The translations under genes were made by a program, and so were the position numbers. Shown here one piece after another: positions 1-64,000 of a stretch of DNA of 64,000 nucleotides. Position 1 is the stretch's first letter. Each line of letters begins with the position of its first letter. Source of the DNA: Pseudonocardia sp. C8 (lineage in GTDB: Bacteria; Actinomycetota; Actinomycetes; Mycobacteriales; Pseudonocardiaceae); NCBI RefSeq assembly GCF_014267175.1, contig NZ_JACMTR010000002.1, forward strand, positions 3,497,501 to 3,561,500. Direction: 5' to 3'. The notes below the pieces were generated by a model, which was not told where the DNA came from, made no database searches, and was given only the letters and a program-made list of their open reading frames with translations.

Positions 1-477
1 GTGTTCGCCGGCCCGCTCGCCGACGACCTGCGGCTGGCCCGCCCGGACGCCGGGGACGACGAGCTGCGGGCGGCGCTGCGCACCGTCGGCGCCGAGGAAT
101 GGGTCGCCGCCCTGCCCGACGGGCTGGGCACGGTCGTCGGGCAGGGCGGGCACCCGCTGACCGTGGTGCAGTCCCAGCAGCTGGCGCTGGCCCGCCTCGT
201 CCTCGCCGATCCCGCGGTCGCCGTCCTCGACGAGGCGACGGCGGAGGCGGGCAGCGCCGGGGCCGCCGTCCTGGAACGCGCGGCCGACGCCGCGCTCGCC
301 GGGCGCACCGCGGTCGTCGTCGCGCACCGGCTCGGCCAGGTCACCGAGGCCGGCACGGTGCTCGTGCTCGACGGCGGGCGCCCGGTCGAGTCCGGGCCGC
401 CCCGGGAGCTGATGGCGGCCGGCGGGCGGTTCGCCCACCTGTGGCAGGCGTGGAGCGGGCTGCGCGGCGGGGCCTGA
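1..477 (+). CDS. ABC exporter, C-terminal ATP-binding part (5' end outside window)
   Basis: This is the last 158 residues of an ABC transporter nucleotide-binding domain; the gene starts before the window. The opening MFAGPLADDLR matches the segment after the Q-loop of exporter-type domains, where the preceding membrane half would lie upstream. Walker B reads VAVLDEATAE (residues about 72-81) and the H-loop is AHRLG (about 107-111). The signature motif is degenerate: LTVVQSQQLALARL stands where LSGGQ is expected, a variant I recall from some actinobacterial fused exporters. The substrate cannot be told from this fragment. It ends 15 bp from the convergent TetR gene. The family call is secure; the specific role is unknown. 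Confidence 0.85.
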   Translation: MFAGPLADDLRLARPDAGDDELRAALRTVGAEEWVAALPDGLGTVVGQGGHPLTVVQSQQLALARLVLADPAVAVLDEATAEAGSAGAAVLERAADAALAGRTAVVVAHRLGQVTEAGTVLVLDGGRPVESGPPRELMAAGGRFAHLWQAWSGLRGGA

Positions 478-492
478 TCCGGGCGCCGGCCC

Positions 493-1134
493 TCAGGCGC
501 CGGAGCACGCGAGCAGGACGCGGGCCAGGTCCTTCCACTGCTCGAGCATCGAGTCGTTCCGCGGGTCGCGCGGATCGAAGGTGTAGGTCATCGCCGCGCC
601 GCGCATCGAGGTCAGCAGCAGGTCGCGCAGCTGCCGGAACCGGGCCCGGGACGCGAGCTCCTCCCCGAACATCCGGGCCATCGAGCCGCGGATCGCGGCA
701 CCGAGGCGCCGCTCCTCCGGCCGCAGCGCGTCGGCGATCTCGCCGTTCACCCGGGCCGCCGTCCACAGCTCGATCGACGCCCAGAAGTGCGGCTCGGAGA
801 AGCTCTCCCAGAGCAGCTCGATGACCCGGTCCGCGCGCTCGAACACGTCCGCCGGCGGGTTCTGCTCCACCACCTGCCGGACCCGTCGCTCGGTGTCGGC
901 GACCCGCTTGACGGCCAGGTGCTGGGCGGCCGCCACCAGCAGCCGGTCCCGGGACGGGAAGTGGTGCAGCAGCCGTCCCCGGGACACCGCGGCCTCGGAC
1001 TGGATCGTGAGCGTGGTCGCGCGCGCGTAGCCGCCGTCGATCAGGCAGGTGACGGCGGCGTCCAGGATCCGGGCGCGGCTGTCCTCGGAGCGCTGCGCCC
1101 GGGTCCGGGAGACCGGGACTCGTTCGGTGCTCAT
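493..1134 (-). CDS. TetR/AcrR family transcriptional regulator
   Basis: A 213-residue TetR-type repressor. The N-terminal helix-turn-helix lies at about residues 15-62 (ILDAAVTCLIDGGYARATT, then AVSRGRLLHHFPSRDRLL), and the rest is a helical ligand-binding domain without recognisable ligand residues. It is the last gene of the minus-strand set thiolase, SDR, acyl-CoA dehydrogenase, TetR, separated from the dehydrogenase stop by 11 bp, so it is probably cotranscribed and acts as the local repressor of this acyl-CoA catabolic operon. The inverted repeat at 4347-4364 upstream of the thiolase is the obvious candidate operator. The effector is probably an acyl-CoA, by analogy with FadR/KstR-type TetR proteins (inference). 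Confidence 0.85.
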   Translation of the reverse strand: MSTERVPVSRTRAQRSEDSRARILDAAVTCLIDGGYARATTLTIQSEAAVSRGRLLHHFPSRDRLLVAAAQHLAVKRVADTERRVRQVVEQNPPADVFERADRVIELLWESFSEPHFWASIELWTAARVNGEIADALRPEERRLGAAIRGSMARMFGEELASRARFRQLRDLLLTSMRGAAMTYTFDPRDPRNDSMLEQWKDLARVLLACSGA

Positions 1135-1145
1135 GACCTCGCCGG

Positions 1146-2297
1146 TCAGAGCCCGAGTCCCCGACCGATGACCTCCTTCATGATCTCGGTCGTGCCACCG
1201 TAGATCCGGGTGATCCGGGCGTCGGCATAGGCCTTGGAGATCGGGTACTCGGTCATGTACCCGTAGCCGCCGTGAAGCTGCAGGCACCGGTCGACGACCT
1301 TGCCCTGCAGCTCGGTGCACCAGTACTTCGCCTTGGACGCGTCCACGGCGGTGAGCTCGCCCGCGTTGAGGGCGCGGACGCAGTCGTCGACGTAGTGCTC
1401 GGCGATGTCGATCTCGGTGTCCAGCTCGGCCAGCACGAACTTCGAGTTCTGGAACGACCCGATCGGGGCGCCGAACGCCTTGCGCTCCTTCACGTAGGCC
1501 AGGGTCTCGGTCAGCGCGGTCCGTGCCGCCGCCACGGCCGCGACCGCGATCGAGAGCCGTTCCTGGGGCAGCTTGGTGACCAGCTGGGTGAAGCCCTGCC
1601 CTTCCTCGGGCCCGAGCAGGTTCTCCACCGGCACCTTCACGTCGGTGAACGACAGCTCGGCCGTGTCCTGCGCGTGCTGGCCGAGCTTGTCCAGGTTGCG
1701 GCCGCGCTCGAAGCCGGGCATCCCGCGCTCGAGCACCAGAAGGCTCATGCCCTTGTGCTTCTGCGACGGGTCGGTCTTCACCGCGACGACGACCAGGTCG
1801 GCGTTGATGCCGTTGGTGATGAACGTCTTCGCCCCGTTGACGACGTAGTGGTCGCCGTCCCGGATCGCGGTCGTCGACATCGACGCCAGGTCCGAACCGA
1901 TGCCCGGCTCGGTCATCGCGATGGCGAGGACCTGCTCGCCGCGCACCGCGCCGGGCAGCCACCGCTGCTTCTGCTCCTCGGAGCAGAAGCTGAGCAGGTA
2001 GGGCATGACGATGTCGTTGTGCAGGGTCAGGCCCAGCCCGGACGCCGCCGCGCCGGACCGCATGAGCTCCTCGGCGATCACGGCGTTGAACCGGAAGTCC
2101 GGGACCCCGCCACCGCCGTAGGCCTCGGGCACGTCGATGCCCAGGAAGCCGTTCGCGCCGGCCGTGGTGAACAGCTCGCGCGACACGATGCCGTCGCGCT
2201 CCCACTGCGGCTCGTGCGGGACGATCTCCTTCTCGACGAAGGCCCGGAACGCGGCCCGGAAGTCCTCGTGGTCGGATTCGTAGAGCGTGCGCTTCAT
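1146..2297 (-). CDS. Acyl-CoA dehydrogenase
   Basis: A 383-residue flavoprotein of normal family length that oxidises acyl-CoA to the 2-enoyl-CoA using FAD, passing electrons to ETF. Visible motifs: the FAD/substrate segment [16 protein letters not shown] (about 128-143), the central WVVNGAK-type strand here [13 protein letters not shown], and the C-terminal [18 protein letters not shown] followed by [15 protein letters not shown], which carries the usual catalytic-base glutamate region. Its gene sits between the SDR (6 bp away) and the TetR gene, with a thiolase at the operon head. The set looks like beta-oxidation of a specific acyl chain, with the SDR as the 3-hydroxyacyl-CoA dehydrogenase. 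Chain-length preference is not readable. Confidence 0.92.
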
Positions 2298-2303
2298 CGC
2301 CGG

Positions 2304-3065
2304 TTACCGCGGCTGCATCCGGATCGCGCCGTCCAGGCGGATCGTCTCGCCGTTGAGCATCGGGTTCTCCACGATGTGCGCGGCCAGCAACGCGTACTCG
2401 GCCGGCTGCCCCAGCCGGGACGGGTGCGGCACCTGCGTCCCGAGGGAGGCCTTGACGTCCTCGGGCAGCGCGCCCAGCAACGGGGTCTCGAACAGCCCCG
2501 GCGCGATCGTCACCACCCGGATGCCCAGGTCGGCCAGGTCGCGGGCGATCGGCAGGGTCATGCCGACGATGCCGCCCTTCGACGCCGAGTACGCGGCCTG
2601 CCCGATCTGCCCCTCGAACGCCGCCACCGACGCGGTGTTCACCACCACGCCCCGGTCGCCGTCGACCGGCTCGGCCTTCGCGATCCGCTCGGCAGCCAGC
2701 CGGATCACGTTGAACGTGCCGATCAGGTTGACGTTGACGACCTTGGTGAACCCCTCGAGCGGGAACGCGCCCTTCTTGCCGTAGGTCTTGGCGGCGTTGC
2801 CGATCCCGGCGCAGTTGACCGCGACCCGCAGGGTGCCGAGCTCCTCGGCGACGTCCAGCGCCGCACCCACCTGCTCGGAGCTGGTCACGTCCGCCGGCAC
2901 GAACCGCACCGCCTCGCCCAGCTTCTCGGCGACCGCCGCGCCCTGCGACGACGGCAGGTCGATGATCACGACCTTCGCGCCCTGCTCCACGAACTTCTCC
3001 GTGGTCGCCAGGCCGAGGCCGGATGCGCCGCCGGTGACGACGGCGACGGCTCCGTTGATGTCCAT
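2304..3065 (-). CDS. SDR family dehydrogenase, probable 3-hydroxyacyl-CoA dehydrogenase (HSD17B10-like)
   Basis: A 253-residue short-chain dehydrogenase. It shows the NAD-binding TGGASGLG motif (residues 11-18), the NCAG-type NCAGIGNA motif near 88, catalytic Ser in [10 protein letters not shown], and YSASKGG with catalytic Tyr and Lys. The sequence style ([28 protein letters not shown] split across these motifs, then [21 protein letters not shown]) is that of type-2 3-hydroxyacyl-CoA dehydrogenases. ATG at 3065 was preferred over longer starts because homology begins there and a GAGAGGA Shine-Dalgarno lies just upstream. It follows the thiolase by 50 bp and precedes the acyl-CoA dehydrogenase, supporting a beta-oxidation role. 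Confidence 0.9.
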
Positions 3066-3115
3066 TCGGGTGTCCTCTCGGGGTGGTGTCGTGAGTGGGA
3101 ACGAGGGCCGGGACC

Positions 3116-4273
3116 CTACTTCCCGCCCACGAGCTCCAGGATGGTCGCGTTGGCCTGACCGCCGCCCTCGCACATGGTCTGCAGGCCGTACCGTATGCCC
3201 TGGTCACGCATGTGGTGCACGAGCGTCGTCATGATCCGGGCGCCGGACGCGCCCAGCGGGTGCCCGAGCGCGATCGCGCCGCCGTTCGGGTTCATCCGCC
3301 CGGCCACGGCCGCGTCCCCACCGGCGATGTCGGCCAGCCACGCCAGCGGCACCGGCGCGAACGCCTCGTTGACCTCGAACACCCCGATGTCGGCCACCGA
3401 CAGCCCGGACCGGCGCAGCGCCTTCTCGGTGGCCGGGATCGGCGCGCTCAGCATCATCACCGGGTCGGCACCGGCCAGCACCGCGGTGTGCACCCGCGCG
3501 ATCGGGGTCAGGCCGAGCTCGCGCGCCTTCTCGCTCGTGGTCATCAGCAGCGCCGCCGCGCCGTCGGAGATCTGCGAGGAGTTCCCGGCATGGATGACCC
3601 CGCCCTGGTCTGCGTCCTTGAACACCGTCTTGAGCTGGGCCAGCGCCTCCAGGGTGCCGCCGCGGCGCACGCCCTCGTCGGCGGTCACGCCGGCGACCGG
3701 GGCGAGCTGGGCGTCGAACCGGCCGCCGTCCTGCGCGGCCGCCGCACGGTCGTGCGATGCCAGCGCGAACTGGTCCAGCTCGGTGCGGGAGAACCCCCAC
3801 TTCTCCGACATCATCTCGGCGCCGACGCCCTGGTTCGGCGAGACGCCGTAGCGGGCGTGGAAGTCCGCGCCCAGCGGGTCCTGGTCCCCGCGCGAGGAAC
3901 CCATCGGCACCCGGGTCATCGACTCGACCCCGCCGGCGACGACGACGTCGTAGTGTCCCGCGACCAGCCCGGCGGCCGCGAAGTGCACCGACTGCTGGCT
4001 CGACCCGCACTGGCGGTCGACCGTCACGCCGGTCACCGACTCGGGGAAGCCGGCGGCGAGCGCGGCGGTGCGGCCGATGTCGAAGGTCTGCTCCCCGCTC
4101 TGGGACACGCAGCCCCAGACGACGTCCTCGATCTCGGCGGGGTCGATCCCGGACCGCTCGGCCAGGCTCCGCAGCACGTGGGCGGAGAGGTCGGCCGGGT
4201 GCACCCCTGCCAGCCCGCCCTTGCGCTTGCCGACCGGTGTGCGCACGGCCTCGACGATGACGGCGTCTCGCAC
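3116..4273 (-). CDS. Acetyl-CoA acyltransferase (thiolase)
   Basis: A 385-residue thiolase that cleaves 3-ketoacyl-CoA to acyl-CoA and acetyl-CoA. The nucleophilic cysteine is in [10 protein letters not shown] (about residue 87), the catalytic His in [11 protein letters not shown], and the second Cys in [10 protein letters not shown] near the C terminus. The start is GTG at 4273 ([13 protein letters not shown]), because the conserved thiolase N terminus begins there; the open frame runs far upstream through the repeat region without coding character. It is the first gene of the beta-oxidation operon, and its promoter region carries the inverted repeat ACAGTCA-N4-TGACTGT. Confidence 0.92.
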
Positions 4274-4346
4274 GTCCCACGCTCCTTCGCGACGGGTTGG
4301 TTTCGGCGCTCGGCGGCGCCGTCGACGAGCACGACGGTAACAGAGA

Positions 4347-4364
4347 ACAGTCAGGGTTGACTGT
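4347..4364. promoter_or_regulatory. Inverted repeat ACAGTCA-GGGT-TGACTGT, candidate TetR operator
   Basis: Seven-bp perfect arms with a 4-bp spacer lie 74 bp upstream of the thiolase GTG, within one of the least GC-rich stretches nearby. Size and symmetry fit a TetR-family site. The TetR gene at the end of the same operon is the natural binder (inference). Confidence 0.55.
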
Positions 4365-4582
4365 CTGTGGTTCGTGCGACGCGGCTCACTTCCGAGACGA
4401 GCGGATCGCCGCCGCCCTCGCACCCCGCGACGGTGGCCCGGCACCCCGAACCGGCGGCGTACCGGCTCCACCCTGGTGCACCCGGTACGCCGAGGGTGCG
4501 ATGTCGCCGCCGTCCGCCCCGGTGAGCGATCAAGCCGCTTACCTCGGGACCGCCGGCCGGTCCGCGCCGAGGGCACGTCCGT

Positions 4583-4889
4583 GCTGATCGACTCGACGGC
4601 GGCGGTCGACCTGCACGCTCCCGCCCCGCCGAAGGCACGATCGCGCTGATCGACTCGGCGGGGACGGGTCGACCCGCACATTCCCGCCCCGCCGAGGACA
4701 CGATCGCGCTGATCGACTCGGTGGGCGCGGTCGAGCTGCACATTTCCGCCGCAGTTTGGGCACGATCGTGCTGATCGACTCGGCGGCGGCAGTCGAGCAG
4801 CACGCTCCCGCCCCGCCGACAGCACCTTCGCGCTGATCGACTCGGCGGGGGCAGTCGACCTGCACGCTCCCGCCCCGCCGACGGCACCG
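4583..4889. repeat. Tandem repeat, five units of 62-63 bp
   Basis: Units start at about 4583, 4645, 4708, 4770 and 4832, each opening with GCTGATCGACTCG and ending near CCCGCCCCGCCGAnGGCAC. A diverged half-unit precedes the first. Similarity extends over the whole unit, with the middle copy most diverged, so there are no unique spacers as in CRISPR. The period is not a multiple of three, so it is not a coding repeat. A lone GCTGATCGAGCCGGCG at 36669 resembles the unit head, suggesting a dispersed intergenic family in this genome. Confidence 0.85.
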
Positions 4890-4975
4890 CGTTCCGCGGA
4901 ACGCGCGGCGTCGATACGCAGAGGATCACCGGATCGACGGTCGGCGGCCCGGCTGCCCCACCCGGCACGGCGTCC

Positions 4976-4981
4976 TACGAT
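4976..4981 (+). promoter_or_regulatory. -10 box TACGAT for a leaderless start
   Basis: TACGAT ends 6 nt before the ATG at 4988. This is the spacing at which the transcription start would coincide with the start codon, as in actinobacterial leaderless genes. No Shine-Dalgarno precedes the ATG. Confidence 0.5.
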
Positions 4982-4987
4982 CGCGGA

Positions 4988-6031
4988 ATGGCCTCCCCGC
5001 TCGTCGCGACGCTCGCCGAGGCCGCGGGGACCGCGCCGTACTGGCCGGTGCGGGTCCGCGCGGCGGGCGATCCACCGGGGACGACCCTCGCCGGGTTCGC
5101 CGCCGAGGAGACGATGTCGCCGGCGCTGGACGCACTGGACGCCGAGCTCGACGGCAGCCGGGCGCTGGCCGGGCAGACGCTGGTTGCCCGGCTCGCCGGG
5201 CCGGCCGTGGGCGCCACGGCGGAGCTGCTGTTCCGCACCGCACGGGTCCCGCTGCCGGACCCGTCGACGATGGCGTTCGTGCGCGCCACCGCGGACTCCG
5301 GTACGACACCGCGGCTGCTGCTGGACCCGGCCACCCCGCTGCTCGTGCTCGACGGGGACCCGCTCGCCGGGGAACCCGGCACCGAGCGCGTCCCGGACCG
5401 CGACCGGCTCCGCGCCGCGCTGCTCGACTGGGCGCATGACGCTTTCGCCCCGGTCGTCGAGACGGCCTCTCGACTGTCCCGGCGCGGCCGCCGGGCGCTG
5501 TGGCAGACGGTCGCCGACCGGCTCGGCAACGGGTTCCTGCTGGCCGGCCGGGCCGGCGGGGACCTCCCCGCCGCCCGGGCCGAGTTCGAGTCCACGCTGG
5601 CCGGCGCCGCCGTGCGGTCGCTTCGCGTGCGGCCGGACTGGGTCGAGGTGCCGAACGGCGGCACCGTCGAGCTGTTCCGCAGGCGGTCGGTGTGCTGCCT
5701 CTACTACACCTCGCGGGTGCACGGCGAGCAGTACTGCGCGACCTGCCCGCTGCTGCCGCGCGAGGAGACGCTGGCCCGGCTGCGGGACACCGTCGCCCAG
5801 CAGGACGACGGCGCCCCGCACGCCGGGAGTGGTCAGCCGCGGGCCGGTGCCCCCGCCGTCGCGCCGGCGCCGTCGTCGGCCGCTGAGAGCGCCGAGGGCG
5901 CGCCGCCTCCGGCCGCCGCCCCCGGACCGCTCCCGGCCACCGTCGTGACACCGCCCTCGTCGGGGGTCTCGGCGTCCTCCCGGTCGAGGAGGCCCTCCTG
6001 CCCGGCCACGAGGACCGGCACGGTGACCTGA
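4988..6031 (+). CDS. FhuF-like (2Fe-2S)-binding protein
   Basis: A 347-residue open frame. The C-terminal part of its conserved region reads SVCCLYYTSRVHGEQYCATC (about residues 236-255), a CC-x12-CxxC pattern that is the [2Fe-2S] ligand set of FhuF-type ferric-siderophore reductases. The preceding 230 residues have the loose helical, low-conservation character of that family. In FhuF proteins this domain reduces ferric iron released from siderophores in the cytoplasm. The last 65 residues or so are Ala/Pro/Ser-rich and lie antisense to the end of the DAACS symporter gene, a 199-bp convergent overlap. No stop occurs in this frame before 6031, so the tail may be real or the recorded stop may reflect a lost terminator. 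No siderophore genes are adjacent. Confidence 0.75.
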   Translation: MASPLVATLAEAAGTAPYWPVRVRAAGDPPGTTLAGFAAEETMSPALDALDAELDGSRALAGQTLVARLAGPAVGATAELLFRTARVPLPDPSTMAFVRATADSGTTPRLLLDPATPLLVLDGDPLAGEPGTERVPDRDRLRAALLDWAHDAFAPVVETASRLSRRGRRALWQTVADRLGNGFLLAGRAGGDLPAARAEFESTLAGAAVRSLRVRPDWVEVPNGGTVELFRRRSVCCLYYTSRVHGEQYCATCPLLPREETLARLRDTVAQQDDGAPHAGSGQPRAGAPAVAPAPSSAAESAEGAPPPAAAPGPLPATVVTPPSSGVSASSRSRRPSCPATRTGTVT

Positions 6032-7248
6032 CCGGCCACGTTGGTCGCGGTCCGCATCATGTCCAGGATCGGGTCGATGCCGATGACGACCGCGATGCCC
6101 GCGGCGATGACCTCCGGCGGCATGCCGACCGCGGCCAGGGTCAGCGTGAGCATCGTGAACCAGCCGGTGGTCCCGGCGGTGGCCAGCGCGCCGAACACGG
6201 CGACCGCGACGATGACCAGGTACTGCCAGGCCGCCAGCGGGTAGCCGGCCACGTGCGCGATGAAGATCGTCGCCAGGGCCGGGTAGACGGCGGCGCAGCC
6301 GTCCATCTTGGTCGTGCTGCCCAGCGGGACGGCGAAGCCGGCGTAGTTCCGCTCCACGCCGAGATCGATGGCGGCCTGCCGGGTCAGCGGCAGCGACGCA
6401 CCCGACGACCGGGACACGAACGCGAACTGCAGGAGCGGCCAGGTCACCGCGAAGAACCGGCGCGGGCCGATCCCCGCGACGGCCTTCAGCAGCACCGGGT
6501 ACACGACGAACAGCACGAGCGCGCATCCGAGGTAGACGGCCGCGATGAACCCGAACAGCGAGCTCACCACGCCGCTGCCGTAGGTGGCGAAGGCGTTGCC
6601 GATCAGGCCGATCACGCCGACCGGGGCGAGCACCACGACCCACCGGACGATCGTCAGGACGATCTCGAAGGCCGACCGGGAGAACGCCACGAACGGGTCG
6701 GCCTTGTCCTTCAGCGCGTAGGCGGCGGCCCCGACGAGCAGCGCGGACACGACGACCTGCAGCACCTCGTTGCCGGCGAACGCGGCGACCGGGTTGTCCG
6801 GCACGAGGCCGGTCAGCAGGGACTGCCACGAGCCGGGCGTCTTCTCGCCCACCTGCCGGACGGCGTCCGGGTCGGCGGTCAGCGTGACGCCCTCGCCCGG
6901 GCGACCGATCAGGCCGATCGCGAGACCGATGAGGACGGCGATCAGCGACGTCCCGGCGAACCACGCGACGGTGCGGCCGCCGAGCCGGGCCGCGGCCCGC
7001 CCGCCGCCGAGGTCGCGCAGGCTGACGATGCCGATCACGATCGCCAGGAAGACCAGCGGGACGACGGTGAACTGCAGCAGCCCGGTGAACAGGCTGCCGA
7101 TGGTGTCCAGTGTGGAGGCCAACCAGCCCGCGCCGGTGACCCGGGCGGTCAGCCCGAGCAGCGCGCCGAGGACGAGGCCGGCGAGGGTGAGGACGGCGAA
7201 CACGCGGGGCCTGCGCCAGGCGCGGGCCGCACGAACGGCGAGTGACAC
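5833..7248 (-). CDS. Dicarboxylate/amino acid:cation symporter (DAACS family), possible cystine uptake
   Basis: A 471-residue membrane protein of the GltP/DctA/TcyP family. Multiple hydrophobic spans begin at residue 16, the serine-rich re-entrant loop appears as SRSSGASLPLT (about 257-267), and the motif GSTTKMDGCAAVYPAL is in the second hairpin/TM7 region. The family takes up C4-dicarboxylates, acidic amino acids or cystine with Na+ or H+. The start is GTG at 7248. The C-terminal 60 residues are Gly/Ala-rich and overlap the FhuF-like gene. Directly upstream is a short translated leader with the DLCR and late-Cys features of actinobacterial sulfur-control peptides. From that context I infer a cystine/cysteine-linked substrate (TcyP-like); the membrane domain alone does not prove it. 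Confidence 0.88.
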   Translation of the reverse strand: MSLAVRAARAWRRPRVFAVLTLAGLVLGALLGLTARVTGAGWLASTLDTIGSLFTGLLQFTVVPLVFLAIVIGIVSLRDLGGGRAAARLGGRTVAWFAGTSLIAVLIGLAIGLIGRPGEGVTLTADPDAVRQVGEKTPGSWQSLLTGLVPDNPVAAFAGNEVLQVVVSALLVGAAAYALKDKADPFVAFSRSAFEIVLTIVRWVVVLAPVGVIGLIGNAFATYGSGVVSSLFGFIAAVYLGCALVLFVVYPVLLKAVAGIGPRRFFAVTWPLLQFAFVSRSSGASLPLTRQAAIDLGVERNYAGFAVPLGSTTKMDGCAAVYPALATIFIAHVAGYPLAAWQYLVIVAVAVFGALATAGTTGWFTMLTLTLAAVGMPPEVIAAGIAVVIGIDPILDMMRTATNVAGQVTVPVLVAGQEGLLDREDAETPDEGGVTTVAGSGPGAAAGGGAPSALSAADDGAGATAGAPARG

Positions 7249-7288
7249 GGAGGATCCTTCTTCGACGGTGCGGGACGGGGCCGGGGTC

Positions 7289-7351
7289 TCAGCCCGGACA
7301 GCCCGTGGTCATCCGCCGGCACAGGTCGATCACCCGCCGCCGCACGAGCAT
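7289..7351 (-). CDS. Cysteine-type leader peptide (uORF), 20 aa
   Basis: The peptide is MLVRRRVIDLCRRMTTGCPG, read from ATG 7351 to TGA 7289. A GGAGG Shine-Dalgarno lies 9 nt upstream of the ATG, so translation is plausible. The RRR-x-IDLCR core and the late Cys match the short 'putative leader peptide' family (LTRRxHVDLCR-type) found ahead of sulfur-assimilation and cysteine-uptake genes in actinobacteria, where slow translation of Cys codons when cysteine is short raises expression of the next gene. The DAACS symporter starts 40 bp downstream. This is too short for routine gene finding, and its role here is inferred from the pattern. Confidence 0.7.
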   Translation of the reverse strand: MLVRRRVIDLCRRMTTGCPG

Positions 7352-7393
7352 CGTCTCGTTCCTCCGCACGTACCGGGGCAACGCCGGCGTGAT

Positions 7394-7429
7394 CCACCGT
7401 CTTCCCGGGACGGCCCGGGAAGACGGTGG
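7394..7429. terminator. Hairpin with perfect 16-bp arms after the MFS gene
   Basis: Arms CCACCGTCTTCCCGGG (7394-7409) and its exact complement (7414-7429) are separated by ACGG. The structure lies just past the MFS stop on the minus strand and upstream of the leader peptide. It should end the M20/MFS transcript and insulate the symporter unit. Confidence 0.75.
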
Positions 7430-7455
7430 TGTGCGTCATGCCGCGGCGGGTGCGC

Positions 7456-8781
7456 TCAGGCGGCCCGCGCGGTGCCGGCCTGCTGCTCGTTCCCGATGGT
7501 CGCCAGGTCGATCCCCCGGGTCTCCGGCAGGAGGTAGATGGTCACCCCGGAGATCACCAGCAGGCCGATGGCGTAGCCGAGGAACAGGCCCGGACTGCCG
7601 ATCTCGGAGAACAGCGTCTGCAGGTACGGCGAGGTCCCCCCGAACAGCGCGACCGCGATCGAGTACGGCACGCCGAGCCCGGCCGCGCGGATCCCGGTCG
7701 GGAACAGCTCGGCGTAGAGCGCCGGCCCGATGGCGCACCCGGCCCCGAGCAGCACCAGCGCGATCGTCATCGCGAGGAACAGCGTCCAGCCGTCGTGGAC
7801 CATCGCGTCCAGCGGGAACAGCAGCGCGGCCAGGATCGCGCCGGGGATCAGCAGGGTCCGGCGGCGGCCGAACCGGTCGGAGACCGCGCCCCACAGCGGC
7901 AGGACCAGCATGAAGATCACCAGTGCGCCCGCGCCCGCCCACAGCGCCGCGGACGGGTCGACCCCGCGGGCCGTGATCGCGTACGCCGGGGCGGCGACCG
8001 ACCAGACGTAGTAGGCGACGGTGAGCCCGCAGGTCAGGAACACCACCCGGACCATGGCCTTCGGCTGGGCCAGCATCTGGCGCACCAGCGACGGTGCCGC
8101 CTTCGCGGGGGCCGCGGCCCGCGCGGCCTCCTCCTCGGCGTAGGTGTCGGACTCGCGCATCCGCAGCCGCATGACCAGGGCGTAGAGCCCGAACACGCCG
8201 CCGAGCACGAACGGCACCCGCCAGCCGTAGGCCGCCATCTGCTCGGTGGTGAGGACGCTGCTGAGCACGGCGCCGAGCACCGTCCCCGCCAGGATCCCCG
8301 CCGTGCCGGAGAAGTAGATCAGGCTCGACCACAGGCCGCGCTTCTCCCGCGGCGCCATCTCGGCCAGGTAGGTCTGCGCGGCCGGCAGCTCGCCGCCGTG
8401 CGCGAGCCCCTGCGCCAGCCGGGCGACCACCAGGATCAGCGGCGCGGCGAGCCCGATCATGGCGTAGGTCGGGGACAGACCGATCGCCAGGCTGCCGACC
8501 GCGGCCGTCGCCACGCACAGCGCCATCGACGCCTTCCGGCCGCGGCGGTCGGCGACCCAGCCGAACAGGAAGCCGCCGAACGGGCGGGCCACGAAGCCGA
8601 CGGCGAACACGGCGAGGGTCTTCAGCAGGGCGGCACCGGAGTCACCACCGGCGAAGAACTGGGGCGCGAAGAACGCGGAGAAGGTGGCGTAGACGTTCCA
8701 GTCGAACCACTCCATCGCGTTGCCGGCACCGATCCCCATGATCGTCCGGCGCTTCTCGGTGCGCGCGTCGACCGTGCTCAT
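7456..8781 (-). CDS. MFS transporter, metabolite:H+ symporter (MHS) type
   Basis: A 441-residue, 12-TM major facilitator. GNAMEWFDWNVYATFSAFFA near the N terminus is the hallmark of the MHS/ShiA-ProP group, followed by ARPFGGFLFGWVADRRGRK (loop 2-3 motif) and, after a long central loop rich in Ala/Lys, WGAVSDRFGRRRTL (loop 8-9 motif). Members import organic acids or zwitterions with H+. The start is ATG 8781, overlapping the M20 amidohydrolase stop by ATGA, so the two are translationally coupled. The likely job is import of the substrate, or removal of the product, of that amidohydrolase. Confidence 0.9.
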   Translation of the reverse strand: MSTVDARTEKRRTIMGIGAGNAMEWFDWNVYATFSAFFAPQFFAGGDSGAALLKTLAVFAVGFVARPFGGFLFGWVADRRGRKASMALCVATAAVGSLAIGLSPTYAMIGLAAPLILVVARLAQGLAHGGELPAAQTYLAEMAPREKRGLWSSLIYFSGTAGILAGTVLGAVLSSVLTTEQMAAYGWRVPFVLGGVFGLYALVMRLRMRESDTYAEEEAARAAAPAKAAPSLVRQMLAQPKAMVRVVFLTCGLTVAYYVWSVAAPAYAITARGVDPSAALWAGAGALVIFMLVLPLWGAVSDRFGRRRTLLIPGAILAALLFPLDAMVHDGWTLFLAMTIALVLLGAGCAIGPALYAELFPTGIRAAGLGVPYSIAVALFGGTSPYLQTLFSEIGSPGLFLGYAIGLLVISGVTIYLLPETRGIDLATIGNEQQAGTARAA

Positions 8782-9995
8782 GCGGTCACCTCCGGGGCGG
8801 GCGCCAGCCGGGTGGTGGCCAGCGAGGCGTAGAGGGCGGCGGCGTCGGCGAGCACGCCGTCGTCGAAGCGGGCCAGCGGCGAGTGGTTCATCGGGGCGGC
8901 GGCGGGATCGACGCCGTCCGGGCACGCCCCCATGCCGAGGAACGCACCGGGGATCGCGGCGAGCACCCGCGAGAAGTCCTCCGATCCGCTGACCGGCTCC
9001 GGGGCGATCGTGAACCGCTCCTCGCCGAGCAGCTCCGCGCAGACCTCACCGGCGAAGCCGACCTCGTCGGCGTCGTTGACCGTCCGCGGGTACTCGTCGT
9101 GCCAGGTCACCTCGGCCCGGACACCGTGTGCCGCCGCGACGCCCGCGCACACCTCGCGGACCAGCTGCGGGAGCTGCTCGGCGTGCGTGTCGGAGAAGCT
9201 GCGGATCGTCGCCTCGAACTGCGCGGTGTCCGGGATGATGTTGCGCCGCGTGCCGGCCCGGACGACGCCGACGGTCAGCACGACCGGGTCGAACATGTCG
9301 AACCGCCGGGTCACCATCGTCTGCAGCGAGGTGATCATCTCGGCGGCGGCGGCGATCGGGTCCCGGGCGGTGTGCGGGTTGGAGCCGTGCCCACCCGCGC
9401 CGTGCACGGTCACGTCGAGGGCGTGCGAGGCGGACAGGAAGACCCCGGGCCGGGTGGTGACCAGGCCCGCCGGGATCTTGTTGGAGAACACGTGCAGGCC
9501 GTAGGCGTGGTCGGCCCGCCGGCCCGCTGCGGTGAGGACGCCCTCGTCGATCATCCGGCCTGCGCCGTCCCAGCCCTCCTCGCCGGGCTGGAACATGAAC
9601 ACGACGTCGCCGGCGAGCCGGTCGCGATGCGCGGCGAGCAGCTGCGCGGCACCGGCGAGCGCGGCGGTGTGCAGGTCGTGCCCGCAGGCATGCATCGTGC
9701 CGGTCTCCGCGGCGAAGTCCTCGCCGCTGTTCTCGGCGACCGGCAGGGCGTCCATGTCCCCGCGCAGCAGCACGACCAGGCCGTCCCCGTCGGGGGCGGC
9801 GCCACCGCGCAGCACGGCGGTCACCGAGGTCGTCGACTCGCCCCGGTGGATCTCCAGTGGAAGGCCCTGCAACGCCGTCAGCACCCGGTCCCGGGTCCGG
9901 GGCAGGTCCAGGCCCACCTCGGGCTCGCGGTGCAGGGCCCGTCGCAGCTGCACCAGATCCGGATGGAGGGACCGCGCGTCGTCCCGAAGATCCAT
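8778..9995 (-). CDS. M20 family amidohydrolase (hippurate hydrolase/IAA-amino acid hydrolase type)
   Basis: A 405-residue metallopeptidase-fold amidohydrolase that removes amino acids from N-acyl amino acids. Metal-site motifs are visible: RGDMDALPV (about 80-88), MHACGHDLHT with Cys and His ligands (about 103-112), FQPGEEGWDG with the catalytic Glu pair (about 137-146), the dimer-domain GGHGSNPH, and the C-terminal SEDFS/MNHSP segment. No signal peptide is present, so the enzyme is cytoplasmic. It heads a two-gene operon with the MHS transporter and is divergent from an Lrp-type regulator across 117 bp, so it is probably controlled by that regulator. The true acyl substrate is not readable. 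Confidence 0.92.
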   Translation of the reverse strand: MDLRDDARSLHPDLVQLRRALHREPEVGLDLPRTRDRVLTALQGLPLEIHRGESTTSVTAVLRGGAAPDGDGLVVLLRGDMDALPVAENSGEDFAAETGTMHACGHDLHTAALAGAAQLLAAHRDRLAGDVVFMFQPGEEGWDGAGRMIDEGVLTAAGRRADHAYGLHVFSNKIPAGLVTTRPGVFLSASHALDVTVHGAGGHGSNPHTARDPIAAAAEMITSLQTMVTRRFDMFDPVVLTVGVVRAGTRRNIIPDTAQFEATIRSFSDTHAEQLPQLVREVCAGVAAAHGVRAEVTWHDEYPRTVNDADEVGFAGEVCAELLGEERFTIAPEPVSGSEDFSRVLAAIPGAFLGMGACPDGVDPAAAPMNHSPLARFDDGVLADAAALYASLATTRLAPAPEVTA

Positions 9996-10112
9996 GCTGT
10001 CTCCTCGTCTCGTCCGGCGGGCCCCGTTGCCCGCCCGGCGGCTGCGGCGAGTGTGCGGGGGCGCTCGCAAGAGCACCTGACATCGATGGATCCGATCTGA
10101 TTGGCTGGGTGC

Positions 10113-11141
10113 GTGGACGACAACGCTCACCATCTCCTCTCGGAGGAGGATTTCGCGCTCGCCCACGCCCTCCAGGTCCACCCGCGGGCGAGCTGGAGCG
10201 GGCTGGCGCCGGTCCTCGGCAGCTCGGCGGTCACGCTGGCCCGCCGCTGGCAGCGGCTGCGGGACTCCGGGCTGGCCTGGGTCACCAGCTACCCGGCGGT
10301 CCAGGAGGGCGGGATGCAGGTCGCCCTCGTGGAGATCGACTGCGCACCCGGCCGGCTCGACGAGGTCGCCGTCGCGCTGGAGACCGAACCCCAGGTCATG
10401 ACCATCGAGTACGCCGCCCGCGGGCGCGACCTGTTGCTGACGGTGAGCGCGCCGACGTTCACCGGGCTGTCCGGGCTGGTGCTCGACCGGATCGGCCGGG
10501 TGCCGGGCGTGGCGTCGACCCGCACCCACCTCACGGCGGCCGTGCACATCGAGGGCAGCCAGTGGCGGCTCGACGCTCTCGACGCCGGTCAGATCGACGC
10601 GGTCCGGGCACTGCTCCGGGCCGACCTCGGCACCCGGGCCGCGCCGGTGGACCTGCGCGGGCCGGTGTACGGGCCGATCGTGCGCGAGCTCGGCGCCGAC
10701 GGGCGGGCCGGCGCGGCCGCGATCGCGGCCCGGCTCGGGCGCCCCGCCTCGACGGTGCGTCGGCAGCTCGCGACCCTGCTCCGCTCCCGGTCGCTGGTCT
10801 TCCGCTGCGAGGTCGCGCAGCTGCTGACCCGGTGGCCGATCTGCGTGACGTGGTGGATGCGGCTGCCCACGGCGGACGTCGGCGATGCCGTGCGGCGGAT
10901 CCGCACCGACCCCCGCGTCCGGCTCTGCCTGTCGCTCACCGGCCCGGAGAACTTCCTGGTCACGGCCTGGACGCATTCGCTGACCGAGCTCGTCGGCATG
11001 CAGTCGGCGCTCGAGCGGGCCGCGCCGGCGGCCGAGATCGTCGACACCTCGGTGATCCTGCGGATCCGCAAGCGGATGGGCTGGCTGCTGCACCCCGACG
11101 GCCGGTGCACCGGCCGGTCCGTGCCGCTCATCCCGGAGTGA
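10113..11141 (+). CDS. Lrp/AsnC family regulator with two tandem Lrp-like modules
   Basis: About 342 residues, roughly twice the length of a single Lrp. The N-terminal HTH (LSEEDFALAHALQVHPRASW, then VLGSSAVTLARRWQRL) is followed by an AsnC-type RAM segment. A second HTH (GRAGAAAIAARLGRPASTVR) near residue 195 is followed by a second RAM-like region, giving a covalent pseudo-dimer. I chose GTG 10113 because homology starts directly after it; a TTG 12 bp upstream is possible. It is divergent from the M20/MFS operon, whose promoter it most likely controls in response to an amino acid. Its 3' end overlaps the convergent FAD oxidase gene by 14 bp. Confidence 0.85.
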   Translation: MDDNAHHLLSEEDFALAHALQVHPRASWSGLAPVLGSSAVTLARRWQRLRDSGLAWVTSYPAVQEGGMQVALVEIDCAPGRLDEVAVALETEPQVMTIEYAARGRDLLLTVSAPTFTGLSGLVLDRIGRVPGVASTRTHLTAAVHIEGSQWRLDALDAGQIDAVRALLRADLGTRAAPVDLRGPVYGPIVRELGADGRAGAAAIAARLGRPASTVRRQLATLLRSRSLVFRCEVAQLLTRWPICVTWWMRLPTADVGDAVRRIRTDPRVRLCLSLTGPENFLVTAWTHSLTELVGMQSALERAAPAAEIVDTSVILRIRKRMGWLLHPDGRCTGRSVPLIPE

Positions 11142-12246
11142 GCTGCCCCGCGAGGGCGTCGCTCCCGGCGAACGCCGGGCCGGGCCCGCGGCCGGTGCGG
11201 ACGACGCCGGCGACGACCTCCCCCACCGCGGGGGCGTAGCTGAACCCCTGACCGGAGAAGCCGCCCACCGTCACGACGCGGGGCCCGGCCCCGGCGAGCG
11301 CGACGATCCCGCGCCGGTCCGCCGTGTACGCCTCCACGTAGGACTCGACCCGCACCGGGCACTCCCCCAGCCCCGGGATCCGCGCTGCCACGGCGGCCGC
11401 CCAGGCCCGGGCGTAACCGGGCTCGACGTCGGGGTGGGCCTCGCGGGGGTCCGGCACGCGGGGCTGCGACCGCTGATAGTTGATCTTCACTGTCGTCCCG
11501 TCGACCGTCGGGAAGGCGCTGAACACCGGGCCGCCGGTGTGCACGCCGGGCGGGAAGCACCCGGGCCGGAACCGTTCCGGCGCCTCTACCGGGAACCAGC
11601 TGAGCACCACCCGCCGCGGGACGATCCCCTGCGGCCGGCCCGGCAGCAGCGGGGTGTGGCGACCGGTGGCGAGGACGGCCGCGTCGGCGACCGTCTCCCC
11701 GTCCACGGTCCGCAGCACCACCCGGCCGCGGCGGTGACCGATCCCGAGCACGGTGACGTCCTCACGCACGACCGCACCCGCCCGGCAGGCCTCGTCGACG
11801 AGCGCCCGGGTGGCCCGGGGCGCGTCGAGCAGGCCGCCCCGCGGGTCGAACACGGCCAGGTCACCGGGGGCGAGCCGGTGTCCCGGCCAGCGTTCGGCTG
11901 CCGCGGCGGACCCGAGCACCTCGGTCCGTCCGGCGAACACGGTGCCGCGGACCCGCGGGTCGGTCGCCGGACCCGCGGTGAGCGCGCCGCACGGGACGAG
12001 CGCGCCGCCGGCGACCCCCGCCCAGAGCTCGCGGCTGCGGTCGAGCAGGCGGTGGTGCTCCGGGCGACCGGCCACCGCGGTGCGCACGATCCGGGTCTCG
12101 CCACCGCCGGAGGCGCCGTCGGCGTGCCCGACCCGGCCGGCGTCGAGCCCGACGCAGTCGACGCCGGCCCGGGCGAGCGCCAGCAACGCGGCCCCGCCGA
12201 GCACCCCGAGCCCGACGACCGCGCACCGGACCGGAGCGGGCGTCAC
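11128..12246 (-). CDS. FAD-dependent amine oxidase, SolA/sarcosine oxidase-like (DAO family)
   Basis: A 372-residue flavoprotein. An N-terminal Rossmann motif VVGLGVLGGAAL (about 9-20) is followed by GASGGGETRIVRTA, the equivalent of the GxxHGxTRIxR segment in N-methyl-amino-acid oxidases, and by a C-terminal VTVGGFSGQGFSYAPAVGE that closes the FAD site. The cysteine that links FAD covalently in monomeric sarcosine oxidase is not evident in the aligned region (ESYVEAYTAD). Family members oxidise secondary amines to imines, releasing H2O2. The GTG start overlaps the stop of the Wzz-like gene, so it is the last gene of the five-gene operon. I infer that it could perform the oxidative C-N cleavage done elsewhere by SbnB. 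Confidence 0.82.
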   Translation of the reverse strand: MTPAPVRCAVVGLGVLGGAALLALARAGVDCVGLDAGRVGHADGASGGGETRIVRTAVAGRPEHHRLLDRSRELWAGVAGGALVPCGALTAGPATDPRVRGTVFAGRTEVLGSAAAAERWPGHRLAPGDLAVFDPRGGLLDAPRATRALVDEACRAGAVVREDVTVLGIGHRRGRVVLRTVDGETVADAAVLATGRHTPLLPGRPQGIVPRRVVLSWFPVEAPERFRPGCFPPGVHTGGPVFSAFPTVDGTTVKINYQRSQPRVPDPREAHPDVEPGYARAWAAAVAARIPGLGECPVRVESYVEAYTADRRGIVALAGAGPRVVTVGGFSGQGFSYAPAVGEVVAGVVRTGRGPGPAFAGSDALAGQLTPG

Positions 12247-14009
12247 GGTGTGGCCGACCGTGTCCGCGCGTCGGGCGGGAGCGGGACCCGGGCCGGGTCC
12301 CGTGGCAGCCGGCCGGCCCACACCAGGCACAGCACCGGCGGCGCCCCGACCGCACGCAGGGCCTCGGCGGCGACCGTGACGTCGGCGAGGCGGGTGCCCG
12401 CGGTGTGCACCGCCAGCACGGTCGGCCCGGTGTCGCGCAACGCCCGGAGGTCCTCGTGCTCGACCGGGCGGGTCCGCAACGCGCGGATCGCCGGGGTGCC
12501 GTCGGCCACCGTCACGGGCGGGGCCCCCGGGGTGAGGTCCGCGTACGCCCGCCGGTCACCCACCAGCGTGGCCGCCTTGACCAGCTCGGACCCGACGTCG
12601 CAGGCCGGTTCCGGGGTGAGCTGCACGACGGTGACGACCGGGAGGCCGCGTAGCCGGACCCGGTAGGCGGCGGCCAGCCGGGGAACCGCGTCCGGTGCCG
12701 GACCGGGGGCGAGCACCGGCACGTCCAGCGCCTCGCGCAGCGCGCCCGCCGGGTCGGCCTCCGGCACCAGGCCGCGCGCCCGGCGGACGGCCGGGACGCC
12801 GGCCGCCACGAGGACGGGGACGGCGAGGCCGCCCAGGACCGCGGCGACCGCGACCCACACCGCCGCCGGGACCTCCGGTGCCGCCACCGGTTCCGGACCG
12901 GCGACGACGACGGTGGCCTGCCCGGCACGCTCCGCCAGCACCCGGCCGAGCTGGTCGGCCAGCGGATCGGGTGCCGGCGACGCTCCAATGCCGTTCCCCG
13001 AGTCGGCCCGGGCCGCCGCCAGGCGGTCCAGCTCGGCACGCAGCGGTCCGGTGCCCGCCCCGGTGACCGCCGCGTCGAGGGCGCCGATCCGTTCGCGGAG
13101 CGCGGTGACGGCGTGCTCGGCGACGACCGCGGCGTCGGGCCCGGTCACGCGGACGTCGAGCACGCCGGGGACCGGGGAGGTGACCGACAGCCGGGATCCG
13201 ATCCCGGCTGCGGTCGTGCCGGACAGGGCCGCGACCCGATCGGTGAAGGCTGCCGTCGCGGCCGCGCCGAGGGCCCGGGCGGTGGCGGGAGCGGGGTCGA
13301 GCGTGCCGACCGACCCGACCTGCACCGAGGTGGTCGCGACGGTCGGCGGCGGGAACAGCACGGCCAGGGCGGCCGCCGCGCCCGCGGCCACCAGGGCGAG
13401 CAGGGTGACCCCGCGACGCCGGCGGGCGAGCGCCGCGCTCGCCTGGCGCAGCGGCCCGTTGCGTGGGGGCGCAGGCACGGTGGCCCATCCCCCGGGCACC
13501 GGTCCGGGACCGGTCCGGGCGGGGGCCCGTCCGCCGGACGTCGGTGCCGCATCCGGACCGGGCCGGCCGCCGGGCCGCGGCCCGGGCGGGGGTCCCGGCG
13601 GCCGGGGCATCCCGTTCCGGTGCACCGGCCCGGCGGTCCCGGGCACGCCGTTGCGGCCGGGTTCGGCGCGGGGCGGTGCGGTGGTGCCGGGGTGGTTCCC
13701 GTTCCGGGCCGGCGCGGGGTCGTTCCGGGGCGGTGCGGGAGCCCCTGTGGGAGAACCGTTCCGGGCCGGCGCGGGGTCGGCCCGCGGCGGCGCGGCCGCC
13801 CCCGGGGGAGTGCCGTTCCGCGCCGGCGCGGCGTGGGAGTCGGCGCTCGACGACCGCACCGCGGGCGGGGACGGCAGCGCACCGGAGGGCAGCGCCGCCT
13901 CCGGCGAGCCGGGACCGGCGTCCACGGCGCCGGACTCCCCGGGCGGCACCGGGTCCGGCCCGGTCCCCGGCCGCGACGGGACGAGCGGGGCCCGGATCGT
14001 GCGCCCCAT
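12243..14009 (-). CDS. Wzz-like two-TM protein with proline-rich N terminus and degenerate nucleotide-binding tail
   Basis: A 588-residue protein that I do not recognise as a named family. Residues 1-190 are Pro/Ala/Gly/Arg-rich and contain an imperfect repeat built on APARNG...PP. A basic stretch ARRRRG leads into TM1 (about 199-218), a roughly 165-residue extracytoplasmic segment, TM2 (about 383-405), and a C-terminal cytoplasmic domain. The topology matches polysaccharide co-polymerases (Wzz/CapA). The C-terminal domain resembles BY-kinase folds, but the Walker A position reads QLTPEPACDVGSELVK and lacks GKS/T, so nucleotide hydrolysis is unlikely. Start and stop both overlap neighbours, so it belongs to the operon. 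I infer a scaffold or chain-length role for the product of the Pls-like protein. Confidence 0.6.
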   Translation of the reverse strand: MGRTIRAPLVPSRPGTGPDPVPPGESGAVDAGPGSPEAALPSGALPSPPAVRSSSADSHAAPARNGTPPGAAAPPRADPAPARNGSPTGAPAPPRNDPAPARNGNHPGTTAPPRAEPGRNGVPGTAGPVHRNGMPRPPGPPPGPRPGGRPGPDAAPTSGGRAPARTGPGPVPGGWATVPAPPRNGPLRQASAALARRRRGVTLLALVAAGAAAALAVLFPPPTVATTSVQVGSVGTLDPAPATARALGAAATAAFTDRVAALSGTTAAGIGSRLSVTSPVPGVLDVRVTGPDAAVVAEHAVTALRERIGALDAAVTGAGTGPLRAELDRLAAARADSGNGIGASPAPDPLADQLGRVLAERAGQATVVVAGPEPVAAPEVPAAVWVAVAAVLGGLAVPVLVAAGVPAVRRARGLVPEADPAGALREALDVPVLAPGPAPDAVPRLAAAYRVRLRGLPVVTVVQLTPEPACDVGSELVKAATLVGDRRAYADLTPGAPPVTVADGTPAIRALRTRPVEHEDLRALRDTGPTVLAVHTAGTRLADVTVAAEALRAVGAPPVLCLVWAGRLPRDPARVPLPPDARTRSATP

Positions 14010-15052
14010 CAGAGGCTCCGCGCCGGGAGCGGCCCGTCGGACCCGGGCACCGCGGTCCCGAGGTGCGGCAGCGGAGCCGCCCCGCGGGGCACGGGCACCG
14101 CTTCGGCGACCGCGTCGCCGAAGTGCTCCCGCAGCCAGGACGGCCGGTACACCGTGTCGAGGTAGCGCTCGCCCAGGTCGGGGGCCAGCGCGACGGCCGT
14201 GGTGTCGGCGTCGCCGTGCCGGGCCAGCCAGGCCAGCGCCCCCGCGACGACGGTGCCGGTAGAACCTCCGAAGAGGAACCCGCGGCGCGCCAGCCGGTGA
14301 CAGGTGTCCAGCGTGTCCGGTTCGGCGACGTGCACGACGTCGTCCACGTAGGACTCGTCGAGCAGCGGGGGCCGGACGCTCGTGCCCAGTCCCGGGATCA
14401 TCCGCGGCGTCGGCCGGTCACCGAAGGTGACCGATCCCGCGGAGTCGACGGCCACCACCCGCACCCGCCGCGGCCGGCTCCGGAAGTAGCGGGCGCAGCC
14501 CATGAGCGTCCCGGTCGTCCCGGCCCCGACGAACAGCACGTCGAGCTCGGGGAACGCGGACTCGATCTCCGGCCCGGTGCTGGCCACGTGCGAGCCCCAG
14601 TTCTCCGGGTTGGCGTACTGGTCGAGCCACACGTAGCGGTCGTCGGCCTCGACCAGCGCCCGGACCAGCGCGATCCGGGTGGCGAGGTAACCGCCGGCCG
14701 CGTCCGGGACGTCGACCACCCGGACCTCGGCACCGAGCGCCTCCATCAGCCGGTGCGTGGTGGGGTTGCACCGGGGGTCGGTGACGCACACGAACCGGTA
14801 GCCGCGGCTCGCCGCGATCATGGCCAGGGCGACACCCAGGTTCCCGGACGACGACTCGATCAGCACCGACCACGGGTGCAGCCGTCCGGCGCGCTCGGCC
14901 TCGGCGACCATGCCGAGCGCCGCCTTGAGCTTGACCGAGCCGGCGAAGTTGAAGCCCTCGCACTTGAGGTAGAGCGACCGGCCGACGGACGGGGCCAGGT
15001 CGACGTACAGGTCGTCGGTGTTGAACTGCTCGGGGGTGGAGATGACGGTCAT
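14009..15052 (-). CDS. SbnA-like synthase, 2,3-diaminopropionate pathway
   Basis: A 347-residue PLP enzyme of the cysteine synthase fold. The PLP lysine is in GFNFAGSVKLKAAL (about 34-47); the SVKLK form, rather than SVKDR, together with ESSSGNLGVALAMIAA, CVTDPRCNP, WLDQYANPENW and FVGAGTTGTLMGCARYF, is diagnostic of SbnA-type proteins rather than ordinary cysteine synthases. SbnA condenses O-phospho-L-serine with L-glutamate to N-(1-amino-1-carboxy-2-ethyl)-glutamate, the precursor of L-2,3-diaminopropionate. Usually SbnB, an ornithine cyclodeaminase-like dehydrogenase, follows; none is present here, and a FAD amine oxidase takes that place in the operon. Its start overlaps the dioxygenase stop (ATGA), and its stop overlaps the Wzz-like start (TGATG). 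Confidence 0.85.
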   Translation of the reverse strand: MTVISTPEQFNTDDLYVDLAPSVGRSLYLKCEGFNFAGSVKLKAALGMVAEAERAGRLHPWSVLIESSSGNLGVALAMIAASRGYRFVCVTDPRCNPTTHRLMEALGAEVRVVDVPDAAGGYLATRIALVRALVEADDRYVWLDQYANPENWGSHVASTGPEIESAFPELDVLFVGAGTTGTLMGCARYFRSRPRRVRVVAVDSAGSVTFGDRPTPRMIPGLGTSVRPPLLDESYVDDVVHVAEPDTLDTCHRLARRGFLFGGSTGTVVAGALAWLARHGDADTTAVALAPDLGERYLDTVYRPSWLREHFGDAVAEAVPVPRGAAPLPHLGTAVPGSDGPLPARSL

Positions 15053-16026
15053 CGTGGCCCTCCGGGCGCCGGCACGGCCACGCCGTCGGTCATCGCGACC
15101 ACGACCTGCCGGTCGCCGGTGTAGGGATCGCGGCCGTGCGCGACCCGCAGGTTGTCGACGACGAGCAGGTCGCCGTCCTGCCACGGCTCCCGCACGGCGT
15201 GCCGGTCGTGCGCGGCGTTGATCTCGTCGACGACGTGCTCCGGCACCGGCGCGCCGTCGCCGAACCGGGTGCTGAACGGCAGCCCGTCCGGCCCGTGCAG
15301 CTCGAGCAGGAACTCGCGGACCTCCGGGTCCATCGCGTACTCGGAGAGGAACGCGATCTGGTTGAACCAGACCCGCTCCCCCGTGCCCGGGTGGACGAGC
15401 ACGCCGTGCCGGTGCTGCCGGGTGCGTAGCCCGCCGTCGTCGAGCCACTCGGTCGCGATCGCGTTCGCCCGGCAGTACGACTCCACCTCGGAGCGGTCGG
15501 TGGTGCCGAAGGCCTGCTCCCAGGGTGCGCCGATCTCGTCGGAGTAGGCGCGGGTCAGGATCCAGCCGTCGCGCTCGACCCGCTCCACCAGGTCGGCCGG
15601 CAGGTCCGCGACGACCCGGGCGGTGTCCACCAGCGGCGTCGCGCCGCCGGTGGCCGGGGCACGCAGGCAGGCGAACAGCAGCGTCGCGGGCGTCTCGAGC
15701 ACGTAGGACAGCTCGTGGTGGGCACACATCGGCTGCCGGGCCGGCCACGGCGTGGCCGAGTGGACGCCGTCGGCGAGCAGGGTCCGGGTGGCGAACGCCT
15801 CGCGCTCGACGTGGCTGCCGCTCCCGAGCCGGGCCGCGACCCCGGAGACGTCGGCGACGGTGCGCAGGCCGAGACCGCGCACCACGACGGCGCCGTGCTC
15901 GTCGACGAGCTCGCTCAGCGCGTCGCCGTACCGCTCGCACCAGCCGGTCGCGTCGCCGGCCGGCCCGGCGTCGAGCACCGGTGGACGCCCCGGGTGCAGC
16001 CGCACACCCAGCAATGATCCGGTCAT
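15049..16026 (-). CDS. TauD/SyrP-like Fe(II)/2-oxoglutarate dioxygenase
   Basis: A 325-residue non-heme iron oxygenase. The iron motif is HxE (CAHHELSYV, about residues 101-109) with a distal His in DNLRVAHGRDPY and a 2-oxoglutarate-binding Arg in GDRQVVVAM. The HxELSY form followed by ACLRAP-ATGGATPLVDTARV resembles SyrP-type and related enzymes that beta-hydroxylate amino acids on non-ribosomal peptide carrier domains, rather than TauD itself (HxD). A GGGGGAAG Shine-Dalgarno precedes the ATG, 21 bp after the carrier-domain gene. I infer hydroxylation of the amino acid tethered to that carrier, or of the free precursor; taurine catabolism is unlikely from context. Confidence 0.82.
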   Translation of the reverse strand: MTGSLLGVRLHPGRPPVLDAGPAGDATGWCERYGDALSELVDEHGAVVVRGLGLRTVADVSGVAARLGSGSHVEREAFATRTLLADGVHSATPWPARQPMCAHHELSYVLETPATLLFACLRAPATGGATPLVDTARVVADLPADLVERVERDGWILTRAYSDEIGAPWEQAFGTTDRSEVESYCRANAIATEWLDDGGLRTRQHRHGVLVHPGTGERVWFNQIAFLSEYAMDPEVREFLLELHGPDGLPFSTRFGDGAPVPEHVVDEINAAHDRHAVREPWQDGDLLVVDNLRVAHGRDPYTGDRQVVVAMTDGVAVPAPGGPR

Positions 16027-16047
16027 GGTTCTTCCCCCTGGTAGTGA

Positions 16048-18543
16048 TCAGGTCGCGGGCCGGCGAACGGGGCCGGCGGGGTTGCCCTCCCAGAACGCGC
16101 CGTCCGGCACCTCCTCGCCCTTCATCAGGAAGGCGTCACAGCCGATCCGGGCGTCCTCGCCGACGACGGATCCGTAGTGGACGAAGGCGGCGACGTCGAG
16201 GCAGGCACCGGAGGACACGGTGATGCCGGCCGACTTGAACGTGCCGTCCTCCTGCGAGTGGCACTGGATGGTGGTCCCGGCGTTGAGGACGACGTCGTCG
16301 CCGACGGTGACCAGGGTGCGGTCGGTCATGGCGGCGCCGTCGTCGAACACGCGGCGGCCGATCCGGACACCCAATGCCCGGGACACGACGTTCTTGAACG
16401 GCGTGCCCGCGAACATCTTGTCCCACCCCTGCACCACGAGCTTCCAGTAGCGCTCGTGCCACCAGAAGTACGGGTCGTAGACCGAGCAGAACCGCGCCCG
16501 CAGCGGGCGCCGGAACGTGGCGAGCCGTTCGATCGCGACCGTGTAGGTCATGGTGAACAGCAGCGCCGCGAGCATGACGACGCCGACGGCGAACACCCCC
16601 AGCGGCACCAGGACGTCGGCCAGGACCAGCGTCAGCAGGGTGCTCCCGAACAGCCCGCCCCAGCGGACCAGCAGGGCCAGCCCGATGGTTCGCCGGTTGT
16701 AGCGGTTCTTGCCGCGCAGCCGCCGGTGCAGGTCCAGCCCGGTCTCGAGGTGGGCGAAGGTGCCGTCGCGGGCCACCGTCCGCGGGATCTCGAACGGGGG
16801 CGAGCCGAGCAGGCCGACACCGCTGCGGACCGGGCCGTCGGTGGGCACGAGCGTCTTGGTGGCGAACAGGCAGTCGTCACCGACCCGCGACGCCGCCGGG
16901 TAGGCGATCCGGTTGCCGAGGAAGCAGTTCGACCCGATCCGCGTCCGGCTGACCACGAAAGCGGTGTCCGAATAATCCGCATTCATGATCGAGAGACCGT
17001 CGGCGACCATGGTTCCGGTTCCGATCGAACTCGCGAAGGGCGTCTCGTGTTTCAGCGCGGTGCCGAAGTTCGTCCCGGTCTGGGGAACGAGCCGGAGATC
17101 GTATCCGATCATCCGCAGGTACCCGACGATGTAGGAACTGTCGCCGAGCAGGTACGTGAAGAATTTGATGTTCGTCATCCGGATGATCGTGCGGTGCAGC
17201 GTGTACCGGATCCCGTACAACCGGTCGACCCGCCCCTCCTCCACGCCGAGCGCCAGCAGCCGGGCCACGACGGTCACGGTGAACAGTCCGGTCACGATCC
17301 CGGCGAGGAGCAGCAGCCCGGTGACGCCGAGGACCTCCAGGACGAACAGCGGCGACCCGAACGGGGCCGAGGCGGGAGAGAGGACGAACTGCAGGACCGG
17401 GACGTGCGAGAGCAGGACGTTCGCCACCCCGGCACCGAGGGGCAGCCAGACCAGCAGCAGGGTCAGCAGCTGGGCCGCGGCGTACCCGGCCCGGCGCAGC
17501 CACCCGCTCGGGGCCGCCACCGGCCCGCCCGGGTCGCCGCCGCCGCGCCGCCCGGGGGTGCCCCACCAGGTCTCCCCCGGCGGGATCCGCTGCCCGGTGT
17601 GCAGCGACGACGAGTGCGCGAGCCGGCCGCCGTCCCCGATCTCCGTGCCGATGTCGATCACGGCGACCTCGCCGACCACGACGTCGGCACCGAGGGTGAC
17701 CCGCCCGGTCCGGATCAGGCCCGGCTCGGCGCGGTAGCAGGTGAGCACCGAGTCCTTCCGCAGCACGGTCCGCGCGCCCACCGTGAGCAGGTCCGGGCAG
17801 GCGGGGATCACACGCGCGAGCATCACCACCCCGGGCCCGATCCGGGCGCCGAGCAGGCGCAGGTACAACGGCAGCAGCGGGGAGCCCGCCGCCACCAGGA
17901 GCAGAGGGTTGGTCCGCACCAGCACCTTGGCCAGCCAGAACCGGTAGTAGCGGAACCCCCACAGCGGGATCTCCTGCTCGGTCCACCGCCCGACCAGCAC
18001 CCACTTCGCGACGATCGGCAGCACGGTGAACACCGCGAACGCGATCGACACCGCGAGCAGCGCGCGCAGGTAGAAGTCGACGAGCCCGGATGCCCGGGCG
18101 ATCCACAGGTAGGCGGTGCCGAGCACGCTGCTGTAGGCGAGGGTGAAGGCCACGAACGTCACGAGCTGGGCGGCACCGCACAGGACGTAGGCCGTGGTCG
18201 ACGCGCGCGGCCTCGGCCCCCGCTCCGCGGCCGGCTCCGGTACCGCGGCGGCACCGGGCCCGGCGGGCGCCAGCGCCGCGGCGAGACCGGCCGCGGTCGG
18301 ATGGGCGTAGACGTCGGTCATCGACACCGGCGGCAGGTCGGGGCGCTTCCGGACGCGGGCGCAGAACCGCGCCAGGACCATCGAATCGGCACCCGTGTCG
18401 GTGAAGAAATGATCGTCCGGCGCGACCGGGGCACCGGCGAGCTCGCCGAGGATCGCGCAGAATTCGTCCTCGATGGACGGTTCGGCGATCACCGCGGAAT
18501 GCGACACGGACACGTCACCCCCGGCGCCAGAAGACAGCGTCAT
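16048..18543 (-). CDS. Pls/PosA-like membrane protein: carrier domain plus three left-handed-helix domains and six TM, no adenylation domain
   Basis: An 831-residue protein. Residues about 17-85 form a thiolation domain, with the phosphopantetheine serine in TDTGADSMVLARF. It continues with paired TM segments (about 105-165, 340-425 and 620-670) that enclose three hexapeptide-repeat domains (about 210-310, 490-580 and 725-825), for example ITVSSGACLDVAAFVHYGS. This is the terminal architecture of epsilon-poly-L-lysine synthetase (Pls) and its relatives, but the adenylation domain that normally precedes the carrier is missing. ATG 18543 was chosen after a GGGGG stretch; ATG 18576 and a downstream GTG are alternatives. 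It heads a five-gene coupled operon. Around 16920-17170 the codons are clearly less GC-rich than the neighbourhood. Confidence 0.82.
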   Translation of the reverse strand: MTLSSGAGGDVSVSHSAVIAEPSIEDEFCAILGELAGAPVAPDDHFFTDTGADSMVLARFCARVRKRPDLPPVSMTDVYAHPTAAGLAAALAPAGPGAAAVPEPAAERGPRPRASTTAYVLCGAAQLVTFVAFTLAYSSVLGTAYLWIARASGLVDFYLRALLAVSIAFAVFTVLPIVAKWVLVGRWTEQEIPLWGFRYYRFWLAKVLVRTNPLLLVAAGSPLLPLYLRLLGARIGPGVVMLARVIPACPDLLTVGARTVLRKDSVLTCYRAEPGLIRTGRVTLGADVVVGEVAVIDIGTEIGDGGRLAHSSSLHTGQRIPPGETWWGTPGRRGGGDPGGPVAAPSGWLRRAGYAAAQLLTLLLVWLPLGAGVANVLLSHVPVLQFVLSPASAPFGSPLFVLEVLGVTGLLLLAGIVTGLFTVTVVARLLALGVEEGRVDRLYGIRYTLHRTIIRMTNIKFFTYLLGDSSYIVGYLRMIGYDLRLVPQTGTNFGTALKHETPFASSIGTGTMVADGLSIMNADYSDTAFVVSRTRIGSNCFLGNRIAYPAASRVGDDCLFATKTLVPTDGPVRSGVGLLGSPPFEIPRTVARDGTFAHLETGLDLHRRLRGKNRYNRRTIGLALLVRWGGLFGSTLLTLVLADVLVPLGVFAVGVVMLAALLFTMTYTVAIERLATFRRPLRARFCSVYDPYFWWHERYWKLVVQGWDKMFAGTPFKNVVSRALGVRIGRRVFDDGAAMTDRTLVTVGDDVVLNAGTTIQCHSQEDGTFKSAGITVSSGACLDVAAFVHYGSVVGEDARIGCDAFLMKGEEVPDGAFWEGNPAGPVRRPAT

Positions 18544-18872
18544 CGCTGCCCCCGAATGGACGAGCTTCTGCGGCATGACATCGTGGCGCTTTTGCAGGCG
18601 TTACGGCAACCGGAATCCGTCCACCCGTTCGGCGCAACGGAAACGTCGAGAATTTCACCACGACCGGCGCAGCATTCGACCCGCGGCGATCGCCATGCCG
18701 CGGAACCGGGCCGCTGCGGGCCGGGCAACGCTCGCACGCCGGCCCACCCGGACCGGCCGATTGTGGCACAGACCACACAGGAACGGCACCGACCACCCGT
18801 CCGGGGCGGCGCCACCGGCCCGGACCGGCCACACCGGACCGCATCATGGACGCACCCGTCGAGGAGGAGACC
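18544..18872. other. Divergent intergenic region between the Pls-like operon and phoD
   Basis: About 330 bp without a supported gene. The part next to the Pls-like gene is less GC-rich than average (CGAGAATTTCACC near 18648) and probably contains that operon's promoter. I could not pick a convincing -35/-10 pair or an operator. Confidence 0.6.
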
Positions 18873-20333
18873 GTGCCCGGACCGTCGAGGCGCATCGTGC
18901 TCGCCGGAGCGCTCGGATCGGCCCTCAACGGGCTGCTGCCTCCGGAGCCGGCCCGTGCCGCGGGCACCGCGGCTCCCCGGCGTCCGGCGTTCGCCGCCCC
19001 GTTCACGCTCGGCGTCGCCTCCGGGGACCCGGCGCCCGACGGTGTCGTGCTGTGGACCCGGCTCGCCCCGCGGCCGGACGCCGAGGACGGTCGCGGCGGG
19101 ATGCCGGACCGCCCGGTCGACGTCGAGTGGGAGGTCGCCGAGGACGAGGCGTTCACCCGGGTCGTCCGGCGCGGCACCGAGACCGCGGTCCCCGGGTTCG
19201 CGCACAGCGTGCACGCCGAACCGGCCGGGCTCGCCCCCGGCCGCGAGTACTTCTACCGCTTCCGCGCCGAGGGGCACCTCTCCCCCGCCGCACGCACCCG
19301 GACCGCACCGGCGGCCGGGGCGGCGGTACCCGCGCTGACGGTGGCGGCGGCGTCCTGCGCGAAGTTCGGCGCCGGGTACTTCACGGCCTACCGCGCGCTG
19401 GCGGCCGACCACCCCGACCTGGTCCTGCACCTGGGCGACTACTTCTACGAGTCCGACGACGGCGACGTCCGCGACCCCGGCGGCCCGGAGCCGGTGGACC
19501 TGGCCGGGTACCGCCGCCGGCACGCCCACCAGCGCTCGGACGCCGACCTGCGGGCCGCGCACGCCGTCGCGCCGTGGCTGGTCGTCTGGGACGACCACGA
19601 GCTGGCGAACAACTGGGCGGGCGGCGACCGTGCCCGCGCACCGCAGCGGCGCCGGGCCGCGTTCCAGGCGTACTACGAGCACATGCCGCTGCGCCGGGCC
19701 TCGGTGCCGCGCGGGATCGACCTGCAGCTCTTCCGGCGGGTGCCGTGGGGGTCGCTGGCGACGTTCCACATGCTCGACACCCGCCAGTACCGGACACCGC
19801 GCGGCCGCGGCGGCTCCATCACCGGTCCGGAGCAGGAACGCTGGCTGCTGGAGGGTTTCCGCAGCTCGACGGCCGGCTGGGACGTGCTCGGCCAGCAGGT
19901 GTTCTTCGCCCCCCGCGGGGGTGGCGGGCACAAGAACGACACGTGGGCGAGCTACCCGGGCTCGCGGGAACGGATCACCCGCGGCTGGGTGGAGGCCGGG
20001 GTCCGCAACGCGGTCGTGCTCACCGGGGACGAGCACGTCCACCACGCCAACGAGATCCCCCTCGGCGACGACGGCCGGACCGTGGGCACCGAGCTCGTCA
20101 CCACCTCGATCACCTCCGGTGGCGACGGCGAGGGCGGCGCCGGCGACGGCGGGCGCGAGAACCCGCACAGCCGCTACCGGGAGGACCGGCGCGGCTACCT
20201 CCTCACCCGGTTCACCCCCACCGAGCTGCGCGCCGACTTCCGGACGGTCGAGCAGGTGCGCCGCCCGGGCGCCCCCGTGCGGACCTCGGCCTCGTTCGTC
20301 GTGCCGGACCGGGGGGCGCTGTCGCGCCCGTGA
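18873..20333 (+). CDS. phoD: PhoD family alkaline phosphatase, Tat-exported
   Basis: A 486-residue secreted metallophosphoesterase hydrolysing phosphomono- or diesters. A twin-arginine signal (SRRIVLAGALGSAL) opens the protein. Metal-site motifs follow in the family order: AAASCAKFGAGYFTAY, HLGDYFYES, VWDDHELANNW, and LTGDEHVHHANE near residue 380. GTG 18873 is preferred over the ATG 27 bp earlier because a GGAGGA Shine-Dalgarno is 4 nt upstream and the resulting n-region is short, as Tat signals require. It is transcribed away from the Pls-like operon, and its stop codon lies inside a long palindrome. Confidence 0.9.
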   Translation: MPGPSRRIVLAGALGSALNGLLPPEPARAAGTAAPRRPAFAAPFTLGVASGDPAPDGVVLWTRLAPRPDAEDGRGGMPDRPVDVEWEVAEDEAFTRVVRRGTETAVPGFAHSVHAEPAGLAPGREYFYRFRAEGHLSPAARTRTAPAAGAAVPALTVAAASCAKFGAGYFTAYRALAADHPDLVLHLGDYFYESDDGDVRDPGGPEPVDLAGYRRRHAHQRSDADLRAAHAVAPWLVVWDDHELANNWAGGDRARAPQRRRAAFQAYYEHMPLRRASVPRGIDLQLFRRVPWGSLATFHMLDTRQYRTPRGRGGSITGPEQERWLLEGFRSSTAGWDVLGQQVFFAPRGGGGHKNDTWASYPGSRERITRGWVEAGVRNAVVLTGDEHVHHANEIPLGDDGRTVGTELVTTSITSGGDGEGGAGDGGRENPHSRYREDRRGYLLTRFTPTELRADFRTVEQVRRPGAPVRTSASFVVPDRGALSRP

Positions 20334-20384
20334 GTGGTTCGGAGGGTCCTGGCCCTCGGAAGTACTCACGGGCGCGACAGCGCC
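20315..20384. terminator. Long palindrome with perfect 21-bp arms, spanning the phoD stop
   Basis: Arms at 20315-20335 and 20364-20384 are exact reverse complements and contain GTCGCGCCCGTGAG. The 28-bp loop itself folds through GAGGG/CCCTC. The left arm covers the last codons and stop of phoD; the right arm ends one base before the -10 box of hrpB. It could terminate phoD, or be a dispersed palindromic element. Confidence 0.75.
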
Positions 20385-20390
20385 GATACT
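20385..20390 (+). promoter_or_regulatory. -10-like GATACT, leaderless spacing to hrpB
   Basis: GATACT ends 7 nt before the hrpB ATG and no Shine-Dalgarno is present in between. The palindrome ends immediately upstream, so this promoter would have no recognisable -35. Confidence 0.4.
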
Positions 20391-20397
20391 GGGGCCG

Positions 20398-22896
20398 ATG
20401 GCTGCCTCGCTCCCCGACCTGCCGGTGCGCGCCGTGCTGGACCGGCTGCGGCACACGCTCGACGACCGCGGGTCGGCCGTGCTCGTCGCGCCGCCGGGTA
20501 CCGGCAAGACGACGCTGGTCCCGCTCGCGCTCGCCGGCCTGCCGTCCGGGCCGGTCCCCGGGGGGACGATCCTGGTCGCCGAGCCCCGCCGGGTGGCGGC
20601 CCGCGCGGCCGCGGCCCGGATGTCGGCGCTGCTCGGCACCTCCGTCGGGGACACCGTCGGCTACCGGGTCCGCGGCGACTCCCGCACCGGGCGGCACACC
20701 CGGGTCGAGGTCGTGACCTCCGGCTTGCTGCTGCGCCGCCTCGCGGCCGATCCGGAGCTGGCCGGGGTGTCCACCGTCGTGCTGGACGAGGTGCACGAGC
20801 GCCATCTGGACGCCGACCTGCTGCTCACGCTGCTGCTCGACGCCCGCGACGGCCTGCGGCCGGACCTGCGCCTGCTCGCGACCTCGGCGACGCTCGACGC
20901 GGCCCGCCCCGCGGCGTTGCTCGGCGGGCGGACCCCGGCCCCGGTGCTGGAGGTCGAGGCACGCACCTACGACGTCGCCGTGCAGCACGTCCCGCCGGCC
21001 CGCGGCGAGCGGGTCGAGGCGACCGTCGCGCGGGCGGTGCGGCAGGCCCTGCGGCACGGCAGCGTGCTCGCGTTCCTGCCGGGGGTCGCCGAGATCGGCC
21101 GGGTCGCGACGGCGCTCGACGGGGTCGACGCCGACGTCCTGCCGCTGCACGGACGGCTCCCGGCCGCCGACCAGGACGCCGCGCTGCGGGACGGCCCGCG
21201 GCGGCGGGTCGTGCTCGCGACGGCGGTCGCCGAGTCCAGCCTGACCGTGCCGGGGGTGCGTGCCGTCGTCGACTCCGGTCTGGTCCGGGTGCCGCACACC
21301 GACCACCGGCGCGGGCTGTCCGGGCTGGTCACCCGGCGGGTGTCGCGCGCGGTCGCCACCCAGCGGGCCGGCCGGGCCGGCCGGGAGGCTCCCGGGGTCG
21401 CCTACCGCTGCTGGCCCGAAGGCGAAGGACTCGCCGACGCCCCGGATCCGGAGATCCGGACCGCCGACCTGACCGCGCTCGCCCTGGACCTCGCCATCTG
21501 GGGAACTCCGGACGGGGCCGGGCTGCGCTGGTGGGACGCGCCCCCACCCGGCCCGCTGGCCGCCGGGCGGGCGGTGCTCTCCGCGCTCGGTGCGCTCGAC
21601 GGCGCCGGCACCGTCACCGGCCGCGGGCAGCGGATGGCGGCGCTGGGACTGCACCCGCGGCTGGCCCGGGCGCTGCTCGACGGCGTCGCAGCGGGTGGGG
21701 ACCCGCAGGACGTGGCCGGGATCGTCGCGGTGCTGGACGACGACACCCTCGCCGGCCCCGGCGACGATCTCACCCGTGCGCTCGCCCGGCTGCGTTCCGG
21801 GGACGCGCCGGGTGGGCGGCGGTGGCGCAGCGAGCGCGGCCGCCTCGCCGGGGCGTTGCGACGCACCGGCTCCGGCCCCGGCTCCTCCGCCTCGGGTCCG
21901 GGGGTCCCCAGGGGTGACCTCGTCGCCCTCGTCACGGGGCTCGCCCACCCGGAGCGCCTCGCGCGGCGGCGCGACACCGGGTCCGGGGTGTACCTCCTGG
22001 CCGGTGGCACCGGGGTGGAGGTGCCTCCCGGCCCGCTGCGGGACGCCGAGTGGCTGGCCGTCGCCGTCGCCGACCGGCGGCCCGGGCAGGTGCACGGCCG
22101 GGTCCGGCTCGCCGCGCCGACCGACCGGGAGACCGCCGAACGCGCCGGTGCGCCGCTGCTGGCGTCGGGCGACGAGGTCGTGTGGGCCGACGGCGACGTC
22201 CGCGCGCGGCGGGTGCGCCGGCTCGGCGCGATCGTCCTGGCCGAGCGGCCGGACCCGGACCCGGATCCCGCCGCGGTGCGCGAGGCGCTGGTCGCCGGCC
22301 TGCGCGCGGAGGGCACCGGGCTGCTGCGGTGGACGGCGGCCGCGTCGTCGCTGCGGGAGCGTCTCGGCTTCCTGCACCGGGTGCTCGGCCCGCCGTGGCC
22401 GGACGTCGGGGAGCAGGCGTTGCTCGACTCCGCGGCCGACCCCTCCGGGTGGCTCGCCGGGGTCCTGGCCACCGCCCGCAGCCGCGCCGACCTGTCCCGT
22501 GTGGACGCCGGGCAGGCGCTGCGCGGCCACGTGGCGGCCCACGTCGGTGCGCAGGCCGGACGGATCGACGAGCTCGCCCCGGAACGGCTCGCCGTCCCGT
22601 CGGGGTCGCGGATCGCGCTCGACTACTCGGGCGACGTGCCCGCGCTGCCGGTCACGGTGCAGGAGGTGTTCGGCTGGAGCGGGTCACCGACGGTCGGTGG
22701 CGGCCGGGTGCCGGTGGTGCTGCACCTGCTCTCCCCCGCGGGCCGGCCGGCGGCGGTGACGGCGGACCTCGACTCGTTCTGGGACACCGGCTACCCGCAG
22801 GTCCGGGCGGAGCTGCGGGGGCGCTACCCCAAGCACGCCTGGCCGGAGGATCCCCGGACGGCCACGCCCGGGCGGGGCACCGCCCGGCGGAGCTGA
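20398..22896 (+). CDS. hrpB: ATP-dependent DEAH-box helicase HrpB
   Basis: An 832-residue SF2 helicase of normal HrpB length. Motif I is APPGTGKTTLVPLAL (about 32-46), motif Ia AEPRRVAARAAA, motif II DEVHERHLDADL (DEVH), motif III SATLDAARPAA, and motif VI QRAGRAGREAPG. The second RecA domain and the C-terminal HrpB-specific region (GVPRGDLVALVTGLAHPERLA split by short inserts, then DLDSFWDTGYPQVRAELRGR) are complete. HrpB acts on RNA or ribonucleoprotein, but its physiological substrate in actinobacteria is not established. The ATG follows the palindrome and a leaderless-type -10. It ends 10 bp from the convergent sortase. Confidence 0.93.
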   Translation: MAASLPDLPVRAVLDRLRHTLDDRGSAVLVAPPGTGKTTLVPLALAGLPSGPVPGGTILVAEPRRVAARAAAARMSALLGTSVGDTVGYRVRGDSRTGRHTRVEVVTSGLLLRRLAADPELAGVSTVVLDEVHERHLDADLLLTLLLDARDGLRPDLRLLATSATLDAARPAALLGGRTPAPVLEVEARTYDVAVQHVPPARGERVEATVARAVRQALRHGSVLAFLPGVAEIGRVATALDGVDADVLPLHGRLPAADQDAALRDGPRRRVVLATAVAESSLTVPGVRAVVDSGLVRVPHTDHRRGLSGLVTRRVSRAVATQRAGRAGREAPGVAYRCWPEGEGLADAPDPEIRTADLTALALDLAIWGTPDGAGLRWWDAPPPGPLAAGRAVLSALGALDGAGTVTGRGQRMAALGLHPRLARALLDGVAAGGDPQDVAGIVAVLDDDTLAGPGDDLTRALARLRSGDAPGGRRWRSERGRLAGALRRTGSGPGSSASGPGVPRGDLVALVTGLAHPERLARRRDTGSGVYLLAGGTGVEVPPGPLRDAEWLAVAVADRRPGQVHGRVRLAAPTDRETAERAGAPLLASGDEVVWADGDVRARRVRRLGAIVLAERPDPDPDPAAVREALVAGLRAEGTGLLRWTAAASSLRERLGFLHRVLGPPWPDVGEQALLDSAADPSGWLAGVLATARSRADLSRVDAGQALRGHVAAHVGAQAGRIDELAPERLAVPSGSRIALDYSGDVPALPVTVQEVFGWSGSPTVGGGRVPVVLHLLSPAGRPAAVTADLDSFWDTGYPQVRAELRGRYPKHAWPEDPRTATPGRGTARRS

Positions 22897-22906
22897 CGCG
22901 GACCGG

Positions 22907-23722
22907 TCAGCGCACCTGCTTCGCGAACACGACGACGTTGTCGCGGTAGCTGTCCGCGCCGCGGTCGAACGTGCCGCCGCAGGTGATCAGGCGCAGCCCG
23001 GCGTGGTCGAGGTCGCCGTACACCTCGGCGGTCGGGAAGGCCGCCTTCGGGTACTGGTCGACGCGGGTCACCGCGAAGACCACCGACGACCCGTCGGCGC
23101 GGTCGACCCGGATCTCGTCACCCGACTGCAGGGAGTCCAGCTCGGCGAACGCTCCGGGTAGGCCCTTCCAGTCGACGTGCGCGGCCAGGACGGCGGGACC
23201 GAGCTCGCCCGGGGTGGGGGCGCCGGTGAACCAGCCGACGGTGCCGGCGTCGTCGGGGACCTGCATGGCGCCGTCCGGGTGCAGGCCGAGCGGGACGGGC
23301 GTGGTGTCGAGGCCGAGCCGGGCCACCCGGAGCCGCACCGGCTCCGAGCGGACCAGCGGTACCGGCCCGGCCGGGAGCAGCCCCGCACCGGTCGACGCGC
23401 GCCCCGGGCCGGGCCCCTCCCCGATCGCCCCGGTGCCGGCCGGAGCCGCGTCGGACCGCACCGGCCCGGCGTCGGCCCCCGTCCCGGCATCGGTCGGTAG
23501 TCGTGTGCCGCCGGCGGCCGCGGCGCCGGCGGCGTCGGGGTGGTGGGCAGGCTCGGGTGCGCGGGCGGGGTCGGCGGCCGCGAGGACCGCGACCGCGACC
23601 AGCACCGGGGCCGCGATCCGCACGGCGAGCCGGCCGGTGCCCCGACGGCACGACCGCCGACCGCCCGTCGCAGGCCGGAGCCGGTCGCCGGGCGGCTCGG
23701 GACGCGCCGGCGTCCCGCCCAC
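22907..23722 (-). CDS. Class F-like sortase
   Basis: A 271-residue membrane-anchored transpeptidase. An N-terminal TM (about 34-50, VRIAAPVLVAVAVLAAAD) is followed by a 60-residue Ala/Gly/Pro linker and the sortase domain. Catalytic His is in VLAAHVDWKG, Cys in LRLITCGGTFD and Arg in DSYRDNVVVF. The short family form, PVPLGLHPDGAMQVPDDAGTV split by turns, and the WFTGAPTPGE segment match actinobacterial class F sortases. The start is GTG 23722 with a GGGAGGG Shine-Dalgarno. The nearest possible partner is the Excalibur-domain protein 95 bp upstream on the same strand, but that protein has no LPxTG motif. Confidence 0.87.
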   Translation of the reverse strand: MGGTPARPEPPGDRLRPATGGRRSCRRGTGRLAVRIAAPVLVAVAVLAAADPARAPEPAHHPDAAGAAAAGGTRLPTDAGTGADAGPVRSDAAPAGTGAIGEGPGPGRASTGAGLLPAGPVPLVRSEPVRLRVARLGLDTTPVPLGLHPDGAMQVPDDAGTVGWFTGAPTPGELGPAVLAAHVDWKGLPGAFAELDSLQSGDEIRVDRADGSSVVFAVTRVDQYPKAAFPTAEVYGDLDHAGLRLITCGGTFDRGADSYRDNVVVFAKQVR

Positions 23723-23817
23723 GGCGGCATCCCTCCCGGCGCCGGCCGGCACCGTGCGCACGCCACCGACCTCGGCCGGGGGCACGCGAGCCCCCCGCTC
23801 CACGACCGGCCCGGCTC

Positions 23818-24192
23818 TCAGCCCCGGCGGGCGGCCACCGCGCGGCGCGCCGCGACCGCCCCGACCCCGCCGGCGGCCAGCGCTCCGAGCGCGACCGGCA
23901 GGACGTCGGCGGGCCCGCCGCCCGCCTCGACGCCGCCGACCGGGGTGGCCGTGACCTGGCTGCTCTCGTCCGAGGTGGCCGCCGCCGGGGCGTAGGCGTG
24001 GTCCTCGCAGGCCTGGCCGTCGTTGTCCCGGTCGAGCCGCTCGGGGTCGCCCGGGAGCAGCGCCGCCTGGGCGTCGGCCTGGGACGCGAAGTCCGGGCAG
24101 TCGCGGTCCTGGGCGTACGCCGCTCCGGCCAGCGGGACGGCGGCCGCCACCGCGAGCAGGGCGGCGGCGGAGAAGGTGCGCAGGCGCATCAT
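23818..24192 (-). CDS. Excalibur calcium-binding domain protein, secreted and tail-anchored
   Basis: 124 residues: signal peptide (MMRLRTFSAAALLAVAAAVP, cleavage near AYA-QD), one Excalibur domain (DCPDFASQADAQAALLPGDP, then DRDNDGQACE, with the DxDxDGxxCE calcium loop and two Cys), a spacer rich in Ala/Ser/Gly, and a C-terminal hydrophobic segment ending in ARRAVAARRG. The hydrophobic-plus-basic tail is like a sortase substrate tail, but no LPxTG/LAxTG precedes it; GGGPADVLPVALG is the closest. It is probably cotranscribed with the class F-like sortase, so it may be a surface protein handled by it (inference). Confidence 0.8.
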   Translation of the reverse strand: MMRLRTFSAAALLAVAAAVPLAGAAYAQDRDCPDFASQADAQAALLPGDPERLDRDNDGQACEDHAYAPAAATSDESSQVTATPVGGVEAGGGPADVLPVALGALAAGGVGAVAARRAVAARRG

Positions 24193-24347
24193 GTCGGGGG
24201 AATCCTTCCGGGAAAGCGGACTGAGGTGGTGGGAGCCGGGGAGCCTCGCCCGGTAGAGCGACCCGGACGTGGCGGTCGTTACACACCGTCGCCGAACGGC
24301 GTCGGAACGCGGTTGAACGGATCGGCCGGACCGCCGAAGCTGCCCCG

Positions 24348-25337
24348 GTGACCTCCGCACCGGACGACCTCCCCACCCCCGACGACGTGCCGGCCGCCGC
24401 GGCGATCCTGCGCGGCGTCGCCCACCGCACCCCGGTGCTGACCTCGCGGCTGACCGACGCGGAGGTCGGCGCGTCGGTCCTGATCAAGGCCGAGAACTTG
24501 CAGCGCACCGGCAGCTTCAAGTTCCGCGGCGCGTTCCATACGCTGTCCCGGCTCGGCCCGGAGCAGCGCCGCGCGGGCGTCGTCGCGTTCTCGTCCGGCA
24601 ACCACGCCCAGGCCGTCGCGCTGGCCGCACAGCTGCTGGAGATCCCGGCGACGATCGTCATGCCGACCGACGCGCCGGCGTCCAAGCTGGCCGCGACCCG
24701 CGGGTACGGCGCCGAGGTCGTCCCCTACGACCGCTTCGCCGAGGACCGGGCCGCGATCGCCGCCGACCTCGCCCGGCGGCGCGGGCTCACCCTCGTCCCG
24801 CCCTACGACCACCCGCACGTGATCGCCGGGCAGGGCACCGCCGTGTTCGAGCTGCTCGAGGACCACGGCCCGCTGGACGCGCTGTTCGTCTGCCTCGGCG
24901 GCGGCGGGCTGCTGTCCGGGTCGCTGCTCGCCACGCAGGCGCTCTCTCCCGGCACGGCCGTGTTCGGGGTCGAGCCCGAGGCCGGCGACGACGGCCGGCA
25001 GTCCCTGCGTGCAGGCCGGATCGTGACCATCGACCAGCCCCGCACCCTCGCCGACGGTGCGGCGACCACCCACCTGGGCACGCGCACGTTCCCGATCATT
25101 GCCAAGCACGTCGAGAACATCCTCACCGTCCCCGACGACGCGCTGGTGGAGGGGATGGCGCTGTTCGCGTCCCGGTACAAGGTGCTGGTGGAGCCGACCG
25201 GCGCGCTGGCGTTCGCCGGGATGCGGGCGGCCGTCGCCGCGGACCCGGGGCGGTTCGCCGGTGCCCGCATCGGTGTGACGATCTCCGGCGGCAACGTCGA
25301 CCTCGACCGCTTCGCGGGCCTGGTCAGCACGGCGTGA
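24348..25337 (+). CDS. Threonine dehydratase/hydroxyaspartate ammonia-lyase-like PLP enzyme
   Basis: A 329-residue fold-type II PLP enzyme. The PLP lysine is in LQRTGSFKFRGAF (about 47-59), the substrate loop is SSGNHAQAVALAA and the phosphate-binding loop is CLGGGGLLSG. There is no C-terminal ACT domain, so it is the short catabolic or serine racemase/threo-3-hydroxyaspartate ammonia-lyase type rather than biosynthetic IlvA. The product would be a 2-oxo acid plus ammonia. The GTG start lies 6 nt after GAAGCT, a possible weak leaderless -10. It is a single gene, divergent from the Excalibur/sortase pair. Substrate choice among Thr, Ser and hydroxyaspartate is not resolvable by eye. Confidence 0.87.
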   Translation: MTSAPDDLPTPDDVPAAAAILRGVAHRTPVLTSRLTDAEVGASVLIKAENLQRTGSFKFRGAFHTLSRLGPEQRRAGVVAFSSGNHAQAVALAAQLLEIPATIVMPTDAPASKLAATRGYGAEVVPYDRFAEDRAAIAADLARRRGLTLVPPYDHPHVIAGQGTAVFELLEDHGPLDALFVCLGGGGLLSGSLLATQALSPGTAVFGVEPEAGDDGRQSLRAGRIVTIDQPRTLADGAATTHLGTRTFPIIAKHVENILTVPDDALVEGMALFASRYKVLVEPTGALAFAGMRAAVAADPGRFAGARIGVTISGGNVDLDRFAGLVSTA

Positions 25338-25500
25338 CGCGCTCCGGCGGCCCTCACGAGCCGGGCCGGTCTCCGTTGGTGACCGGTCGTTCCGTCCGCC
25401 GGTCGCCGTGCACCACGGTCGGCGTGATGGGCACCGGGCGTCGGTCGCACGCAGGGCGACGTGGAGGTCGGTGACCGAGGCCGGGACGACGACCCTGCCG

Positions 25501-26103
25501 TCACCGCGTCGTCCGGGGGTCGCCGTCGGCGCGTGGAACGACGAAGTCGGGGTTCGCCACCGGCAGCTGCAGCGTCAGCGGCCCGGCCCGCTCGAAGGTG
25601 AACGTGACCGGGTAGGTCATCCCCGCCCGCAGCGGGGCCCGGAGGCCGAGCAGGGTGATCCCGACCCGGGTCGTGCCGGTGGTGGTCACCGACGAGACCG
25701 GTTCGTCGTACCCGGCGGCCATCGCCTGCCCGACGTCGATGCGAGTGTCCCCGGTGACCCGTCCGCCGGCGAACAGCGGGCTCCTCACCGACACCAGACG
25801 GTCGGCGCCGACCCCGGGGACCGAGGGGGACGCGCCGCTGATGATCGTGACCCGCAGCGGCACGTCGGCGCCGGGCTCGTGCATGGTGTCGCCGGCGACC
25901 GGGAGCCGGCCGTGCAGCTTCGCGTCGCGGACGAGCATCGCCCCGACGCTGCCCTCCGCGCCGTTGGTCGCGGTCACGTGGCCGGCGGTCTGGGCGAGCT
26001 GGCCGGTTCCACAACCGGTGACGACGATCAGCGCCACCACCACGGCGGTCAGCAGGCGCAGGCCGGGCGCTGGCTGCCGGCCGGACATCGGTTCGTGCAC
26101 CAC
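25501..26103 (-). CDS. LpqE-like lipoprotein
   Basis: About 200 residues with a lipoprotein signal (RLLTAVVVALIVVTGC, lipobox VTGC), so it is attached to the outer face of the membrane. The mature start GCGTGQLAQTAGHVTATNGA and the later VRDAKLHGRLPVAG and YPVTFTFERAGPLTLQLPVA closely follow mycobacterial LpqE, whose fold is related to PCu(A)C copper chaperones. The Met/His copper ligands of true PCuAC are not apparent, so metal binding is uncertain. The start is GTG 26103 with a GGAGG Shine-Dalgarno 8 nt upstream; ATG 26088 is the alternative. It stands alone between convergent and divergent neighbours. Confidence 0.75.
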   Translation of the reverse strand: MVHEPMSGRQPAPGLRLLTAVVVALIVVTGCGTGQLAQTAGHVTATNGAEGSVGAMLVRDAKLHGRLPVAGDTMHEPGADVPLRVTIISGASPSVPGVGADRLVSVRSPLFAGGRVTGDTRIDVGQAMAAGYDEPVSSVTTTGTTRVGITLLGLRAPLRAGMTYPVTFTFERAGPLTLQLPVANPDFVVPRADGDPRTTR

Positions 26104-26409
26104 GGCCCACGCCTCCTCGCGTCGGGACGCCGCCTGCACCAGCGCAGTCGTCGCCGTGCCGGGCGGGACGGACACGTAGCGTGGCACGCCCGGTGTGAAC
26201 CGTCTGTGGGGCGGCGCGCCGGCCCGGGCGGCTCGGGTCGAGAGGGCACGGCCGCCATGCCTCGCCGCGACCGGCTCGGGTGGCGGCGTGTCGCGCACCC
26301 GAGCCGGGCATCGGCCCGCCGGGGCTCACGGAGCGGGCCATGCGGTGAACGGTCACCTGGCGCGCCGAGCGGTCGAGAAAATGACATGGCCAGCCCCTAT
26401 AATTCGAAC
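26104..26409. other. Divergent promoter region, lpqE-like/HNH
   Basis: About 305 bp with no supported gene. The right end drops in GC (GAGAAAATGACATGG...TATAATTCGAAC) and contains the HNH gene's promoter; the left end contains the LpqE-like promoter. I see no clear operator. Confidence 0.6.
26398..26403 (+). promoter_or_regulatory. Consensus -10 TATAAT, leaderless spacing
   Basis: This is a perfect TATAAT, rare at this GC content. It ends 6 nt before ATG 26410, where a leaderless transcript would start. It decides the start codon against the ATG at 26386, which lies upstream of the -10. Confidence 0.7.
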
Positions 26410-27702
26410 ATGCGAGCGAAGCAGTCGAGCGACGGCGGGGACCCGGTCACGGCCGCGCTGTCGGCGATGCTCGACCAGCTGTCCACGCTCGCCGACACCA
26501 CCACCGACCCCGCCGGCGGGGTGACCGCCGCGACCCGGATCGACCGGATCGCGCTGCTGGAGAAACTCCGTGGCGCGGTCGCCGCCGCCCAGCACACCGA
26601 GGCGATCGGGTTCGCCCGCGCCCAGGTCGAGGACACGATCGCCCGCGGCGACGCGCACCCGGCCAGGGTGCAGCGCGGGATCGCCGACCAGATCGCGCTG
26701 GCTTCTCGCATCTCACCCACCGCCGGGTCGCGCCGGCTGGGCACCGCCCGGATCCTGCGTGCCGACCTGCCCGGCGTGCGCGGGCTGCTGGTGGCCGGGC
26801 AGATCTCCGAAGACCTGGCTGCCCAGGTGGTCTCGGAGACCCGGCACCTGACCCCGCAGCTTTGTCGGCAGGTGGACACCCAGATCATCGCCGCCGGTGT
26901 CGACGGGCTGAACCCGCGCCAGGCCGCGATGAAGGTCCGCGACCTCGCCTACCAGGCCGACAAGGCCGCTTATGTCCAGCGGGGCCGCACCGCCCGCAAG
27001 GACCGCCGGGTCACTCTGCGGCCGGCCCCGGACACCATGGCCGTGCTCTCCGCGCTGGTCCCGGTCGAACAAGGCGTGGCCGCGCTGGCGGCGCTGCGCC
27101 GGCACGCCGATGCCACGGTCGGGGTCGGCGACGAACCCCGCACCCGGGGCCAGGTGATGGCCGACACCCTGGTCGAACGCCTCACCGGCCAGACCGAAGC
27201 CGGCGATGTGAACGTCGAGGTCGGCATCGTCATCCCGGTCGACGCCCTGGTCGACCCCCGCTCCCCGGCGACTGCGCAGGTGGTCGGGCACGGCCCGATC
27301 CCGGCCTGTCTCGCCCGCGAGGTCCTGGCCGGCACCAAGGGCCGGCGCTGGTGGCGGCGCCTGTTCACCCGACCGGCCGGCGGACCGCTGATCGGCGCCG
27401 ACCCCCGGCGCCGCTACTTCGACGGCGTACTCGCGGCGTTGATCCGGATCCGGGACGACGACCGCTGCCGGGACCCCTACTGCGGGGCACCGTGCCGCAA
27501 CATCGACCACATCCACCCCGACGCACAAGGCGGACCCACCAGCTACACCAACGGCCGCGGCACCTGCGTACGCGGCAACCAGATCAAAGAACTACCCGGC
27601 TGGAGCACCGAGGTCACCCACGACGGACTCGGCACCGAACCCCACACCGTGCGGACCACCACCCCGACCGGCCACACCTACACCAGCCGCGCCGGACCCT
27701 GA
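26410..27702 (+). CDS. DUF222/HNH endonuclease domain protein (13E12-type)
   Basis: A 430-residue protein of the actinobacterial 13E12-like family. It has an N-terminal DUF222 helical region (about 20-300; typical KLRGAVAAAQHTEAIGFARA and LNPRQAAMKVRDLA segments) and a C-terminal HNH nuclease: DDRCRDPYCGAPCRNIDHIH, then PTSYTNGRGTCVRGNQIK, with the zinc-type Cys pairs and the DHI(H)/N/N metal site intact. Members occur in many copies per genome and may be remnants or partners of mobile DNA; no function is established. No terminal repeats or integrase were seen around this copy. ATG 26410 is chosen because a TATAAT box precedes it at leaderless distance. Confidence 0.88.
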   Translation: MRAKQSSDGGDPVTAALSAMLDQLSTLADTTTDPAGGVTAATRIDRIALLEKLRGAVAAAQHTEAIGFARAQVEDTIARGDAHPARVQRGIADQIALASRISPTAGSRRLGTARILRADLPGVRGLLVAGQISEDLAAQVVSETRHLTPQLCRQVDTQIIAAGVDGLNPRQAAMKVRDLAYQADKAAYVQRGRTARKDRRVTLRPAPDTMAVLSALVPVEQGVAALAALRRHADATVGVGDEPRTRGQVMADTLVERLTGQTEAGDVNVEVGIVIPVDALVDPRSPATAQVVGHGPIPACLAREVLAGTKGRRWWRRLFTRPAGGPLIGADPRRRYFDGVLAALIRIRDDDRCRDPYCGAPCRNIDHIHPDAQGGPTSYTNGRGTCVRGNQIKELPGWSTEVTHDGLGTEPHTVRTTTPTGHTYTSRAGP

Positions 27703-27725
27703 CCGGCGGCCACAACGGCAGCCCC

Positions 27726-28475
27726 TCAACCGAGCAGCGGGCCGAGGCTCGCCGCGTGCTCCCGCAGCAGCGCGACCAGCTCCGGGTCCGGGTCGGCCAC
27801 CCGCGCGGAGGGCCCGGAGAGCGCCAGCCCGGCCACCAGCCGTCCGTCGGCGGGCGAGCGGACGGCCGCGGCGATGCAGCCGCGGTCCGGCCGCAGCTCC
27901 CCGGTCTGGCTGGCCAGACCGTCCCGGGCGACGGCGTCCAGCACCCCGGAGAGCTCCTCCGGGTCGGTGACGGTCAGCTCGGTGACCGGCCGCAGGTCCC
28001 GCACCAGCGCGCGCCAGTCCGGCTGCTCGGCCAGGAGCAACCGGCCGAGCGCGGACGCCTGCGGAAGCCGGGCCAGCAGGTCGGGGTCGCTGGGTGGGTG
28101 GTCCGGGTCCGGATCGGCCAGGTGCACCTGGCCGCCGTCGAACACGGCCAGGTGCACGCCCCACCGGACCCGCCCGCGGAGGTGCTCCACCACACCGCGG
28201 GCCGCGGTCGGCAGCCGCGGAACCGCCACCGGGGAGAGCCGGGCCGCCCGCCGGCCGAGCGCGAAACCGCGCAGGTCCGGCAACCGCACCAGGTACTCCT
28301 CCCCCACCAGCAGGTTCAGCACCCGGTAGGTCGTCGCGGGCGGCAGCCGCAACGCCGCCGAGATCTCCTTCGCGGTCACCCCGGGCCCGGCCGCGACGAC
28401 CTCCTCCAGCACCGCGAGCGCCGTGCGGACGGCCCGCGGCTGCCGTCCGCTGACGGGGACCGGCCCGCCCGTCAC
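27726..28475 (-). CDS. IclR family transcriptional regulator
   Basis: A 249-residue regulator. The winged HTH is at about residues 12-70 (VRTALAVLEEVVAAGPGVTA, then KEISAALRLPPATTYRVLNL) and the effector-binding domain follows (HLAVFDGGQVHLAD, LPQASALGRLLLAEQ, GCIAAAVRSPADGRLVAGLA). The GTG start overlaps the APC permease stop by GTGA, so regulator and permease form one operon with the permease first. It probably controls this permease and perhaps the divergent permease/amine oxidase pair. The ligand is unknown. Confidence 0.88.
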   Translation of the reverse strand: MTGGPVPVSGRQPRAVRTALAVLEEVVAAGPGVTAKEISAALRLPPATTYRVLNLLVGEEYLVRLPDLRGFALGRRAARLSPVAVPRLPTAARGVVEHLRGRVRWGVHLAVFDGGQVHLADPDPDHPPSDPDLLARLPQASALGRLLLAEQPDWRALVRDLRPVTELTVTDPEELSGVLDAVARDGLASQTGELRPDRGCIAAAVRSPADGRLVAGLALSGPSARVADPDPELVALLREHAASLGPLLG

Positions 28476-29881
28476 GCGGCCCGGTCCCAGACGTCCGAGG
28501 CAACCGTCTCGTCGTAGACCCCGAGGTCGCGCAACCCGCCCCGGTGGCGGAGCACGCCGAACCAGGCCACCGCCGCGAGCAGCGCCGCCACCAGCACCAC
28601 GCCGGTCGGCGGGGCGACGACCACGAACGCGACGAGCGCGGCGACCAGCGCGGGCACCGCGACGACCGCGGTCAGCACGGCGGCCGGCGTGAGCTCGCCG
28701 ATCCGGCGCAGGAACAGCGGCGCGGCCAGGCAGACCAGCACGTAGGTGACGAGGAACCCGACGGTCGCCGCCCCGAGCAGCGCGATCAGCACGCTGCCCA
28801 CCGGGACACCGGACACCACCGGCGCCGCCACCCCGGCCGTCGCGCACGGCACACCGAACCCGATCGCGACGTGCGGCGTCCGGAACCGGGGATGGGCGCG
28901 CCCGAGCACCCCGGGCACCACCCCGTCGCGGGCCAGCGAGAACAGCACCCGGGACAGCGCCGTCGCCGTCGCGACCGCGCAGGCCAGGAACGACAGCACG
29001 AGCGCCACGTCGAGCACCGGGGAGATCCACCACCAGCCCCGCGCGTTCGCGAGCACCTGCACCGGCTGGGCCTGCCCCGCCAGCCCACCCGGGACGGCGG
29101 CGAACCCGGCGACCTGCACCCCGGCCGCGAAGACGTAGAGCACGCCGGTGACGGCGGCGGTGGTGAACACCGCCCGCGGCACGGTCCGGAACGGCCGGCG
29201 CGTCTCGGCACCCAGCGAGGTCGCCACCTCGAACCCCACGAACGCGGCCAGCGCGGGCAGCACGCCGGCGAGCAGCCCGGTGAGGCCCGGTCCGGGCGGC
29301 TCCGGCAGCCCCGGACCGGGCAGCGGCCCCTGCACCAGGAGCAGGACGAACACGGCCACCAGCGCCCCGATCGCCACCGCCTCGACCAGCAGCACCACCC
29401 GGGCCGCCGGCCGCACCCCGCGGGCGACCAGCGCGGTGACCAGCGCCCCGAACAGCACGGCGGCACCGGCCGGCACCCAGCGGACGTCCGGGAGCAGCGG
29501 GGCGAGCAACGCCTCCAGGTAGACGACGGCGCCGGCGATCGCCGCCGCGCACAGCAGCAGGTAGCCGGCCACCCCGGCGACACCGCCGGCGAACGCCGGC
29601 CCGGACCCGAGTCCCTGCGCGGTCAGCGTGTAGAGGCCACCGGGCGCGGCCATCCGGGTGGTGAACCGCCCGATCGACGCGGCGACGAGCAACGCGAGCA
29701 CCGTCGCGACGGCGAACGACCACACCGTCCACCCGCCCGCCGTCCCGGCCACGATCACCGGCGTCGCCGCCATCGCGGCGGACGGGGCCGACCCGGCGAT
29801 GGACTGGGCGAGCACGTCGGCGGGGCCGAGACGTCGTCGCTCCAGGCCGTGCACCGGTGAGCGGTCGCGCAGCGGGGCCAC
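28472..29881 (-). CDS. APC superfamily amino acid/amine permease
   Basis: A 469-residue protein with about 12 hydrophobic spans and the APC N-terminal pattern LGPADVLAQSIAGSAPSAAM and APGGLYTLTAQGLG (TM1 and TM3 regions), then VGFEVATSLGAETRRPFRTV in TM6. It imports an amino acid or amine. GTG 29881 is fixed by an AAGGAGAT Shine-Dalgarno; longer upstream reading has no coding character. It is coupled to the IclR regulator and divergent across 235 bp from a second APC permease, placing it in an amine/amino-acid utilisation locus with the copper amine oxidase. Confidence 0.87.
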   Translation of the reverse strand: MAPLRDRSPVHGLERRRLGPADVLAQSIAGSAPSAAMAATPVIVAGTAGGWTVWSFAVATVLALLVAASIGRFTTRMAAPGGLYTLTAQGLGSGPAFAGGVAGVAGYLLLCAAAIAGAVVYLEALLAPLLPDVRWVPAGAAVLFGALVTALVARGVRPAARVVLLVEAVAIGALVAVFVLLLVQGPLPGPGLPEPPGPGLTGLLAGVLPALAAFVGFEVATSLGAETRRPFRTVPRAVFTTAAVTGVLYVFAAGVQVAGFAAVPGGLAGQAQPVQVLANARGWWWISPVLDVALVLSFLACAVATATALSRVLFSLARDGVVPGVLGRAHPRFRTPHVAIGFGVPCATAGVAAPVVSGVPVGSVLIALLGAATVGFLVTYVLVCLAAPLFLRRIGELTPAAVLTAVVAVPALVAALVAFVVVAPPTGVVLVAALLAAVAWFGVLRHRGGLRDLGVYDETVASDVWDRAA

Positions 29882-30116
29882 GGGAGATCTCCTTGCGGCG
29901 GTCGGGGGTGATCCTCGGCTGCGGACACTATCGACCGGGGACGGGCCCGTGACCAGCACCGACGGGCCGAATGAGAAAAACCGCCCGCTCGTTCCCACGG
30001 CACGGGAATCGATGGCAGAGTGATTCGCACCACTCGGGACGGGCTGTTGTGCGGGCGGGACGGGGCACGTGACGGTCCCGACCCGTCAGATCCGCACCCG
30101 TCCCCCGGAGCTGCTG

Positions 30117-31613
30117 ATGAGCGCACCGTCGTCCGACCCGAAGATACCCGTCGCCCCCGCATCCGCGCCGCGGCCGCACCGGCTCCGCGGCTCGCTGGGA
30201 GCCGGTTCCATCGTGTTCATGGTGGTCGCCGCCGCGGCCCCGCTGACGGTCGTGGCCGGCACCGTCCCGCTCGGTCTCGCGGCCGGCAACGGCGCCGGCT
30301 TCCCGGCCACGTTCGTCCTGTGCGCCGCCGTGCTGCTGCTGTTCGCCGTCGGCTTCTGCGCGATGAGCAGGCACGTCCCGGAAGCGGGGGCGTTCTACTC
30401 CTACATCGCCCGCGGCCTCGGCGCCGCGCCCGGTCTCGGCTCGGCGTTCCTCGCCCTGGTCACCTACACCGCCGTGCAGGCCGCCGTGTACGGCTACCTC
30501 GGCGCGACGTTCGACGCGCTGGTGCAGCACTACGGCGGCCCGGCTCTGCCCTGGTACCTGTACGCGGCCGGAGCACTGGTCGTCGCCGGCGTGCTCGGCT
30601 ACCGGCACATCGAGCTGTCCGGCAAGGTGCTGGGCGCCCTGCTGATCGCCGAGGTGGCGATCGTGCTGGTGTTCGACGCCGTCGTCGCCGTCACCGGCGG
30701 GCTGGGCGAGGGCCGCTCCACGGCGCTGCTGCAGCCGTCGGCGGTCTTCTCCGGTTCCCTCGGCATCGCGGTCATGTTCGCGGTCGCGTCGTTCATCGGG
30801 TTCGAGGCCACCGCGGTGTTCCGCGACGAGGCCCGCGACCCGGAGCGCACCGTCCCGCGTGCCACCTACCTCGCGCTCGTGCTGATCGGCGCCTTCTACA
30901 CCGTCTCGGCCTGGGCCGTGGTCTCCGCGTGGGGCGACGGGACCGCCGTGGCGAGGGCGGGCGAGGACCCGGGCAACATGATCGTCACCACGATCACGGC
31001 GGTGCTCGGGCCCCTCGGCGGCGACCTCGCCCAGATCCTGCTCGTCACCAGCCTGTTCGCGGCGCTGCTGTCGTTCCACAACGTGCTGGCGCGCTACCTG
31101 TTCGCGCTCGGCAACGCCGGGACGATGCCGGCGGTGTTCGGCCGCAGCCACCCCCGGCACGCGTCGCCGCACGCGGCGTCGGCGGCCCAGTCCGGCACCG
31201 CGCTCGCGCTGATCGCCGTGTTCGCCGTGACCGGGATGGACCCGGTCACCCAGGTGTTCGCCTGGATGGCCGGGACCGCGACGCTCGGTGTCCTCGCGCT
31301 GATGGCGCTGACCTGCCTCGCGGTGGTCGTGTTCTTCGCCTGCCTGCGCAGGCGCGGGACGCCGGTCGACACCCGGCCCTGGCACACGCTCGTCGCCCCG
31401 CTGCTCGGCCTCGCGGGGCTGCTCACCTGCCTGTCCCTGACCGTCGCCCACTTCCCGACGCTGATCGGCGGCTCGCCGGCGCTGGCGACCGCGATCGGCG
31501 CCGTGCTGGTGATCGCCTTCGTGCTCGGGGCGGCGTGGTCGCGGCTCGGCGGCTCCCGCCGCTCCGTGCCCGCCGCCCATCCGTCCACCACTTCCCAGGA
31601 GGAGATCCGATGA
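30117..31613 (+). CDS. APC superfamily permease, coupled to amine oxidase
   Basis: A 498-residue, 12-TM permease: LGAGSIVFMVVAAAAPLTVV (TM1), EAGAFYSYIARGLG (TM3) and ASFIGFEATAVFRDEARDPE (TM6 region) are the family landmarks. ATG 30117 follows a GGAG motif; an upstream GTG (30069) is less likely. The stop overlaps the ATG of the copper amine oxidase (ATGA), so the two are cotranslated. I infer that it imports the primary amine oxidised by that enzyme. Confidence 0.88.
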   Translation: MSAPSSDPKIPVAPASAPRPHRLRGSLGAGSIVFMVVAAAAPLTVVAGTVPLGLAAGNGAGFPATFVLCAAVLLLFAVGFCAMSRHVPEAGAFYSYIARGLGAAPGLGSAFLALVTYTAVQAAVYGYLGATFDALVQHYGGPALPWYLYAAGALVVAGVLGYRHIELSGKVLGALLIAEVAIVLVFDAVVAVTGGLGEGRSTALLQPSAVFSGSLGIAVMFAVASFIGFEATAVFRDEARDPERTVPRATYLALVLIGAFYTVSAWAVVSAWGDGTAVARAGEDPGNMIVTTITAVLGPLGGDLAQILLVTSLFAALLSFHNVLARYLFALGNAGTMPAVFGRSHPRHASPHAASAAQSGTALALIAVFAVTGMDPVTQVFAWMAGTATLGVLALMALTCLAVVVFFACLRRRGTPVDTRPWHTLVAPLLGLAGLLTCLSLTVAHFPTLIGGSPALATAIGAVLVIAFVLGAAWSRLGGSRRSVPAAHPSTTSQEEIR

Positions 31614-33505
31614 CCGCCGTTCAGGAACCCCGGACCGACGCCGGGCACCCGCTCGAGATGACCACCGAGGCCGAGGTCACCGCCGTCCGCGCGGTGCTCG
31701 ACGGGGCCGGGCTGCTCACCGAGCACGTCCGCTACGCCTTCTTCGCTCCCGAGGAGCCGCCGAAGGACCAGGTGCTCGCCGGGGCACCGGTCGACCGCCG
31801 GTTCCGCATCGTGCTGCTCGACCTGGCAACCGGACGGTCCTGGGACACCGTGGTGTCGGTGACCTCCGGCGAGCTGGTGTCCTGCCGGGAGCTGGAACCC
31901 GAGCGCGAGGGCCAGCCACCGATCATCGACAGCGAGTTCGAGTTCATCGAGGACGTCCTGAACGCCTCACCCGACTGGCTGGCCGCCCTGGAGAAGCGGG
32001 GCATCGAGCCGGCGTCGGTGCGGGCCGTGCCGCTGTCCGCGGGCGTGTACGACTACCCGGAGGAGGCGGGCCGCCGGATCGCCCGCGCGTTCGGTTTCCG
32101 GCAGGACTCCGAGTCCGACCACCCGTGGGCGCACCCGATCGACGGCCTGGTCGCCTACGTCGACCTCACCGCGCGCACCGTCGCCCGGGTGATCGACACC
32201 GGCGTCGTGCCGGTACCGGACGGCAGCGGGAACTTCGACGACCCCGCCGTCCAGGGCGAGCACATGACCGGCCTGAAGCCCATCGAGATCACCCAGCCCG
32301 AGGGCCGGTCGTTCACCGTGGAGGACGGCCACGTCCGCTGGGGCAAGTGGGACCTGCGGATCGGGTTCAACGAGCGCGAGGGCCTGACCCTGCACCAGAT
32401 CGCGTTCGACGGCCGGCCGGTCTGCTACCGGGCGTCGGTGGCCGAGATGGTCGTGCCGTACGCCGACCCCGCCCCGGTCCGGTTCTGGCAGAACTACTTC
32501 GACTGCGGCGAGTACATGTTCGCCCGCTACGCCGACTCGTTGCAGCTGGGCTGCGACTGCCTCGGCGACATCCACTACGTCGACGCCACCATCGCCGACG
32601 ACCTCGGCAACCCGAAGACCATCCGCAACGCGATCTGCATGCACGAGGAGGACCACGGCGTCCTCTGGAAGCACTCGGACATCTTCACCGGGTCCCGCGA
32701 GGTCCGCCGCCAGCGCCGGCTGGTGATCTCGTTCTTCACCCCGATCGGCAACTACGACTACGGCTTCTACTGGTACCTCTACCTCGACGGCACCATCGAG
32801 CTGGAGTGCAAGGCGACCGGCATCGTGTTCACCTCCGGCACGCCCGGCGAGTACGCGACCGAGGTGGCGCCGGGCGTCGGGGCCCCGTACCACCAGCACC
32901 TGTTCTCGGCGCGGCTGGACATGACCGTCGACGGGCTGGCGAACGCCGTCGAGGAGGTGGAGGCGGCCCGCGTCCCGATGGGCGACGGCAACCGGTACGG
33001 CAACGCGTTCGCCCGCTCCGCCACCCGCCTGACCAGCGAGTCCGACGCGCAGCGGGACGCCTCACCGGGCACCGCCCGGGTCTGGCACGTGGTCAACACC
33101 GAGAAGACCAACGCGCTCGGCCGGCCGGTCGGCTACGTGCTGCACCCGCACGGGCAGCCGACGCTGCTCGCCGACGAGGGCTCCTCGATCCACGCGCGGG
33201 CCACGTTCGCGTCGAAGGCGCTGTGGGTGACCCGCTACGACCACGCCGAGCGGTACCCGGCCGGCGACTTCGTCAACCAGAACCCGGGCGGCGACGGGCT
33301 GCCGTCCTACGTGGCCGCGGACCGGGACCTCGACGGCCAGGACGTCGTGCTGTGGCACACGTTCGGGCTGACCCACTTCCCGCGGCCGGAGGACTGGCCG
33401 GTGATGCCCGTGGACTCCACCGGCTTCACGCTGAAGCCGGCCGGGTTCCTCGACCGCAACCCCACCCTGGACGTGCCGCCGACCGCGGTGAAGCACTGTC
33501 ACTGA
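31610..33505 (+). CDS. Primary-amine oxidase (copper/topaquinone)
   Basis: A 631-residue quinoenzyme, the typical length of Arthrobacter-type phenylethylamine/histamine oxidases. It converts R-CH2-NH2 to the aldehyde, NH3 and H2O2. The topaquinone precursor Tyr lies in TPIGNYDYGFYW (about residues 381-392), the catalytic Asp in RFWQNYFDCGEYMF (about 297-310), and two copper His in APYHQHLFSARLDM (HxH, about 425-438), with a later His after FGLTHFPRPEDWP. No signal peptide, so it is cytoplasmic. An AGGAGGAG Shine-Dalgarno lies at the end of the upstream permease. The permease/oxidase pair defines an amine utilisation unit. The aldehyde dehydrogenase step is not in the window. Confidence 0.94.
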   Translation: MTAVQEPRTDAGHPLEMTTEAEVTAVRAVLDGAGLLTEHVRYAFFAPEEPPKDQVLAGAPVDRRFRIVLLDLATGRSWDTVVSVTSGELVSCRELEPEREGQPPIIDSEFEFIEDVLNASPDWLAALEKRGIEPASVRAVPLSAGVYDYPEEAGRRIARAFGFRQDSESDHPWAHPIDGLVAYVDLTARTVARVIDTGVVPVPDGSGNFDDPAVQGEHMTGLKPIEITQPEGRSFTVEDGHVRWGKWDLRIGFNEREGLTLHQIAFDGRPVCYRASVAEMVVPYADPAPVRFWQNYFDCGEYMFARYADSLQLGCDCLGDIHYVDATIADDLGNPKTIRNAICMHEEDHGVLWKHSDIFTGSREVRRQRRLVISFFTPIGNYDYGFYWYLYLDGTIELECKATGIVFTSGTPGEYATEVAPGVGAPYHQHLFSARLDMTVDGLANAVEEVEAARVPMGDGNRYGNAFARSATRLTSESDAQRDASPGTARVWHVVNTEKTNALGRPVGYVLHPHGQPTLLADEGSSIHARATFASKALWVTRYDHAERYPAGDFVNQNPGGDGLPSYVAADRDLDGQDVVLWHTFGLTHFPRPEDWPVMPVDSTGFTLKPAGFLDRNPTLDVPPTAVKHCH

Positions 33506-33525
33506 GCCGGTCACGGCCGGGTGCT

Positions 33526-33552
33526 GGCAGCGTCGGGGCCTCCCCCGCTGCC
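33526..33552. terminator. Hairpin GGCAGCG...CGCTGCC after the amine oxidase
   Basis: Seven-bp arms extended by GGGG/CCCC with a small bulge, about 20 bp after the stop. There is no T-run, as is normal in this GC range. Confidence 0.5.
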
Positions 33553-33630
33553 GGCGCCCGGCAACCGGCGTGGCCTCCGGCGCTCGGCCTGGTAGTCCTC
33601 TCACCAGGGAATCCGTACGAGGGGTGGACC

Positions 33631-34083
33631 ATGAGCACGACCCGGATCTGGCTGACCGCACAGACCTACGACGAGCTGCGCGCGGAGCTGCGCGACCTGC
33701 TCCGGCAGCGCTCGGAGGCGCCGGTCGCCGACCGCGAGCGGAACGACCCGCCGGGGTCGGACGCCGAGGCGCGGGAGCGCGAGCAGCGCATCCGGCGGCT
33801 GCAGGAACTCCTGCGCGACCCGGTGGTCGGCGACCGCCCGCCCGACGACGGCGTCGCCGAGCCCGGGATGGCGGTGACGGTCCGCTACGACGACGGCGAG
33901 ACCGAGACCTTCCTGCTGTCGCACGAGGAGGGCCGGGCGGGCGCGATGATGGTCTGCTCCCCCGACTCCCCGCTCGGCCGGGCGCTGCAGGACGCGCGCG
34001 AGGGCGACCAGGTCCGGTACACGCTGCCCGACGGCGGGACCGCCGGCTGCACGCTGCTGCGCGTGGTGCCCTACACCGGGTAG
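33631..34083 (+). CDS. GreA/GreB C-terminal-domain-like protein
   Basis: A 150-residue protein: a helical N-terminal half (YDELRAELRDLLRQRSEA, later EREQRIRRLQELLRD) that could form a short coiled coil, then a GreA/B-type FKBP-like domain (PGMAVTVRYDDGETETFLLS, SPDSPLGRALQDAREGDQVR, YTLPDGG). Classical GreA has DxxE acidic tip residues in a long coiled coil; here the coil is shorter, so it may bind RNA polymerase without cleavage activity, like Rnk/Gfh-type relatives. GAGGGG precedes the ATG. It is a single gene between two terminators. Confidence 0.8.
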   Translation: MSTTRIWLTAQTYDELRAELRDLLRQRSEAPVADRERNDPPGSDAEAREREQRIRRLQELLRDPVVGDRPPDDGVAEPGMAVTVRYDDGETETFLLSHEEGRAGAMMVCSPDSPLGRALQDAREGDQVRYTLPDGGTAGCTLLRVVPYTG

Positions 34084-34118
34084 CCCCTCGTTGCCGGGAT
34101 CCGGCAACCTCGACGGGG
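34084..34118. terminator. Hairpin terminator after the Gre-like gene
   Basis: The 8-bp stem GTTGCCGG/CCGGCAAC (34090-34097, 34101-34108) has a GAT loop, enclosed by CCCC/GGGG, and starts at the stop codon of the Gre-like gene. Confidence 0.65.
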
Positions 34119-34197
34119 TGAACCCGTCCGGGACGCACCCTGCACCGGGTGGGCCGGCAGGGGCACGGTGGCGGTGCCGGCCGGCCCGCCGGCGGGT

Positions 34198-34233
34198 GGA
34201 GGCACGCGACCATCGCGGCGGTCGCGTGCCTCC
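34198..34233. promoter_or_regulatory. Perfect 14-bp inverted repeat upstream of the PucR gene
   Basis: GGAGGCACGCGACC (34198-34211) pairs exactly with 34220-34233 across an 8-nt loop, ending 13 nt before the Shine-Dalgarno of the PucR gene. It is either a second terminator or a leader structure affecting expression of that gene. Confidence 0.55.
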
Positions 34234-34256
34234 GCCGCATGTGGACGGAGGAACGG

Positions 34257-35483
34257 GTGTACGTGGCAGGACGGGCGGACGCCGCCCACGCGGCGGGCGG
34301 GGGCGCGGTCCCGGTGCCGGAGGCCCGGCTGCGCCGGGTCGCCGAGGAGGCCGGCCGCGGTGCCGGCGGTGTCCCGCCGGAGCTGCTCGGGGACTTCCTG
34401 CGGGTGCTCGCCGACGCCGCCACCTCCGGCCGGCGCCCGGACCGGGCCGAGCTGGAGGCGGTCGGCCGCAACGGGCGGCGCGCCGCCGAGCTCGGCGTGT
34501 CGGCCGGCAACGCCGTCCAGCTGTACCTGTCCGCGGCCTGGCGGCTGTGGCGGGAGCTGCCGTCGACGATGCGCTTCCCGGACACCGCCGGCACCGCGAA
34601 CGCGGCCGAGGCGGTCCTGCGCACCCTGGACCTCGCCGTGGCCGGCCTGGCCGACGGCTACACCGCCGCCCGCCGGGACATGGTCCGCAGCGAGGAGACG
34701 CTGCGCCGCGAGCTGATCGAGGACCTGCTCCGCGGTGACGGCGACGCCGGCGGCCTGGTCGAGCGGGCCGAGCCGTTCGGGCTCGATCTCGGCCGCCCGC
34801 ACCAGGTCGCGCTGACCGCCCCCGCCGGGCGGGCGGCCCGGGCCGACACCGTTCCCGGCGCGCTGGAACGCGCCGTCGTGCAGGGCGTGGGCGACCGCGA
34901 CGTGCTCGTCGCGACCAAGGACGGCCGGATCGTCGTCGTGGCCCCGGCACCGGTCGAGGGCGGGCCCGGCCTGGGAACGCTGCTGCACGGCGAGCTCACC
35001 CGGTCCGGCCGGGGCGGGCCGTGGCGGGTGGCCGTGGGGCGCCCGCACCCGGGCGCGTACGGGATCGCCCGCTCCTACGAGGAGGCCCGGGAGGCCCTGA
35101 CCACGGCCGCACGCCTGCAGCTGCCCGCACCCGTCCTGCGTGCCGAGGACATGCTGGTGTACCGGGTGCTGCTGCGCGACCAGCCCGCGATCACCGACCT
35201 GGTGCAGACGGTCGTCGTCCCGCTGGCCCGTGCCCGTGGCGGCGCCCGGCCGCTGCTGGAGACCGCCGAGGCCTACTTCGCGACTGGGTGCGTCGCCGCC
35301 GAGACCGCCCGGCGGCTGCACCTGTCGGTGCGCGCGGTCTCCTACCGGCTGGAGCGGATCGCCGAGCTGACCGGGCACGACCCGACCGACCCGGCGCAGC
35401 GGTTCACGCTGCACGCGGCCGTCCTGGGTGCCCGGTTGCTGGGCTGGCCCGACCGGGAGCTGCGCCCCGGCGACGCCGGCTGA
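34257..35483 (+). CDS. PucR/CdaR family transcriptional regulator
   Basis: About 408 residues. The central portion resembles the GGDEF-like CdaR domain (HQVALTAPAGRAARAD to VAVGRPHPGAYGIARSYEEA), and the C terminus is the PucR-type HTH_30 (TAEAYFATGCVAAETARRLH, then LSVRAVSYRLERIAELTGHD). No N-terminal sensory domain of known type; residues 1-130 are helical. GTG 34257 is preferred because GGAGG lies 5 nt upstream; ATG 34239 is possible. Its target is unknown, and no enzyme gene is divergent or in operon with it. A nuclease gene framed by inverted repeats follows convergently. Confidence 0.85.
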   Translation: MYVAGRADAAHAAGGGAVPVPEARLRRVAEEAGRGAGGVPPELLGDFLRVLADAATSGRRPDRAELEAVGRNGRRAAELGVSAGNAVQLYLSAAWRLWRELPSTMRFPDTAGTANAAEAVLRTLDLAVAGLADGYTAARRDMVRSEETLRRELIEDLLRGDGDAGGLVERAEPFGLDLGRPHQVALTAPAGRAARADTVPGALERAVVQGVGDRDVLVATKDGRIVVVAPAPVEGGPGLGTLLHGELTRSGRGGPWRVAVGRPHPGAYGIARSYEEAREALTTAARLQLPAPVLRAEDMLVYRVLLRDQPAITDLVQTVVVPLARARGGARPLLETAEAYFATGCVAAETARRLHLSVRAVSYRLERIAELTGHDPTDPAQRFTLHAAVLGARLLGWPDRELRPGDAG

Positions 35484-35514
35484 CCGCGCGCCCTCAACCG
35501 CCCGCCGCCGCAGC

Positions 35515-35602
35515 GCCGCACAGGTTGCCCGGGCGCCGCACAGGTTGCCCGGGCACCGCACGGATTGCGACCTCTGCGACGAGCACCGAACCTGTGCGGC
35601 GG
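35515..35602. repeat. GCACAGGTT repeat cluster downstream of the nuclease gene
   Basis: The 20-bp unit GCCGCACAGGTTGCCCGGGC occurs twice in direct tandem (35515-35534, 35535-35554), followed by a degenerate third copy (35555-35569) and an inverted copy. The first unit and the inverted copy form perfect 12-bp arms, GCCGCACAGGTT at 35515-35526 and its complement at 35589-35600. The same core occurs in a nested inverted arrangement on the other side of the nuclease gene. Confidence 0.85.
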
Positions 35603-35626
35603 CATGGGATCTGCGGCGACACGCGA

Positions 35627-36562
35627 TCAGCGGGCGAGGGCCGCGCGGAGGCGGGCGGCGGTGTCGGCGAAGTCCTCGATGTCCCGCCAGATCCAGCGCA
35701 CGACGATCAGACCGATCCCGCGTAACCGGTCCTCGCGGAGCTTCTCCTCCCAGACGGCCTCGGCCGGATCCTGGCCGGGCGCCATGTCGCGGCCGTACTT
35801 GACGCGTCCGTCGAACTCGGCGACCACCCCGCGGTCCGGCCACGCGAAGTCGGTGAGGTGGCGGCGCCCCGCCGCGGTGACCTCCCATTGCAGCACCGGC
35901 GGCGGGATCCCCGCGCGGGCCAGCGCGATCCGGCTGCGGGTCTCGCCGACGCTGCCCGACCGGTGGTCCGCGTCCGCCGCCACCCTCCGGACGACGCCGG
36001 CGCCGGCCCGGCTCCCGACGGCGCCGACGGCCTCGGCGAGCTCCCGCGGGGTCAGCAGCGGCGGCCGTTTCCGCGACCGCGGGGCGAGCGCCCGGTCGGC
36101 CACGACGAGGCCACGCTCGTAACCGGTCGTCCGGGCGATGTCGACCACGGTGCGGGCGGGGGTGGTCACGACGATGCCGTCCACCGTGGTCCGGTCGGAC
36201 GGTGGGAGCGCCGACGGGTGCACGTGCAGGTCCCGGGTCCGGCGTCCGCCGTGCGAACGGTCCCGGGTGACGTGCACCCGATCGAGCGCCAGTCCCCAGA
36301 AGTCGATCCCGAGAAGCACGGCTGCCGACACGTGGCTGGCGACCGCGCCGGGACCGAGCTGCCGGATCGCCGCGCGGGTCGCCGCCCGGTGCCGCGCCCG
36401 CGCCTTGCGCAGCGCGGGATCGTCGGCGTCGAGGTAGGCGCCCCGCCGGATCGGGACGAGCTCACCGCCCGCCCGTGCCCGGTCGATCTCGTCGTCGGCG
36501 AAGCCCGCCGCACGCAGGTCCGCCCGGAGCCGGATGTCGTGGGCAGGCAGGGATCCGTCCAT
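35627..36562 (-). CDS. AbiEi-like N terminus plus DUF559 (PD-(D/E)XK-type) nuclease domain protein
   Basis: A 311-residue protein of a very common actinobacterial family. Residues 1-60 (RLRADLRAAGFADDEIDRAR, then PIRRGAYLD) are AbiEi-antitoxin-like winged helix, the middle is like 'AbiEi antitoxin C-terminal' proteins (SHVSAAVLLGIDFWGLALDR), and the C-terminal 100 residues are DUF559: HLTDFAWPDRGVVAEFDGR with Asp and ExD, followed by EKLREDRLRGIGLIVVRWIW. The role is not established; these proteins lack an adjacent AbiEii toxin, and none is present here. ATG 36562 is where homology begins. Both flanks carry inverted GCACAGGTT repeats that frame this gene exactly. Confidence 0.82.
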   Translation of the reverse strand: MDGSLPAHDIRLRADLRAAGFADDEIDRARAGGELVPIRRGAYLDADDPALRKARARHRAATRAAIRQLGPGAVASHVSAAVLLGIDFWGLALDRVHVTRDRSHGGRRTRDLHVHPSALPPSDRTTVDGIVVTTPARTVVDIARTTGYERGLVVADRALAPRSRKRPPLLTPRELAEAVGAVGSRAGAGVVRRVAADADHRSGSVGETRSRIALARAGIPPPVLQWEVTAAGRRHLTDFAWPDRGVVAEFDGRVKYGRDMAPGQDPAEAVWEEKLREDRLRGIGLIVVRWIWRDIEDFADTAARLRAALAR

Positions 36563-36690
36563 GCCGGCACCGAACACGGTCCGCCCCGTCCCCACGGGCG
36601 TTCCGCACGACCGGTGTTCGCCATCGCAAACCCACCCGCCCCCGCGCAACCGTGCCGCACCCGCGCACGCTGATCGAGCCGGCGCCGCGC

Positions 36691-36776
36691 CGCACAGGTT
36701 CGGGCGGCGCCGCACAGGACCGGACCTGTGCGGGGCGCGGACCACCCGTGCGACGGACCGCGAACCTGTGCGACGG
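36691..36776. repeat. GCACAGGTT repeat cluster upstream of the nuclease gene (nested inverted repeats)
   Basis: Outer arms CGCACAGGTTCG (36691-36702) and its exact complement (36761-36772) enclose an inner perfect palindrome, CCGCACAGG/CCTGTGCGG (36710-36718, 36725-36733). The core is the same as in the cluster at 35515-35602. Just before it lies GCTGATCGAGCCGGCG (36669-36684), like the head of the 62-bp tandem unit at 4.6 kb. Confidence 0.85.
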
Positions 36777-36805
36777 CCGTTCGGTACGCCAGGTCGGGCG
36801 CGGGC

Positions 36806-36811
36806 TAGGGT
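36806..36811 (+). promoter_or_regulatory. -10-like TAGGGT for the peroxiredoxin gene
   Basis: Fits TANNNT. It would start transcription about 30 nt before the GTG, leaving room for the GGAGG ribosome binding site at 36841. This is the leadered counterpart of the leaderless boxes in this window. Confidence 0.4.
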
Positions 36812-36849
36812 TCGGGGTGGACCAGCCGAACGATCCCCGTGGAGGACCC

Positions 36850-37335
36850 GTGGCCCTCGCCGCCGGTGACCAGATCCCCGACGTCACCCTGATGACCCCG
36901 ACCGCCGACGGCCCGAAGCCGGTGCAGAGCGCCGAGGCGCTGGGCAGCGGCACCGTCGTGCTGTTCGGCGTGCCGGGTGCGTTCACCCCGGCCTGCTCGG
37001 ACACCCACCTGCCCGGCTTCCTGCTGCGCCAGGACGAGCTGAAGGCGAAGGGCGTCGACACGATCGCCTGCACGTCGGTGAACGACGCGTTCGTGCTCTC
37101 CGCCTGGGCCGAGGCCCGCAACGTGGACGGCGCGATCGTCATGCTGGCCGACGGCAACGGCGACTTCGCGCGCGCCGCCGGCCTGGAGATGGACGGCTCC
37201 AAGTTCGGCCTCGGCACCCGCTCGAAGCGCTACGCCGCGATCATCAAGGACGGCGTCGTGCAGTGGATCGGTGTCGAGGACGTCCCGTCGACCGTCGACG
37301 CCTCCGGCGCCGAGTCGGTGCTCAAGCAGCTCTGA
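36850..37335 (+). CDS. Peroxiredoxin, Prx5 type
   Basis: A 161-residue thiol peroxidase reducing H2O2 and organic hydroperoxides. The peroxidatic Cys is in FGVPGAFTPACSDTHLPGF (Cys near residue 48), the form typical of Prx5/type II peroxiredoxins; the active-site Arg is in GTRSKRYAAII. A second Cys (TIACTSVND) is present but is not at a standard resolving position. The GTG start has GGAGG 4 nt upstream. It is followed by a TetR gene 43 bp on and then heme oxygenase, so an oxidative/iron-stress context is possible. Confidence 0.9.
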   Translation: MALAAGDQIPDVTLMTPTADGPKPVQSAEALGSGTVVLFGVPGAFTPACSDTHLPGFLLRQDELKAKGVDTIACTSVNDAFVLSAWAEARNVDGAIVMLADGNGDFARAAGLEMDGSKFGLGTRSKRYAAIIKDGVVQWIGVEDVPSTVDASGAESVLKQL

Positions 37336-37365
37336 GCGGCCCCGGTCGCCTCCGGCACGCGGGCC

Positions 37366-37371
37366 TAGACT
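37366..37371 (+). promoter_or_regulatory. -10 box TAGACT, leaderless spacing
   Basis: TAGACT ends 7 nt before the GTG at 37379, with no Shine-Dalgarno. The identical hexamer precedes the SDR gene at 38749. Confidence 0.55.
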
Positions 37372-37378
37372 GGCCCGC

Positions 37379-37981
37379 GTGCCGAAGCTCATCGGGGACT
37401 CCCTCGCCACGCACCGCGAGCAGGTGCGCGAGCGGGTGTTCGCCGCGCTGCGCGCGCAGCTCTACGAGCGCGGCTTCGAGGCGGTGACGCTGTCCGGCGT
37501 CGCCGCGGCGGCCGGCGTCGGCCGGTCCGCGATGTACAACCACTTCCCGGACCGGCAGGCGCTGCTGGTCGCGTTCGTGGAGGCCGAGGCCGCCCGGTAC
37601 GTCGCCGACCTCGACGCCGCGCTGGCCGGGGTGTCGTCCCCGGCGGAGCGGCTCGCCGTGTTCGCCCGGATGCAGCTGCGCCGGCTCGCCGAGTTCCACC
37701 TCCCGCCCGGGCAGGCCCTTGCCGGTGCGCTGGACCCGCAGGCGTACCGCCGGATCGCCGCGCACGCCGACCCGATCGGTGACCGGCTGGCCGCGATCCT
37801 GCACGACGGCGCGGCGGACGGGTCGATGGTCGCCGAGGGCCCGGACGTGCTCGCCGCCCTGGTCTCGGCCGCGCTGACCAGCAGACGGATCGTCGACGTG
37901 GCACCGTCCGAACTGGATGCCACTGTGGAGACCGCGGTCCGGGCGGTGCTGCGGATGGTCTCGACACCGTCCCGTGACTGA
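37379..37981 (+). CDS. TetR family transcriptional regulator
   Basis: A 200-residue TetR protein: HTH at about residues 15-62 (ALRAQLYERGFEAVTLSGVA, then AAAGVGRSAMYNHFPDRQAL) and a helical C-terminal domain (MQLRRLAEFHLPPGQALAGA region). The GTG start is leaderless-type. Its stop overlaps the IdeR-like box that precedes heme oxygenase, and a perfect 13-bp palindrome lies between this gene and heme oxygenase. The ligand and target are unknown; it may control the heme oxygenase gene or itself. Confidence 0.85.
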   Translation: MPKLIGDSLATHREQVRERVFAALRAQLYERGFEAVTLSGVAAAAGVGRSAMYNHFPDRQALLVAFVEAEAARYVADLDAALAGVSSPAERLAVFARMQLRRLAEFHLPPGQALAGALDPQAYRRIAAHADPIGDRLAAILHDGAADGSMVAEGPDVLAALVSAALTSRRIVDVAPSELDATVETAVRAVLRMVSTPSRD

Positions 37982-37994
37982 GGCTAGCCTTACC
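37979..37994. promoter_or_regulatory. IdeR/DtxR-like iron box
   Basis: TGAGGCTAGCCTTACC matches the DtxR/IdeR core TTAGGTTAGCCTAACC at 13 of 16 positions, including the central TAGCCT. It lies 79 bp before the heme oxygenase ATG. Heme oxygenase genes of corynebacteria are known to be DtxR-controlled, which fits. Confidence 0.6.
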
Positions 37995-38021
37995 GCGCTC
38001 CCTGCCCTACCATCAAGGATC

Positions 38022-38034
38022 TGACACGGTGTCA
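38022..38034. promoter_or_regulatory. Palindrome TGACAC-G-GTGTCA
   Basis: A perfect 6+1+6 palindrome between the iron box and the heme oxygenase start. Its size suits a TetR or similar dimeric repressor; the adjacent TetR is the first candidate. Confidence 0.5.
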
Positions 38035-38072
38035 TATCCGGCGCCGTGACGCTCCGCCGCACGGGAGGGCCG

Positions 38073-38732
38073 ATGGGCGCCGCAACGACCCCGATCGGGA
38101 CGCTGTCCGCCGAACTCCGCCAGGCCACCTGGGAGGTCCACGAGCGCGCGCACCGCTCCGCCTACATGGCGGCGCTGCTCGACGGCGCGCTGCCGCTGGA
38201 CGCCTACACCCTGCTCGCCGAGCAGTACTCCGCCATCTACGGCGCGCTGGAGGCCGCGTCCGACGCGATGGCCGGCCACCCGGTCGCCGGGCCGTTCGTG
38301 ATCGACGAGCTGCGCCGGCTGCCCGCCCTGCACGACGACCTCGACGCACTCGGCAGCGGCGTCCCGCGGATCCTGCCCGCCACCACCCGCTACGTCGACC
38401 GGCTGCACACCGCTGCCACCGACCCGGAGCGGTTCGTCGCCCACCACTACATCCGCTACCTGGGCGACCTGTCCGGCGGCCAGGTGATCGGCAAGCTGCT
38501 CACCCGGACCTACGGGCTGTCCGGGGCCGGCGTCCGGTTCTACGACTTCTCCGCCCTCGGCGCCCCGCCCCGGTTCCGGGCCCGCTACCGCGGGCTGCTC
38601 GACGCCACCGGGTGGGACGCGGCAGCCCGGGCCCGGGTGGCCGCCGAGGCCGTGCTCGGGTTCGAGCTCAACATCGCCGTGCTCACCGAGATGGCCGAGG
38701 AGGCCGGGCTGGACCAGCCGCTCGCGTCGTGA
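38073..38732 (+). CDS. Heme oxygenase (biliverdin-producing, HmuO-like)
   Basis: A 219-residue alpha-helical heme oxygenase that opens heme to biliverdin, Fe2+ and CO, releasing host or environmental heme iron. The proximal heme His is in ATWEVHERAH (His about residue 23), and the distal helix has the flexible glycines in RYLGDLSGGQVIGK (about 126-139). Length is standard. ATG 38073 is preceded by GGGAGGG, so it is preferred over the GTG 27 bp upstream. An IdeR-like box and a 13-bp palindrome are in the promoter. No heme transporter genes are adjacent. The next gene begins 16 bp after the stop but with its own leaderless-type promoter. Confidence 0.92.
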   Translation: MGAATTPIGTLSAELRQATWEVHERAHRSAYMAALLDGALPLDAYTLLAEQYSAIYGALEAASDAMAGHPVAGPFVIDELRRLPALHDDLDALGSGVPRILPATTRYVDRLHTAATDPERFVAHHYIRYLGDLSGGQVIGKLLTRTYGLSGAGVRFYDFSALGAPPRFRARYRGLLDATGWDAAARARVAAEAVLGFELNIAVLTEMAEEAGLDQPLAS

Positions 38733-38736
38733 TTCC

Positions 38737-38742
38737 TAGACT
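38737..38742 (+). promoter_or_regulatory. -10 box TAGACT, leaderless spacing
   Basis: TAGACT ends 6 nt before GTG 38749 and no Shine-Dalgarno is present. The SDR gene thus appears to have its own promoter despite sitting close behind heme oxygenase. Confidence 0.55.
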
Positions 38743-38748
38743 GGGCCG

Positions 38749-40170
38749 GTGAGCAGCGGCATCGACCCGGACGAGCTCGCCACCGCGCTGAAGGTCCTCG
38801 CGCAGGTCGACGAGCTGGAGCCCGAGCACCCGGACGCCGTGGCCGTGCGCCGCGCCACCGCCCGGATCTGGAAGTCGGTCCGGCTGCGCCGGCGGGCGGC
38901 GAAGCGGCAGCAGGAGAAGGCGGCCGACGCCGCCGTCACCGCGGCGACGGCGACCGGCGCCACCGGCCGGATCGACGACGAGACGGCCGGCATCCCGCTC
39001 ACCTCGTCGGCCCCGGGCGCGACGGCGGGTGTGCTGCACAAGGCCCGCGGCTGCTACGTCTGCAAGGTCCGCTACACCACGGTCGACGCCTTCTACCACC
39101 AGCTCTGCCCGGGCTGCGCCGCCGCGCACCACGCGCACCGCGCGGCCCGCACCGACCTGTCCGGGCGGCGGGCCCTGCTCACCGGCGGCCGGGCCAAGAT
39201 CGGCATGTACATCGCGCTGCGACTGCTCCGCGACGGCGCGCACCTCACGCTCACCACCCGGTTCCCGCGGGACGCGGCCCGCCGGTTCGCCGCGCTCGAC
39301 GACAGCGCCGACTGGCTGCACCGGCTGCGCGTGGTCGGGGTCGACCTGCGCGACCCGGCTCAGGTCGTCGCGCTGGCCGACGAGGTCGCCGCGGCCGGGC
39401 CGCTGGACATCCTGATCAACAACGCGGCGCAGACGGTCCGCCGCTCCCCCGGCTCGTACGCGGCGCTCGAGGCGGCCGAGTCCGAGGCCCTGCCGCCCGG
39501 GGCGCTGCCGGAGATCGTGTCGTTCACCAGCGCGACGGCGCGCGAGCACCCGGCGCTGCTGGCCGGCGCCGTCCCGGGAGCCGGCGCCCTCGTCACCTCC
39601 GCGATGACCGCGCGGTCCGCGTCACCGGACCGTATCGCGGCCGGCACCGCCGTCGACGCGGGTGGCCTGCTCCCCGACACCGCGGCCGTCAACAGCTGGG
39701 TCGACCACGTCCAGCACGTGGACCCGCTCGAGCTCCTCGAGGTCCAGCTCTGCAACCAGACGGCGCCGTTCGTGCTGGTCTCGCGGCTGCGGGCGGCGAT
39801 GGCGGCCTCGACGGCCCGCCGCAAGTACGTGGTCAACGTGTCCGCGATGGAGGGCGTGTTCGGCCGCGGCTACAAGGCGCCGGGGCACCCGCACACCAAC
39901 ATGGCCAAGGCCGCGCTGAACATGCTCACCCGCACCAGTGCGGGAGAGATGTTCGCGACCGACCGGATCCTCATGACGTCGGTGGACACCGGATGGATCA
40001 CCGACGAGCGCCCGCACCCGACGAAGCTGCGGCTCGCCGACGACGGGTTCCACGCGCCGCTGGACCTGTCCGACGGCGCGGCCCGGGTGTACCACCCGAT
40101 CGTCGCCGGGGAGGCCGGCGAGGACCTGCACGGGGTGTTCCTCAAGGACTACGCGGTCTCGTCCTGGTAG
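38749..40170 (+). CDS. SDR family protein with N-terminal zinc-ribbon-like segment and no catalytic Tyr
   Basis: 473 residues, much longer than a standard SDR. Residues 1-80 are helical and basic (KSVRLRRRAAKRQQEKAAD); residues about 98-125 carry CYVCK...CPGC, a four-Cys zinc-ribbon-like pattern; then comes a Rossmann SDR (LLTGGRAKIGMYIAL, ILINNAAQTVRRSP, VNVSAMEGVFGRG). The YxxxK position reads TNMAK (HPHTNMAKAALNML), so the catalytic Tyr is replaced while Ser and Lys remain. A long insert lies between the NNAA and Ser motifs. It may bind NAD(P) without classical dehydrogenation, or use another acid/base. GTG start is leaderless-type. The 3' end overlaps the cupin gene by 22 bp. Confidence 0.78.
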   Translation: MSSGIDPDELATALKVLAQVDELEPEHPDAVAVRRATARIWKSVRLRRRAAKRQQEKAADAAVTAATATGATGRIDDETAGIPLTSSAPGATAGVLHKARGCYVCKVRYTTVDAFYHQLCPGCAAAHHAHRAARTDLSGRRALLTGGRAKIGMYIALRLLRDGAHLTLTTRFPRDAARRFAALDDSADWLHRLRVVGVDLRDPAQVVALADEVAAAGPLDILINNAAQTVRRSPGSYAALEAAESEALPPGALPEIVSFTSATAREHPALLAGAVPGAGALVTSAMTARSASPDRIAAGTAVDAGGLLPDTAAVNSWVDHVQHVDPLELLEVQLCNQTAPFVLVSRLRAAMAASTARRKYVVNVSAMEGVFGRGYKAPGHPHTNMAKAALNMLTRTSAGEMFATDRILMTSVDTGWITDERPHPTKLRLADDGFHAPLDLSDGAARVYHPIVAGEAGEDLHGVFLKDYAVSSW

Positions 40171-40667
40171 GGGCCGCGCCGCCGCTCCGGGTCGGGCAGT
40201 GCGGCGAGCAGCCGCCACAGCGGACGTTGCAGGACCTCGGGCACGCCGTGCAGCACGAAGCTGAGGTCGTGCTCGACGTTGATCCGGGCCAGCCGGCGCA
40301 GCGGTGGGAGCCGGCCCGCGCGGGCGAGCGCGCGGAACTGGTCCTCCAGCGGGCCGGCCGGGGTCTCCACCGTGCGGATCCGGACCGGGTGATCGGTCGG
40401 GTTGGCGAAGGCGTGCACGACACCGGGGGGCACGGTGACGGCGTCGCCCGGGCCGAGCACGCGGCGATCACGGCCGACGCGCACCCGCAGCTCACCGTCG
40501 AGCACGGTGAACGTCTCGGACTCGAACCGGTGCCGGTGCGCGGGCGGCCCGGACAGCCCGGGCGGCAGCACGGCCTCGATCTCGAACGCGGCGCCGCCGG
40601 TGCTCGCGCCGGTGCGCAGGACGGTGAGCGCCTCCCCGGTGGGCAGGTCGATGCGGTCGATGCTCAT
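40149..40667 (-). CDS. Cupin domain protein
   Basis: 172 residues with one cupin barrel: PAHRHRFESETFTVLDGELR (metal-ligand HxHxxxxE, about residues 41-60) and PPGVVHAFANPTD (second motif His). The C-terminal 60 residues are helical without recognised function. Mononuclear-metal cupins of this size are enzymes or binding proteins. GGAGGG precedes the ATG. The start codon overlaps the TetR stop (ATGA), so it is cotranscribed after that repressor. Confidence 0.8.
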   Translation of the reverse strand: MSIDRIDLPTGEALTVLRTGASTGGAAFEIEAVLPPGLSGPPAHRHRFESETFTVLDGELRVRVGRDRRVLGPGDAVTVPPGVVHAFANPTDHPVRIRTVETPAGPLEDQFRALARAGRLPPLRRLARINVEHDLSFVLHGVPEVLQRPLWRLLAALPDPERRRGPYQDETA

Positions 40668-41257
40668 GTCGTTCCCTCCGGTGTGGGCTCCTTGCGCCGC
40701 GGGAGTGCCATCGCGACGAACGCCGCCATCGCCGCGTCGGCGCCCGCGGTGTCGCCGGTGACGAGGGCGTCGTGCAGCAGCCCGCGGGCGACGCCGAGGC
40801 CGAGGCGGGCCCGGACGGCGGCGGTCCGCCGGGGCACTCCGGCGCGCTCGAAGAGGTCCGTGAGCGGAGCCAACCACGGGTCGACCAGCGTCTCCCGCAG
40901 CCGGCCCGCGTGCGGCCGGCCCTGCATCGCGTGTGCCGACAGCTCGAAGAACAGGGGACCGTACCGTTGCGCCGCGGCCGTCACGGTCTGCCAGAACCGC
41001 ATCACGATCTCGGCCGGGTCGGCCCCCGGCTCGGCGCGGAGCTGGGCGAGGGTCTCCCGCTGCCCCGCCTCCACCGCGGCCACGACCTCGGCGATCAGCC
41101 CCTCGCGGGACCCGAAGTGGTAGATCAGCATCCGGTGGCTGGTGCCGATCGCCGTCGCGATCGACCGGAGGCTGCGGTCCGCCACCCCGTGCTCGGCGAA
41201 GTGCTCGACGGCCGCCTGCAGCAGCTGGTCCCGCGGCGACGTGACCGTGTCCGGCAT
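40664..41257 (-). CDS. TetR family transcriptional regulator (autoregulator of divergent locus)
   Basis: 197 residues: HTH at about 10-58 (VEHFAEHGVADRSLRSIATA, then IGTSHRMLIYHFGSREGLIA) and a TetR C-terminal domain. It is divergent from the SRPBCC gene across 54 bp that contain two copies of a 16-bp near-palindrome, one abutting its own ATG. It therefore very probably represses both its own operon (TetR-cupin) and the SRPBCC gene. Effector unknown. Confidence 0.9.
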   Translation of the reverse strand: MPDTVTSPRDQLLQAAVEHFAEHGVADRSLRSIATAIGTSHRMLIYHFGSREGLIAEVVAAVEAGQRETLAQLRAEPGADPAEIVMRFWQTVTAAAQRYGPLFFELSAHAMQGRPHAGRLRETLVDPWLAPLTDLFERAGVPRRTAAVRARLGLGVARGLLHDALVTGDTAGADAAMAAFVAMALPRRKEPTPEGTT

Positions 41258-41293
41258 GTACCGTATGGTACATGTCCTGTACCATACGGTACA
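41257..41293. promoter_or_regulatory. Paired operator: two 16-bp near-palindromes, 21 bp apart
   Basis: TGTACCGTATGGTACA (41257-41272) and TGTACCATACGGTACA (41278-41293) are exact reverse complements of each other and each nearly self-palindromic. The 21-bp centre spacing puts two TetR dimers on the same DNA face. The sites cover the TetR start and the region just before the SRPBCC Shine-Dalgarno. Confidence 0.8.
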
Positions 41294-41311
41294 GGCACAG
41301 GAGGGTGGGCG

Positions 41312-41740
41312 ATGGAGCTGACCGTCGAACGTGACGTGCACGCCGGGACCGACCGGCTGTGGGCGGTGCTCGCCGACCCCGTGGACTGGCCGCGCTGGAC
41401 CCGGTCCGTCCGGGAGATCCGGCTGCTGGACGGGGACCTGGCGCCCGGCAGCCGGGCGTGGATCGTCCAACCGGGACTGCGGCCGATGGTGTGGACCGTG
41501 ACCGAGCTCGTCCCGGGACGGGAGCTCACCTGGACCGCGTCGGCGGCCGGGGTGGTCACGACCGGCCGGCACTCGGTGCGGCCCGGGCCGGGCGGGACCA
41601 GCCGGCTGCGGCTCGGCCTCGAGCAGCGGGGCGTGCTCGCGCCGGTCGTGCAGGCGCTGTTCGGACGCCGCAGCCGGCGCTACGTCGAGCTCGAGGCCGA
41701 CGGGCTCCGGCGGGCGGCCGAGGCGGACCACCCCGGCTGA
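41312..41740 (+). CDS. SRPBCC (START/Bet v1-like) family protein
   Basis: 142 residues of the polyketide cyclase/dehydrase-like helix-grip fold: VHAGTDRLWAVLADPVDWPR at the start, PGSRAWIVQPGLRPMVWTVT and GRELTWTASAAGVVTTGRHS strands, and a C-terminal helix (RRSRRYVELEADGLRRAAE). These bind small hydrophobic ligands. GGAGGG precedes the ATG. It is directly controlled by the paired operator. The ligand may relate to the divergent TetR/cupin pair. Confidence 0.82.
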   Translation: MELTVERDVHAGTDRLWAVLADPVDWPRWTRSVREIRLLDGDLAPGSRAWIVQPGLRPMVWTVTELVPGRELTWTASAAGVVTTGRHSVRPGPGGTSRLRLGLEQRGVLAPVVQALFGRRSRRYVELEADGLRRAAEADHPG

Positions 41741-41771
41741 CCCGTCGACGGTTGCTGTCGGGGGTCGCCGA

Positions 41772-41777
41772 TAGCGT
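41772..41777 (+). promoter_or_regulatory. -10 box TAGCGT, leaderless spacing to recC
   Basis: TAGCGT ends 7 nt before the recC GTG at 41785; there is no Shine-Dalgarno. It is the only promoter-like signal for the recCBD operon in this gap. Confidence 0.5.
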
Positions 41778-41784
41778 GCGGGGC

Positions 41785-44700
41785 GTGCTGGAGCTCCATC
41801 GCGCCGAACGCGCCGACACCCTCGTCGACGCCCTCGCCGGCGTGCTCGCGGCGGGTGCGGCGGACCCGTTCACGCCCGAGGTCGTCGCGGTGCCCGAGCG
41901 CGGCGTCGAGCGGTGGCTGGCCCAGCGCCTCTCGCACCGGCTCGGCGCCGGGTCCGGCTCGGGCGGGGTGTGCGCGAACGTGGTGTTCCCGGCCCCGGCG
42001 GCGCTGCTCGGCGAGATCGTCGACACGGTGACCGGGGCCGACCCGGAGACCGACCCGTGGGCGCCGGGGCGCGCGGTCTGGCCGCTGCTGGAGCTGATCG
42101 ACGAGGCCGCGCGCTCGGGTGACGACCGGTTCGCCGGGCTGGCCGCCCACCTCGAGCGCGGTGGTCACGGCCGCCGGTACGCGCTGGCCCGGTCGCTGGC
42201 GGGGCTGTTCGGCACCTACGCGACGCACCGTCCTGCGCTGCTGCGGAACTGGCGGCGCGGCGCCGACGAGGTCTCTCCGGACCTGGCCTGGCAGCCGGAG
42301 CTCTGGCGGCGGCTGCGGGCCCGCCTGGGCGTCCCGGGCCCGGCCGAGCGGCTGGACGCGGCGGTCGCGGCCCTGCGTGACGGTGCGTCCCCCGGCGACG
42401 GGGTGCCGGAGCGGCTGTCGCTGTTCGGGCCGACCCGGCTCGCCGCCGAGCACCTCGGCGTGCTGGAGGCGGTGTCGGTGCACCGCGACGTGCACCTGTG
42501 GCTGCCGCACCCCTCCCCCGTCATGTGGGACGCGGTGCGCCGGAGCCGCCCGGCCGCGCCGCCCACCCGGGCGTCGGACGGCAGCGCCGGGCAGGTCCGC
42601 AACCCGCTGCTGCGCTCGCTGGGCCGCGACGTCCGCGAGCTGGCCCTGCGGCTGCCCGCCACCGGGCCGGGCGTCACCGACACCCACCACCGGGCGCCCG
42701 GGCCCGGCGGCCCGCCGACGCTGCTGCGCCGGCTGCAGGAGGCGCTGCGCGACGACGTCCCGCCGCCGGCTCCCGGGGACCGGCCGCTGCTCGACCCGGC
42801 CGACCGCAGCGTCGTGCTGCACTCCTGCCACGGCCCGGACCGCCAGGTCGAGGTGCTGCGCGAGGCGCTGCTCGGCCTGCTCGCCGCCGACGAGACCCTC
42901 GAACCGCGCGACATCGTGGTGATGTGTCCGGACATCGAGGTGTTCGCGCCCCTGATCACGGCGTCGTTCGGGCTGGCTCCCGACCCGTCCGCGCCGGGCG
43001 CGGCGGCCGGGCCGTCCCGCGACGAGCTGCACCCCGGCCACCTGCTCCGGGTCCGGCTGGCGGACCGGGCGCTGCGGCAGGCCAACCCGCTGCTCGGCAC
43101 GGTCTCCTCGCTGCTCGAGCTCGCCGGCTCGCGGCTGACCGCGTCGCAGGTGCTGGACCTGATCGCGTCCGGGCCGGTGCGGCGCCGCTTCCGGCTCGAC
43201 GACGACGCCCTCGAACGCCTCACCGAGCTGGTCACCGCGGCCGGTGTCCGGTGGGGGCTCGACGCGGGCCACCGCGCCCCGTACAAGCTGGACGGGGTCG
43301 GGCAGAACACCTGGCGGGCCGGCCTGGACCGGCTGCTCGTCGGCGTCGCGATGGCCGAGACGCCCGGCGCGCCCGCCTGGCTCGGCACGGCGCTGCCGCT
43401 CGACGAGGTCGACTCGTCCGACGTCGACCTCGTGGGCCGGCTGGCCGAGATCGTGGACCGGCTCGGCACGGTGCTGGGCGCCCTGCGCGGGCCGCAGCCG
43501 CTGGCGCGGTGGGTCGCCGCGCTGGGCGAGGGCCTGGCCGCGCTCACCGACACCCCGGCGTCCGAGGCCTGGCAGGCCACCCAGGCCCGCGCCGAGCTGG
43601 CCGACGTGCTGCACACGGCGGGGCCGCAGGCGGAGACCGTCGACCTGGACCTGCCGGACGTCCGCGGCCTGCTGGCGGAGCGGCTGCGCGGCCGCCCGAG
43701 CCGGGCGAACTTCCGGACCGGCACCCTGACCGTCGCCACGCTGGTCCCGATGCGGGCGGTCCCGCACCGGGTGGTGTGCCTGCTGGGCTGCGACGACGGT
43801 GTCTTCCCGCGGGCCGGTGCTCCGGACGGTGACGACGTCCTCGCCCGCGACCCGGTGGTCGGCGAGCGCGACCCGCGTGGCGAGGACCGGCAGCTGCTGC
43901 TGGACGCGATCTGCTCGGCGACCGAGCACCTGGTCGTCGTCTCCTCCGGGGCGGACGAGCGGACGGGCGCGGAGCGGCCGCCGTCGGTGCCGATCGGCGA
44001 GCTGTGCGACGCGATCGACGCCTGCGTGCGCACCGGCTCCGGCGCGCGGGCCTCGGACGTGCTGCGGGCCCGGCACCCCCTGCAGCCCCACGACCGGCGC
44101 AACTTCCTGGCCGGCGCGCTGCTCGCCGACGGGCCGTTCAGCTTCGACCGGGCCGCCCTGCAGGGCGCCGAGGCGGCCGGCGGCCCGCGGTCGGCGGTGC
44201 CGCTGTTCCCGGCCGACCCGCTGCCCGAACCCGACGACGAGGACACCGTCGAGCTCGACGAGCTGATCGCGTTCGTCGAGCACCCGGTGCGGGCGTTCCT
44301 GCGCCAGCGGGTGCGGGTGCTGCCCCCCGGGGAGAACGAGGAACCCGACGACGCGCTCCCGGTCGAGCTGGACGGGCTCGCCACCTGGAAGATCGGCGAC
44401 CGGCTGCTCGCCGACCGGCTCGCCGGCGCCCCGCCGCAGGCGGTCGCCCGGGCCGAGACGCTGCGCGGCGACCTGCCGCCCGGCGGGATCGGGCGCCGGG
44501 TGCTGACCGACGTCGGCGGCCGGGTGGAGCCGCTGGTCGCGCTGGCCGCCGCCGCGCGGACCGGGGAGGCGGCCTCGCAGGACCTGGTGGCCCCGCTCAC
44601 CGGCACCGCGCTCGACGGGATCACCGTGGCCGGCACCGTGCCCGGCCTGCACGGCGACGTGGTCGTCCGGGTCGAGTACTCCCGGCTCAAGGCCAAGCAC

Positions 44701-45153
44701 CGGCTCCGGGCGTGGGTGCAGCTGCTGGCGCTGGCCGCCGCGCACCCGGACCGGTCGTGGACGGCCGTGACGATCGGCCGGGGCACCGGCGGTGCGGCCC
44801 GCTCCACCCTCGGCCCGGTGGACCCCGCGCGGGCCCGGGCCGTGCTCGCCGACCTGGTCGCGCTGCGCCGCGACGGGCTGCGCGCGCCGCTGCCGCTGCC
44901 GACCGACGCGGCCGCCGTCTACGCCCGCAACCGCGCCCGCGGCGTGACCCCGGCGAACGCGCTGGCCGCGGCCGACGCCGAGTGGTCGAAGTTCGAACGC
45001 ACCGACGCGGCGCACGTCTTCGTCCGCGGGCCGGGTGCCCCGCTGCTGCCGCGCGACGAGCCGGGTGCGGGGGCCGAGCCGACCCGGTTCGGCGCGCTCG
45101 CCACCCGGCTGTGGGCGCCGCTGCTCGACCACGAGAGGCAGGACGCACCGTGA
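41785..45153 (+). CDS. recC: Exodeoxyribonuclease V subunit gamma (RecC)
   Basis: A 1122-residue RecC, normal length. The protein opens with the conserved LHRAERADTLVDALAGVLAA and contains EVVAVPERGVERWLAQRLSH, the RecC signature VVLHSCHGPDRQVEVLREAL, PRDIVVMCPDIEVFAPLI, and LVPMRAVPHRVVCLLGCDDG. RecC holds the RecBCD complex together, splits the duplex and scans for Chi. It is the first gene of recC-recB-recD, with a GTGA overlap into recB. Broken-end repair and degradation of linear foreign DNA are the complex's known roles. Confidence 0.95.
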   Translation: MLELHRAERADTLVDALAGVLAAGAADPFTPEVVAVPERGVERWLAQRLSHRLGAGSGSGGVCANVVFPAPAALLGEIVDTVTGADPETDPWAPGRAVWPLLELIDEAARSGDDRFAGLAAHLERGGHGRRYALARSLAGLFGTYATHRPALLRNWRRGADEVSPDLAWQPELWRRLRARLGVPGPAERLDAAVAALRDGASPGDGVPERLSLFGPTRLAAEHLGVLEAVSVHRDVHLWLPHPSPVMWDAVRRSRPAAPPTRASDGSAGQVRNPLLRSLGRDVRELALRLPATGPGVTDTHHRAPGPGGPPTLLRRLQEALRDDVPPPAPGDRPLLDPADRSVVLHSCHGPDRQVEVLREALLGLLAADETLEPRDIVVMCPDIEVFAPLITASFGLAPDPSAPGAAAGPSRDELHPGHLLRVRLADRALRQANPLLGTVSSLLELAGSRLTASQVLDLIASGPVRRRFRLDDDALERLTELVTAAGVRWGLDAGHRAPYKLDGVGQNTWRAGLDRLLVGVAMAETPGAPAWLGTALPLDEVDSSDVDLVGRLAEIVDRLGTVLGALRGPQPLARWVAALGEGLAALTDTPASEAWQATQARAELADVLHTAGPQAETVDLDLPDVRGLLAERLRGRPSRANFRTGTLTVATLVPMRAVPHRVVCLLGCDDGVFPRAGAPDGDDVLARDPVVGERDPRGEDRQLLLDAICSATEHLVVVSSGADERTGAERPPSVPIGELCDAIDACVRTGSGARASDVLRARHPLQPHDRRNFLAGALLADGPFSFDRAALQGAEAAGGPRSAVPLFPADPLPEPDDEDTVELDELIAFVEHPVRAFLRQRVRVLPPGENEEPDDALPVELDGLATWKIGDRLLADRLAGAPPQAVARAETLRGDLPPGGIGRRVLTDVGGRVEPLVALAAAARTGEAASQDLVAPLTGTALDGITVAGTVPGLHGDVVVRVEYSRLKAKHRLRAWVQLLALAAAHPDRSWTAVTIGRGTGGAARSTLGPVDPARARAVLADLVALRRDGLRAPLPLPTDAAAVYARNRARGVTPANALAAADAEWSKFERTDAAHVFVRGPGAPLLPRDEPGAGAEPTRFGALATRLWAPLLDHERQDAP

Positions 45154-48100
45154 GCGCAGGGAGCGCAGCGGTTCTCTCCGCCCCCACGTTCACCGTGGAC
45201 GGACCGTTGCCGTCCGGCACCGTCGTGCTGGAGGCGAGTGCCGGGACCGGGAAGACGTACACGATCGCGGCGCTGGCCACCCGCTACGTGGCCGAGGGCG
45301 TCGCCGGGCTGGACCGGCTCATGCTGGTCACCTTCGGCCGGGACGCCACCCAGGAGCTGCGCGAACGGGTCCGGGAACGGCTGGTCGGCACCGAGCGGGC
45401 GCTGGCCGCCGTGCTCGCGGGTGCCGCGCCACCCTCCCCGGAGGCCGACCCGGTGGTGGCCCTGCTGGCCGGCGGCGACCCGGCCGAGGTGGAGCGGCGC
45501 CGGGCGCGGCTGGCCGAGGCGTCGGCGTCGTTCGACGCGGCCACGATCGCGACCACCCACCAGTTCTGCAGCCAGATGCTGGCCGGGCTCGGCGTCGCGG
45601 GCGACAACGACCCGGACGCCGAGTTCGTCGAGCACGTCGACGACGTCGTCACCGAGGTCGTCGACGACTTCTACGTGCGCAAGTACGCGCAGCCGGAGGC
45701 CGGGAAGCCGGCGTTCACCCGGGCCGAGGCGCTCGCGCTGGCCCGCCGCGCGGTGGCCGACCCGCAGGCCGAGCTGGAGCCGCGCGACGCCGACCCCGGC
45801 TCCGTGGCCGCCACCCGGCACGGGTTCGCGGCCGCCGTCCGCCGCGAGGTCGACGCCCGCAAGCGGCGGCTGCGGATCTACAGCTACGACGACATGCTGT
45901 CCCGGCTCGCGGACGCGCTCCGGGACCCGCTGCGCGGGCCCGCCGCCCGCGAACGCCTGCGGTCGCGGTTCTCGGTGGTGCTGGTCGACGAGTTCCAGGA
46001 CACCGACCCGCTGCAGTGGGAGATCCTCTCCCTCGCGTTCCACGACGCCCCCGCGACGACGCTGGTGCTGATCGGGGACCCGAAGCAGGCGATCTACGCG
46101 TTCCGCGGCGCCGACGTGCACAGCTACCTGCGGGCGGCCGAGGCCGCGACCCAGCGCCGCACCCTGGACACCAACCGGCGCAGCGACTCCGCGCTGCTCG
46201 AGGCGCTGGACCGGGTGTTCGACGGGGCCGCGCTCGGCGACGACGAGATCGTCGTGCACCGGGTCGAGGCCGCGCATCCCGGCCGCCGGCTGACCGCCCG
46301 GCGGGACACGCCGCTGCGCCTGCGGCTCGTCGACCGGGACCGCCTGGACCTCACCGGCCGCCGGCTCGGCCGGGCGCCGGGCGCCCGCGCGGTCGTCGCG
46401 CGGGACGTCGCCGTCGACCTGTCCGAGCTGCTCGACGGCTCCGCGACCTACGACGGCGCGCCGCTGCGGCCGGGGCAGGTGGCGGTGCTCGTGCGCACGA
46501 ACGCGCAGGGACTGCTGGTCCGCGACGCCTGCGCCGAGGCCGGCGTACCCGCGGTCCTGACCGGCTCCACCAGCGTGTTCACCACCGCGGTGGCCCAGGA
46601 CTGGCTGACCCTGCTGGAGGCCGTCGAGCAGCCGCAGCGCTCGCTGCGGCTGCGGGCGGCGGCGCTGACCCGGTTCGTTGGGCACACCGTCGCCGACCTG
46701 TGCGGGCCCGACGCCGACCGGCTGGTCGACCAGCTCGGCGCCGACCTGCGCGCCTGGCACCAGGTGCTGGCCGAGCGCGGGGTGGCCGCGCTGCAGGAGG
46801 CGGTGTTCGCCCGCTACGCCCCGGCCCGGCGGCTGCTGTCCCGGCCGGACGGCGAGCGGGACCTGACCGACCTGCGGCACGTCGGGCAGGTGCTGCACTC
46901 CGCGGCGCTGGAGCGGCACCTGGGCCCGACCGCGCTCACCGAGTGGCTGCGGCACCGGATCGGCGAGGCCGCCCGGGACACCGCCGCCGAGCGGAGCAGG
47001 CGCCTCGAGTCCGATGCGGACGCCGTCCAGATCGTCACCGTGCACCGGTCGAAGGGGCTGGAGTTCCCGGTCGTCTACCTGCCCTTCGCGTGGGACCGCT
47101 GGGTCAACGACACCCCCGACCCGCTGCTCTACCACGACGTACCGGCCGGGTCCGGTGGTGCGCCGCGCCGGCTGCTCGACGTCGGCGGCCCGAGCGGCCC
47201 GGACCGGGCCCGCCGCACCGCGCTGCACCAGGCCGAGGAGGCCGGCGAGGACCTGCGCCTGCTCTACGTGGCCCTGACCCGGGCCTGCAGCCAGGTCGTC
47301 GCGTGGTGGGTCCCGGCGACGACGACGGCCGCGTCGTCGCTGCACCGGGTGCTGTTCGGCCACCTCGATCCCGGCACCGGTCCGGAGGCGGCGGCGAAGG
47401 TGCCCGGTGACGCCGACGCGGTCGGGTTCCTGCGCGAGCGGCTCGGCGAGCGCGGGGCGGTCGTGGAGACCCTGCACGACCGCGAACCGGTGCGCCGGCC
47501 CGCCGGGCCCGGTGGCGACCGGCCCGCGGTGGCCGAGTTCCGGCGCACCCTGGACACGGCGTGGCGGCGGACCTCCTACACCGCCCTGACCGCAGCGGCG
47601 CACGCCGCGCACCGGGCGCACACCGACCCGGACGACGACGGCGATCCCGCGGTCACCCCCGGGGTGCTCAGCGAGCCCGAGCAGGAGGGCATCCGCGACG
47701 AGCCGGATCCCGGGTCCGCCGAGGCGCCGGCGCTCCCCGCCCCGGCGCCCGCGCCCGATCCCGGCGCCGTCCCGTCCCCGATGGCCGACCTGCCGACGGG
47801 CGCCGGGTTCGGCACGCTGGTGCACGCCGTCCTCGAGCACCTCGACACCACCGTCGCAGCCCGCGGCGACGACGCGCTGCGCGCCGAGCTCGTCGCGCAC
47901 GTCACCGCGGAGCTGCGCCGCCAGCCCGCCGACCTCGACCCCGGCCAGCTCGCGGACGCGCTGGTCCCGGTGCTGCGCACGCCGCTGGGGCCGCTCGCGT
48001 CCGGGCGGGCGCTGGCCGACGTCACCCCCGCCGACCGGTTGTCCGAACTGAACTTCGAGCTGCCGTTGTGCGGCGGGGACACACCGTCCGGCCGGCTCAC

Positions 48101-48623
48101 CCTGGCCGGGCTCGCCACGGCCGTGCGCCGGCACCTGGGCCCCGGCGACGTCCTGCACGGCTACGCCGACCGGCTCGACTCCCCCGACCTGGCGGGCCAG
48201 CCGCTGCGCGGGTACCTCACCGGCAGCATCGACTCGGTGCTGCGGGTCGACGGCCGGTTCCTGGTCGTCGACTACAAGACCAACTGGCTGGGCCCGGTGG
48301 GCGCGGCCGGGCGGGAGCCGCTCACGGCGGCGCACTACACGGCGCCCCGGCTGATCGAGGCGATGTCCGACGCCCACTACCCGCTGCAGGCCCTGCTCTA
48401 CGCGGTCGCCCTGCACCGCTACCTGCGCTGGCGGCTGCCCGGCTACGACCCGGCGACCCACCTGGGCGGGGTCGGCTACCTGTTCCTGCGCGGCATGTGC
48501 GGCCCGCAGACCCCGGTGACCGGCGACGGCCCGCTCGCGGCGCCGTGCGGGGTGTTCGCCTGGCGCCCGCCGGCCCCGCTGGTGGAGGAGCTGTCCGAAG
48601 TCCTGGACGGAGGCACCGCATGA
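45150..48623 (+). CDS. recB: Exodeoxyribonuclease V subunit beta (RecB)
   Basis: An 1157-residue helicase-nuclease. The SF1A motifs are complete: Walker A VLEASAGTGKTYTIAALATR (about 27-46), LVDEFQDTDPLQWEIL (Walker B), IGDPKQAIYAFRGADVHSYL (motif III), VHRSKGLEFPVVYLPFAWD (motif V) and LLYVALTRACSQV (motif VI). The C-terminal RecB nuclease has LVVDYKTNWLG with catalytic Asp and Lys. The full-length ends are intact. The GTG overlaps the recC stop, and the recB stop overlaps the recD ATG. Confidence 0.96.
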   Translation: MSAGSAAVLSAPTFTVDGPLPSGTVVLEASAGTGKTYTIAALATRYVAEGVAGLDRLMLVTFGRDATQELRERVRERLVGTERALAAVLAGAAPPSPEADPVVALLAGGDPAEVERRRARLAEASASFDAATIATTHQFCSQMLAGLGVAGDNDPDAEFVEHVDDVVTEVVDDFYVRKYAQPEAGKPAFTRAEALALARRAVADPQAELEPRDADPGSVAATRHGFAAAVRREVDARKRRLRIYSYDDMLSRLADALRDPLRGPAARERLRSRFSVVLVDEFQDTDPLQWEILSLAFHDAPATTLVLIGDPKQAIYAFRGADVHSYLRAAEAATQRRTLDTNRRSDSALLEALDRVFDGAALGDDEIVVHRVEAAHPGRRLTARRDTPLRLRLVDRDRLDLTGRRLGRAPGARAVVARDVAVDLSELLDGSATYDGAPLRPGQVAVLVRTNAQGLLVRDACAEAGVPAVLTGSTSVFTTAVAQDWLTLLEAVEQPQRSLRLRAAALTRFVGHTVADLCGPDADRLVDQLGADLRAWHQVLAERGVAALQEAVFARYAPARRLLSRPDGERDLTDLRHVGQVLHSAALERHLGPTALTEWLRHRIGEAARDTAAERSRRLESDADAVQIVTVHRSKGLEFPVVYLPFAWDRWVNDTPDPLLYHDVPAGSGGAPRRLLDVGGPSGPDRARRTALHQAEEAGEDLRLLYVALTRACSQVVAWWVPATTTAASSLHRVLFGHLDPGTGPEAAAKVPGDADAVGFLRERLGERGAVVETLHDREPVRRPAGPGGDRPAVAEFRRTLDTAWRRTSYTALTAAAHAAHRAHTDPDDDGDPAVTPGVLSEPEQEGIRDEPDPGSAEAPALPAPAPAPDPGAVPSPMADLPTGAGFGTLVHAVLEHLDTTVAARGDDALRAELVAHVTAELRRQPADLDPGQLADALVPVLRTPLGPLASGRALADVTPADRLSELNFELPLCGGDTPSGRLTLAGLATAVRRHLGPGDVLHGYADRLDSPDLAGQPLRGYLTGSIDSVLRVDGRFLVVDYKTNWLGPVGAAGREPLTAAHYTAPRLIEAMSDAHYPLQALLYAVALHRYLRWRLPGYDPATHLGGVGYLFLRGMCGPQTPVTGDGPLAAPCGVFAWRPPAPLVEELSEVLDGGTA

Positions 48624-50749
48624 CCGGCACAGCGAGTAGCGCCAGCGGATCGCCCATCAGCACAGCGAGCAGCGCCAGCGGATCGCCCATCAGCACAGCG
48701 AGCAGCGCCAGCGGATCGCCCATCAGCACAGCGAGTAGCGCCAGCGGATCGCCCATCGGCACGGCCGCGACCCTCCCGGAACGCGACCCGTACGGACCCC
48801 GCGCGGCCCGCACCGCCACCGGACTGCTCGCCGCGTTCAACGAGGTCGACGTCCTGGCGCCCGGTGACGTGCACGTCGCCCGCGCGCTGGCCCGGCTCGG
48901 CGGCCGCGGCGACCCGGTGGGCGCGGCCGGCCCGGCCGAGCCGGAGGACGTCGTGCTCGCCGCGGCGCTCGCAGTGCGGGCGATCCGCAACGGCTCGGTG
49001 TGCGTCGACCTCGACACGGTCGCGACCACGACGGCGGGCGAGGGCGAGGTCGCCGTCGACGTGTCCGGGCTGCCGTGGCCCGATCCCGCGGCGTGGCGGG
49101 CCGCGTGCGCGGCCAGCCCGCTGGTCGCCGACGGCGCGGCGGCCCCGCCCGACCGGCCGCTGCGGCTGCTCGGCAACCTGCTGTACCTGGAGCGGTACTG
49201 GCAGGAGGAGGAGCTGGTCCGCCGCGAGTTCTCGGCCCGGTCCGGCCCGGTCGCGGCGGTCGACCCGCAGCGGCTGTGCGCCGCGCTGGACCGGCTGCTC
49301 GGCGACCCCGGCGCGGAGCGGCAGCGGCTGGCCGCCGCGGTCGCCGCGCTCCGCCCGGTCACGGTGATCGCCGGCGGCCCCGGCACCGGCAAGACGACGA
49401 CGGTCGCCCGGCTGCTCGCCGTGCTCCACGACCTGCACCGCGACGCCGCCCCCGGCCGGCCCGGCCTGCGGGTGGCGCTCGCCGCGCCCACCGGGAAGGC
49501 GGCGGCCCGGCTGACCCAGTCGGTGGCCGACGCCGTCGAGGAGCTGCCGCCCGGTGATCGCGACGCGATCGACGGGACGACGGCGTCCACGCTGCACCGG
49601 CTGCTCGGGTCCCGGGGCGCGTCCGGCCGGTTCCGGCACCACCGGGGCAACCGGCTGCCGCACGACGTCGTGGTCGTCGACGAGACCTCGATGGTGTCGC
49701 TGACGATGATGGCGCGGCTGCTGGAGGCGGTCCGCCCGGACGCCCGGCTGGTCCTGGTCGGTGACCCGGACCAGCTCGCGTCGGTGGAGGCCGGCGCCGT
49801 CCTCGGCGACCTCGCCGCTGCGGACGGGCGGGCGGAGCCGCCGCTGCAGGCGGCGCTGGAGCGGTGCGGCGCGTTCCGCGCCGACCGGCCCGCCCCGCCG
49901 TCACCGGCCGCCGGGGACCGGCCGGACGGGCCGGTGGACCCGGGAGAGCCGGGTGAGCCGGTCGTGGTGCGCAACGGGGTCGTCCGGCTGGAGCGCAACT
50001 GGCGCTTCGGCGGGTCGATCGCCGAGTTCGCCTTCGCCGTCCAGCACGGTGACGGCGACGCCGCGATGGCCCTGCTGGAGGCCGGCTCGGCCGAGCTCAC
50101 CTTCGTCCGCGCCGACCCGGCCGAGATCTGCCCGGAGCAGCTGGCCCCGTTCCGCCAGCAGGTCGTGGGCGCCGCCACCGACCTGATCGGCGCCGCGGAG
50201 AGCGGTGACGTCGACCAGGCGCTGCGCGTGCTCGACGAGCACCGGGTGCTGTGCGGGCACCGCCGCGGGCCGCACGGTGTCGCCCGCTGGACCGCCGAGA
50301 TCGAACGCTGGCTCGACACCGCCCGCCCCGGCTACGACGCCGACGCTCCGTGGTATCCGGGCCGGCCGCTGCTGGTGACCACGAACGACTACGACCTCGG
50401 GTTGTTCAACGGCGACACCGGGGTCGTCGTCCGGACCCCGGAGGGGCGGCGGGCGGTGTTCCTGCGTGACGGCAGGCCCGCGGCGTTCGAACCGGCCCGG
50501 CTCGGCGGCGTCGGCACCGTCTACGCGATGACCGTGCACCGCAGCCAGGGCAGCCAGTTCCACCGGATCACCGTCGTCCTGCCGCCCGCCGACTCGCCGC
50601 TGATGACCCGCGAGCTGCTCTACACGGCCGTCACCCGGGCCCGCCGGCACGTGCGGATCATCGGTTCGGAGGCGGCGGTGCGGGCCGCGATCGGGCGTCC
50701 GGCCGGGCGGGCCAGCGGCCTGCAGCAGCGGCTGGGGGTGACCGGCTGA
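48620..50749 (+). CDS. recD: Exodeoxyribonuclease V subunit alpha (RecD) with N-terminal repeat extension
   Basis: A 709-residue 5'-3' helicase. The helicase core is intact: VIAGGPGTGKTTTVARLLAV (Walker A, about 246-265), PTGKAAARLTQSVADAV, VVVDETSMVSLTMMARLLEA (Walker B), and RNWRFGGSIAEFAFA; the C-terminal VHRSQGSQFHRITVV and TAVTRARRHVRII are motifs V and VI. Residues about 4-48 are a four-fold SASGSPISTAS-type repeat encoded by perfect 33-bp tandem units, absent from RecD proteins I know, and inserted between the coupled ATG and the conserved N-terminal domain. The repeat length is in frame, so copy-number change would keep the protein intact. Confidence 0.95.
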   Translation: MTGTASSASGSPISTASSASGSPISTASSASGSPISTASSASGSPIGTAATLPERDPYGPRAARTATGLLAAFNEVDVLAPGDVHVARALARLGGRGDPVGAAGPAEPEDVVLAAALAVRAIRNGSVCVDLDTVATTTAGEGEVAVDVSGLPWPDPAAWRAACAASPLVADGAAAPPDRPLRLLGNLLYLERYWQEEELVRREFSARSGPVAAVDPQRLCAALDRLLGDPGAERQRLAAAVAALRPVTVIAGGPGTGKTTTVARLLAVLHDLHRDAAPGRPGLRVALAAPTGKAAARLTQSVADAVEELPPGDRDAIDGTTASTLHRLLGSRGASGRFRHHRGNRLPHDVVVVDETSMVSLTMMARLLEAVRPDARLVLVGDPDQLASVEAGAVLGDLAAADGRAEPPLQAALERCGAFRADRPAPPSPAAGDRPDGPVDPGEPGEPVVVRNGVVRLERNWRFGGSIAEFAFAVQHGDGDAAMALLEAGSAELTFVRADPAEICPEQLAPFRQQVVGAATDLIGAAESGDVDQALRVLDEHRVLCGHRRGPHGVARWTAEIERWLDTARPGYDADAPWYPGRPLLVTTNDYDLGLFNGDTGVVVRTPEGRRAVFLRDGRPAAFEPARLGGVGTVYAMTVHRSQGSQFHRITVVLPPADSPLMTRELLYTAVTRARRHVRIIGSEAAVRAAIGRPAGRASGLQQRLGVTG
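48631..48762 (+). repeat. Four tandem 33-bp repeats inside the recD 5' end
   Basis: Units 48631-48663, 48664-48696, 48697-48729 and 48730-48762 differ at two positions only (GAGTAGC/GAGCAGC and a final A/G). Each begins AGCGAG and contains GCCAGCGGATCGCCCATC. It encodes an 11-residue Ser/Ala/Gly/Pro/Ile repeat. The near-identity suggests recent expansion by slippage. Confidence 0.95.
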
Positions 50750-50756
50750 CCGGCCG

Positions 50757-51482
50757 TCAGGAGTCCCGCGGCGCGGCCGCCTGCGAGGCCCGGCCCTTCC
50801 GGCGGCCCGAGCTCCAGGCGACGAACACGATCAGCGCGATGCTGATGTAGGTCGCGTACCTGTCGATCGTGAGGACGACGTCGACGGCGTGCTGGCCCAG
50901 GCCGTGACCGAGCCCGGCGACCAGGCCGGTGACCAGGGCGGCACCGACCACGTCGAACAGCAGGAACGTGACGATCCGCATCCGGCCGAGGCCGGCCAGC
51001 GCGTACACCGCGACCGCGGGGATTCCGGGCAGCGCCGCCGCGACGACCACCAGCGGCATCGCCCACCGCGGCCAGGCCCGGACCCGCGCCACGAACCGCT
51101 GCGCGCCCTCGCCGGGCGCGAAGAAGGTCACGACCTTCGGGCCCCACCGGCGGCCGGCGAGCCAGAACAGCCAGTCGAACTTGACCATGCCGAACACCCC
51201 GGCGACGATCACCAGCCACAGCTCGGTCTCACCGATCCGGGCGAACGCCGCGCCGGCGCCGATCGCCGACAGGCTGCCGGTGACGGCGCTCAGCGCCACC
51301 GGGTGCGAGGCCAGCAGGAACGGCCGCAGCGGCAGCGACAGCAGCATCACCGCCATGATCCCGAGCGTCGAGAAGACCAGGACCTTGTCGCCGCGGTTCA
51401 TGGGGGTGTCCCAGGGGACGGCGTCGCGCCACGCCTGCTTGGCGGCCTCGATCTCCTCCGGGCTGTACTCGCGACGCGGCAT
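50757..51482 (-). CDS. DedA/VTT-like membrane protein
   Basis: A 241-residue membrane protein. A cytoplasmic N terminus (REYSPEEIEAAKQAWRDAVP) is followed by about five hydrophobic spans, with the DedA-like segment FDWLFWLAGRRWGPKVVTFF (about 119-138; G-x-RWG form) and PLVVVAAALPGIPAVAVYA re-entrant region, ending in the basic tail SSGRRKGRASQ. DedA/VTT proteins take part in lipid scrambling and membrane homeostasis. It is convergent with recD, separated by only 7 bp. The exact subfamily is uncertain. Confidence 0.75.
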   Translation of the reverse strand: MPRREYSPEEIEAAKQAWRDAVPWDTPMNRGDKVLVFSTLGIMAVMLLSLPLRPFLLASHPVALSAVTGSLSAIGAGAAFARIGETELWLVIVAGVFGMVKFDWLFWLAGRRWGPKVVTFFAPGEGAQRFVARVRAWPRWAMPLVVVAAALPGIPAVAVYALAGLGRMRIVTFLLFDVVGAALVTGLVAGLGHGLGQHAVDVVLTIDRYATYISIALIVFVAWSSGRRKGRASQAAAPRDS

Positions 51483-51771
51483 CCGTTGTCCCCCTCCCGT
51501 GACGGCCCCGACCCGCCACACCCCCGAGGCTATGTGACGGGACAGGGCCGCACCTCGTCGGCGGGGACGAGCCGGCGGGCCGCGGGGGTCGTCGGCGCGG
51601 TGGAGCACCAGCCACACACCCGTTCCCCGCCGACGCTCACCGGATCCGGGAACGCTCGCCCGATCGCGCGAGCACCGCCCGGTTCCGTGAGCGTCCAGGA
51701 ACGGTGGGGGGTGGTGCGGGGCGCTGGAAAACGCGTGGGGTGGCGGAGGTGGTGGGCGCTAGCGTTTCCCC
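51483..51771. other. Divergent intergenic region, DedA-like/GNAT
   Basis: About 290 bp without a supported gene. It contains several imperfect GGAACG/CGTTCC and GTGAGCG/CGCTCAC elements (51625-51710) but no clean operator. The GNAT -10 box is at its right end. Confidence 0.5.
51760..51765 (+). promoter_or_regulatory. -10 box TAGCGT, leaderless spacing
   Basis: TAGCGT ends 6 nt before the GTG at 51772 and no Shine-Dalgarno is present. The same hexamer precedes recC. Confidence 0.55.
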
Positions 51772-52341
51772 GTGACCAGCACCGTCCCGACCAGCGTCCC
51801 GGCCGGCCCCATCACGTTCCGCCCGCTCGGCCCGGCCGACCTGCCGATGCTGCGCGGATGGCTCGCCGAGCCGCACGTGCGCCGCTGGTGGAACCACGAG
51901 ACCTCCGCCGAGGCCGTCGAGCGGGACTTCGGCCCGGCCATGCGCGGCGAGGAGCCGTCCGAGGACCTGGTCGTCGAGGTCGGCGGCGAACCGGTCGGGC
52001 TGGTCCAGCGGTGCCGCTGGCACGACTACCCGGAGTACGTCGAGGAGATCGCGCCGATCCTGGAGATCCCGCCGGGCGCGGTGACGCTCGACTACCTGAT
52101 CGGCCCGCCCGGGTACACCGGGCACGGGCTCGGGCCGCGCATCATCACCGCGGCCGTCGCCGCCACCTGGGAGCGTTACCCGGACGCGTCCGCGATCGTC
52201 GTCCCGGTGGTCGCGACGAACCGGGCGTCGTGGCGGGCGCTGGAGAAGGCCGGCTTCCGCCGGGTCGCCTCGGGCGACCTGACCCCGGACAACCCGGTCG
52301 ACCCGCCGCTGTCCCACGTGCACCGGATCGACCGTCCCTGA
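51772..52341 (+). CDS. GNAT N-acetyltransferase, AAC(6')/IucB-like
   Basis: A 189-residue acetyltransferase of the subgroup that includes aminoglycoside 6'-acetyltransferases and siderophore acetylases: FRPLGPADLPMLRGWLAEPH, VRRWWNHETSAEAVERDFGP, LIGPPGYTGHGLGPRIITAA (acetyl-CoA pyrophosphate loop GHGLG) and VPVVATNRASWRALEKAGFR. The tryptophan pair WW near residue 43 is typical of this subgroup. The acceptor amine is unknown, and resistance should not be assumed. It is a single gene with a leaderless-type promoter. Confidence 0.85.
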   Translation: MTSTVPTSVPAGPITFRPLGPADLPMLRGWLAEPHVRRWWNHETSAEAVERDFGPAMRGEEPSEDLVVEVGGEPVGLVQRCRWHDYPEYVEEIAPILEIPPGAVTLDYLIGPPGYTGHGLGPRIITAAVAATWERYPDASAIVVPVVATNRASWRALEKAGFRRVASGDLTPDNPVDPPLSHVHRIDRP

Positions 52342-52371
52342 CGGCCGCCCCACGCGTCCGGCGCGTCCGAC

Positions 52372-52385
52372 CTCGGACGTCCGAG
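52372..52385. terminator. Perfect palindrome CTCGGACGTCCGAG between GNAT and yoeB
   Basis: A 14-bp palindrome lies between two convergent stop codons, directly next to the YoeB stop. It could act as a two-way terminator. Confidence 0.45.
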
Positions 52386-52643
52386 TCAGTCGTAGTGGTA
52401 GCGGGCCTGGAGGATGACGACGTCGTCACCCTCGACGAGGTACACCAGCCGATGCTCCTCGCTGATGCGCCGCGACCATGCCCCGGCGAGGGCGTGCCGC
52501 AGGGGTTCCGGTTTACCGATACCGTCGAAGGGATCGCGCAGCACGTCGTCGACGAGCCTGTTGAGGCGCTTCAGCGTGGCACGGTCACCGGTGATCCAGT
52601 GCTGGTAGTCCCTCCAGCCATGCGACGTGAAGACGACCCTCAT
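52386..52643 (-). CDS. yoeB: YoeB-family ribosome-dependent mRNA interferase toxin, apparently orphan
   Basis: 85 residues, the length of E. coli YoeB (84). The whole protein follows the family: VFTSHGWRDYQHWITGDRAT, LKRLNRLVDDVLRDPFDGIG, KPEPLRHALAGAWSRRISEE, HRLVYLVEGDDVVILQARYH and final YHYD. The catalytic Glu (KPEPL), Arg (WSRRI) and the C-terminal His-Tyr are present, so it should be active. YoeB cleaves mRNA in the ribosomal A site and is normally encoded after its antitoxin YefM. No YefM-like protein can be read upstream on this strand; the region instead holds an inverted repeat and a divergent NUDIX gene. Confidence 0.9.
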   Translation of the reverse strand: MRVVFTSHGWRDYQHWITGDRATLKRLNRLVDDVLRDPFDGIGKPEPLRHALAGAWSRRISEEHRLVYLVEGDDVVILQARYHYD

Positions 52644-52680
52644 CGTGTCAGCGGATGCTCCTCGGTGTCACCGTGCCGCG

Positions 52681-52732
52681 CCACGAGCGTGCCGGTCGTG
52701 GCAAGCCTTCCCCACGAAGGGTCCGCTCGTGG
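52681..52732. promoter_or_regulatory. Inverted repeat CCACGAGCG...CGCTCGTGG in the yoeB/NUDIX gap
   Basis: Nine-bp perfect arms at 52681-52689 and 52724-52732 with inner TCGTGG/CCACGA half-sites (about 52697-52716). Four CCACGA-type half-sites in 52 bp, upstream of a YoeB gene, look like operator DNA for a toxin-antitoxin-type repressor. Confidence 0.5.
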
Positions 52733-52814
52733 CACCTCGAGCACCGGCGCCCGGCACCGTGGCAGGGTGACGGGCGGCTCCGGCCGACGATCACCATCGC
52801 CAGAGAGGACCGCC

Positions 52815-53306
52815 ATGGCCCCCGTGACCAGCGCCGGCCTGTTGCTGTACCGCCGCGGCACCGACGGGCTCGAGGTGCTGCTCGGCCACATGGGTGGCCC
52901 GTTCTGGGCCCGCAAGGACGCCCACGCCTGGTCGGTCCCGAAGGGTGAGCACGGCCCCGAGGAGTCCCCGCTGGAGGCGGCCCGCCGCGAGTTCGCCGAG
53001 GAGTTGGGCGCTGCCCCGCCCGCCGGTGACCCGGTCGACCTCGGAACGGTGCGCCAGTCCCGCAAGACGGTCACCGCGTTCGCGCTCGACGGCACCGCGT
53101 TCGACGGGGCCGAGGCCGTCGCCGACCGCCCCGACGACGGCAGCTGGATCGAGCTCGAGTGGCCGCCGCGGTCCGGGCGCGTCGTGCGCTTCCCGGAGAT
53201 CGACCGTGCCGCGTGGTTCACGCTCGCCGACGCCCGCGACAAGATCGTCAAAGGGCAGGTCCCGCTGCTGGACCGGCTGGCGGAGGTGCTCGGGGAGCGG
53301 ATGTGA
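52815..53306 (+). CDS. NUDIX hydrolase
   Basis: 163 residues. The Nudix box is GEHGPEESPLEAARREFAEE (about 44-63), followed by LG, matching Gx5Ex7REUxEExGU. The flanking GPFWARKDAHAWSVPKGE and WPPRSGRVVRFPEIDRAAWF are the marks of the group often annotated as bis(5'-nucleosyl)-tetraphosphatase-like or 'predicted NTP pyrophosphohydrolase'. The substrate is probably a nucleoside di- or polyphosphate derivative. ATG is preceded by AGAGAGGA. It is divergent from yoeB and may be cotranscribed with the 2H phosphoesterase that starts 10 bp after it. Confidence 0.88.
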   Translation: MAPVTSAGLLLYRRGTDGLEVLLGHMGGPFWARKDAHAWSVPKGEHGPEESPLEAARREFAEELGAAPPAGDPVDLGTVRQSRKTVTAFALDGTAFDGAEAVADRPDDGSWIELEWPPRSGRVVRFPEIDRAAWFTLADARDKIVKGQVPLLDRLAEVLGERM

Positions 53307-53310
53307 GAAT
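53305..53310 (+). promoter_or_regulatory. -10-like GAGAAT before the 2H phosphoesterase
   Basis: GAGAAT overlaps the NUDIX stop and ends 6 nt before GTG 53317. Spacing fits a leaderless start, although read-through from the NUDIX gene is equally possible. Confidence 0.35.
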
Positions 53311-53316
53311 CCGGGT

Positions 53317-53829
53317 GTGCCGCAGCCCGGACGGACCGCCGTCGTCATCCCGGTTCCCGAACTCGACCCGGTGCTCGGCGCGGTCGCGACCCACCGGCCG
53401 GACGCCGTCCGGCCCGGGATCCCCGCCCACCTCACCCTGCTCTACCCGTTCGTCCCGGCACCGGAGCTGACCGGCGCGGCCGTCGACCGGTGCCGCGCGC
53501 TGTGCGCCGGGACCGGGCCGGTGCGGGTCACGTTCCGCCACGCCGTGGCCGGCTCCTCGATGGTCGCCACCACGCCGGAGCCGGCCGGTCCGCTCGCCGC
53601 GCTGGCCCGTGCGCTGCGGGAGGCCTGGCCCGAGCACCCGCCGTACGGCGGACGGTTCGGCCCCGACCCGGACCCCCACGTCACGCTGGCGCTCGATCCG
53701 GGCCCGGACGCCGCCGCGCTCGCCGTCGCGACCGGCGGGCTCCTGCCGGTCGACGCCGTCCTGTCCGCCGCGGCGCTGGTCGAGCTGACCGCGGACGGCT
53801 GGCGTCAGCGGGCCGCGCTGCCGCTCTGA
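53317..53829 (+). CDS. 2'-5' RNA ligase/2H phosphoesterase family protein
   Basis: 170 residues with the two HxT motifs of the 2H superfamily: IPAHLTLLYPFVP (about residues 27-39) and DPHVTLALDPGP (about 119-130). Family members include ThpR RNA 2',3'-cyclic phosphodiesterases and ligases acting on RNA ends. GTG 53317 is the start that fits the family N terminus (TAVVIPVPELDPVL). Its 3' end overlaps the convergent membrane-protein gene by 25 bp. Confidence 0.82.
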   Translation: MPQPGRTAVVIPVPELDPVLGAVATHRPDAVRPGIPAHLTLLYPFVPAPELTGAAVDRCRALCAGTGPVRVTFRHAVAGSSMVATTPEPAGPLAALARALREAWPEHPPYGGRFGPDPDPHVTLALDPGPDAAALAVATGGLLPVDAVLSAAALVELTADGWRQRAALPL

Positions 53830-55046
53830 CCGGCGCCGCCGACCAGCGGCTCGATCTCCCGCCGGGCGAACGCCGCCGACACCCGCGCGAGCCGCTGCGC
53901 CTCGGCCCGGGTGTCGTCCGCCCCGGGGTCGGGTGCCTGCCGGTCGGGCGGCGGCCCGTCCGGCAGGGTCGCGGCGCCGCGGTACCGGTCGAGCGCGGTG
54001 GCCAGGTCCGCGGCCTCCACGGCGGCGTCGGCCCGTTCCCCGCTGAGCCCGGCCCGCGCCGCCCGCAGCCGGTGCTCGCGGGTGTCGCCCGGGCTGCGGT
54101 AGGGCTCGAGCAACAGCGCGCCGTCGCGCACCTCCACCGTGCGGCGGTAGAGCCGCAGCGACGCGGCGTAGCGGGGGACCCGGCCGTCCACCGCCCCGGG
54201 GGAGGTCAGCGCGATCTGCGGGAGCGCGTCGCACAGCGCCCGCCACAGCGGCCGCAGCTCGTGGGCCAGCCGGACGTCGGCGATCCAGCGACGTAGCTCG
54301 CCCGGCGCGCCCAGCAGGAGCGGGATCCCGATCCCGACGACGATCAGCGCGACCGACAGTGCCGGCAGGCCGACCGCCAGCGTGCAGTGCGCGGTCTCGA
54401 ACGGTCCCCCGCAGTACCGGTCGGCGCCGTCCGGCCCGAGACCGGCGTAGGCGGTCACCGCCGTGTACACCCGCCCCGCGGCGTAGACCAGGCCGAGCGC
54501 GCAGCCGGCGGCGAGCACCGCCATCCCGATCCGCAGCCGGCGACGGGTCCGCCCGACCGCGCGCACGGCCAGCGCGAGCATCCGGACCAGCGTCAGGCCG
54601 AGGTAGGCCGCGTACACGACCACGTAGGTGGTGAGCGCGAGATCGCCCCGGTAGTCGAACAGCGCGACCGGGCCGGTCGGGGTCCGGCCCAGGAAGAACG
54701 TCACCACGAGCACGGCGAGCACGACCAGCAGCAGGCCCACCCGCCGCCGGCGGCCGGCCGCGGCCGGGGCGCCCGCGGAGCCGTGCAGGTACCCGAGCAT
54801 CTCGGAGAACGCGAACGCGGCCAGCAGCGTGCAGCAGTTCGACAGCAGCCGCCCGGCGCCCGGCGCGACCGTGCCGACCAGCTGCTGGGTGACCGGCGCG
54901 ATGAGCACCAGTGCGGCGCCCAACCCCGCGACCGCCGGCAGGACCGGGTGCACGCCGGTGCCGCCGCGGCGCCGCCACGACCGCTGGCGCAGCACGCCGG
55001 TGACCAGGCAGAGCAGGGCGACGAGCAGGAAGACCAGGCTGACCAT
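53805..55046 (-). CDS. MAB_1171c-like membrane protein of unknown function
   Basis: 413 residues: seven hydrophobic spans in the first 240 residues (for example VSLVFLLVALLCLVTGVL, and GLLLVVLAVLVVTFFLG), basic loops (RTRRRLRIGM), then a soluble C-terminal domain with RRWIADVRLAHELRPLWRAL, RLYRRTVEVRDGALLLEPY and EAADLATALDRYR. This arrangement is that of the 'MAB_1171c family putative transporter' proteins, which in actinomycetes usually follow an XRE regulator and an ImmA/IrrE protease, exactly as here. Function is not established; transport is only a name. It starts 2 bp after the ImmA stop, so it is coupled to it. Confidence 0.8.
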   Translation of the reverse strand: MVSLVFLLVALLCLVTGVLRQRSWRRRGGTGVHPVLPAVAGLGAALVLIAPVTQQLVGTVAPGAGRLLSNCCTLLAAFAFSEMLGYLHGSAGAPAAAGRRRRVGLLLVVLAVLVVTFFLGRTPTGPVALFDYRGDLALTTYVVVYAAYLGLTLVRMLALAVRAVGRTRRRLRIGMAVLAAGCALGLVYAAGRVYTAVTAYAGLGPDGADRYCGGPFETAHCTLAVGLPALSVALIVVGIGIPLLLGAPGELRRWIADVRLAHELRPLWRALCDALPQIALTSPGAVDGRVPRYAASLRLYRRTVEVRDGALLLEPYRSPGDTREHRLRAARAGLSGERADAAVEAADLATALDRYRGAATLPDGPPPDRQAPDPGADDTRAEAQRLARVSAAFARREIEPLVGGAGQSGSAAR

Positions 55047-55048
55047 GG

Positions 55049-55576
55049 CTAGCCGAAGACGTCGGCCATCCGCTGGTAGAACCCGGACTCGTCACCGGTG
55101 AGCCGGCGGTCGTCGACCAGCTCGTCCGGCGGGGTCTCGGCGGCCAGCCGGAGCAGCGTGGCCACCATCTCGGCTTCCTGCTCCTCCTCCGTGCCGTACG
55201 TCGACCGGCGCAGCATGTGCTCGGCCAGCTGCGCCCGCTCCGGGGACACGAGGTCGGTCAGCGAGTCCAGCGGGAGGTCGCAGGCGCCGCGGTGCGCGCA
55301 GACCATGTGCCCGATCTCGTGCAGCACGATGTGGGTCTGGTGCACGGTGCTGGTGTTCTCCGCGTAGACGATGACGTCCTGGTCGGCCTGCCGGAGCCAG
55401 AGCCCGCACGGCCCGCCGGTCACGCGGGTGGCGTGCAGCTCGATGGGCCGCCCGCGGTGCGCCTCGACCCGGTCGAGCAGGGTGTTCAGGTCGAACGGCC
55501 GGGGGATACCGCCGATCTCGCGGTCGAGCCGGTGCACCAGCCCGGCGCACCGCCGGTGCAACCTCGAGTACCGCAC
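55049..55576 (-). CDS. ImmA/IrrE family metallo-endopeptidase
   Basis: About 175 residues. The zinc motif is HIVLHEIGHMVCAH (HExxH, about residues 82-95), with the third acidic ligand in EEEQEAEMVATLLRLA. ImmA/IrrE proteases cut XRE-type repressors in response to stress or mobile-element signals; the adjacent XRE gene is the obvious substrate. GTG 55576 is preferred because GGAGGGG lies 6 nt upstream; an ATG at 55669 that overlaps the XRE stop is the alternative and would add 31 unconserved residues. It is the middle gene of XRE-ImmA-MAB_1171c. Confidence 0.87.
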   Translation of the reverse strand: MRYSRLHRRCAGLVHRLDREIGGIPRPFDLNTLLDRVEAHRGRPIELHATRVTGGPCGLWLRQADQDVIVYAENTSTVHQTHIVLHEIGHMVCAHRGACDLPLDSLTDLVSPERAQLAEHMLRRSTYGTEEEQEAEMVATLLRLAAETPPDELVDDRRLTGDESGFYQRMADVFG

Positions 55577-55665
55577 CTCGTTCCCCTCCGCCTGCCGGCC
55601 GGTCGCGAGCCGCGTGCACAGCGCACCGCGACCCGCCGTCCTCTCCCCGGACGGGAGGAATGGTC

Positions 55666-56163
55666 TCATCCGGACGCGTCGCCGTCACCGCGCCGCCGGC
55701 GGCGCCCGGGGCCGCTGCGCTGCTGCAGGTCCCCCATCTCCTGGATGATCCGCGAGATCGAGCGCCGGTACTCGGGGTCGAGGTCGAGCGCGCGCATCGC
55801 GATGTCCTTCACGCCCTGGTCGCGGATCGCCTGCAGCAGGGCGATCTCCTCGTCGACCTCGCGGGCCACCCGGTCGTTGAACAGGTAGGCCAGCGTGACG
55901 CCGTAGAACCCGACGATGGCCTCCAGCTTCTGCAGCGACGGGTTCGGGCGCTTGCCGGTCTCCAGCTGGTGCAGGTAGGCCGGGGACACGGTCTCGCCGC
56001 GCAGGCGGATCCCCTCGGACACCTCCTCGAGGGTGTAGGGGCCGCGGTCGGCGGGATGCACGGTGTTCCGCAGCGTGGTCAGCCGCTCCCCCAGCGTCGC
56101 GGAGGCCGGCACGTCGTCGCCGCCCCGCGGGGCCGTGCCGTCCGGCTGCCCGGTTCCGTTCAC
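55666..56163 (-). CDS. XRE family transcriptional regulator
   Basis: 165 residues. The HTH occupies about 24-92 (LGERLTTLRNTVHPADRGPY, TLEEVSEGIRLRGETVSPAY, LHQLETGKRPNPSLQKLEAI), in the EspR/actinobacterial long-loop form, with a helical C-terminal region (VAREVDEEIALLQAIRDQGV, then RALDLDPEYRRSISRIIQEM) that probably dimerises and offers the cleavage region for ImmA. GTG 56163 has AAGGGGAG upstream. It is first in its operon and is probably self-regulated through the inverted repeats at 56227-56262. Confidence 0.88.
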   Translation of the reverse strand: MNGTGQPDGTAPRGGDDVPASATLGERLTTLRNTVHPADRGPYTLEEVSEGIRLRGETVSPAYLHQLETGKRPNPSLQKLEAIVGFYGVTLAYLFNDRVAREVDEEIALLQAIRDQGVKDIAMRALDLDPEYRRSISRIIQEMGDLQQRSGPGRRRRRGDGDASG

Positions 56164-56487
56164 ACCGCTCCCCTTCCGCGTCCCGGCTCACGTTCACCAC
56201 GAACGGAGTTGACACGCACCGTACTACGCCAGCATATTTGGCGGCAGTCAGCTTTGCTGGCGAATCGACCGCTGCGGTCCGAGGTCCGGTACGGGCGTCG
56301 GGGGCGGCCGGCGACGGCGTGGGGGGACGCCGGCGCCGTGCAGAGGCCCGCGCCGGGCCTCGGTCCGGGGCGGTCGAGGTCGCCGGCGGCCGGGTCGGCC
56401 GCGTTCGGGGGGTGCGGCCGGCCCGGGCGCCGGCGAGCGGGTGGGAGCCCGCGCGGACGTGCCCACCGGCCTGGCAGAGTGCCGCTC
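56164..56487. other. Divergent promoter region, XRE operon/MTHFS-like gene
   Basis: About 320 bp without a gene. It includes a notably AT-richer core (GCATATTTGG, CAGCTTTGCTGG) with operator-like repeats and a TTGACA hexamer (56209-56214, plus strand, 17-18 bp from GCATAT/CATATT). The right half (56270-56470) is GC-rich and featureless to me. Confidence 0.6.
56227..56262. promoter_or_regulatory. Inverted repeats CGCCAGCA...TGCTGGCG, candidate XRE operator
   Basis: Arms CGCCAGCA (56227-56234) and TGCTGGCG (56255-56262) are exact complements, with an extra TGGCG half-site at 56239-56243. They lie 64 bp upstream of the XRE start and overlap the best promoter-like DNA in the gap, fitting self-repression. 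Confidence 0.6.
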
Positions 56488-57264
56488 ATGAGCCGCCGCC
56501 ACGACCACGACGCCGGGGGCGACCCGGAGACGCTCGCCCGCAAGGCCGCACTGCGCGACGAGGTCTGGACCGCGCTGACCGAGCAGAAGGCGGCCCGGTT
56601 CCCCGGCGCCCGCAACCGCATCTCGAACTTCGTCGGCGCCGAGGCGGCGGCCCGCCGGCTCCGCGAGCTCGACGTGTGGCGCGCCGCCCGCACGATCAAG
56701 TCCAATCCGGACTCCGCCCAGCTGCCGGTGCGGCAGTACGCCCTGGAGGACGGCAAGACCGTCTACATGGCCGTCCCGAAGCTGGCCGAGGAGGACCCGT
56801 TCTTCCTGCTCGACCCCGACCACCTCGCCGACCCGCCGCGCCGGGCGGTGTCCATCTCGAACGCGACCCGGTCGGCCCGGCGGGTGGCGGTCGAAGAGCT
56901 GGAACCGGTCGACCTGGTCGTGACCGGCTGCGTGGCCGTCGGTGCGGACGGGGCCCGGCTCGGCAAGGGCGGGGGCTTCGCCGACCTGGAGTTCGCGCTG
57001 GCCCGCGCGGCCGGCCTGATCTCGGACTCCACCGTCGTCGTCACCACCGTGCACGAGCTGCAGCTCCGCGACGCCGGGGTGATCCCGTGGGCCGGCCACG
57101 ACGCCCCGGTCGACCTTGTCGTCACGCCCGAGCGCGTGATCGACTGCCGCCGGCACCGGCGGACCCGCCCGGACGGCGGCATCCTGTGGGACTCGCTGAC
57201 CGACGAGAAGATCGAGGCCATCCCGCTGCTGGGGCGGCTGCGGAAGGAGGGGCTGACACGGTGA
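56488..57264 (+). CDS. 5-formyltetrahydrofolate cyclo-ligase (MTHFS)-like protein
   Basis: 258 residues of the COG0212 family in its longer, MTHFSD-like form: EVWTALTEQKAARFPGARNR at the start, VGAEAAARRLRELDVWRAAR, YMAVPKL, and the conserved GCVAVGADGARLGKGGGFAD loop that forms the ATP/folate site, then DLEFALARAAGLI. The classical enzyme converts 5-formyl-THF to 5,10-methenyl-THF with ATP; the longer MTHFSD-like group is functionally unassigned. It is the first gene of a coupled trio with a macrodomain protein (GTGA overlap) and a gamma-carbonic anhydrase. The ATG is 7 nt after CAGAGT, a weak leaderless -10. Confidence 0.8.
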   Translation: MSRRHDHDAGGDPETLARKAALRDEVWTALTEQKAARFPGARNRISNFVGAEAAARRLRELDVWRAARTIKSNPDSAQLPVRQYALEDGKTVYMAVPKLAEEDPFFLLDPDHLADPPRRAVSISNATRSARRVAVEELEPVDLVVTGCVAVGADGARLGKGGGFADLEFALARAAGLISDSTVVVTTVHELQLRDAGVIPWAGHDAPVDLVVTPERVIDCRRHRRTRPDGGILWDSLTDEKIEAIPLLGRLRKEGLTR

Positions 57265-57782
57265 GCGTCGAGATCGTCACCGAGCGCGGGGACATCACCG
57301 AGGCCGAGGTCGACGCCGTGGTCAACGCGGCCAACTCGTCCCTGCTCGGCGGGGGCGGGGTGGACGGCGCCATCCACCGTCGGGGCGGCCCGGAGATCCT
57401 CGCCGAGTGCAGGCGGCTGCGCGCCGACACCTACCCGGACGGCCTGCCCACCGGGCAGGCGGTCGCCACCACGGCCGGGAACCTCCCCGCCCGGTGGGTG
57501 ATCCACACCGTCGGACCGGTGTACGCCGAGCGGGAGGACCGCTCGGCGCAGCTCGCGAGCGCCTACCGGGAGTCCCTGCGCGTCGCCGACGAGCTCGGCG
57601 CCCGCACGGTGGCCTTCCCGGCGATCTCCGCGGGCGTCTACGGCTGGCCGGTCGCCGACGCCGCACGGATCGCCGTCGAGACCGTCCGCGGCGCGGACAC
57701 CGCCGTCGAGCAGGCCCGGTTCGTGCTGTTCAGCGACGACGTGCTGCGGGCCTTCGAGGCCGCGGCGGAAGGAGCACGGTGA
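57261..57782 (+). CDS. Macrodomain protein, O-acetyl-ADP-ribose deacetylase (YmdB-like)
   Basis: A 173-residue single macrodomain. ADP-ribose-site motifs: RGDITEAEVDAVVNAANSSL (Asp and Asn for adenine and distal ribose), LLGGGGVDGAIHRRGGPEIL (GGGGVDGAIH catalytic loop), GQAVATTAGNLPARWVIHTV, and FPAISAGVYGWP (second phosphate loop). It removes acetyl from O-acetyl-ADP-ribose or ADP-ribose from proteins. GTG overlaps the previous stop, and its stop overlaps the next GTG, so the three proteins are made together. Confidence 0.92.
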   Translation: MSVEIVTERGDITEAEVDAVVNAANSSLLGGGGVDGAIHRRGGPEILAECRRLRADTYPDGLPTGQAVATTAGNLPARWVIHTVGPVYAEREDRSAQLASAYRESLRVADELGARTVAFPAISAGVYGWPVADAARIAVETVRGADTAVEQARFVLFSDDVLRAFEAAAEGAR

Positions 57783-58303
57783 GTACGAGCACGGGTATCG
57801 AGATCAACGGGCACCGGCCCGAGGTGCACGCCGACGCCTGGGTCGCCCCGGGCGCCGTCCTGGCCGGCGAGGTGCGCATCGGCGCCGAGTGCGGCGTCTG
57901 GTACACGAGCGTGATCCGCGCCGACCTGGCGCCGATCACGATCGGCGCCCGGACCAACGTCCAGGACGGCACGGTCATCCACGCCGACCCCGGGTTCCCG
58001 GCCTCGGTCGGCGACGGCGTCACCATCGGCCACCGCGCGGTGGTCCACGGCTGCACCGTCGAGGACGACGTCCTGATCGGCATGGGCGCGGTGCTGATGA
58101 ACGGCGTCCACGTCGGCTCCGGCTCGCTGATCGCGGCCGGTGCGGTGCTCACCCAGGGCACCCGGGTGCCGCCGGGATCGCTGGTCGCCGGCGTCCCCGG
58201 GAAGGTGCGGCGCGAGCTGACCGACGACGAGCGCAACTCGATCCCGCTGTCGGCCGCAGCGTACGTCCACCTGCTCGGTCAGCACCGGGACGCCCACGGC
58301 TGA
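57779..58303 (+). CDS. Gamma-carbonic anhydrase family protein
   Basis: 174 residues of left-handed beta-helix with hexapeptide repeats (VAPGAVLAGEVRIGAECGVW, VIRADLAPITIGARTNVQDG, TVIHADPGFP, VTIGHRAVVHGCTVEDDVLI) and a C-terminal helix. The metal His positions are conserved (VIHAD, IGHRAVVHG), and the acidic loop of Cam is missing, as in CamH/YrdA-type proteins. Carbonic anhydrase activity of this short group is variable. Translation is coupled to the macrodomain gene. Confidence 0.88.
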   Translation: MSTSTGIEINGHRPEVHADAWVAPGAVLAGEVRIGAECGVWYTSVIRADLAPITIGARTNVQDGTVIHADPGFPASVGDGVTIGHRAVVHGCTVEDDVLIGMGAVLMNGVHVGSGSLIAAGAVLTQGTRVPPGSLVAGVPGKVRRELTDDERNSIPLSAAAYVHLLGQHRDAHG

Positions 58304-58404
58304 ACGCCCCGGTCCGCGAGCACGCCTGCGGCCTGCTCGACCGGTGCCGGTGCGCCCGGCAGCACCACGGGCGTGCGGGAGGACCGCGACGACCGCGGCG
58401 GTGC

Positions 58405-59700
58405 TCACGCGTTCGCGACCAGGTGCTCGAGCCGCGCGGCGACGTGCGCACGGGCGGCCTCGGCGCGGGTGGGCAGGTGGCCGGACCCGAACAGCGGCTC
58501 GCCGGGGGCGGCGTCGCGCACGAGCTGGCGGGCCAGTGTCTGGCGGTGCACCTCGGTGGGCCCGTCGGCGATCGCCATGACCTGGGCGTCGACCATCATC
58601 GCCGCGAACGGCATCTCGCTGGAGATCCCCAGCGCGCCGTGCAGCTGCATCGCCCGCTGCACCACGTCGTGGTACACGCGGGGCATCACGACCTTGACCG
58701 CGGCGATGTCCTTGCGCACGGCCCGGTAGTCCCGGTGGCGGTCGATCAGCCACGCCGTCCGCAGCAGGAGCAGCCGGAACTGCTCGAGGTCGAGCCAGCT
58801 CTCCGCGATCTTGTCCTGGGTGGACTGCAGGTCGGCGAGCCGCCCGTGCCGGGTCGTGCGGGACACCGCCCGTTCCAGCATCAGGTCGAACGCCCGGCGC
58901 ATCTGGGCGATGGTGCGCATCCCGTGGTGGATCCGTCCGCCGCCGAGCCGGGTCTGGGCGATCCCGAACGCCGCCCCCGGCTCCCCCAGCAGGTTCTCCG
59001 CGGGGACCCGCACGCCGGAGTAGCGCAGGTAGGCGTGGCTGGAGTGCTCCGGCGGCTCGGTCCCGATGCCGGCATCGCGGACGATCTCCAGCCCGGGCAC
59101 CTCCCGCGGCACGATGAACATCGACATGCGGTGGTGCGGCGCCGCGTCCGGGTCGGTCACCGCCATCACGATCAGGAACGACGCGTGCCGGGCGTTCGAG
59201 GAGAACCACTTCTCCCCGTCGATCACCCACCCGTCGCCGTCCGGGACCGCCCGGGTGGTGAACAGCGTCGGATCGGCCCCGGCCTGCGGTTCGGTCATCG
59301 AGTAGCAGGACGAGATCTCGCCGTCGAGCAGCGGCTGCAGGTAGCGGTCCTTCTGCTCCGGGGTGCCGAAGCGGGCGAGGATCTCGGCGTTGCCCGAGTC
59401 CGGTGCCTGGCAGCCGAACACCGTCGGCGCCCAGCGGGACCGGCCGAGCAGCTCGTTGAGCAGCGCGAGCCGCACCTGCCCGTAGCCCTGCCCGCCCAGC
59501 TCGGGCCGCAGGTGCGCGGCCCACAGGCCCTGCTCCCGGACCTGCTGCTGCAGCGGGCGCACCAGCCGGCGTGCCGTCTCGTCGGTCTTGTCGTAGGGAT
59601 CGCCGAGCACCAGGTCGAGCGGCTCGACCTCGTCCCGGACGAACGCGTCCACCCAGTCGAGCTTCGCCTGGTAGTCGGGCTCGGTCTCGAAGTCCCACAT
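58405..59700 (-). CDS. Acyl-CoA dehydrogenase, long (ACAD10/11-like) form
   Basis: 431 residues, longer than medium-chain acyl-CoA dehydrogenases. FAD/substrate motifs: SCYSMTEPQAGADPTLFTTR, GWVIDGEKWFSSNARHASFL, GGGRIHHGMRTIAQMRRAFD, LHGALGISSEMPFAAMMVDA and IADGPTEVHRQTLARQLVRD. The RIHHxMR and DGPTEVHR forms place it with the ACAD10/11-type enzymes. It probably acts on long or branched acyl-CoA. It overlaps the SDR stop by one base (TGATG), so the pair forms an operon with the SDR first. Confidence 0.9.
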   Translation of the reverse strand: MWDFETEPDYQAKLDWVDAFVRDEVEPLDLVLGDPYDKTDETARRLVRPLQQQVREQGLWAAHLRPELGGQGYGQVRLALLNELLGRSRWAPTVFGCQAPDSGNAEILARFGTPEQKDRYLQPLLDGEISSCYSMTEPQAGADPTLFTTRAVPDGDGWVIDGEKWFSSNARHASFLIVMAVTDPDAAPHHRMSMFIVPREVPGLEIVRDAGIGTEPPEHSSHAYLRYSGVRVPAENLLGEPGAAFGIAQTRLGGGRIHHGMRTIAQMRRAFDLMLERAVSRTTRHGRLADLQSTQDKIAESWLDLEQFRLLLLRTAWLIDRHRDYRAVRKDIAAVKVVMPRVYHDVVQRAMQLHGALGISSEMPFAAMMVDAQVMAIADGPTEVHRQTLARQLVRDAAPGEPLFGSGHLPTRAEAARAHVAARLEHLVANA

Positions 59701-60464
59701 CAGAAGTTGCCCTTCGCCGCCCAGCCGCCGTCGACCGGGAAGGTGATCCCGGTCTGGAACGACCCCTCGCGGAACAGGTAGGCGACCATCGCCGCGATCT
59801 CCTCGGGACGGCCGAGCCGCCGGATCAGGTGGGCGTCGGCGTTCGCCTCGCGCATCTCGTCGGTGATCCCGGCCAGGATCGGCGTGTCGATGGTCCCGGG
59901 CGCGATGGCGTTCACCAGGACACCCCGGTCGGCGTACTCGAACGCCGCCTGCTGGGTCAGCCCGACGACGCCGCCCTTGGCCGCGGAGTACGAGGCGAGG
60001 TTGGGCAGCCCGCGCAGTGCGGCCATCGAGGAGATGTTGACGATCCGCCCGCCGCCCGCGCCGATCATGTGCGGGATCACCGCGCGCATCCCCAGCCAGA
60101 CGCCCTTGAGGTCGGTGTCGATGACCTCCTGCCAGGCGTCCTCGGTGAGGTCGACGACGGTGTCCGGGCTCTGGCCGTTGACGACGCCGGCGACGTTGGC
60201 GAGCAGGTCGATCCGGCCGTGCTCGGCGGCCAGCGCGGAGGTGACCCGCTCCCAGTCGGCGGCCCGCCGCACGTCGAGCTCGACCGCGGTCGCCCGGCCG
60301 CCGTCCTTCTCGGCGAGGGTCACGGTCTCGCCGCAGTCCCGGATGTCGGCGCAGGTGACCTGCGCGCCCTCGGCGGCCAGCCGCAGCGCGGTGGCCCGGC
60401 CGATGCCCCGTGCGGCACCGGTGACGATCGCGATCCTGTCCTGGAGTCCGTCGTGGACGGTCAT
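59700..60464 (-). CDS. SDR family oxidoreductase
   Basis: 254 residues. TGAARGIG (about 15-22), NVAGVVNGQ, active-site Ser in NISSMAALRG, YSAAKGG with Tyr/Lys, and APGTIDTPIL. A classical NAD(H)-type SDR, with Asp after beta-2 (TCADIRD) favouring NAD. In operon with the acyl-CoA dehydrogenase, so a role as 3-hydroxyacyl or side-chain alcohol dehydrogenase is likely. The stop overlaps the dehydrogenase ATG. Confidence 0.9.
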   Translation of the reverse strand: MTVHDGLQDRIAIVTGAARGIGRATALRLAAEGAQVTCADIRDCGETVTLAEKDGGRATAVELDVRRAADWERVTSALAAEHGRIDLLANVAGVVNGQSPDTVVDLTEDAWQEVIDTDLKGVWLGMRAVIPHMIGAGGGRIVNISSMAALRGLPNLASYSAAKGGVVGLTQQAAFEYADRGVLVNAIAPGTIDTPILAGITDEMREANADAHLIRRLGRPEEIAAMVAYLFREGSFQTGITFPVDGGWAAKGNF

Positions 60465-60540
60465 GGGTGTGCCTCCCGTGGCGAGGTCGGGCCGGAGGCC
60501 GGGGTCCGGCCCCGGGTGGTTGTCGGGGAATCGGTGGCGG

Positions 60541-61545
60541 TCAGGACGCCGCGTCGGTGGAGCCCGGGGCCGGCAGCGCAGGGTGGGCGGACCGGACCCC
60601 CAGGTCGGCGAGGACGGCGTCCAGCAGGGCCCGACCGGGGCCGGGGTCGGTGGCCGGTGGATGGGCGAGCAGCCCGCCCGGGGCCCGCCGGTAGAGCACG
60701 ACGCCGCGCCCGTGGCCGGCGACCGCGGCCAGTGCCGCCTCGAGCTCGGCCCGGCAGGCGCACGACCGGGTGCCGAGCGCGTCCCCGCCGAGGCACTCGT
60801 CGTGCCGGTGGGCGAGGACGTCGGAGTGCCCGGCGGGCTCGCCGGCCACGAGGGCGAGGTGCTCGCCGCCGTCGGGGTGGGAGCGGTAGCCGACGGCGGT
60901 GAACTCGCCGTACCGGGTGGGCAGCCGGCAGCGCGTCACGGCCTCCACCCGCAGCTCGGCGCCGCGCCGGTGCCGCACCAGCTCGGGCACGGTGACGACG
61001 GCGAGGCCGTGCGCGGCCGCGAACGCGGTCAGGTCGGGCCCGGCCGCGGTCCGGCCGTCGGCGCGCAGGATGCGGGCGAGCGCCCCGGCCGGCCGGCACC
61101 CGGCCGCCCGGGCGAGGTCCACCGCGGCCTCGGCGGTGCCGGGTTCGGCGAGCACGCCGCCTGCGGCGGTGCGGATCCCGGCCACGTGGCCCGGCCGGGT
61201 CAGTCCACGCGGGACGGTGGCCGGATCGGCGAGGACGCGGGCGGTCCGGGCCCGGTCGGCGGCCGAGATCCCGGTGCCGACGCCCTCGGCGGCGTCGACG
61301 GTCACCGTGAACCCTGCTCCGGTGCCGCCCGGCACCATCGGCGGGAGGTCGAGCCGCTCGCAGTCGTCCCGGGTCAGCGCGACGCACACGAAGCCGGAGC
61401 TGTGCTGCACGACGAACGCCATGGTGGCCGTGGTGATCCGGTCGGCGGCGGCGACGAGCGCGCCGCCGTCGTGGTCGTCGACGAGCACGACCGGGCCACC
61501 CGCCGCGAGCGCCCGGCCGGCCCGCGCGACACCGGCCGCGCTCAC
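60541..61545 (-). CDS. RibB-RibA-like protein with degraded active sites and truncated GTP-cyclohydrolase domain
   Basis: 334 residues. Residues 1-205 follow 3,4-dihydroxy-2-butanone-4-phosphate synthase: MAFVVQHSSGFVCVALTRDD, CERLDLPPMV, VGTGISAADRARTARVLADP. However, the metal motif RENEGD is replaced by HDGGAL, the GHTEAAxDL His is lost (EPGTAEAAVDLA), and the CEIxxxDG Glu is lost (ARILRADG). Residues about 210-290 match the start of GTP cyclohydrolase II, keeping the zinc Cys set in ECLGGDALGTRSCACRAE, but the GTP-binding and catalytic remainder is absent. It is therefore probably not a riboflavin enzyme. The GTG overlaps the PucR stop (GTGA). Confidence 0.78.
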   Translation of the reverse strand: MSAAGVARAGRALAAGGPVVLVDDHDGGALVAAADRITTATMAFVVQHSSGFVCVALTRDDCERLDLPPMVPGGTGAGFTVTVDAAEGVGTGISAADRARTARVLADPATVPRGLTRPGHVAGIRTAAGGVLAEPGTAEAAVDLARAAGCRPAGALARILRADGRTAAGPDLTAFAAAHGLAVVTVPELVRHRRGAELRVEAVTRCRLPTRYGEFTAVGYRSHPDGGEHLALVAGEPAGHSDVLAHRHDECLGGDALGTRSCACRAELEAALAAVAGHGRGVVLYRRAPGGLLAHPPATDPGPGRALLDAVLADLGVRSAHPALPAPGSTDAAS

Positions 61546-62831
61546 CGGGGCCCGCCCGTCGCGAGACCGTCGACCTGGAACGCCAGCTGGGCGGCGAGCA
61601 GCGCGTCGAAGCGGCGGGTGTCGAGCCCGGTCAGGTGTTCGATGCGCCCGAGCCGGTAGCGGACCGTGTTCTCGTGCACCCCGAGCACCCGCGCGGCGGC
61701 CCGGACCTGCGCCCCGGCGGCCAGGTAGGTGCGCAGCGTCTCGACCAGGTCACCGCCGGACTCGGCGTCGCTGCGCCGCAGCGGGCCCAGGCACTGCTCG
61801 GCGAACCGGACCGCCACGTCGGTCCGCTCGCCGCTCACGACGAGGCGCAGCGTGCTCAGCTCGGTCACCGGGACGACGCCCGCCGCAGCACCGAGCGACG
61901 CCGCGATGCCGTCGACCTCGCGGGTCTCGGACAGCGCCGCCGGGAAGCCCGGGACGTCGCGGACCGGCCCGGAGACCACCACCCGCCGGATCCCGGTGGC
62001 GGCGGCGACCCCGTCCATCCCCTCGCGCAGGAGCCCGTGCACCGTGCGCAGCCCCGCGGGCCCGGCGTCGCCCGCCAGGGCCACGAGCGCCACGACCGCG
62101 TCCGGTTCGGCCAGCACCGCCGGTTCCGCGCCGAGCGCGGCGCCGAGCGCACCGGCCACCCCGCCGCGGCACGCCCCCGGCGACCGCCCGGCCCGCACCG
62201 GGCACCGGACCAGCACGTGCCCGGCGGTCGGGTCCAGTCCCACCTGGGCGGCGAGCCGGCTGAGGTCGGGCGCGGGCCGGGTGCCACGCAGGAGATCGGC
62301 CAGGACGTCGTCGTGGTTGCGGGCGACGGCGCGGGTCGTGCGGACCTCGCCGAGCCGCTGCACCGACAGGATCGCGGCCGCCTGCTCGGCGACCCGGGTG
62401 TCGGTCGGGGTGAGGGGGCGCCCGAGCTCGGCGAGGTCCAGATAGCCCGCGACCGCACCCTCGACGACCAGGACGGCGAGCAGGTGCCGCCGGGCCAGCC
62501 CGTGCGCCGGGGCGGGCGCCAGCACGACCGACCGCCGCGCGGGCCCGAGCCGGGCGGTGGCCTGCCGCAGCGCGGGGACATCGGGCGGGAGCGCCGGTGG
62601 GGCGTCGAGGCGGAAGACGGCCGGTGCCGCCCAGCAGCGGACGCCCAGATGCTCGTCACGCAGAGTGACAGGCAGGCCGAGCAGGAGCGCGAGCCGGTGG
62701 ATCAGCTCCTCGGCGTCCGCCCCGCCGAGAACGGTGGCGGACAGGTCTCCCAGCAGCCGCGACAGCGAATCGACCGGGGCCGGTTCGCCGTCGAGCGCGG
62801 GAGCCCGATCGATCGTGAGGGGGCTCGCCAT
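61542..62831 (-). CDS. PucR/CdaR family transcriptional regulator
   Basis: 429 residues: a GAF-like N-terminal part (about 30-150, GLPVTLRDEHLGVRCWAAPA, HLLAVLVVEGAVAGYLDLAE), a central CdaR/GGDEF-like segment (DVLADLLRGTRPAPDLSRLA and following), and the C-terminal PucR HTH (LVETLRTYLAAGAQVRAAAR, VLGVHENTVRYRLGRIEHLT). It is cotranscribed with the RibB-RibA-like gene and divergent across 113 bp from the LLM flavin oxidoreductase, which it may control together with a TetR-type site in between. Confidence 0.87.
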   Translation of the reverse strand: MASPLTIDRAPALDGEPAPVDSLSRLLGDLSATVLGGADAEELIHRLALLLGLPVTLRDEHLGVRCWAAPAVFRLDAPPALPPDVPALRQATARLGPARRSVVLAPAPAHGLARRHLLAVLVVEGAVAGYLDLAELGRPLTPTDTRVAEQAAAILSVQRLGEVRTTRAVARNHDDVLADLLRGTRPAPDLSRLAAQVGLDPTAGHVLVRCPVRAGRSPGACRGGVAGALGAALGAEPAVLAEPDAVVALVALAGDAGPAGLRTVHGLLREGMDGVAAATGIRRVVVSGPVRDVPGFPAALSETREVDGIAASLGAAAGVVPVTELSTLRLVVSGERTDVAVRFAEQCLGPLRRSDAESGGDLVETLRTYLAAGAQVRAAARVLGVHENTVRYRLGRIEHLTGLDTRRFDALLAAQLAFQVDGLATGGPR

Positions 62832-62893
62832 GACTCCCTGTCACCTCCGTTGGTGCCTTGACCCGCTGTGACGCGCCGCACTACCCTCGCAGC

Positions 62894-62909
62894 CCTAACG
62901 ATCGTTAGG
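62894..62909. promoter_or_regulatory. Perfect 16-bp palindrome CCTAACGATCGTTAGG
   Basis: A perfect palindrome of the TAACGATCGTTA type used by many TetR-family repressors, 35 bp before the LLM oxidoreductase start and immediately after a possible -10 (TACCCT, 62882-62887). No TetR gene is next to it, so the regulator is probably beyond the window's right edge. Confidence 0.7.
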
Positions 62910-62944
62910 CAACCCCTCCGTCCCCTTCAGAGAGGCGAACCGCC

Positions 62945-64000
62945 ATGGATGTCGGTGTCCTGCTTGTCTTCCAGAACTGGCACGAGGACCTCAGCGACGC
63001 GGAGATGTTCCGCCAGGAGACCGAGCTGGGGGTGCTCGCCGAGGAGTACGGCTTCGACTCGGTCTGGGCCGCCGAGCACCACTTCGACGACTACTCGATG
63101 TGCCCGGACAACCTGCAGCTGATGAGCTACCTGGCGGCGCGCACGAGCCGGGTCAAGCTGGGCACCGGCGCGGTGATCCTGCCCTGGAACGACCCGCTGC
63201 GGGTCGTCGAGAAGGTCACGATGCTCGACATCCTCTCCGAGGGCCGGGCGATCTTCGGGATGGGCCGCGGACTGGCGAAGATGGAGTACGAGGGCTTCCG
63301 CCAGGACATGAACGAGTCCCGTGGCCGGTTCGACGAGGCCGCGCCGCTGATCCTGGAGGGCCTGCGGAACGGCCGGGTCGAGCACCAGGGCACCTACTAC
63401 TCCCAGCCCCGGGTGGACATCCGGCCCGCGCCGGAGGCCGGCCGCAGCTGGGCCGACCGCCTCTACGGCGTCGCCATGTCGCCCGACTCGGTCCCCGCGG
63501 TGGCCAAGGTCGGGGCCCGGATGATGACGTTCATGCAGTACCCGGCCGAGCAGCACGTGCCGGCCATCGAGCGCTACCGCGAGTGCTACCGCGCCGAGCA
63601 CGGCACCGAACCCGGCCCGGTCCTCACCCAGGACTTCATCTACTGCCACGAGGACCCCGAGGTCGCCGAGCGGACGGCCCGCGAGTACCTGTCCCGGTAC
63701 TTCCTCTCGGTGGTGAAGCACTACGACTTCGCCGGGAAGCACTGGCGCGAGACCAAGGGCTACGAGGCCTACCAGGCGGGCGCGGACATGATCCGCGAGG
63801 CCGGGATGGAGACGGCCGCCGCGGGCTACGCCGACACCCAGATCTGGGGCACCCCCGAGCAGATCGTGGAGAAGTACCGGCACCGCCTGGAGCTGTTCGG
63901 CGACCACCAGCCGAACGTCGCCCCGTCGTTCGCCGGGCTGCCCTTCGACAAGGTGCGGGCCAGCCTGAAGCTCTTCGGCGAGAAGGTGGTGCCCGAGCTG
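62945..64000 (+). CDS. LLM class flavin-dependent oxidoreductase (3' end outside window)
   Basis: The first 352 residues of a luciferase-like FMN/F420-type monooxygenase; the frame is open to the window end. The (beta/alpha)8 signature is clear: GVLLVFQNWHEDLSDAEMFR, YGFDSVWAAEHHFDDYSMCP (typical AEHHF), LGTGAVILPWNDPLRVVEKV, MLDILSEGRAIFGMGRGLAK, and GTPEQIVEKYRHRLELFG. The AEHHF and (P)xRVVEKV forms place it with FMNH2-dependent alkanal/alkane-type or side-chain monooxygenases. The ATG follows AGAGAGGCG. It needs reduced flavin from a partner reductase, not seen here. It lies behind the 16-bp palindrome. Confidence 0.9.
   Translation, partial: MDVGVLLVFQNWHEDLSDAEMFRQETELGVLAEEYGFDSVWAAEHHFDDYSMCPDNLQLMSYLAARTSRVKLGTGAVILPWNDPLRVVEKVTMLDILSEGRAIFGMGRGLAKMEYEGFRQDMNESRGRFDEAAPLILEGLRNGRVEHQGTYYSQPRVDIRPAPEAGRSWADRLYGVAMSPDSVPAVAKVGARMMTFMQYPAEQHVPAIERYRECYRAEHGTEPGPVLTQDFIYCHEDPEVAERTAREYLSRYFLSVVKHYDFAGKHWRETKGYEAYQAGADMIREAGMETAAAGYADTQIWGTPEQIVEKYRHRLELFGDHQPNVAPSFAGLPFDKVRASLKLFGEKVVPEL

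Follow-up and report, generated by a model that had tools for sequence, protein, structure and literature searches.

A five-gene operon of Pseudonocardia sp. C8, located in the 64,000-nucleotide stretch of DNA analysed here (the window), has been reduced from a seven-gene operon, which in relatives also encodes a separate non-ribosomal peptide synthetase (NRPS) and SbnB. The original prediction was that the five genes build and export a short, possibly hydroxylated polymer or cell-surface oligomer based on L-2,3-diaminopropionate (Dap). The reduced operon by itself has no SbnB for the formation of Dap and no adenylation (A) domain to activate it, whereas the Dap basis of the product and the loading of the carrier in trans, as judged from sequence comparison, both appear sound. 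With a probability of about 0.6, we propose that the operon serves as a satellite in making a Dap-based isopeptide chain, which would be charged in trans by a second cluster in the same genome.

The operon and its gene products

The sequence confirms the five minus-strand genes at 11128–18543 with the junctions described earlier: a 21-bp gap between the Pls-like and dioxygenase genes, an ATGA overlap between the dioxygenase and SbnA-like genes, a TGATG junction between the SbnA-like and Wzz-like genes, and a GTGA overlap that couples the FAD gene translationally to the Wzz-like gene. All five frames are open. The features are:

11128–12246 (-), SolA/monomeric-sarcosine-oxidase-like FAD oxidase, GTG start, 372 aa
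12243–14009 (-), Wzz-like, Wzc-fold membrane protein, 588 aa
14009–15052 (-), SbnA-type PLP enzyme, 347 aa
15040–15075 (-), junction after sbnB loss, where the dioxygenase 3' end is fused to the SbnA ribosome-binding site with an ATGA overlap
15049–16026 (-), TauD/SyrP-like Fe(II)/2-oxoglutarate dioxygenase, 325 aa
16020–16054 (-), junction after NRPS loss, located by aligning the window with locus L109 at the 3' end of its NRPS gene
16048–18543 (-), Pls-like gene, ATG start, 831 aa
18271–18462 (-), carrier (T) domain of the Pls-like protein, residues 28–91 (PF00550, E=4.2e-08)
18846–20333 (+), flanking PhoD-like phosphatase gene, outside the system (PF09423, E=3.5e-86)

The Pls-like protein matches the TIGR02353 terminal domain with 601.6 bits (cut-off 423.1) over model positions 2–695 of 695 and contains a PP-binding domain (PF00550, 33.8 bits) with the serine of its GADS motif at residue 54. 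No AMP-binding match was found in Pfam or NCBIfam, and the protein thus has no adenylation domain of its own as Pls/PosA synthetases do; both its Pls identity and the missing A domain are borne out. The structure model (mean pLDDT 72, pTM 0.76) predicts one T domain, three pairs of transmembrane (TM) helices and three left-handed beta-helix lobes, and matches hexapeptide acyltransferases in Foldseek (E about 1e-4 to 1e-3). Pls proteins without an A domain are common among the nearest relatives of the window protein: an annotated adenylation domain is absent from 119 of the 120 listed of 946, in a survey of 7996 scored candidates of 0.55–1.75 times the query length. In a separate search no more than 15 candidates per genome were scored, so that Pls counts are lower bounds. 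The core Pls protein of the second cluster in the window genome likewise has no AMP-binding_C domain on the basis of Pfam. Scoring Pls proteins by motif for their A domains, T domains and catalytic Lys is crude, and the strict A-domain motif often scored long Pls proteins as lacking an A domain; by motif count, two T domains are present in the orthologous loci L037, L038, L108, L109 and L110, and one in L112.

The dioxygenase matches TauD (PF02668, 144.7 bits, E=6.4e-42) and carries an HxE motif at 103–105 together with His297; H103, E105 and H297, the iron ligands of the HxE...H type, are invariant in a 12-sequence alignment (A2). The SbnA-type enzyme, in which the SVKLK and SSGNLG motifs are both present, scores 385.1 bits against TIGR03945 (cut-off 349.95) and 211.7 bits, below the cut-off of 344.15, against the cysteine synthase model TIGR01136. 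Its nearest solved chains are SbnA (5d84–5d87), followed by CmnB. Clustering with ordinary cysteine synthases, which had been named as evidence against the prediction, is thus not seen in either profile scores or nearest structures; the profile scores rule out an ordinary cysteine synthase, and the assignment as SbnA stands. SbnB, its partner in the Dap pathway, is absent from the window operon.

For the Wzz-like protein no Pfam or NCBIfam match was obtained. Its predicted fold (mean pLDDT 64.3) matches Wzc (E=1.1e-08) and KpsE (E=2.1e-04) in Foldseek, with TM-scores by query length of only 0.2–0.3, and agrees with the Wzz-like assignment. The model places a disordered, proline-rich N-terminus of about 185 residues before TM1 (186–218), an extracytoplasmic alpha/beta part, TM2 (382–411) and a C-terminal alpha/beta domain, and thus reproduces the layout of Wzz/Wzc co-polymerases, in which an alpha/beta extracytoplasmic part with a long helix lies between two TM segments. 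By eye, no Walker A motif of the Wzc tyrosine kinase is found in residues 412–588 of the aligned family. The FAD oxidase, used in searches from residue 2 onward, matches DAO (PF01266, 101.3 bits, E=1e-28) and scores 174.1 bits against NF008425 (SolA/N-methyltryptophan oxidase); because this is below the cut-off of 257, the protein is classed by sequence as SolA-like rather than as an equivalog of SolA. Aligned to 7exs and 9u3e, it has a Tyr at the covalent-flavin position of monomeric sarcosine oxidase, where a Cys holds the FAD covalently.

Two deletions at the orthologous site and a complete second cluster

The orthologous site was compared in eight Pseudonocardia loci (the window, L037, L038, L108, L109, L110 of genome G073, L111 of genome G079, and L112). 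It is marked by the PhoD-like phosphatase gene, which adjoins the Pls gene in L037, L038, L108, L109 and L110. The expectation that the genes are conserved together holds for a core of four, whose grouping goes beyond chance, with the Pls, dioxygenase, SbnA and Wzz-like genes in the same order and on the same strand in seven of the eight loci; the FAD gene occurs in five, and the full set of five only in four (window, L037, L038 and L108). The L111 locus is broken up, with the NRPS cut short and the Pls gene about 13 kb away. L037, L038, L108, L109 and L112 share the order Pls–NRPS–dioxygenase–SbnB–SbnA–Wzz, three of them with the FAD gene. The genes additional to the window set are thus SbnB and an NRPS whose adenylation domain is Dap/Dab-like. 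Its pocket code is DIWQSTADDK, with DD read from YGLTETSDD in 104/104 rows (not de-duplicated), and one common pocket string was found in 80 of the 86 adenylation sequences scored. Read with the GrsA numbering, the pocket resembles a Dab code; a search of open-licence PMC for one such code gave no paper, and a Dap/Dab specificity is therefore put forward only as a lead.

Exactly the NRPS and SbnB genes are missing from both the window and L110, with different junctions. At 16020–16054 the Pls frame of the window ends in the former NRPS stop region and the ribosome-binding site of the dioxygenase is kept, while at the second junction no recognisable sbnB remnant is left; in L110 the 3' end of sbnB survives as a 77-bp spacer. 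A tree that joins the window and L110 in a single clade is rejected (p-AU 0.0058), and the grouping of L110 with L112 has a support of 95/95, in a test that was chosen after the single-gene trees had been seen and with the Pls tree placing L110 elsewhere. The dN/dS values of the operon genes are 0.22–0.42, per gene 1.15–1.75 times the value for L037 versus L038; they were calculated after Nei and Gojobori from pairwise alignments at very high GC3, are used as relative values only, and cover the aligned parts only of the Wzz-like and Pls genes.

The window genome has a complete second cluster on contig 2 (6,053,056–6,064,276), and no other of this kind was found in it. This cluster contains the genome's sole SbnB above the cut-off (6,053,080–6,054,057), and the A–T part of its NRPS lies around 6,055,906–6,057,714. 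Within the limits used, the window genome and G073 have exactly one SbnB and one NRPS each, all within complete clusters (L036/L113 and L116). SbnB and the NRPS each occur at least once in all 15 genomes that carry SbnA and are assembled in ten contigs or fewer; among draft genomes with SbnA, two have no SbnB match and three no NRPS match. Where at least two SbnA copies occur, SbnB is less numerous in 16 of 22 genomes. In Kibdelosporangium philippinense, locus L168 has no SbnB and L138 of the same genome is complete; L185 of Streptomyces pacificus also has no SbnB, and L040 in genome G012 is reduced for both genes. The position of the relatives' A-domain NRPS gene, between the Pls and dioxygenase genes, supports the predicted loading in trans. 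The pattern comprises few independent cases (the window, G073 and L040 for both genes, L168 for SbnB), and among the eight window-type loci a second cluster accompanies reduction in 2/2 as against 2/6, which chance would give about one time in five.

Beyond this site, Pls, NRPS, dioxygenase, SbnB and SbnA genes occur together in 60 of the best 80 of 547 dioxygenase loci, mostly in actinobacterial records, and NCBI labels such proteins 'Pls/PosA family non-ribosomal peptide synthetase'. The pathway is therefore widespread and mainly actinobacterial, but apparently unstudied. Of the claim that no pathway with this set had been described, the part concerning publications stands: in open-licence PMC we found no description of an A-less Pls protein with a separate NRPS or of the five-gene set. 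Databases do contain the Pls–NRPS–dioxygenase–SbnB–SbnA set.

Proposed pathway and alternative readings

We propose the following hypothetical scheme, in which SbnA and SbnB would form Dap in the full pathway; an NRPS encoded as a protein of its own, with A and T domains and in some cases a thioesterase, would activate Dap and charge the carrier domains; the dioxygenase would oxidise an intermediate that is either free or bound to a carrier; and the Pls protein, with its T–TM–beta-helix architecture, would form a Dap-based isopeptide oligomer or polymer at the membrane. The NRPS and sbnB were deleted cleanly in the window lineage, leaving the chain-forming and tailoring genes intact, and SbnB and the adenylation domain would most likely be provided in trans by the second cluster. 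Control of length, export or attachment to the surface could fall to the Wzc-like pseudokinase, and an optional tailoring step to the FAD oxidase. The gene identities, the orthology, the two deletions and the complete second cluster are established by sequence comparison; the supply in trans, Dap as monomer, the polymer as product and the roles of the dioxygenase, the Wzc-like protein and the FAD oxidase are inferred. Beta-hydroxylation of Dap is doubtful, because its C-beta already bears an amine and hydroxylation there would yield an unstable carbinolamine. Dap is among the diamino acids that Pls-type proteins polymerise (PMC4668381), and a precedent for trans-charging exists in capreomycin biosynthesis, where CmnA-A1 loads the A-less carrier of CmnI with Dap (PMC12400406). 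The Sbn chemistry may not carry over, since NjxA/NjxB of Streptomyces albulus are described as forming Dap from serine and ornithine, and not from O-phosphoserine and glutamate (PMC4668381).

The main rival to the satellite reading is that of a dying copy at the window locus, in which the NRPS and sbnB were lost first, the remainder is going and nothing is made. We consider this unlikely, though it is the strongest of the alternatives. Its dN/dS values exceed those between intact neighbours, as expected under relaxed constraint, and the orthologous G079 locus is broken up; both observations count against a satellite, as does the retention of SbnA despite the loss of SbnB, for which the satellite reading gives no reason. 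Decay would also fit the fact that the window protein has one T domain and most orthologues two (though L112 also has one), and the redundancy created by the complete second cluster. However, the five frames are open, the motifs are present, dN/dS is well below 1, and both deletions preserve ribosome-binding sites and close gene spacing. Moreover, the same pair of genes was lost twice independently while the Pls, dioxygenase, SbnA and Wzz-like genes were kept.

An improbable alternative, instead of a free polymer, is a system of the Dlt type: the carrier/membrane protein without A domain would pass Dap or an oxidised form of it to a surface glycan whose assembly is organised by the Wzc-like protein. 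The combination of A domain, carrier and membrane transferase corresponds to the logic of Dlt, the Wzc/KpsE fold is one of glycan-export proteins, and the modelled Pls lobes resemble hexapeptide acyltransferases; beta-helices have been modelled for PosA too (PMC10522769). Against this reading, the characterised Pls, PDAPs and PosA make free homopolymers (PMC4668381, PMC10522769); in addition, the Wzc-like gene is present in only three of the best 80 of 547 dioxygenase loci, all from Pseudonocardia. Least probable, by a little, is a self-sufficient operon in which the FAD oxidase replaces SbnB by oxidative cleavage of the SbnA product, a secondary amine of the type oxidised by sarcosine-oxidase-like enzymes, with the carrier charged by an adenylating enzyme of unrelated origin: although translational coupling ties the FAD gene to the operon, this gene occurs alongside SbnB in four loci (L037, L038, L108 and L111), L110 has neither gene and G073 no FAD homologue at E<=1e-40, which rules out a general replacement, and the window SbnA is 81–88% identical to copies beside SbnB.

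Extending the satellite reading, we tentatively suggest, at somewhat less than even odds, that one charger serves many synthases in Pseudonocardia. A core cluster for Dap (SbnB) and the A–T NRPS would feed several polymers or surface decorations, and satellites, the window operon being one, would keep only SbnA, one Pls synthase, and tailoring and surface genes of their own, the double loss at this site having occurred at least twice independently.

Comparison with known systems

The closest known system is PDAPs of Streptomyces albulus PD-1, which is also based on a Pls-type membrane synthase and for which Dap is provided by two enzymes, NjxA and NjxB, which the authors identified because they resemble Dap synthetases already known (PMC4668381). 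These are apparently encoded away from the PDAPs synthetase, as their accession numbers are far apart. In contrast to the window system, whose A domain lies on another protein, PDAPs combines A, T and TM parts in one protein; the substrates of NjxA/NjxB also differ from O-phosphoserine and glutamate. The window operon further adds the dioxygenase, the Wzc-like protein and the FAD oxidase, and the word 'dioxygenase' is absent from the text of the PDAPs paper (PMC4668381). Pls (epsilon-poly-lysine) and PosA (delta-poly-ornithine) share the C-terminal family TIGR02353 and a similar predicted beta-helix/TM layout with the window protein, but carry their own A domain. The same applies to the characterised poly-amino-acid synthetases described in the papers found. 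A length cut-off of 1100–1800 residues was used for the PosA network (PMC10522769), by which A-less proteins of about 850–950 aa would be left out. CmnI is a soluble T–C module within a defined peptide assembly line rather than a membrane polymer synthase (PMC12400406).

The operon suggests that there is a large and apparently uncharacterised group of A-less synthases that depend on a separate NRPS. The antiSMASH class 'NAPAA', whose rule rests on the Pls terminal domain, provides a class label only and does not cover the separate NRPS, the dioxygenase or satellite loci. If trans-charging is true, one adenylating enzyme would serve several membrane synthases per genome, and cluster-by-cluster product prediction would mislead for the A-less class, for which the window, G073, L040 and L168 represent natural experiments.

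Operon and orthologous loci

Judged from sequence, the window operon is a reduced version of an already known type of pathway and is probably fed in trans. The original prediction stands in its observations and only in part in its interpretation. The five minus-strand genes and their junctions were borne out in the sequence of the window, which spans positions 3,497,501-3,561,500 of contig 2 in genome G000. Family scans recovered a Pls/PosA protein lacking an A domain and bearing one carrier domain, a TauD dioxygenase and, above the curated cut-off, the predicted SbnA; the SolA-like FAD oxidase fell below its equivalog cut-off, and the Wzz-like protein was given no family. The closest solved chains to the window SbnA are SbnA itself (5d84-5d87) and, second, CmnB, both ahead of any cysteine synthase; those closest to the dioxygenase are At3g21360 and the TauD/TfdA-like protein 9yut. 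Elsewhere in the window, RecC-like (Exonuc_V_gamma and RecC_C) and RecD-like genes form a RecBCD-type locus (41359-50749, plus strand), and a long open frame has a C-terminal sortase domain (22907-24685, minus strand).

A first search with SbnA as query showed that copies 59% or more identical to it occur at many sites across the genus Pseudonocardia, and 40 neighbourhoods were fetched and read. The window-type dioxygenase occurs at eight loci, the window and seven others (80-84% identity). The predicted gene set is kept together in relatives such as L037, L038 and L108, where NRPS and SbnB genes accompany it: loci L037, L038, L108, L109 and L112 carry Pls, NRPS, dioxygenase, SbnB, SbnA and Wzc-like genes, all in the same direction, with an additional FAD gene in L037, L038 and L108. 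SbnB scored 412.0 bits in L037 and 411.6 bits in L038 (cut-off 326.9). In L038 the NRPS comprises AMP-binding, AMP-binding C-terminal and PP-binding parts. The window and L110 (genome G073) contain neither NRPS nor SbnB. A PhoD-like phosphatase gene flanks the operon in the window, L037, L038, L108, L109 and L110; it was not found at L112 or at L111 of genome G079, which holds FAD, Wzc-like, SbnA, SbnB, dioxygenase and truncated NRPS genes:

G079 contig C44: 44578-61609, broken-up orthologous operon (L111/L122), NRPS cut short, Pls about 13 kb further on

Because of the shortened NRPS and the distant Pls gene, decay is under way at this locus, or it carries an insertion.

Complete clusters within and beyond the genus

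The genome of the window (G000) has a single SbnB above the cut-off (417.5 bits) and a single NRPS within the limit, and both sit in a second cluster (C2:6,053,056-6,064,276), which has its own dioxygenase, Pls and SbnA. A separate pair, L115, consists of an SbnA-like gene (42%) at C2:1,635,274 and a weak SbnB-like gene at C2:1,644,608 (223.5 bits). The single SbnB and single NRPS of G073 likewise lie within one complete cluster, L116.

Across 62 genomes of the genus, including that of the window, a strict E-value limit applied separately to each gene gave 68 SbnA copies in 39 genomes, 46 SbnB in 39, 64 dioxygenase in 42, 48 NRPS in 37 and at least 126 Pls in 50, the Pls counts being lower bounds; G024 and G065 are apparently one lineage and not independent in these counts. 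When matches were merged across gaps below 8 kb, all five genes occurred together at 35 places, and SbnA, dioxygenase and Pls alone at three, namely the window, G073 and the following locus:

G012 C5:148883-155191, third satellite locus (L040), SbnA, Pls and dioxygenase without NRPS or SbnB

Two SbnB and three NRPS copies lie outside this satellite in G012. Other partial places, many of them in fragmented drafts, held SbnA alone (16), dioxygenase and Pls (7), SbnA and Pls (6), Pls alone (60) or ten further kinds (18). SbnB was found in 37 of the 39 SbnA-bearing genomes (exceptions G017 and G028, with about 600 and 1250 contigs) and NRPS in 36 (exceptions G008, G018 and G034, about 120-730 contigs); both were present in all 15 SbnA-bearing genomes with ten or fewer contigs. 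SbnB copies were fewer than SbnA copies in 16 of the 22 genomes having at least two of the latter. The seven places pairing dioxygenase with Pls only, such as L117 (G073 C2:397938-401308) and others in G070, G061, G072 and G062, may act on another amino acid, since neither SbnA nor SbnB was found in G062 at the limits used. Pls-type matches number at least 14 in G008 and at least 10 in G015, far above their SbnA, SbnB or NRPS matches.

Among dioxygenase relatives in named genomes, of which the best 80 of at least 547 were kept, Pls, NRPS, dioxygenase, SbnB and SbnA occur together at 60 loci. These lie in Streptomyces, Kutzneria, Lentzea, Kibdelosporangium, Geodermatophilus, Blastococcus and others, and a few of their records carry the title of a MAG from another phylum. 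Twelve of the remaining 20 loci read as ended by a contig edge and eight do not: L122 (the broken G079 locus), L159, L162, L168, L185, L186, L187 and L196. Kibdelosporangium philippinense has both the complete L138 and L168 without SbnB, which is also missing at the Streptomyces pacificus locus L185.

Loss of NRPS and SbnB

In the window, the dioxygenase end directly joins the SbnA ribosome-binding site, and the former NRPS stop region forms the end of the Pls frame. In L110, a 77-bp dioxygenase-SbnA spacer aligns with the sbnB 3' end of L112, and the Pls and dioxygenase frames overlap by ATGA. In a concatenated tree of three proteins, L110 pairs with L112 (95/95), and the window falls together with L037, L038, L108 and L109 (83/92); forcing the window and L110 together, a group chosen for testing after the single-gene trees had been seen, was 45.7 log-likelihood units worse (p-AU 0.0058). 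The dioxygenase tree also unites L110 and L112 (95/89), the SbnA tree gives neither a resolved placement, that of Pls has L110 beside L037, L038, L108 and L109 (81/89), and none of the three joins L110 to the window. As read from these locus gene trees, in which inter-strain transfer is possible, the losses in the window and L110 are independent of each other.

The main rival explanation is that the window operon is a decaying redundant copy. Nei-Gojobori dN/dS between the window and L037 or L038 is 0.25-0.26 for SbnA, 0.22-0.26 for the dioxygenase, 0.35-0.36 for Pls, 0.37-0.42 for the Wzc-like gene and 0.41 for the FAD gene, against 0.16, 0.19, 0.21, 0.24 and 0.29, respectively, between L037 and L038. 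By these ratios, purifying selection still acts on the window genes, to a somewhat lesser degree than on the intact loci L037 and L038. For a reduced operon fed in trans, we would guess that SbnA was kept despite the loss of SbnB for dosage of the committed step.

Protein models and proposed chemistry

The label "Wzz-like" proved apt: Foldseek placed Wzc first (E 1.1e-08) and KpsE second (E 2.1e-04), with low global TM-scores, for a model (mean pLDDT 64.3) made up of a transmembrane segment, an alpha/beta extracytoplasmic part including a 44-residue helix, a second transmembrane segment and a C-terminal alpha/beta domain. Eight orthologues align across about 400 C-terminal residues after a variable, Pro-rich start. 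The protein looks like a pseudokinase, as no Walker A motif was found by eye in its last domain. Its gene is present at three of the best 80 (of at least 547) dioxygenase loci, all three in Pseudonocardia.

An AMP-binding domain was found in one of the 120 Pls matches listed (120 of 946 in the protein database), the candidates spanning 0.55-1.75 times the query length, which excludes longer A-bearing forms. The Pls of the second cluster of G000 (L036:4851-9491) has two carrier domains and an A domain in which the AMP-binding C-terminal part is missing, which suggests that this A domain is degenerate; charging by a separate NRPS may thus be needed even where Pls still has an A domain. A third, more distant Pls of G000 with an A-domain motif lies at C2:3,073,142-3,075,127 (L114).

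The NRPS A domains share one common pocket string, DIWQSTADDK, which we tentatively read, in the light of published codes, as Dap/Dab-like (Dap, L-2,3-diaminopropionate). A stable beta-hydroxy-Dap would not be the simple outcome of the window dioxygenase, which may instead oxidise the alpha position, form a dehydro-residue or use another substrate.

For the poly-Dap producer S. albulus PD-1, the accessions of the Dap enzymes NjxA/NjxB are far from that of the synthetase PDAPs, and the published table puts NjxB (EXU92121) two accessions away from an unassigned NRPS (EXU92123) (PMC4668381), from which we infer that NjxB and this NRPS share an operon. In that study serine and ornithine yielded Dap, and O-phosphoserine with glutamate did not (PMC4668381); use of the Sbn route should therefore not be assumed. 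No description of an A-domain-less, multi-locus form of the pathway was found in the open-licence PMC literature. A soluble precedent for loading in trans is CmnA-A1, which charges the A-domain-less CmnI with Dap (PMC12400406). The window Pls is modelled (mean pLDDT 72, pTM 0.76) as a carrier domain and three transmembrane pairs with beta-helix lobes in between, matched by Foldseek to hexapeptide acyltransferases; a sequence search for solved structures of its terminal domain found none, the two matches both being to the carrier domain. This predicted layout resembles that of the published PosA model (PMC10522769).
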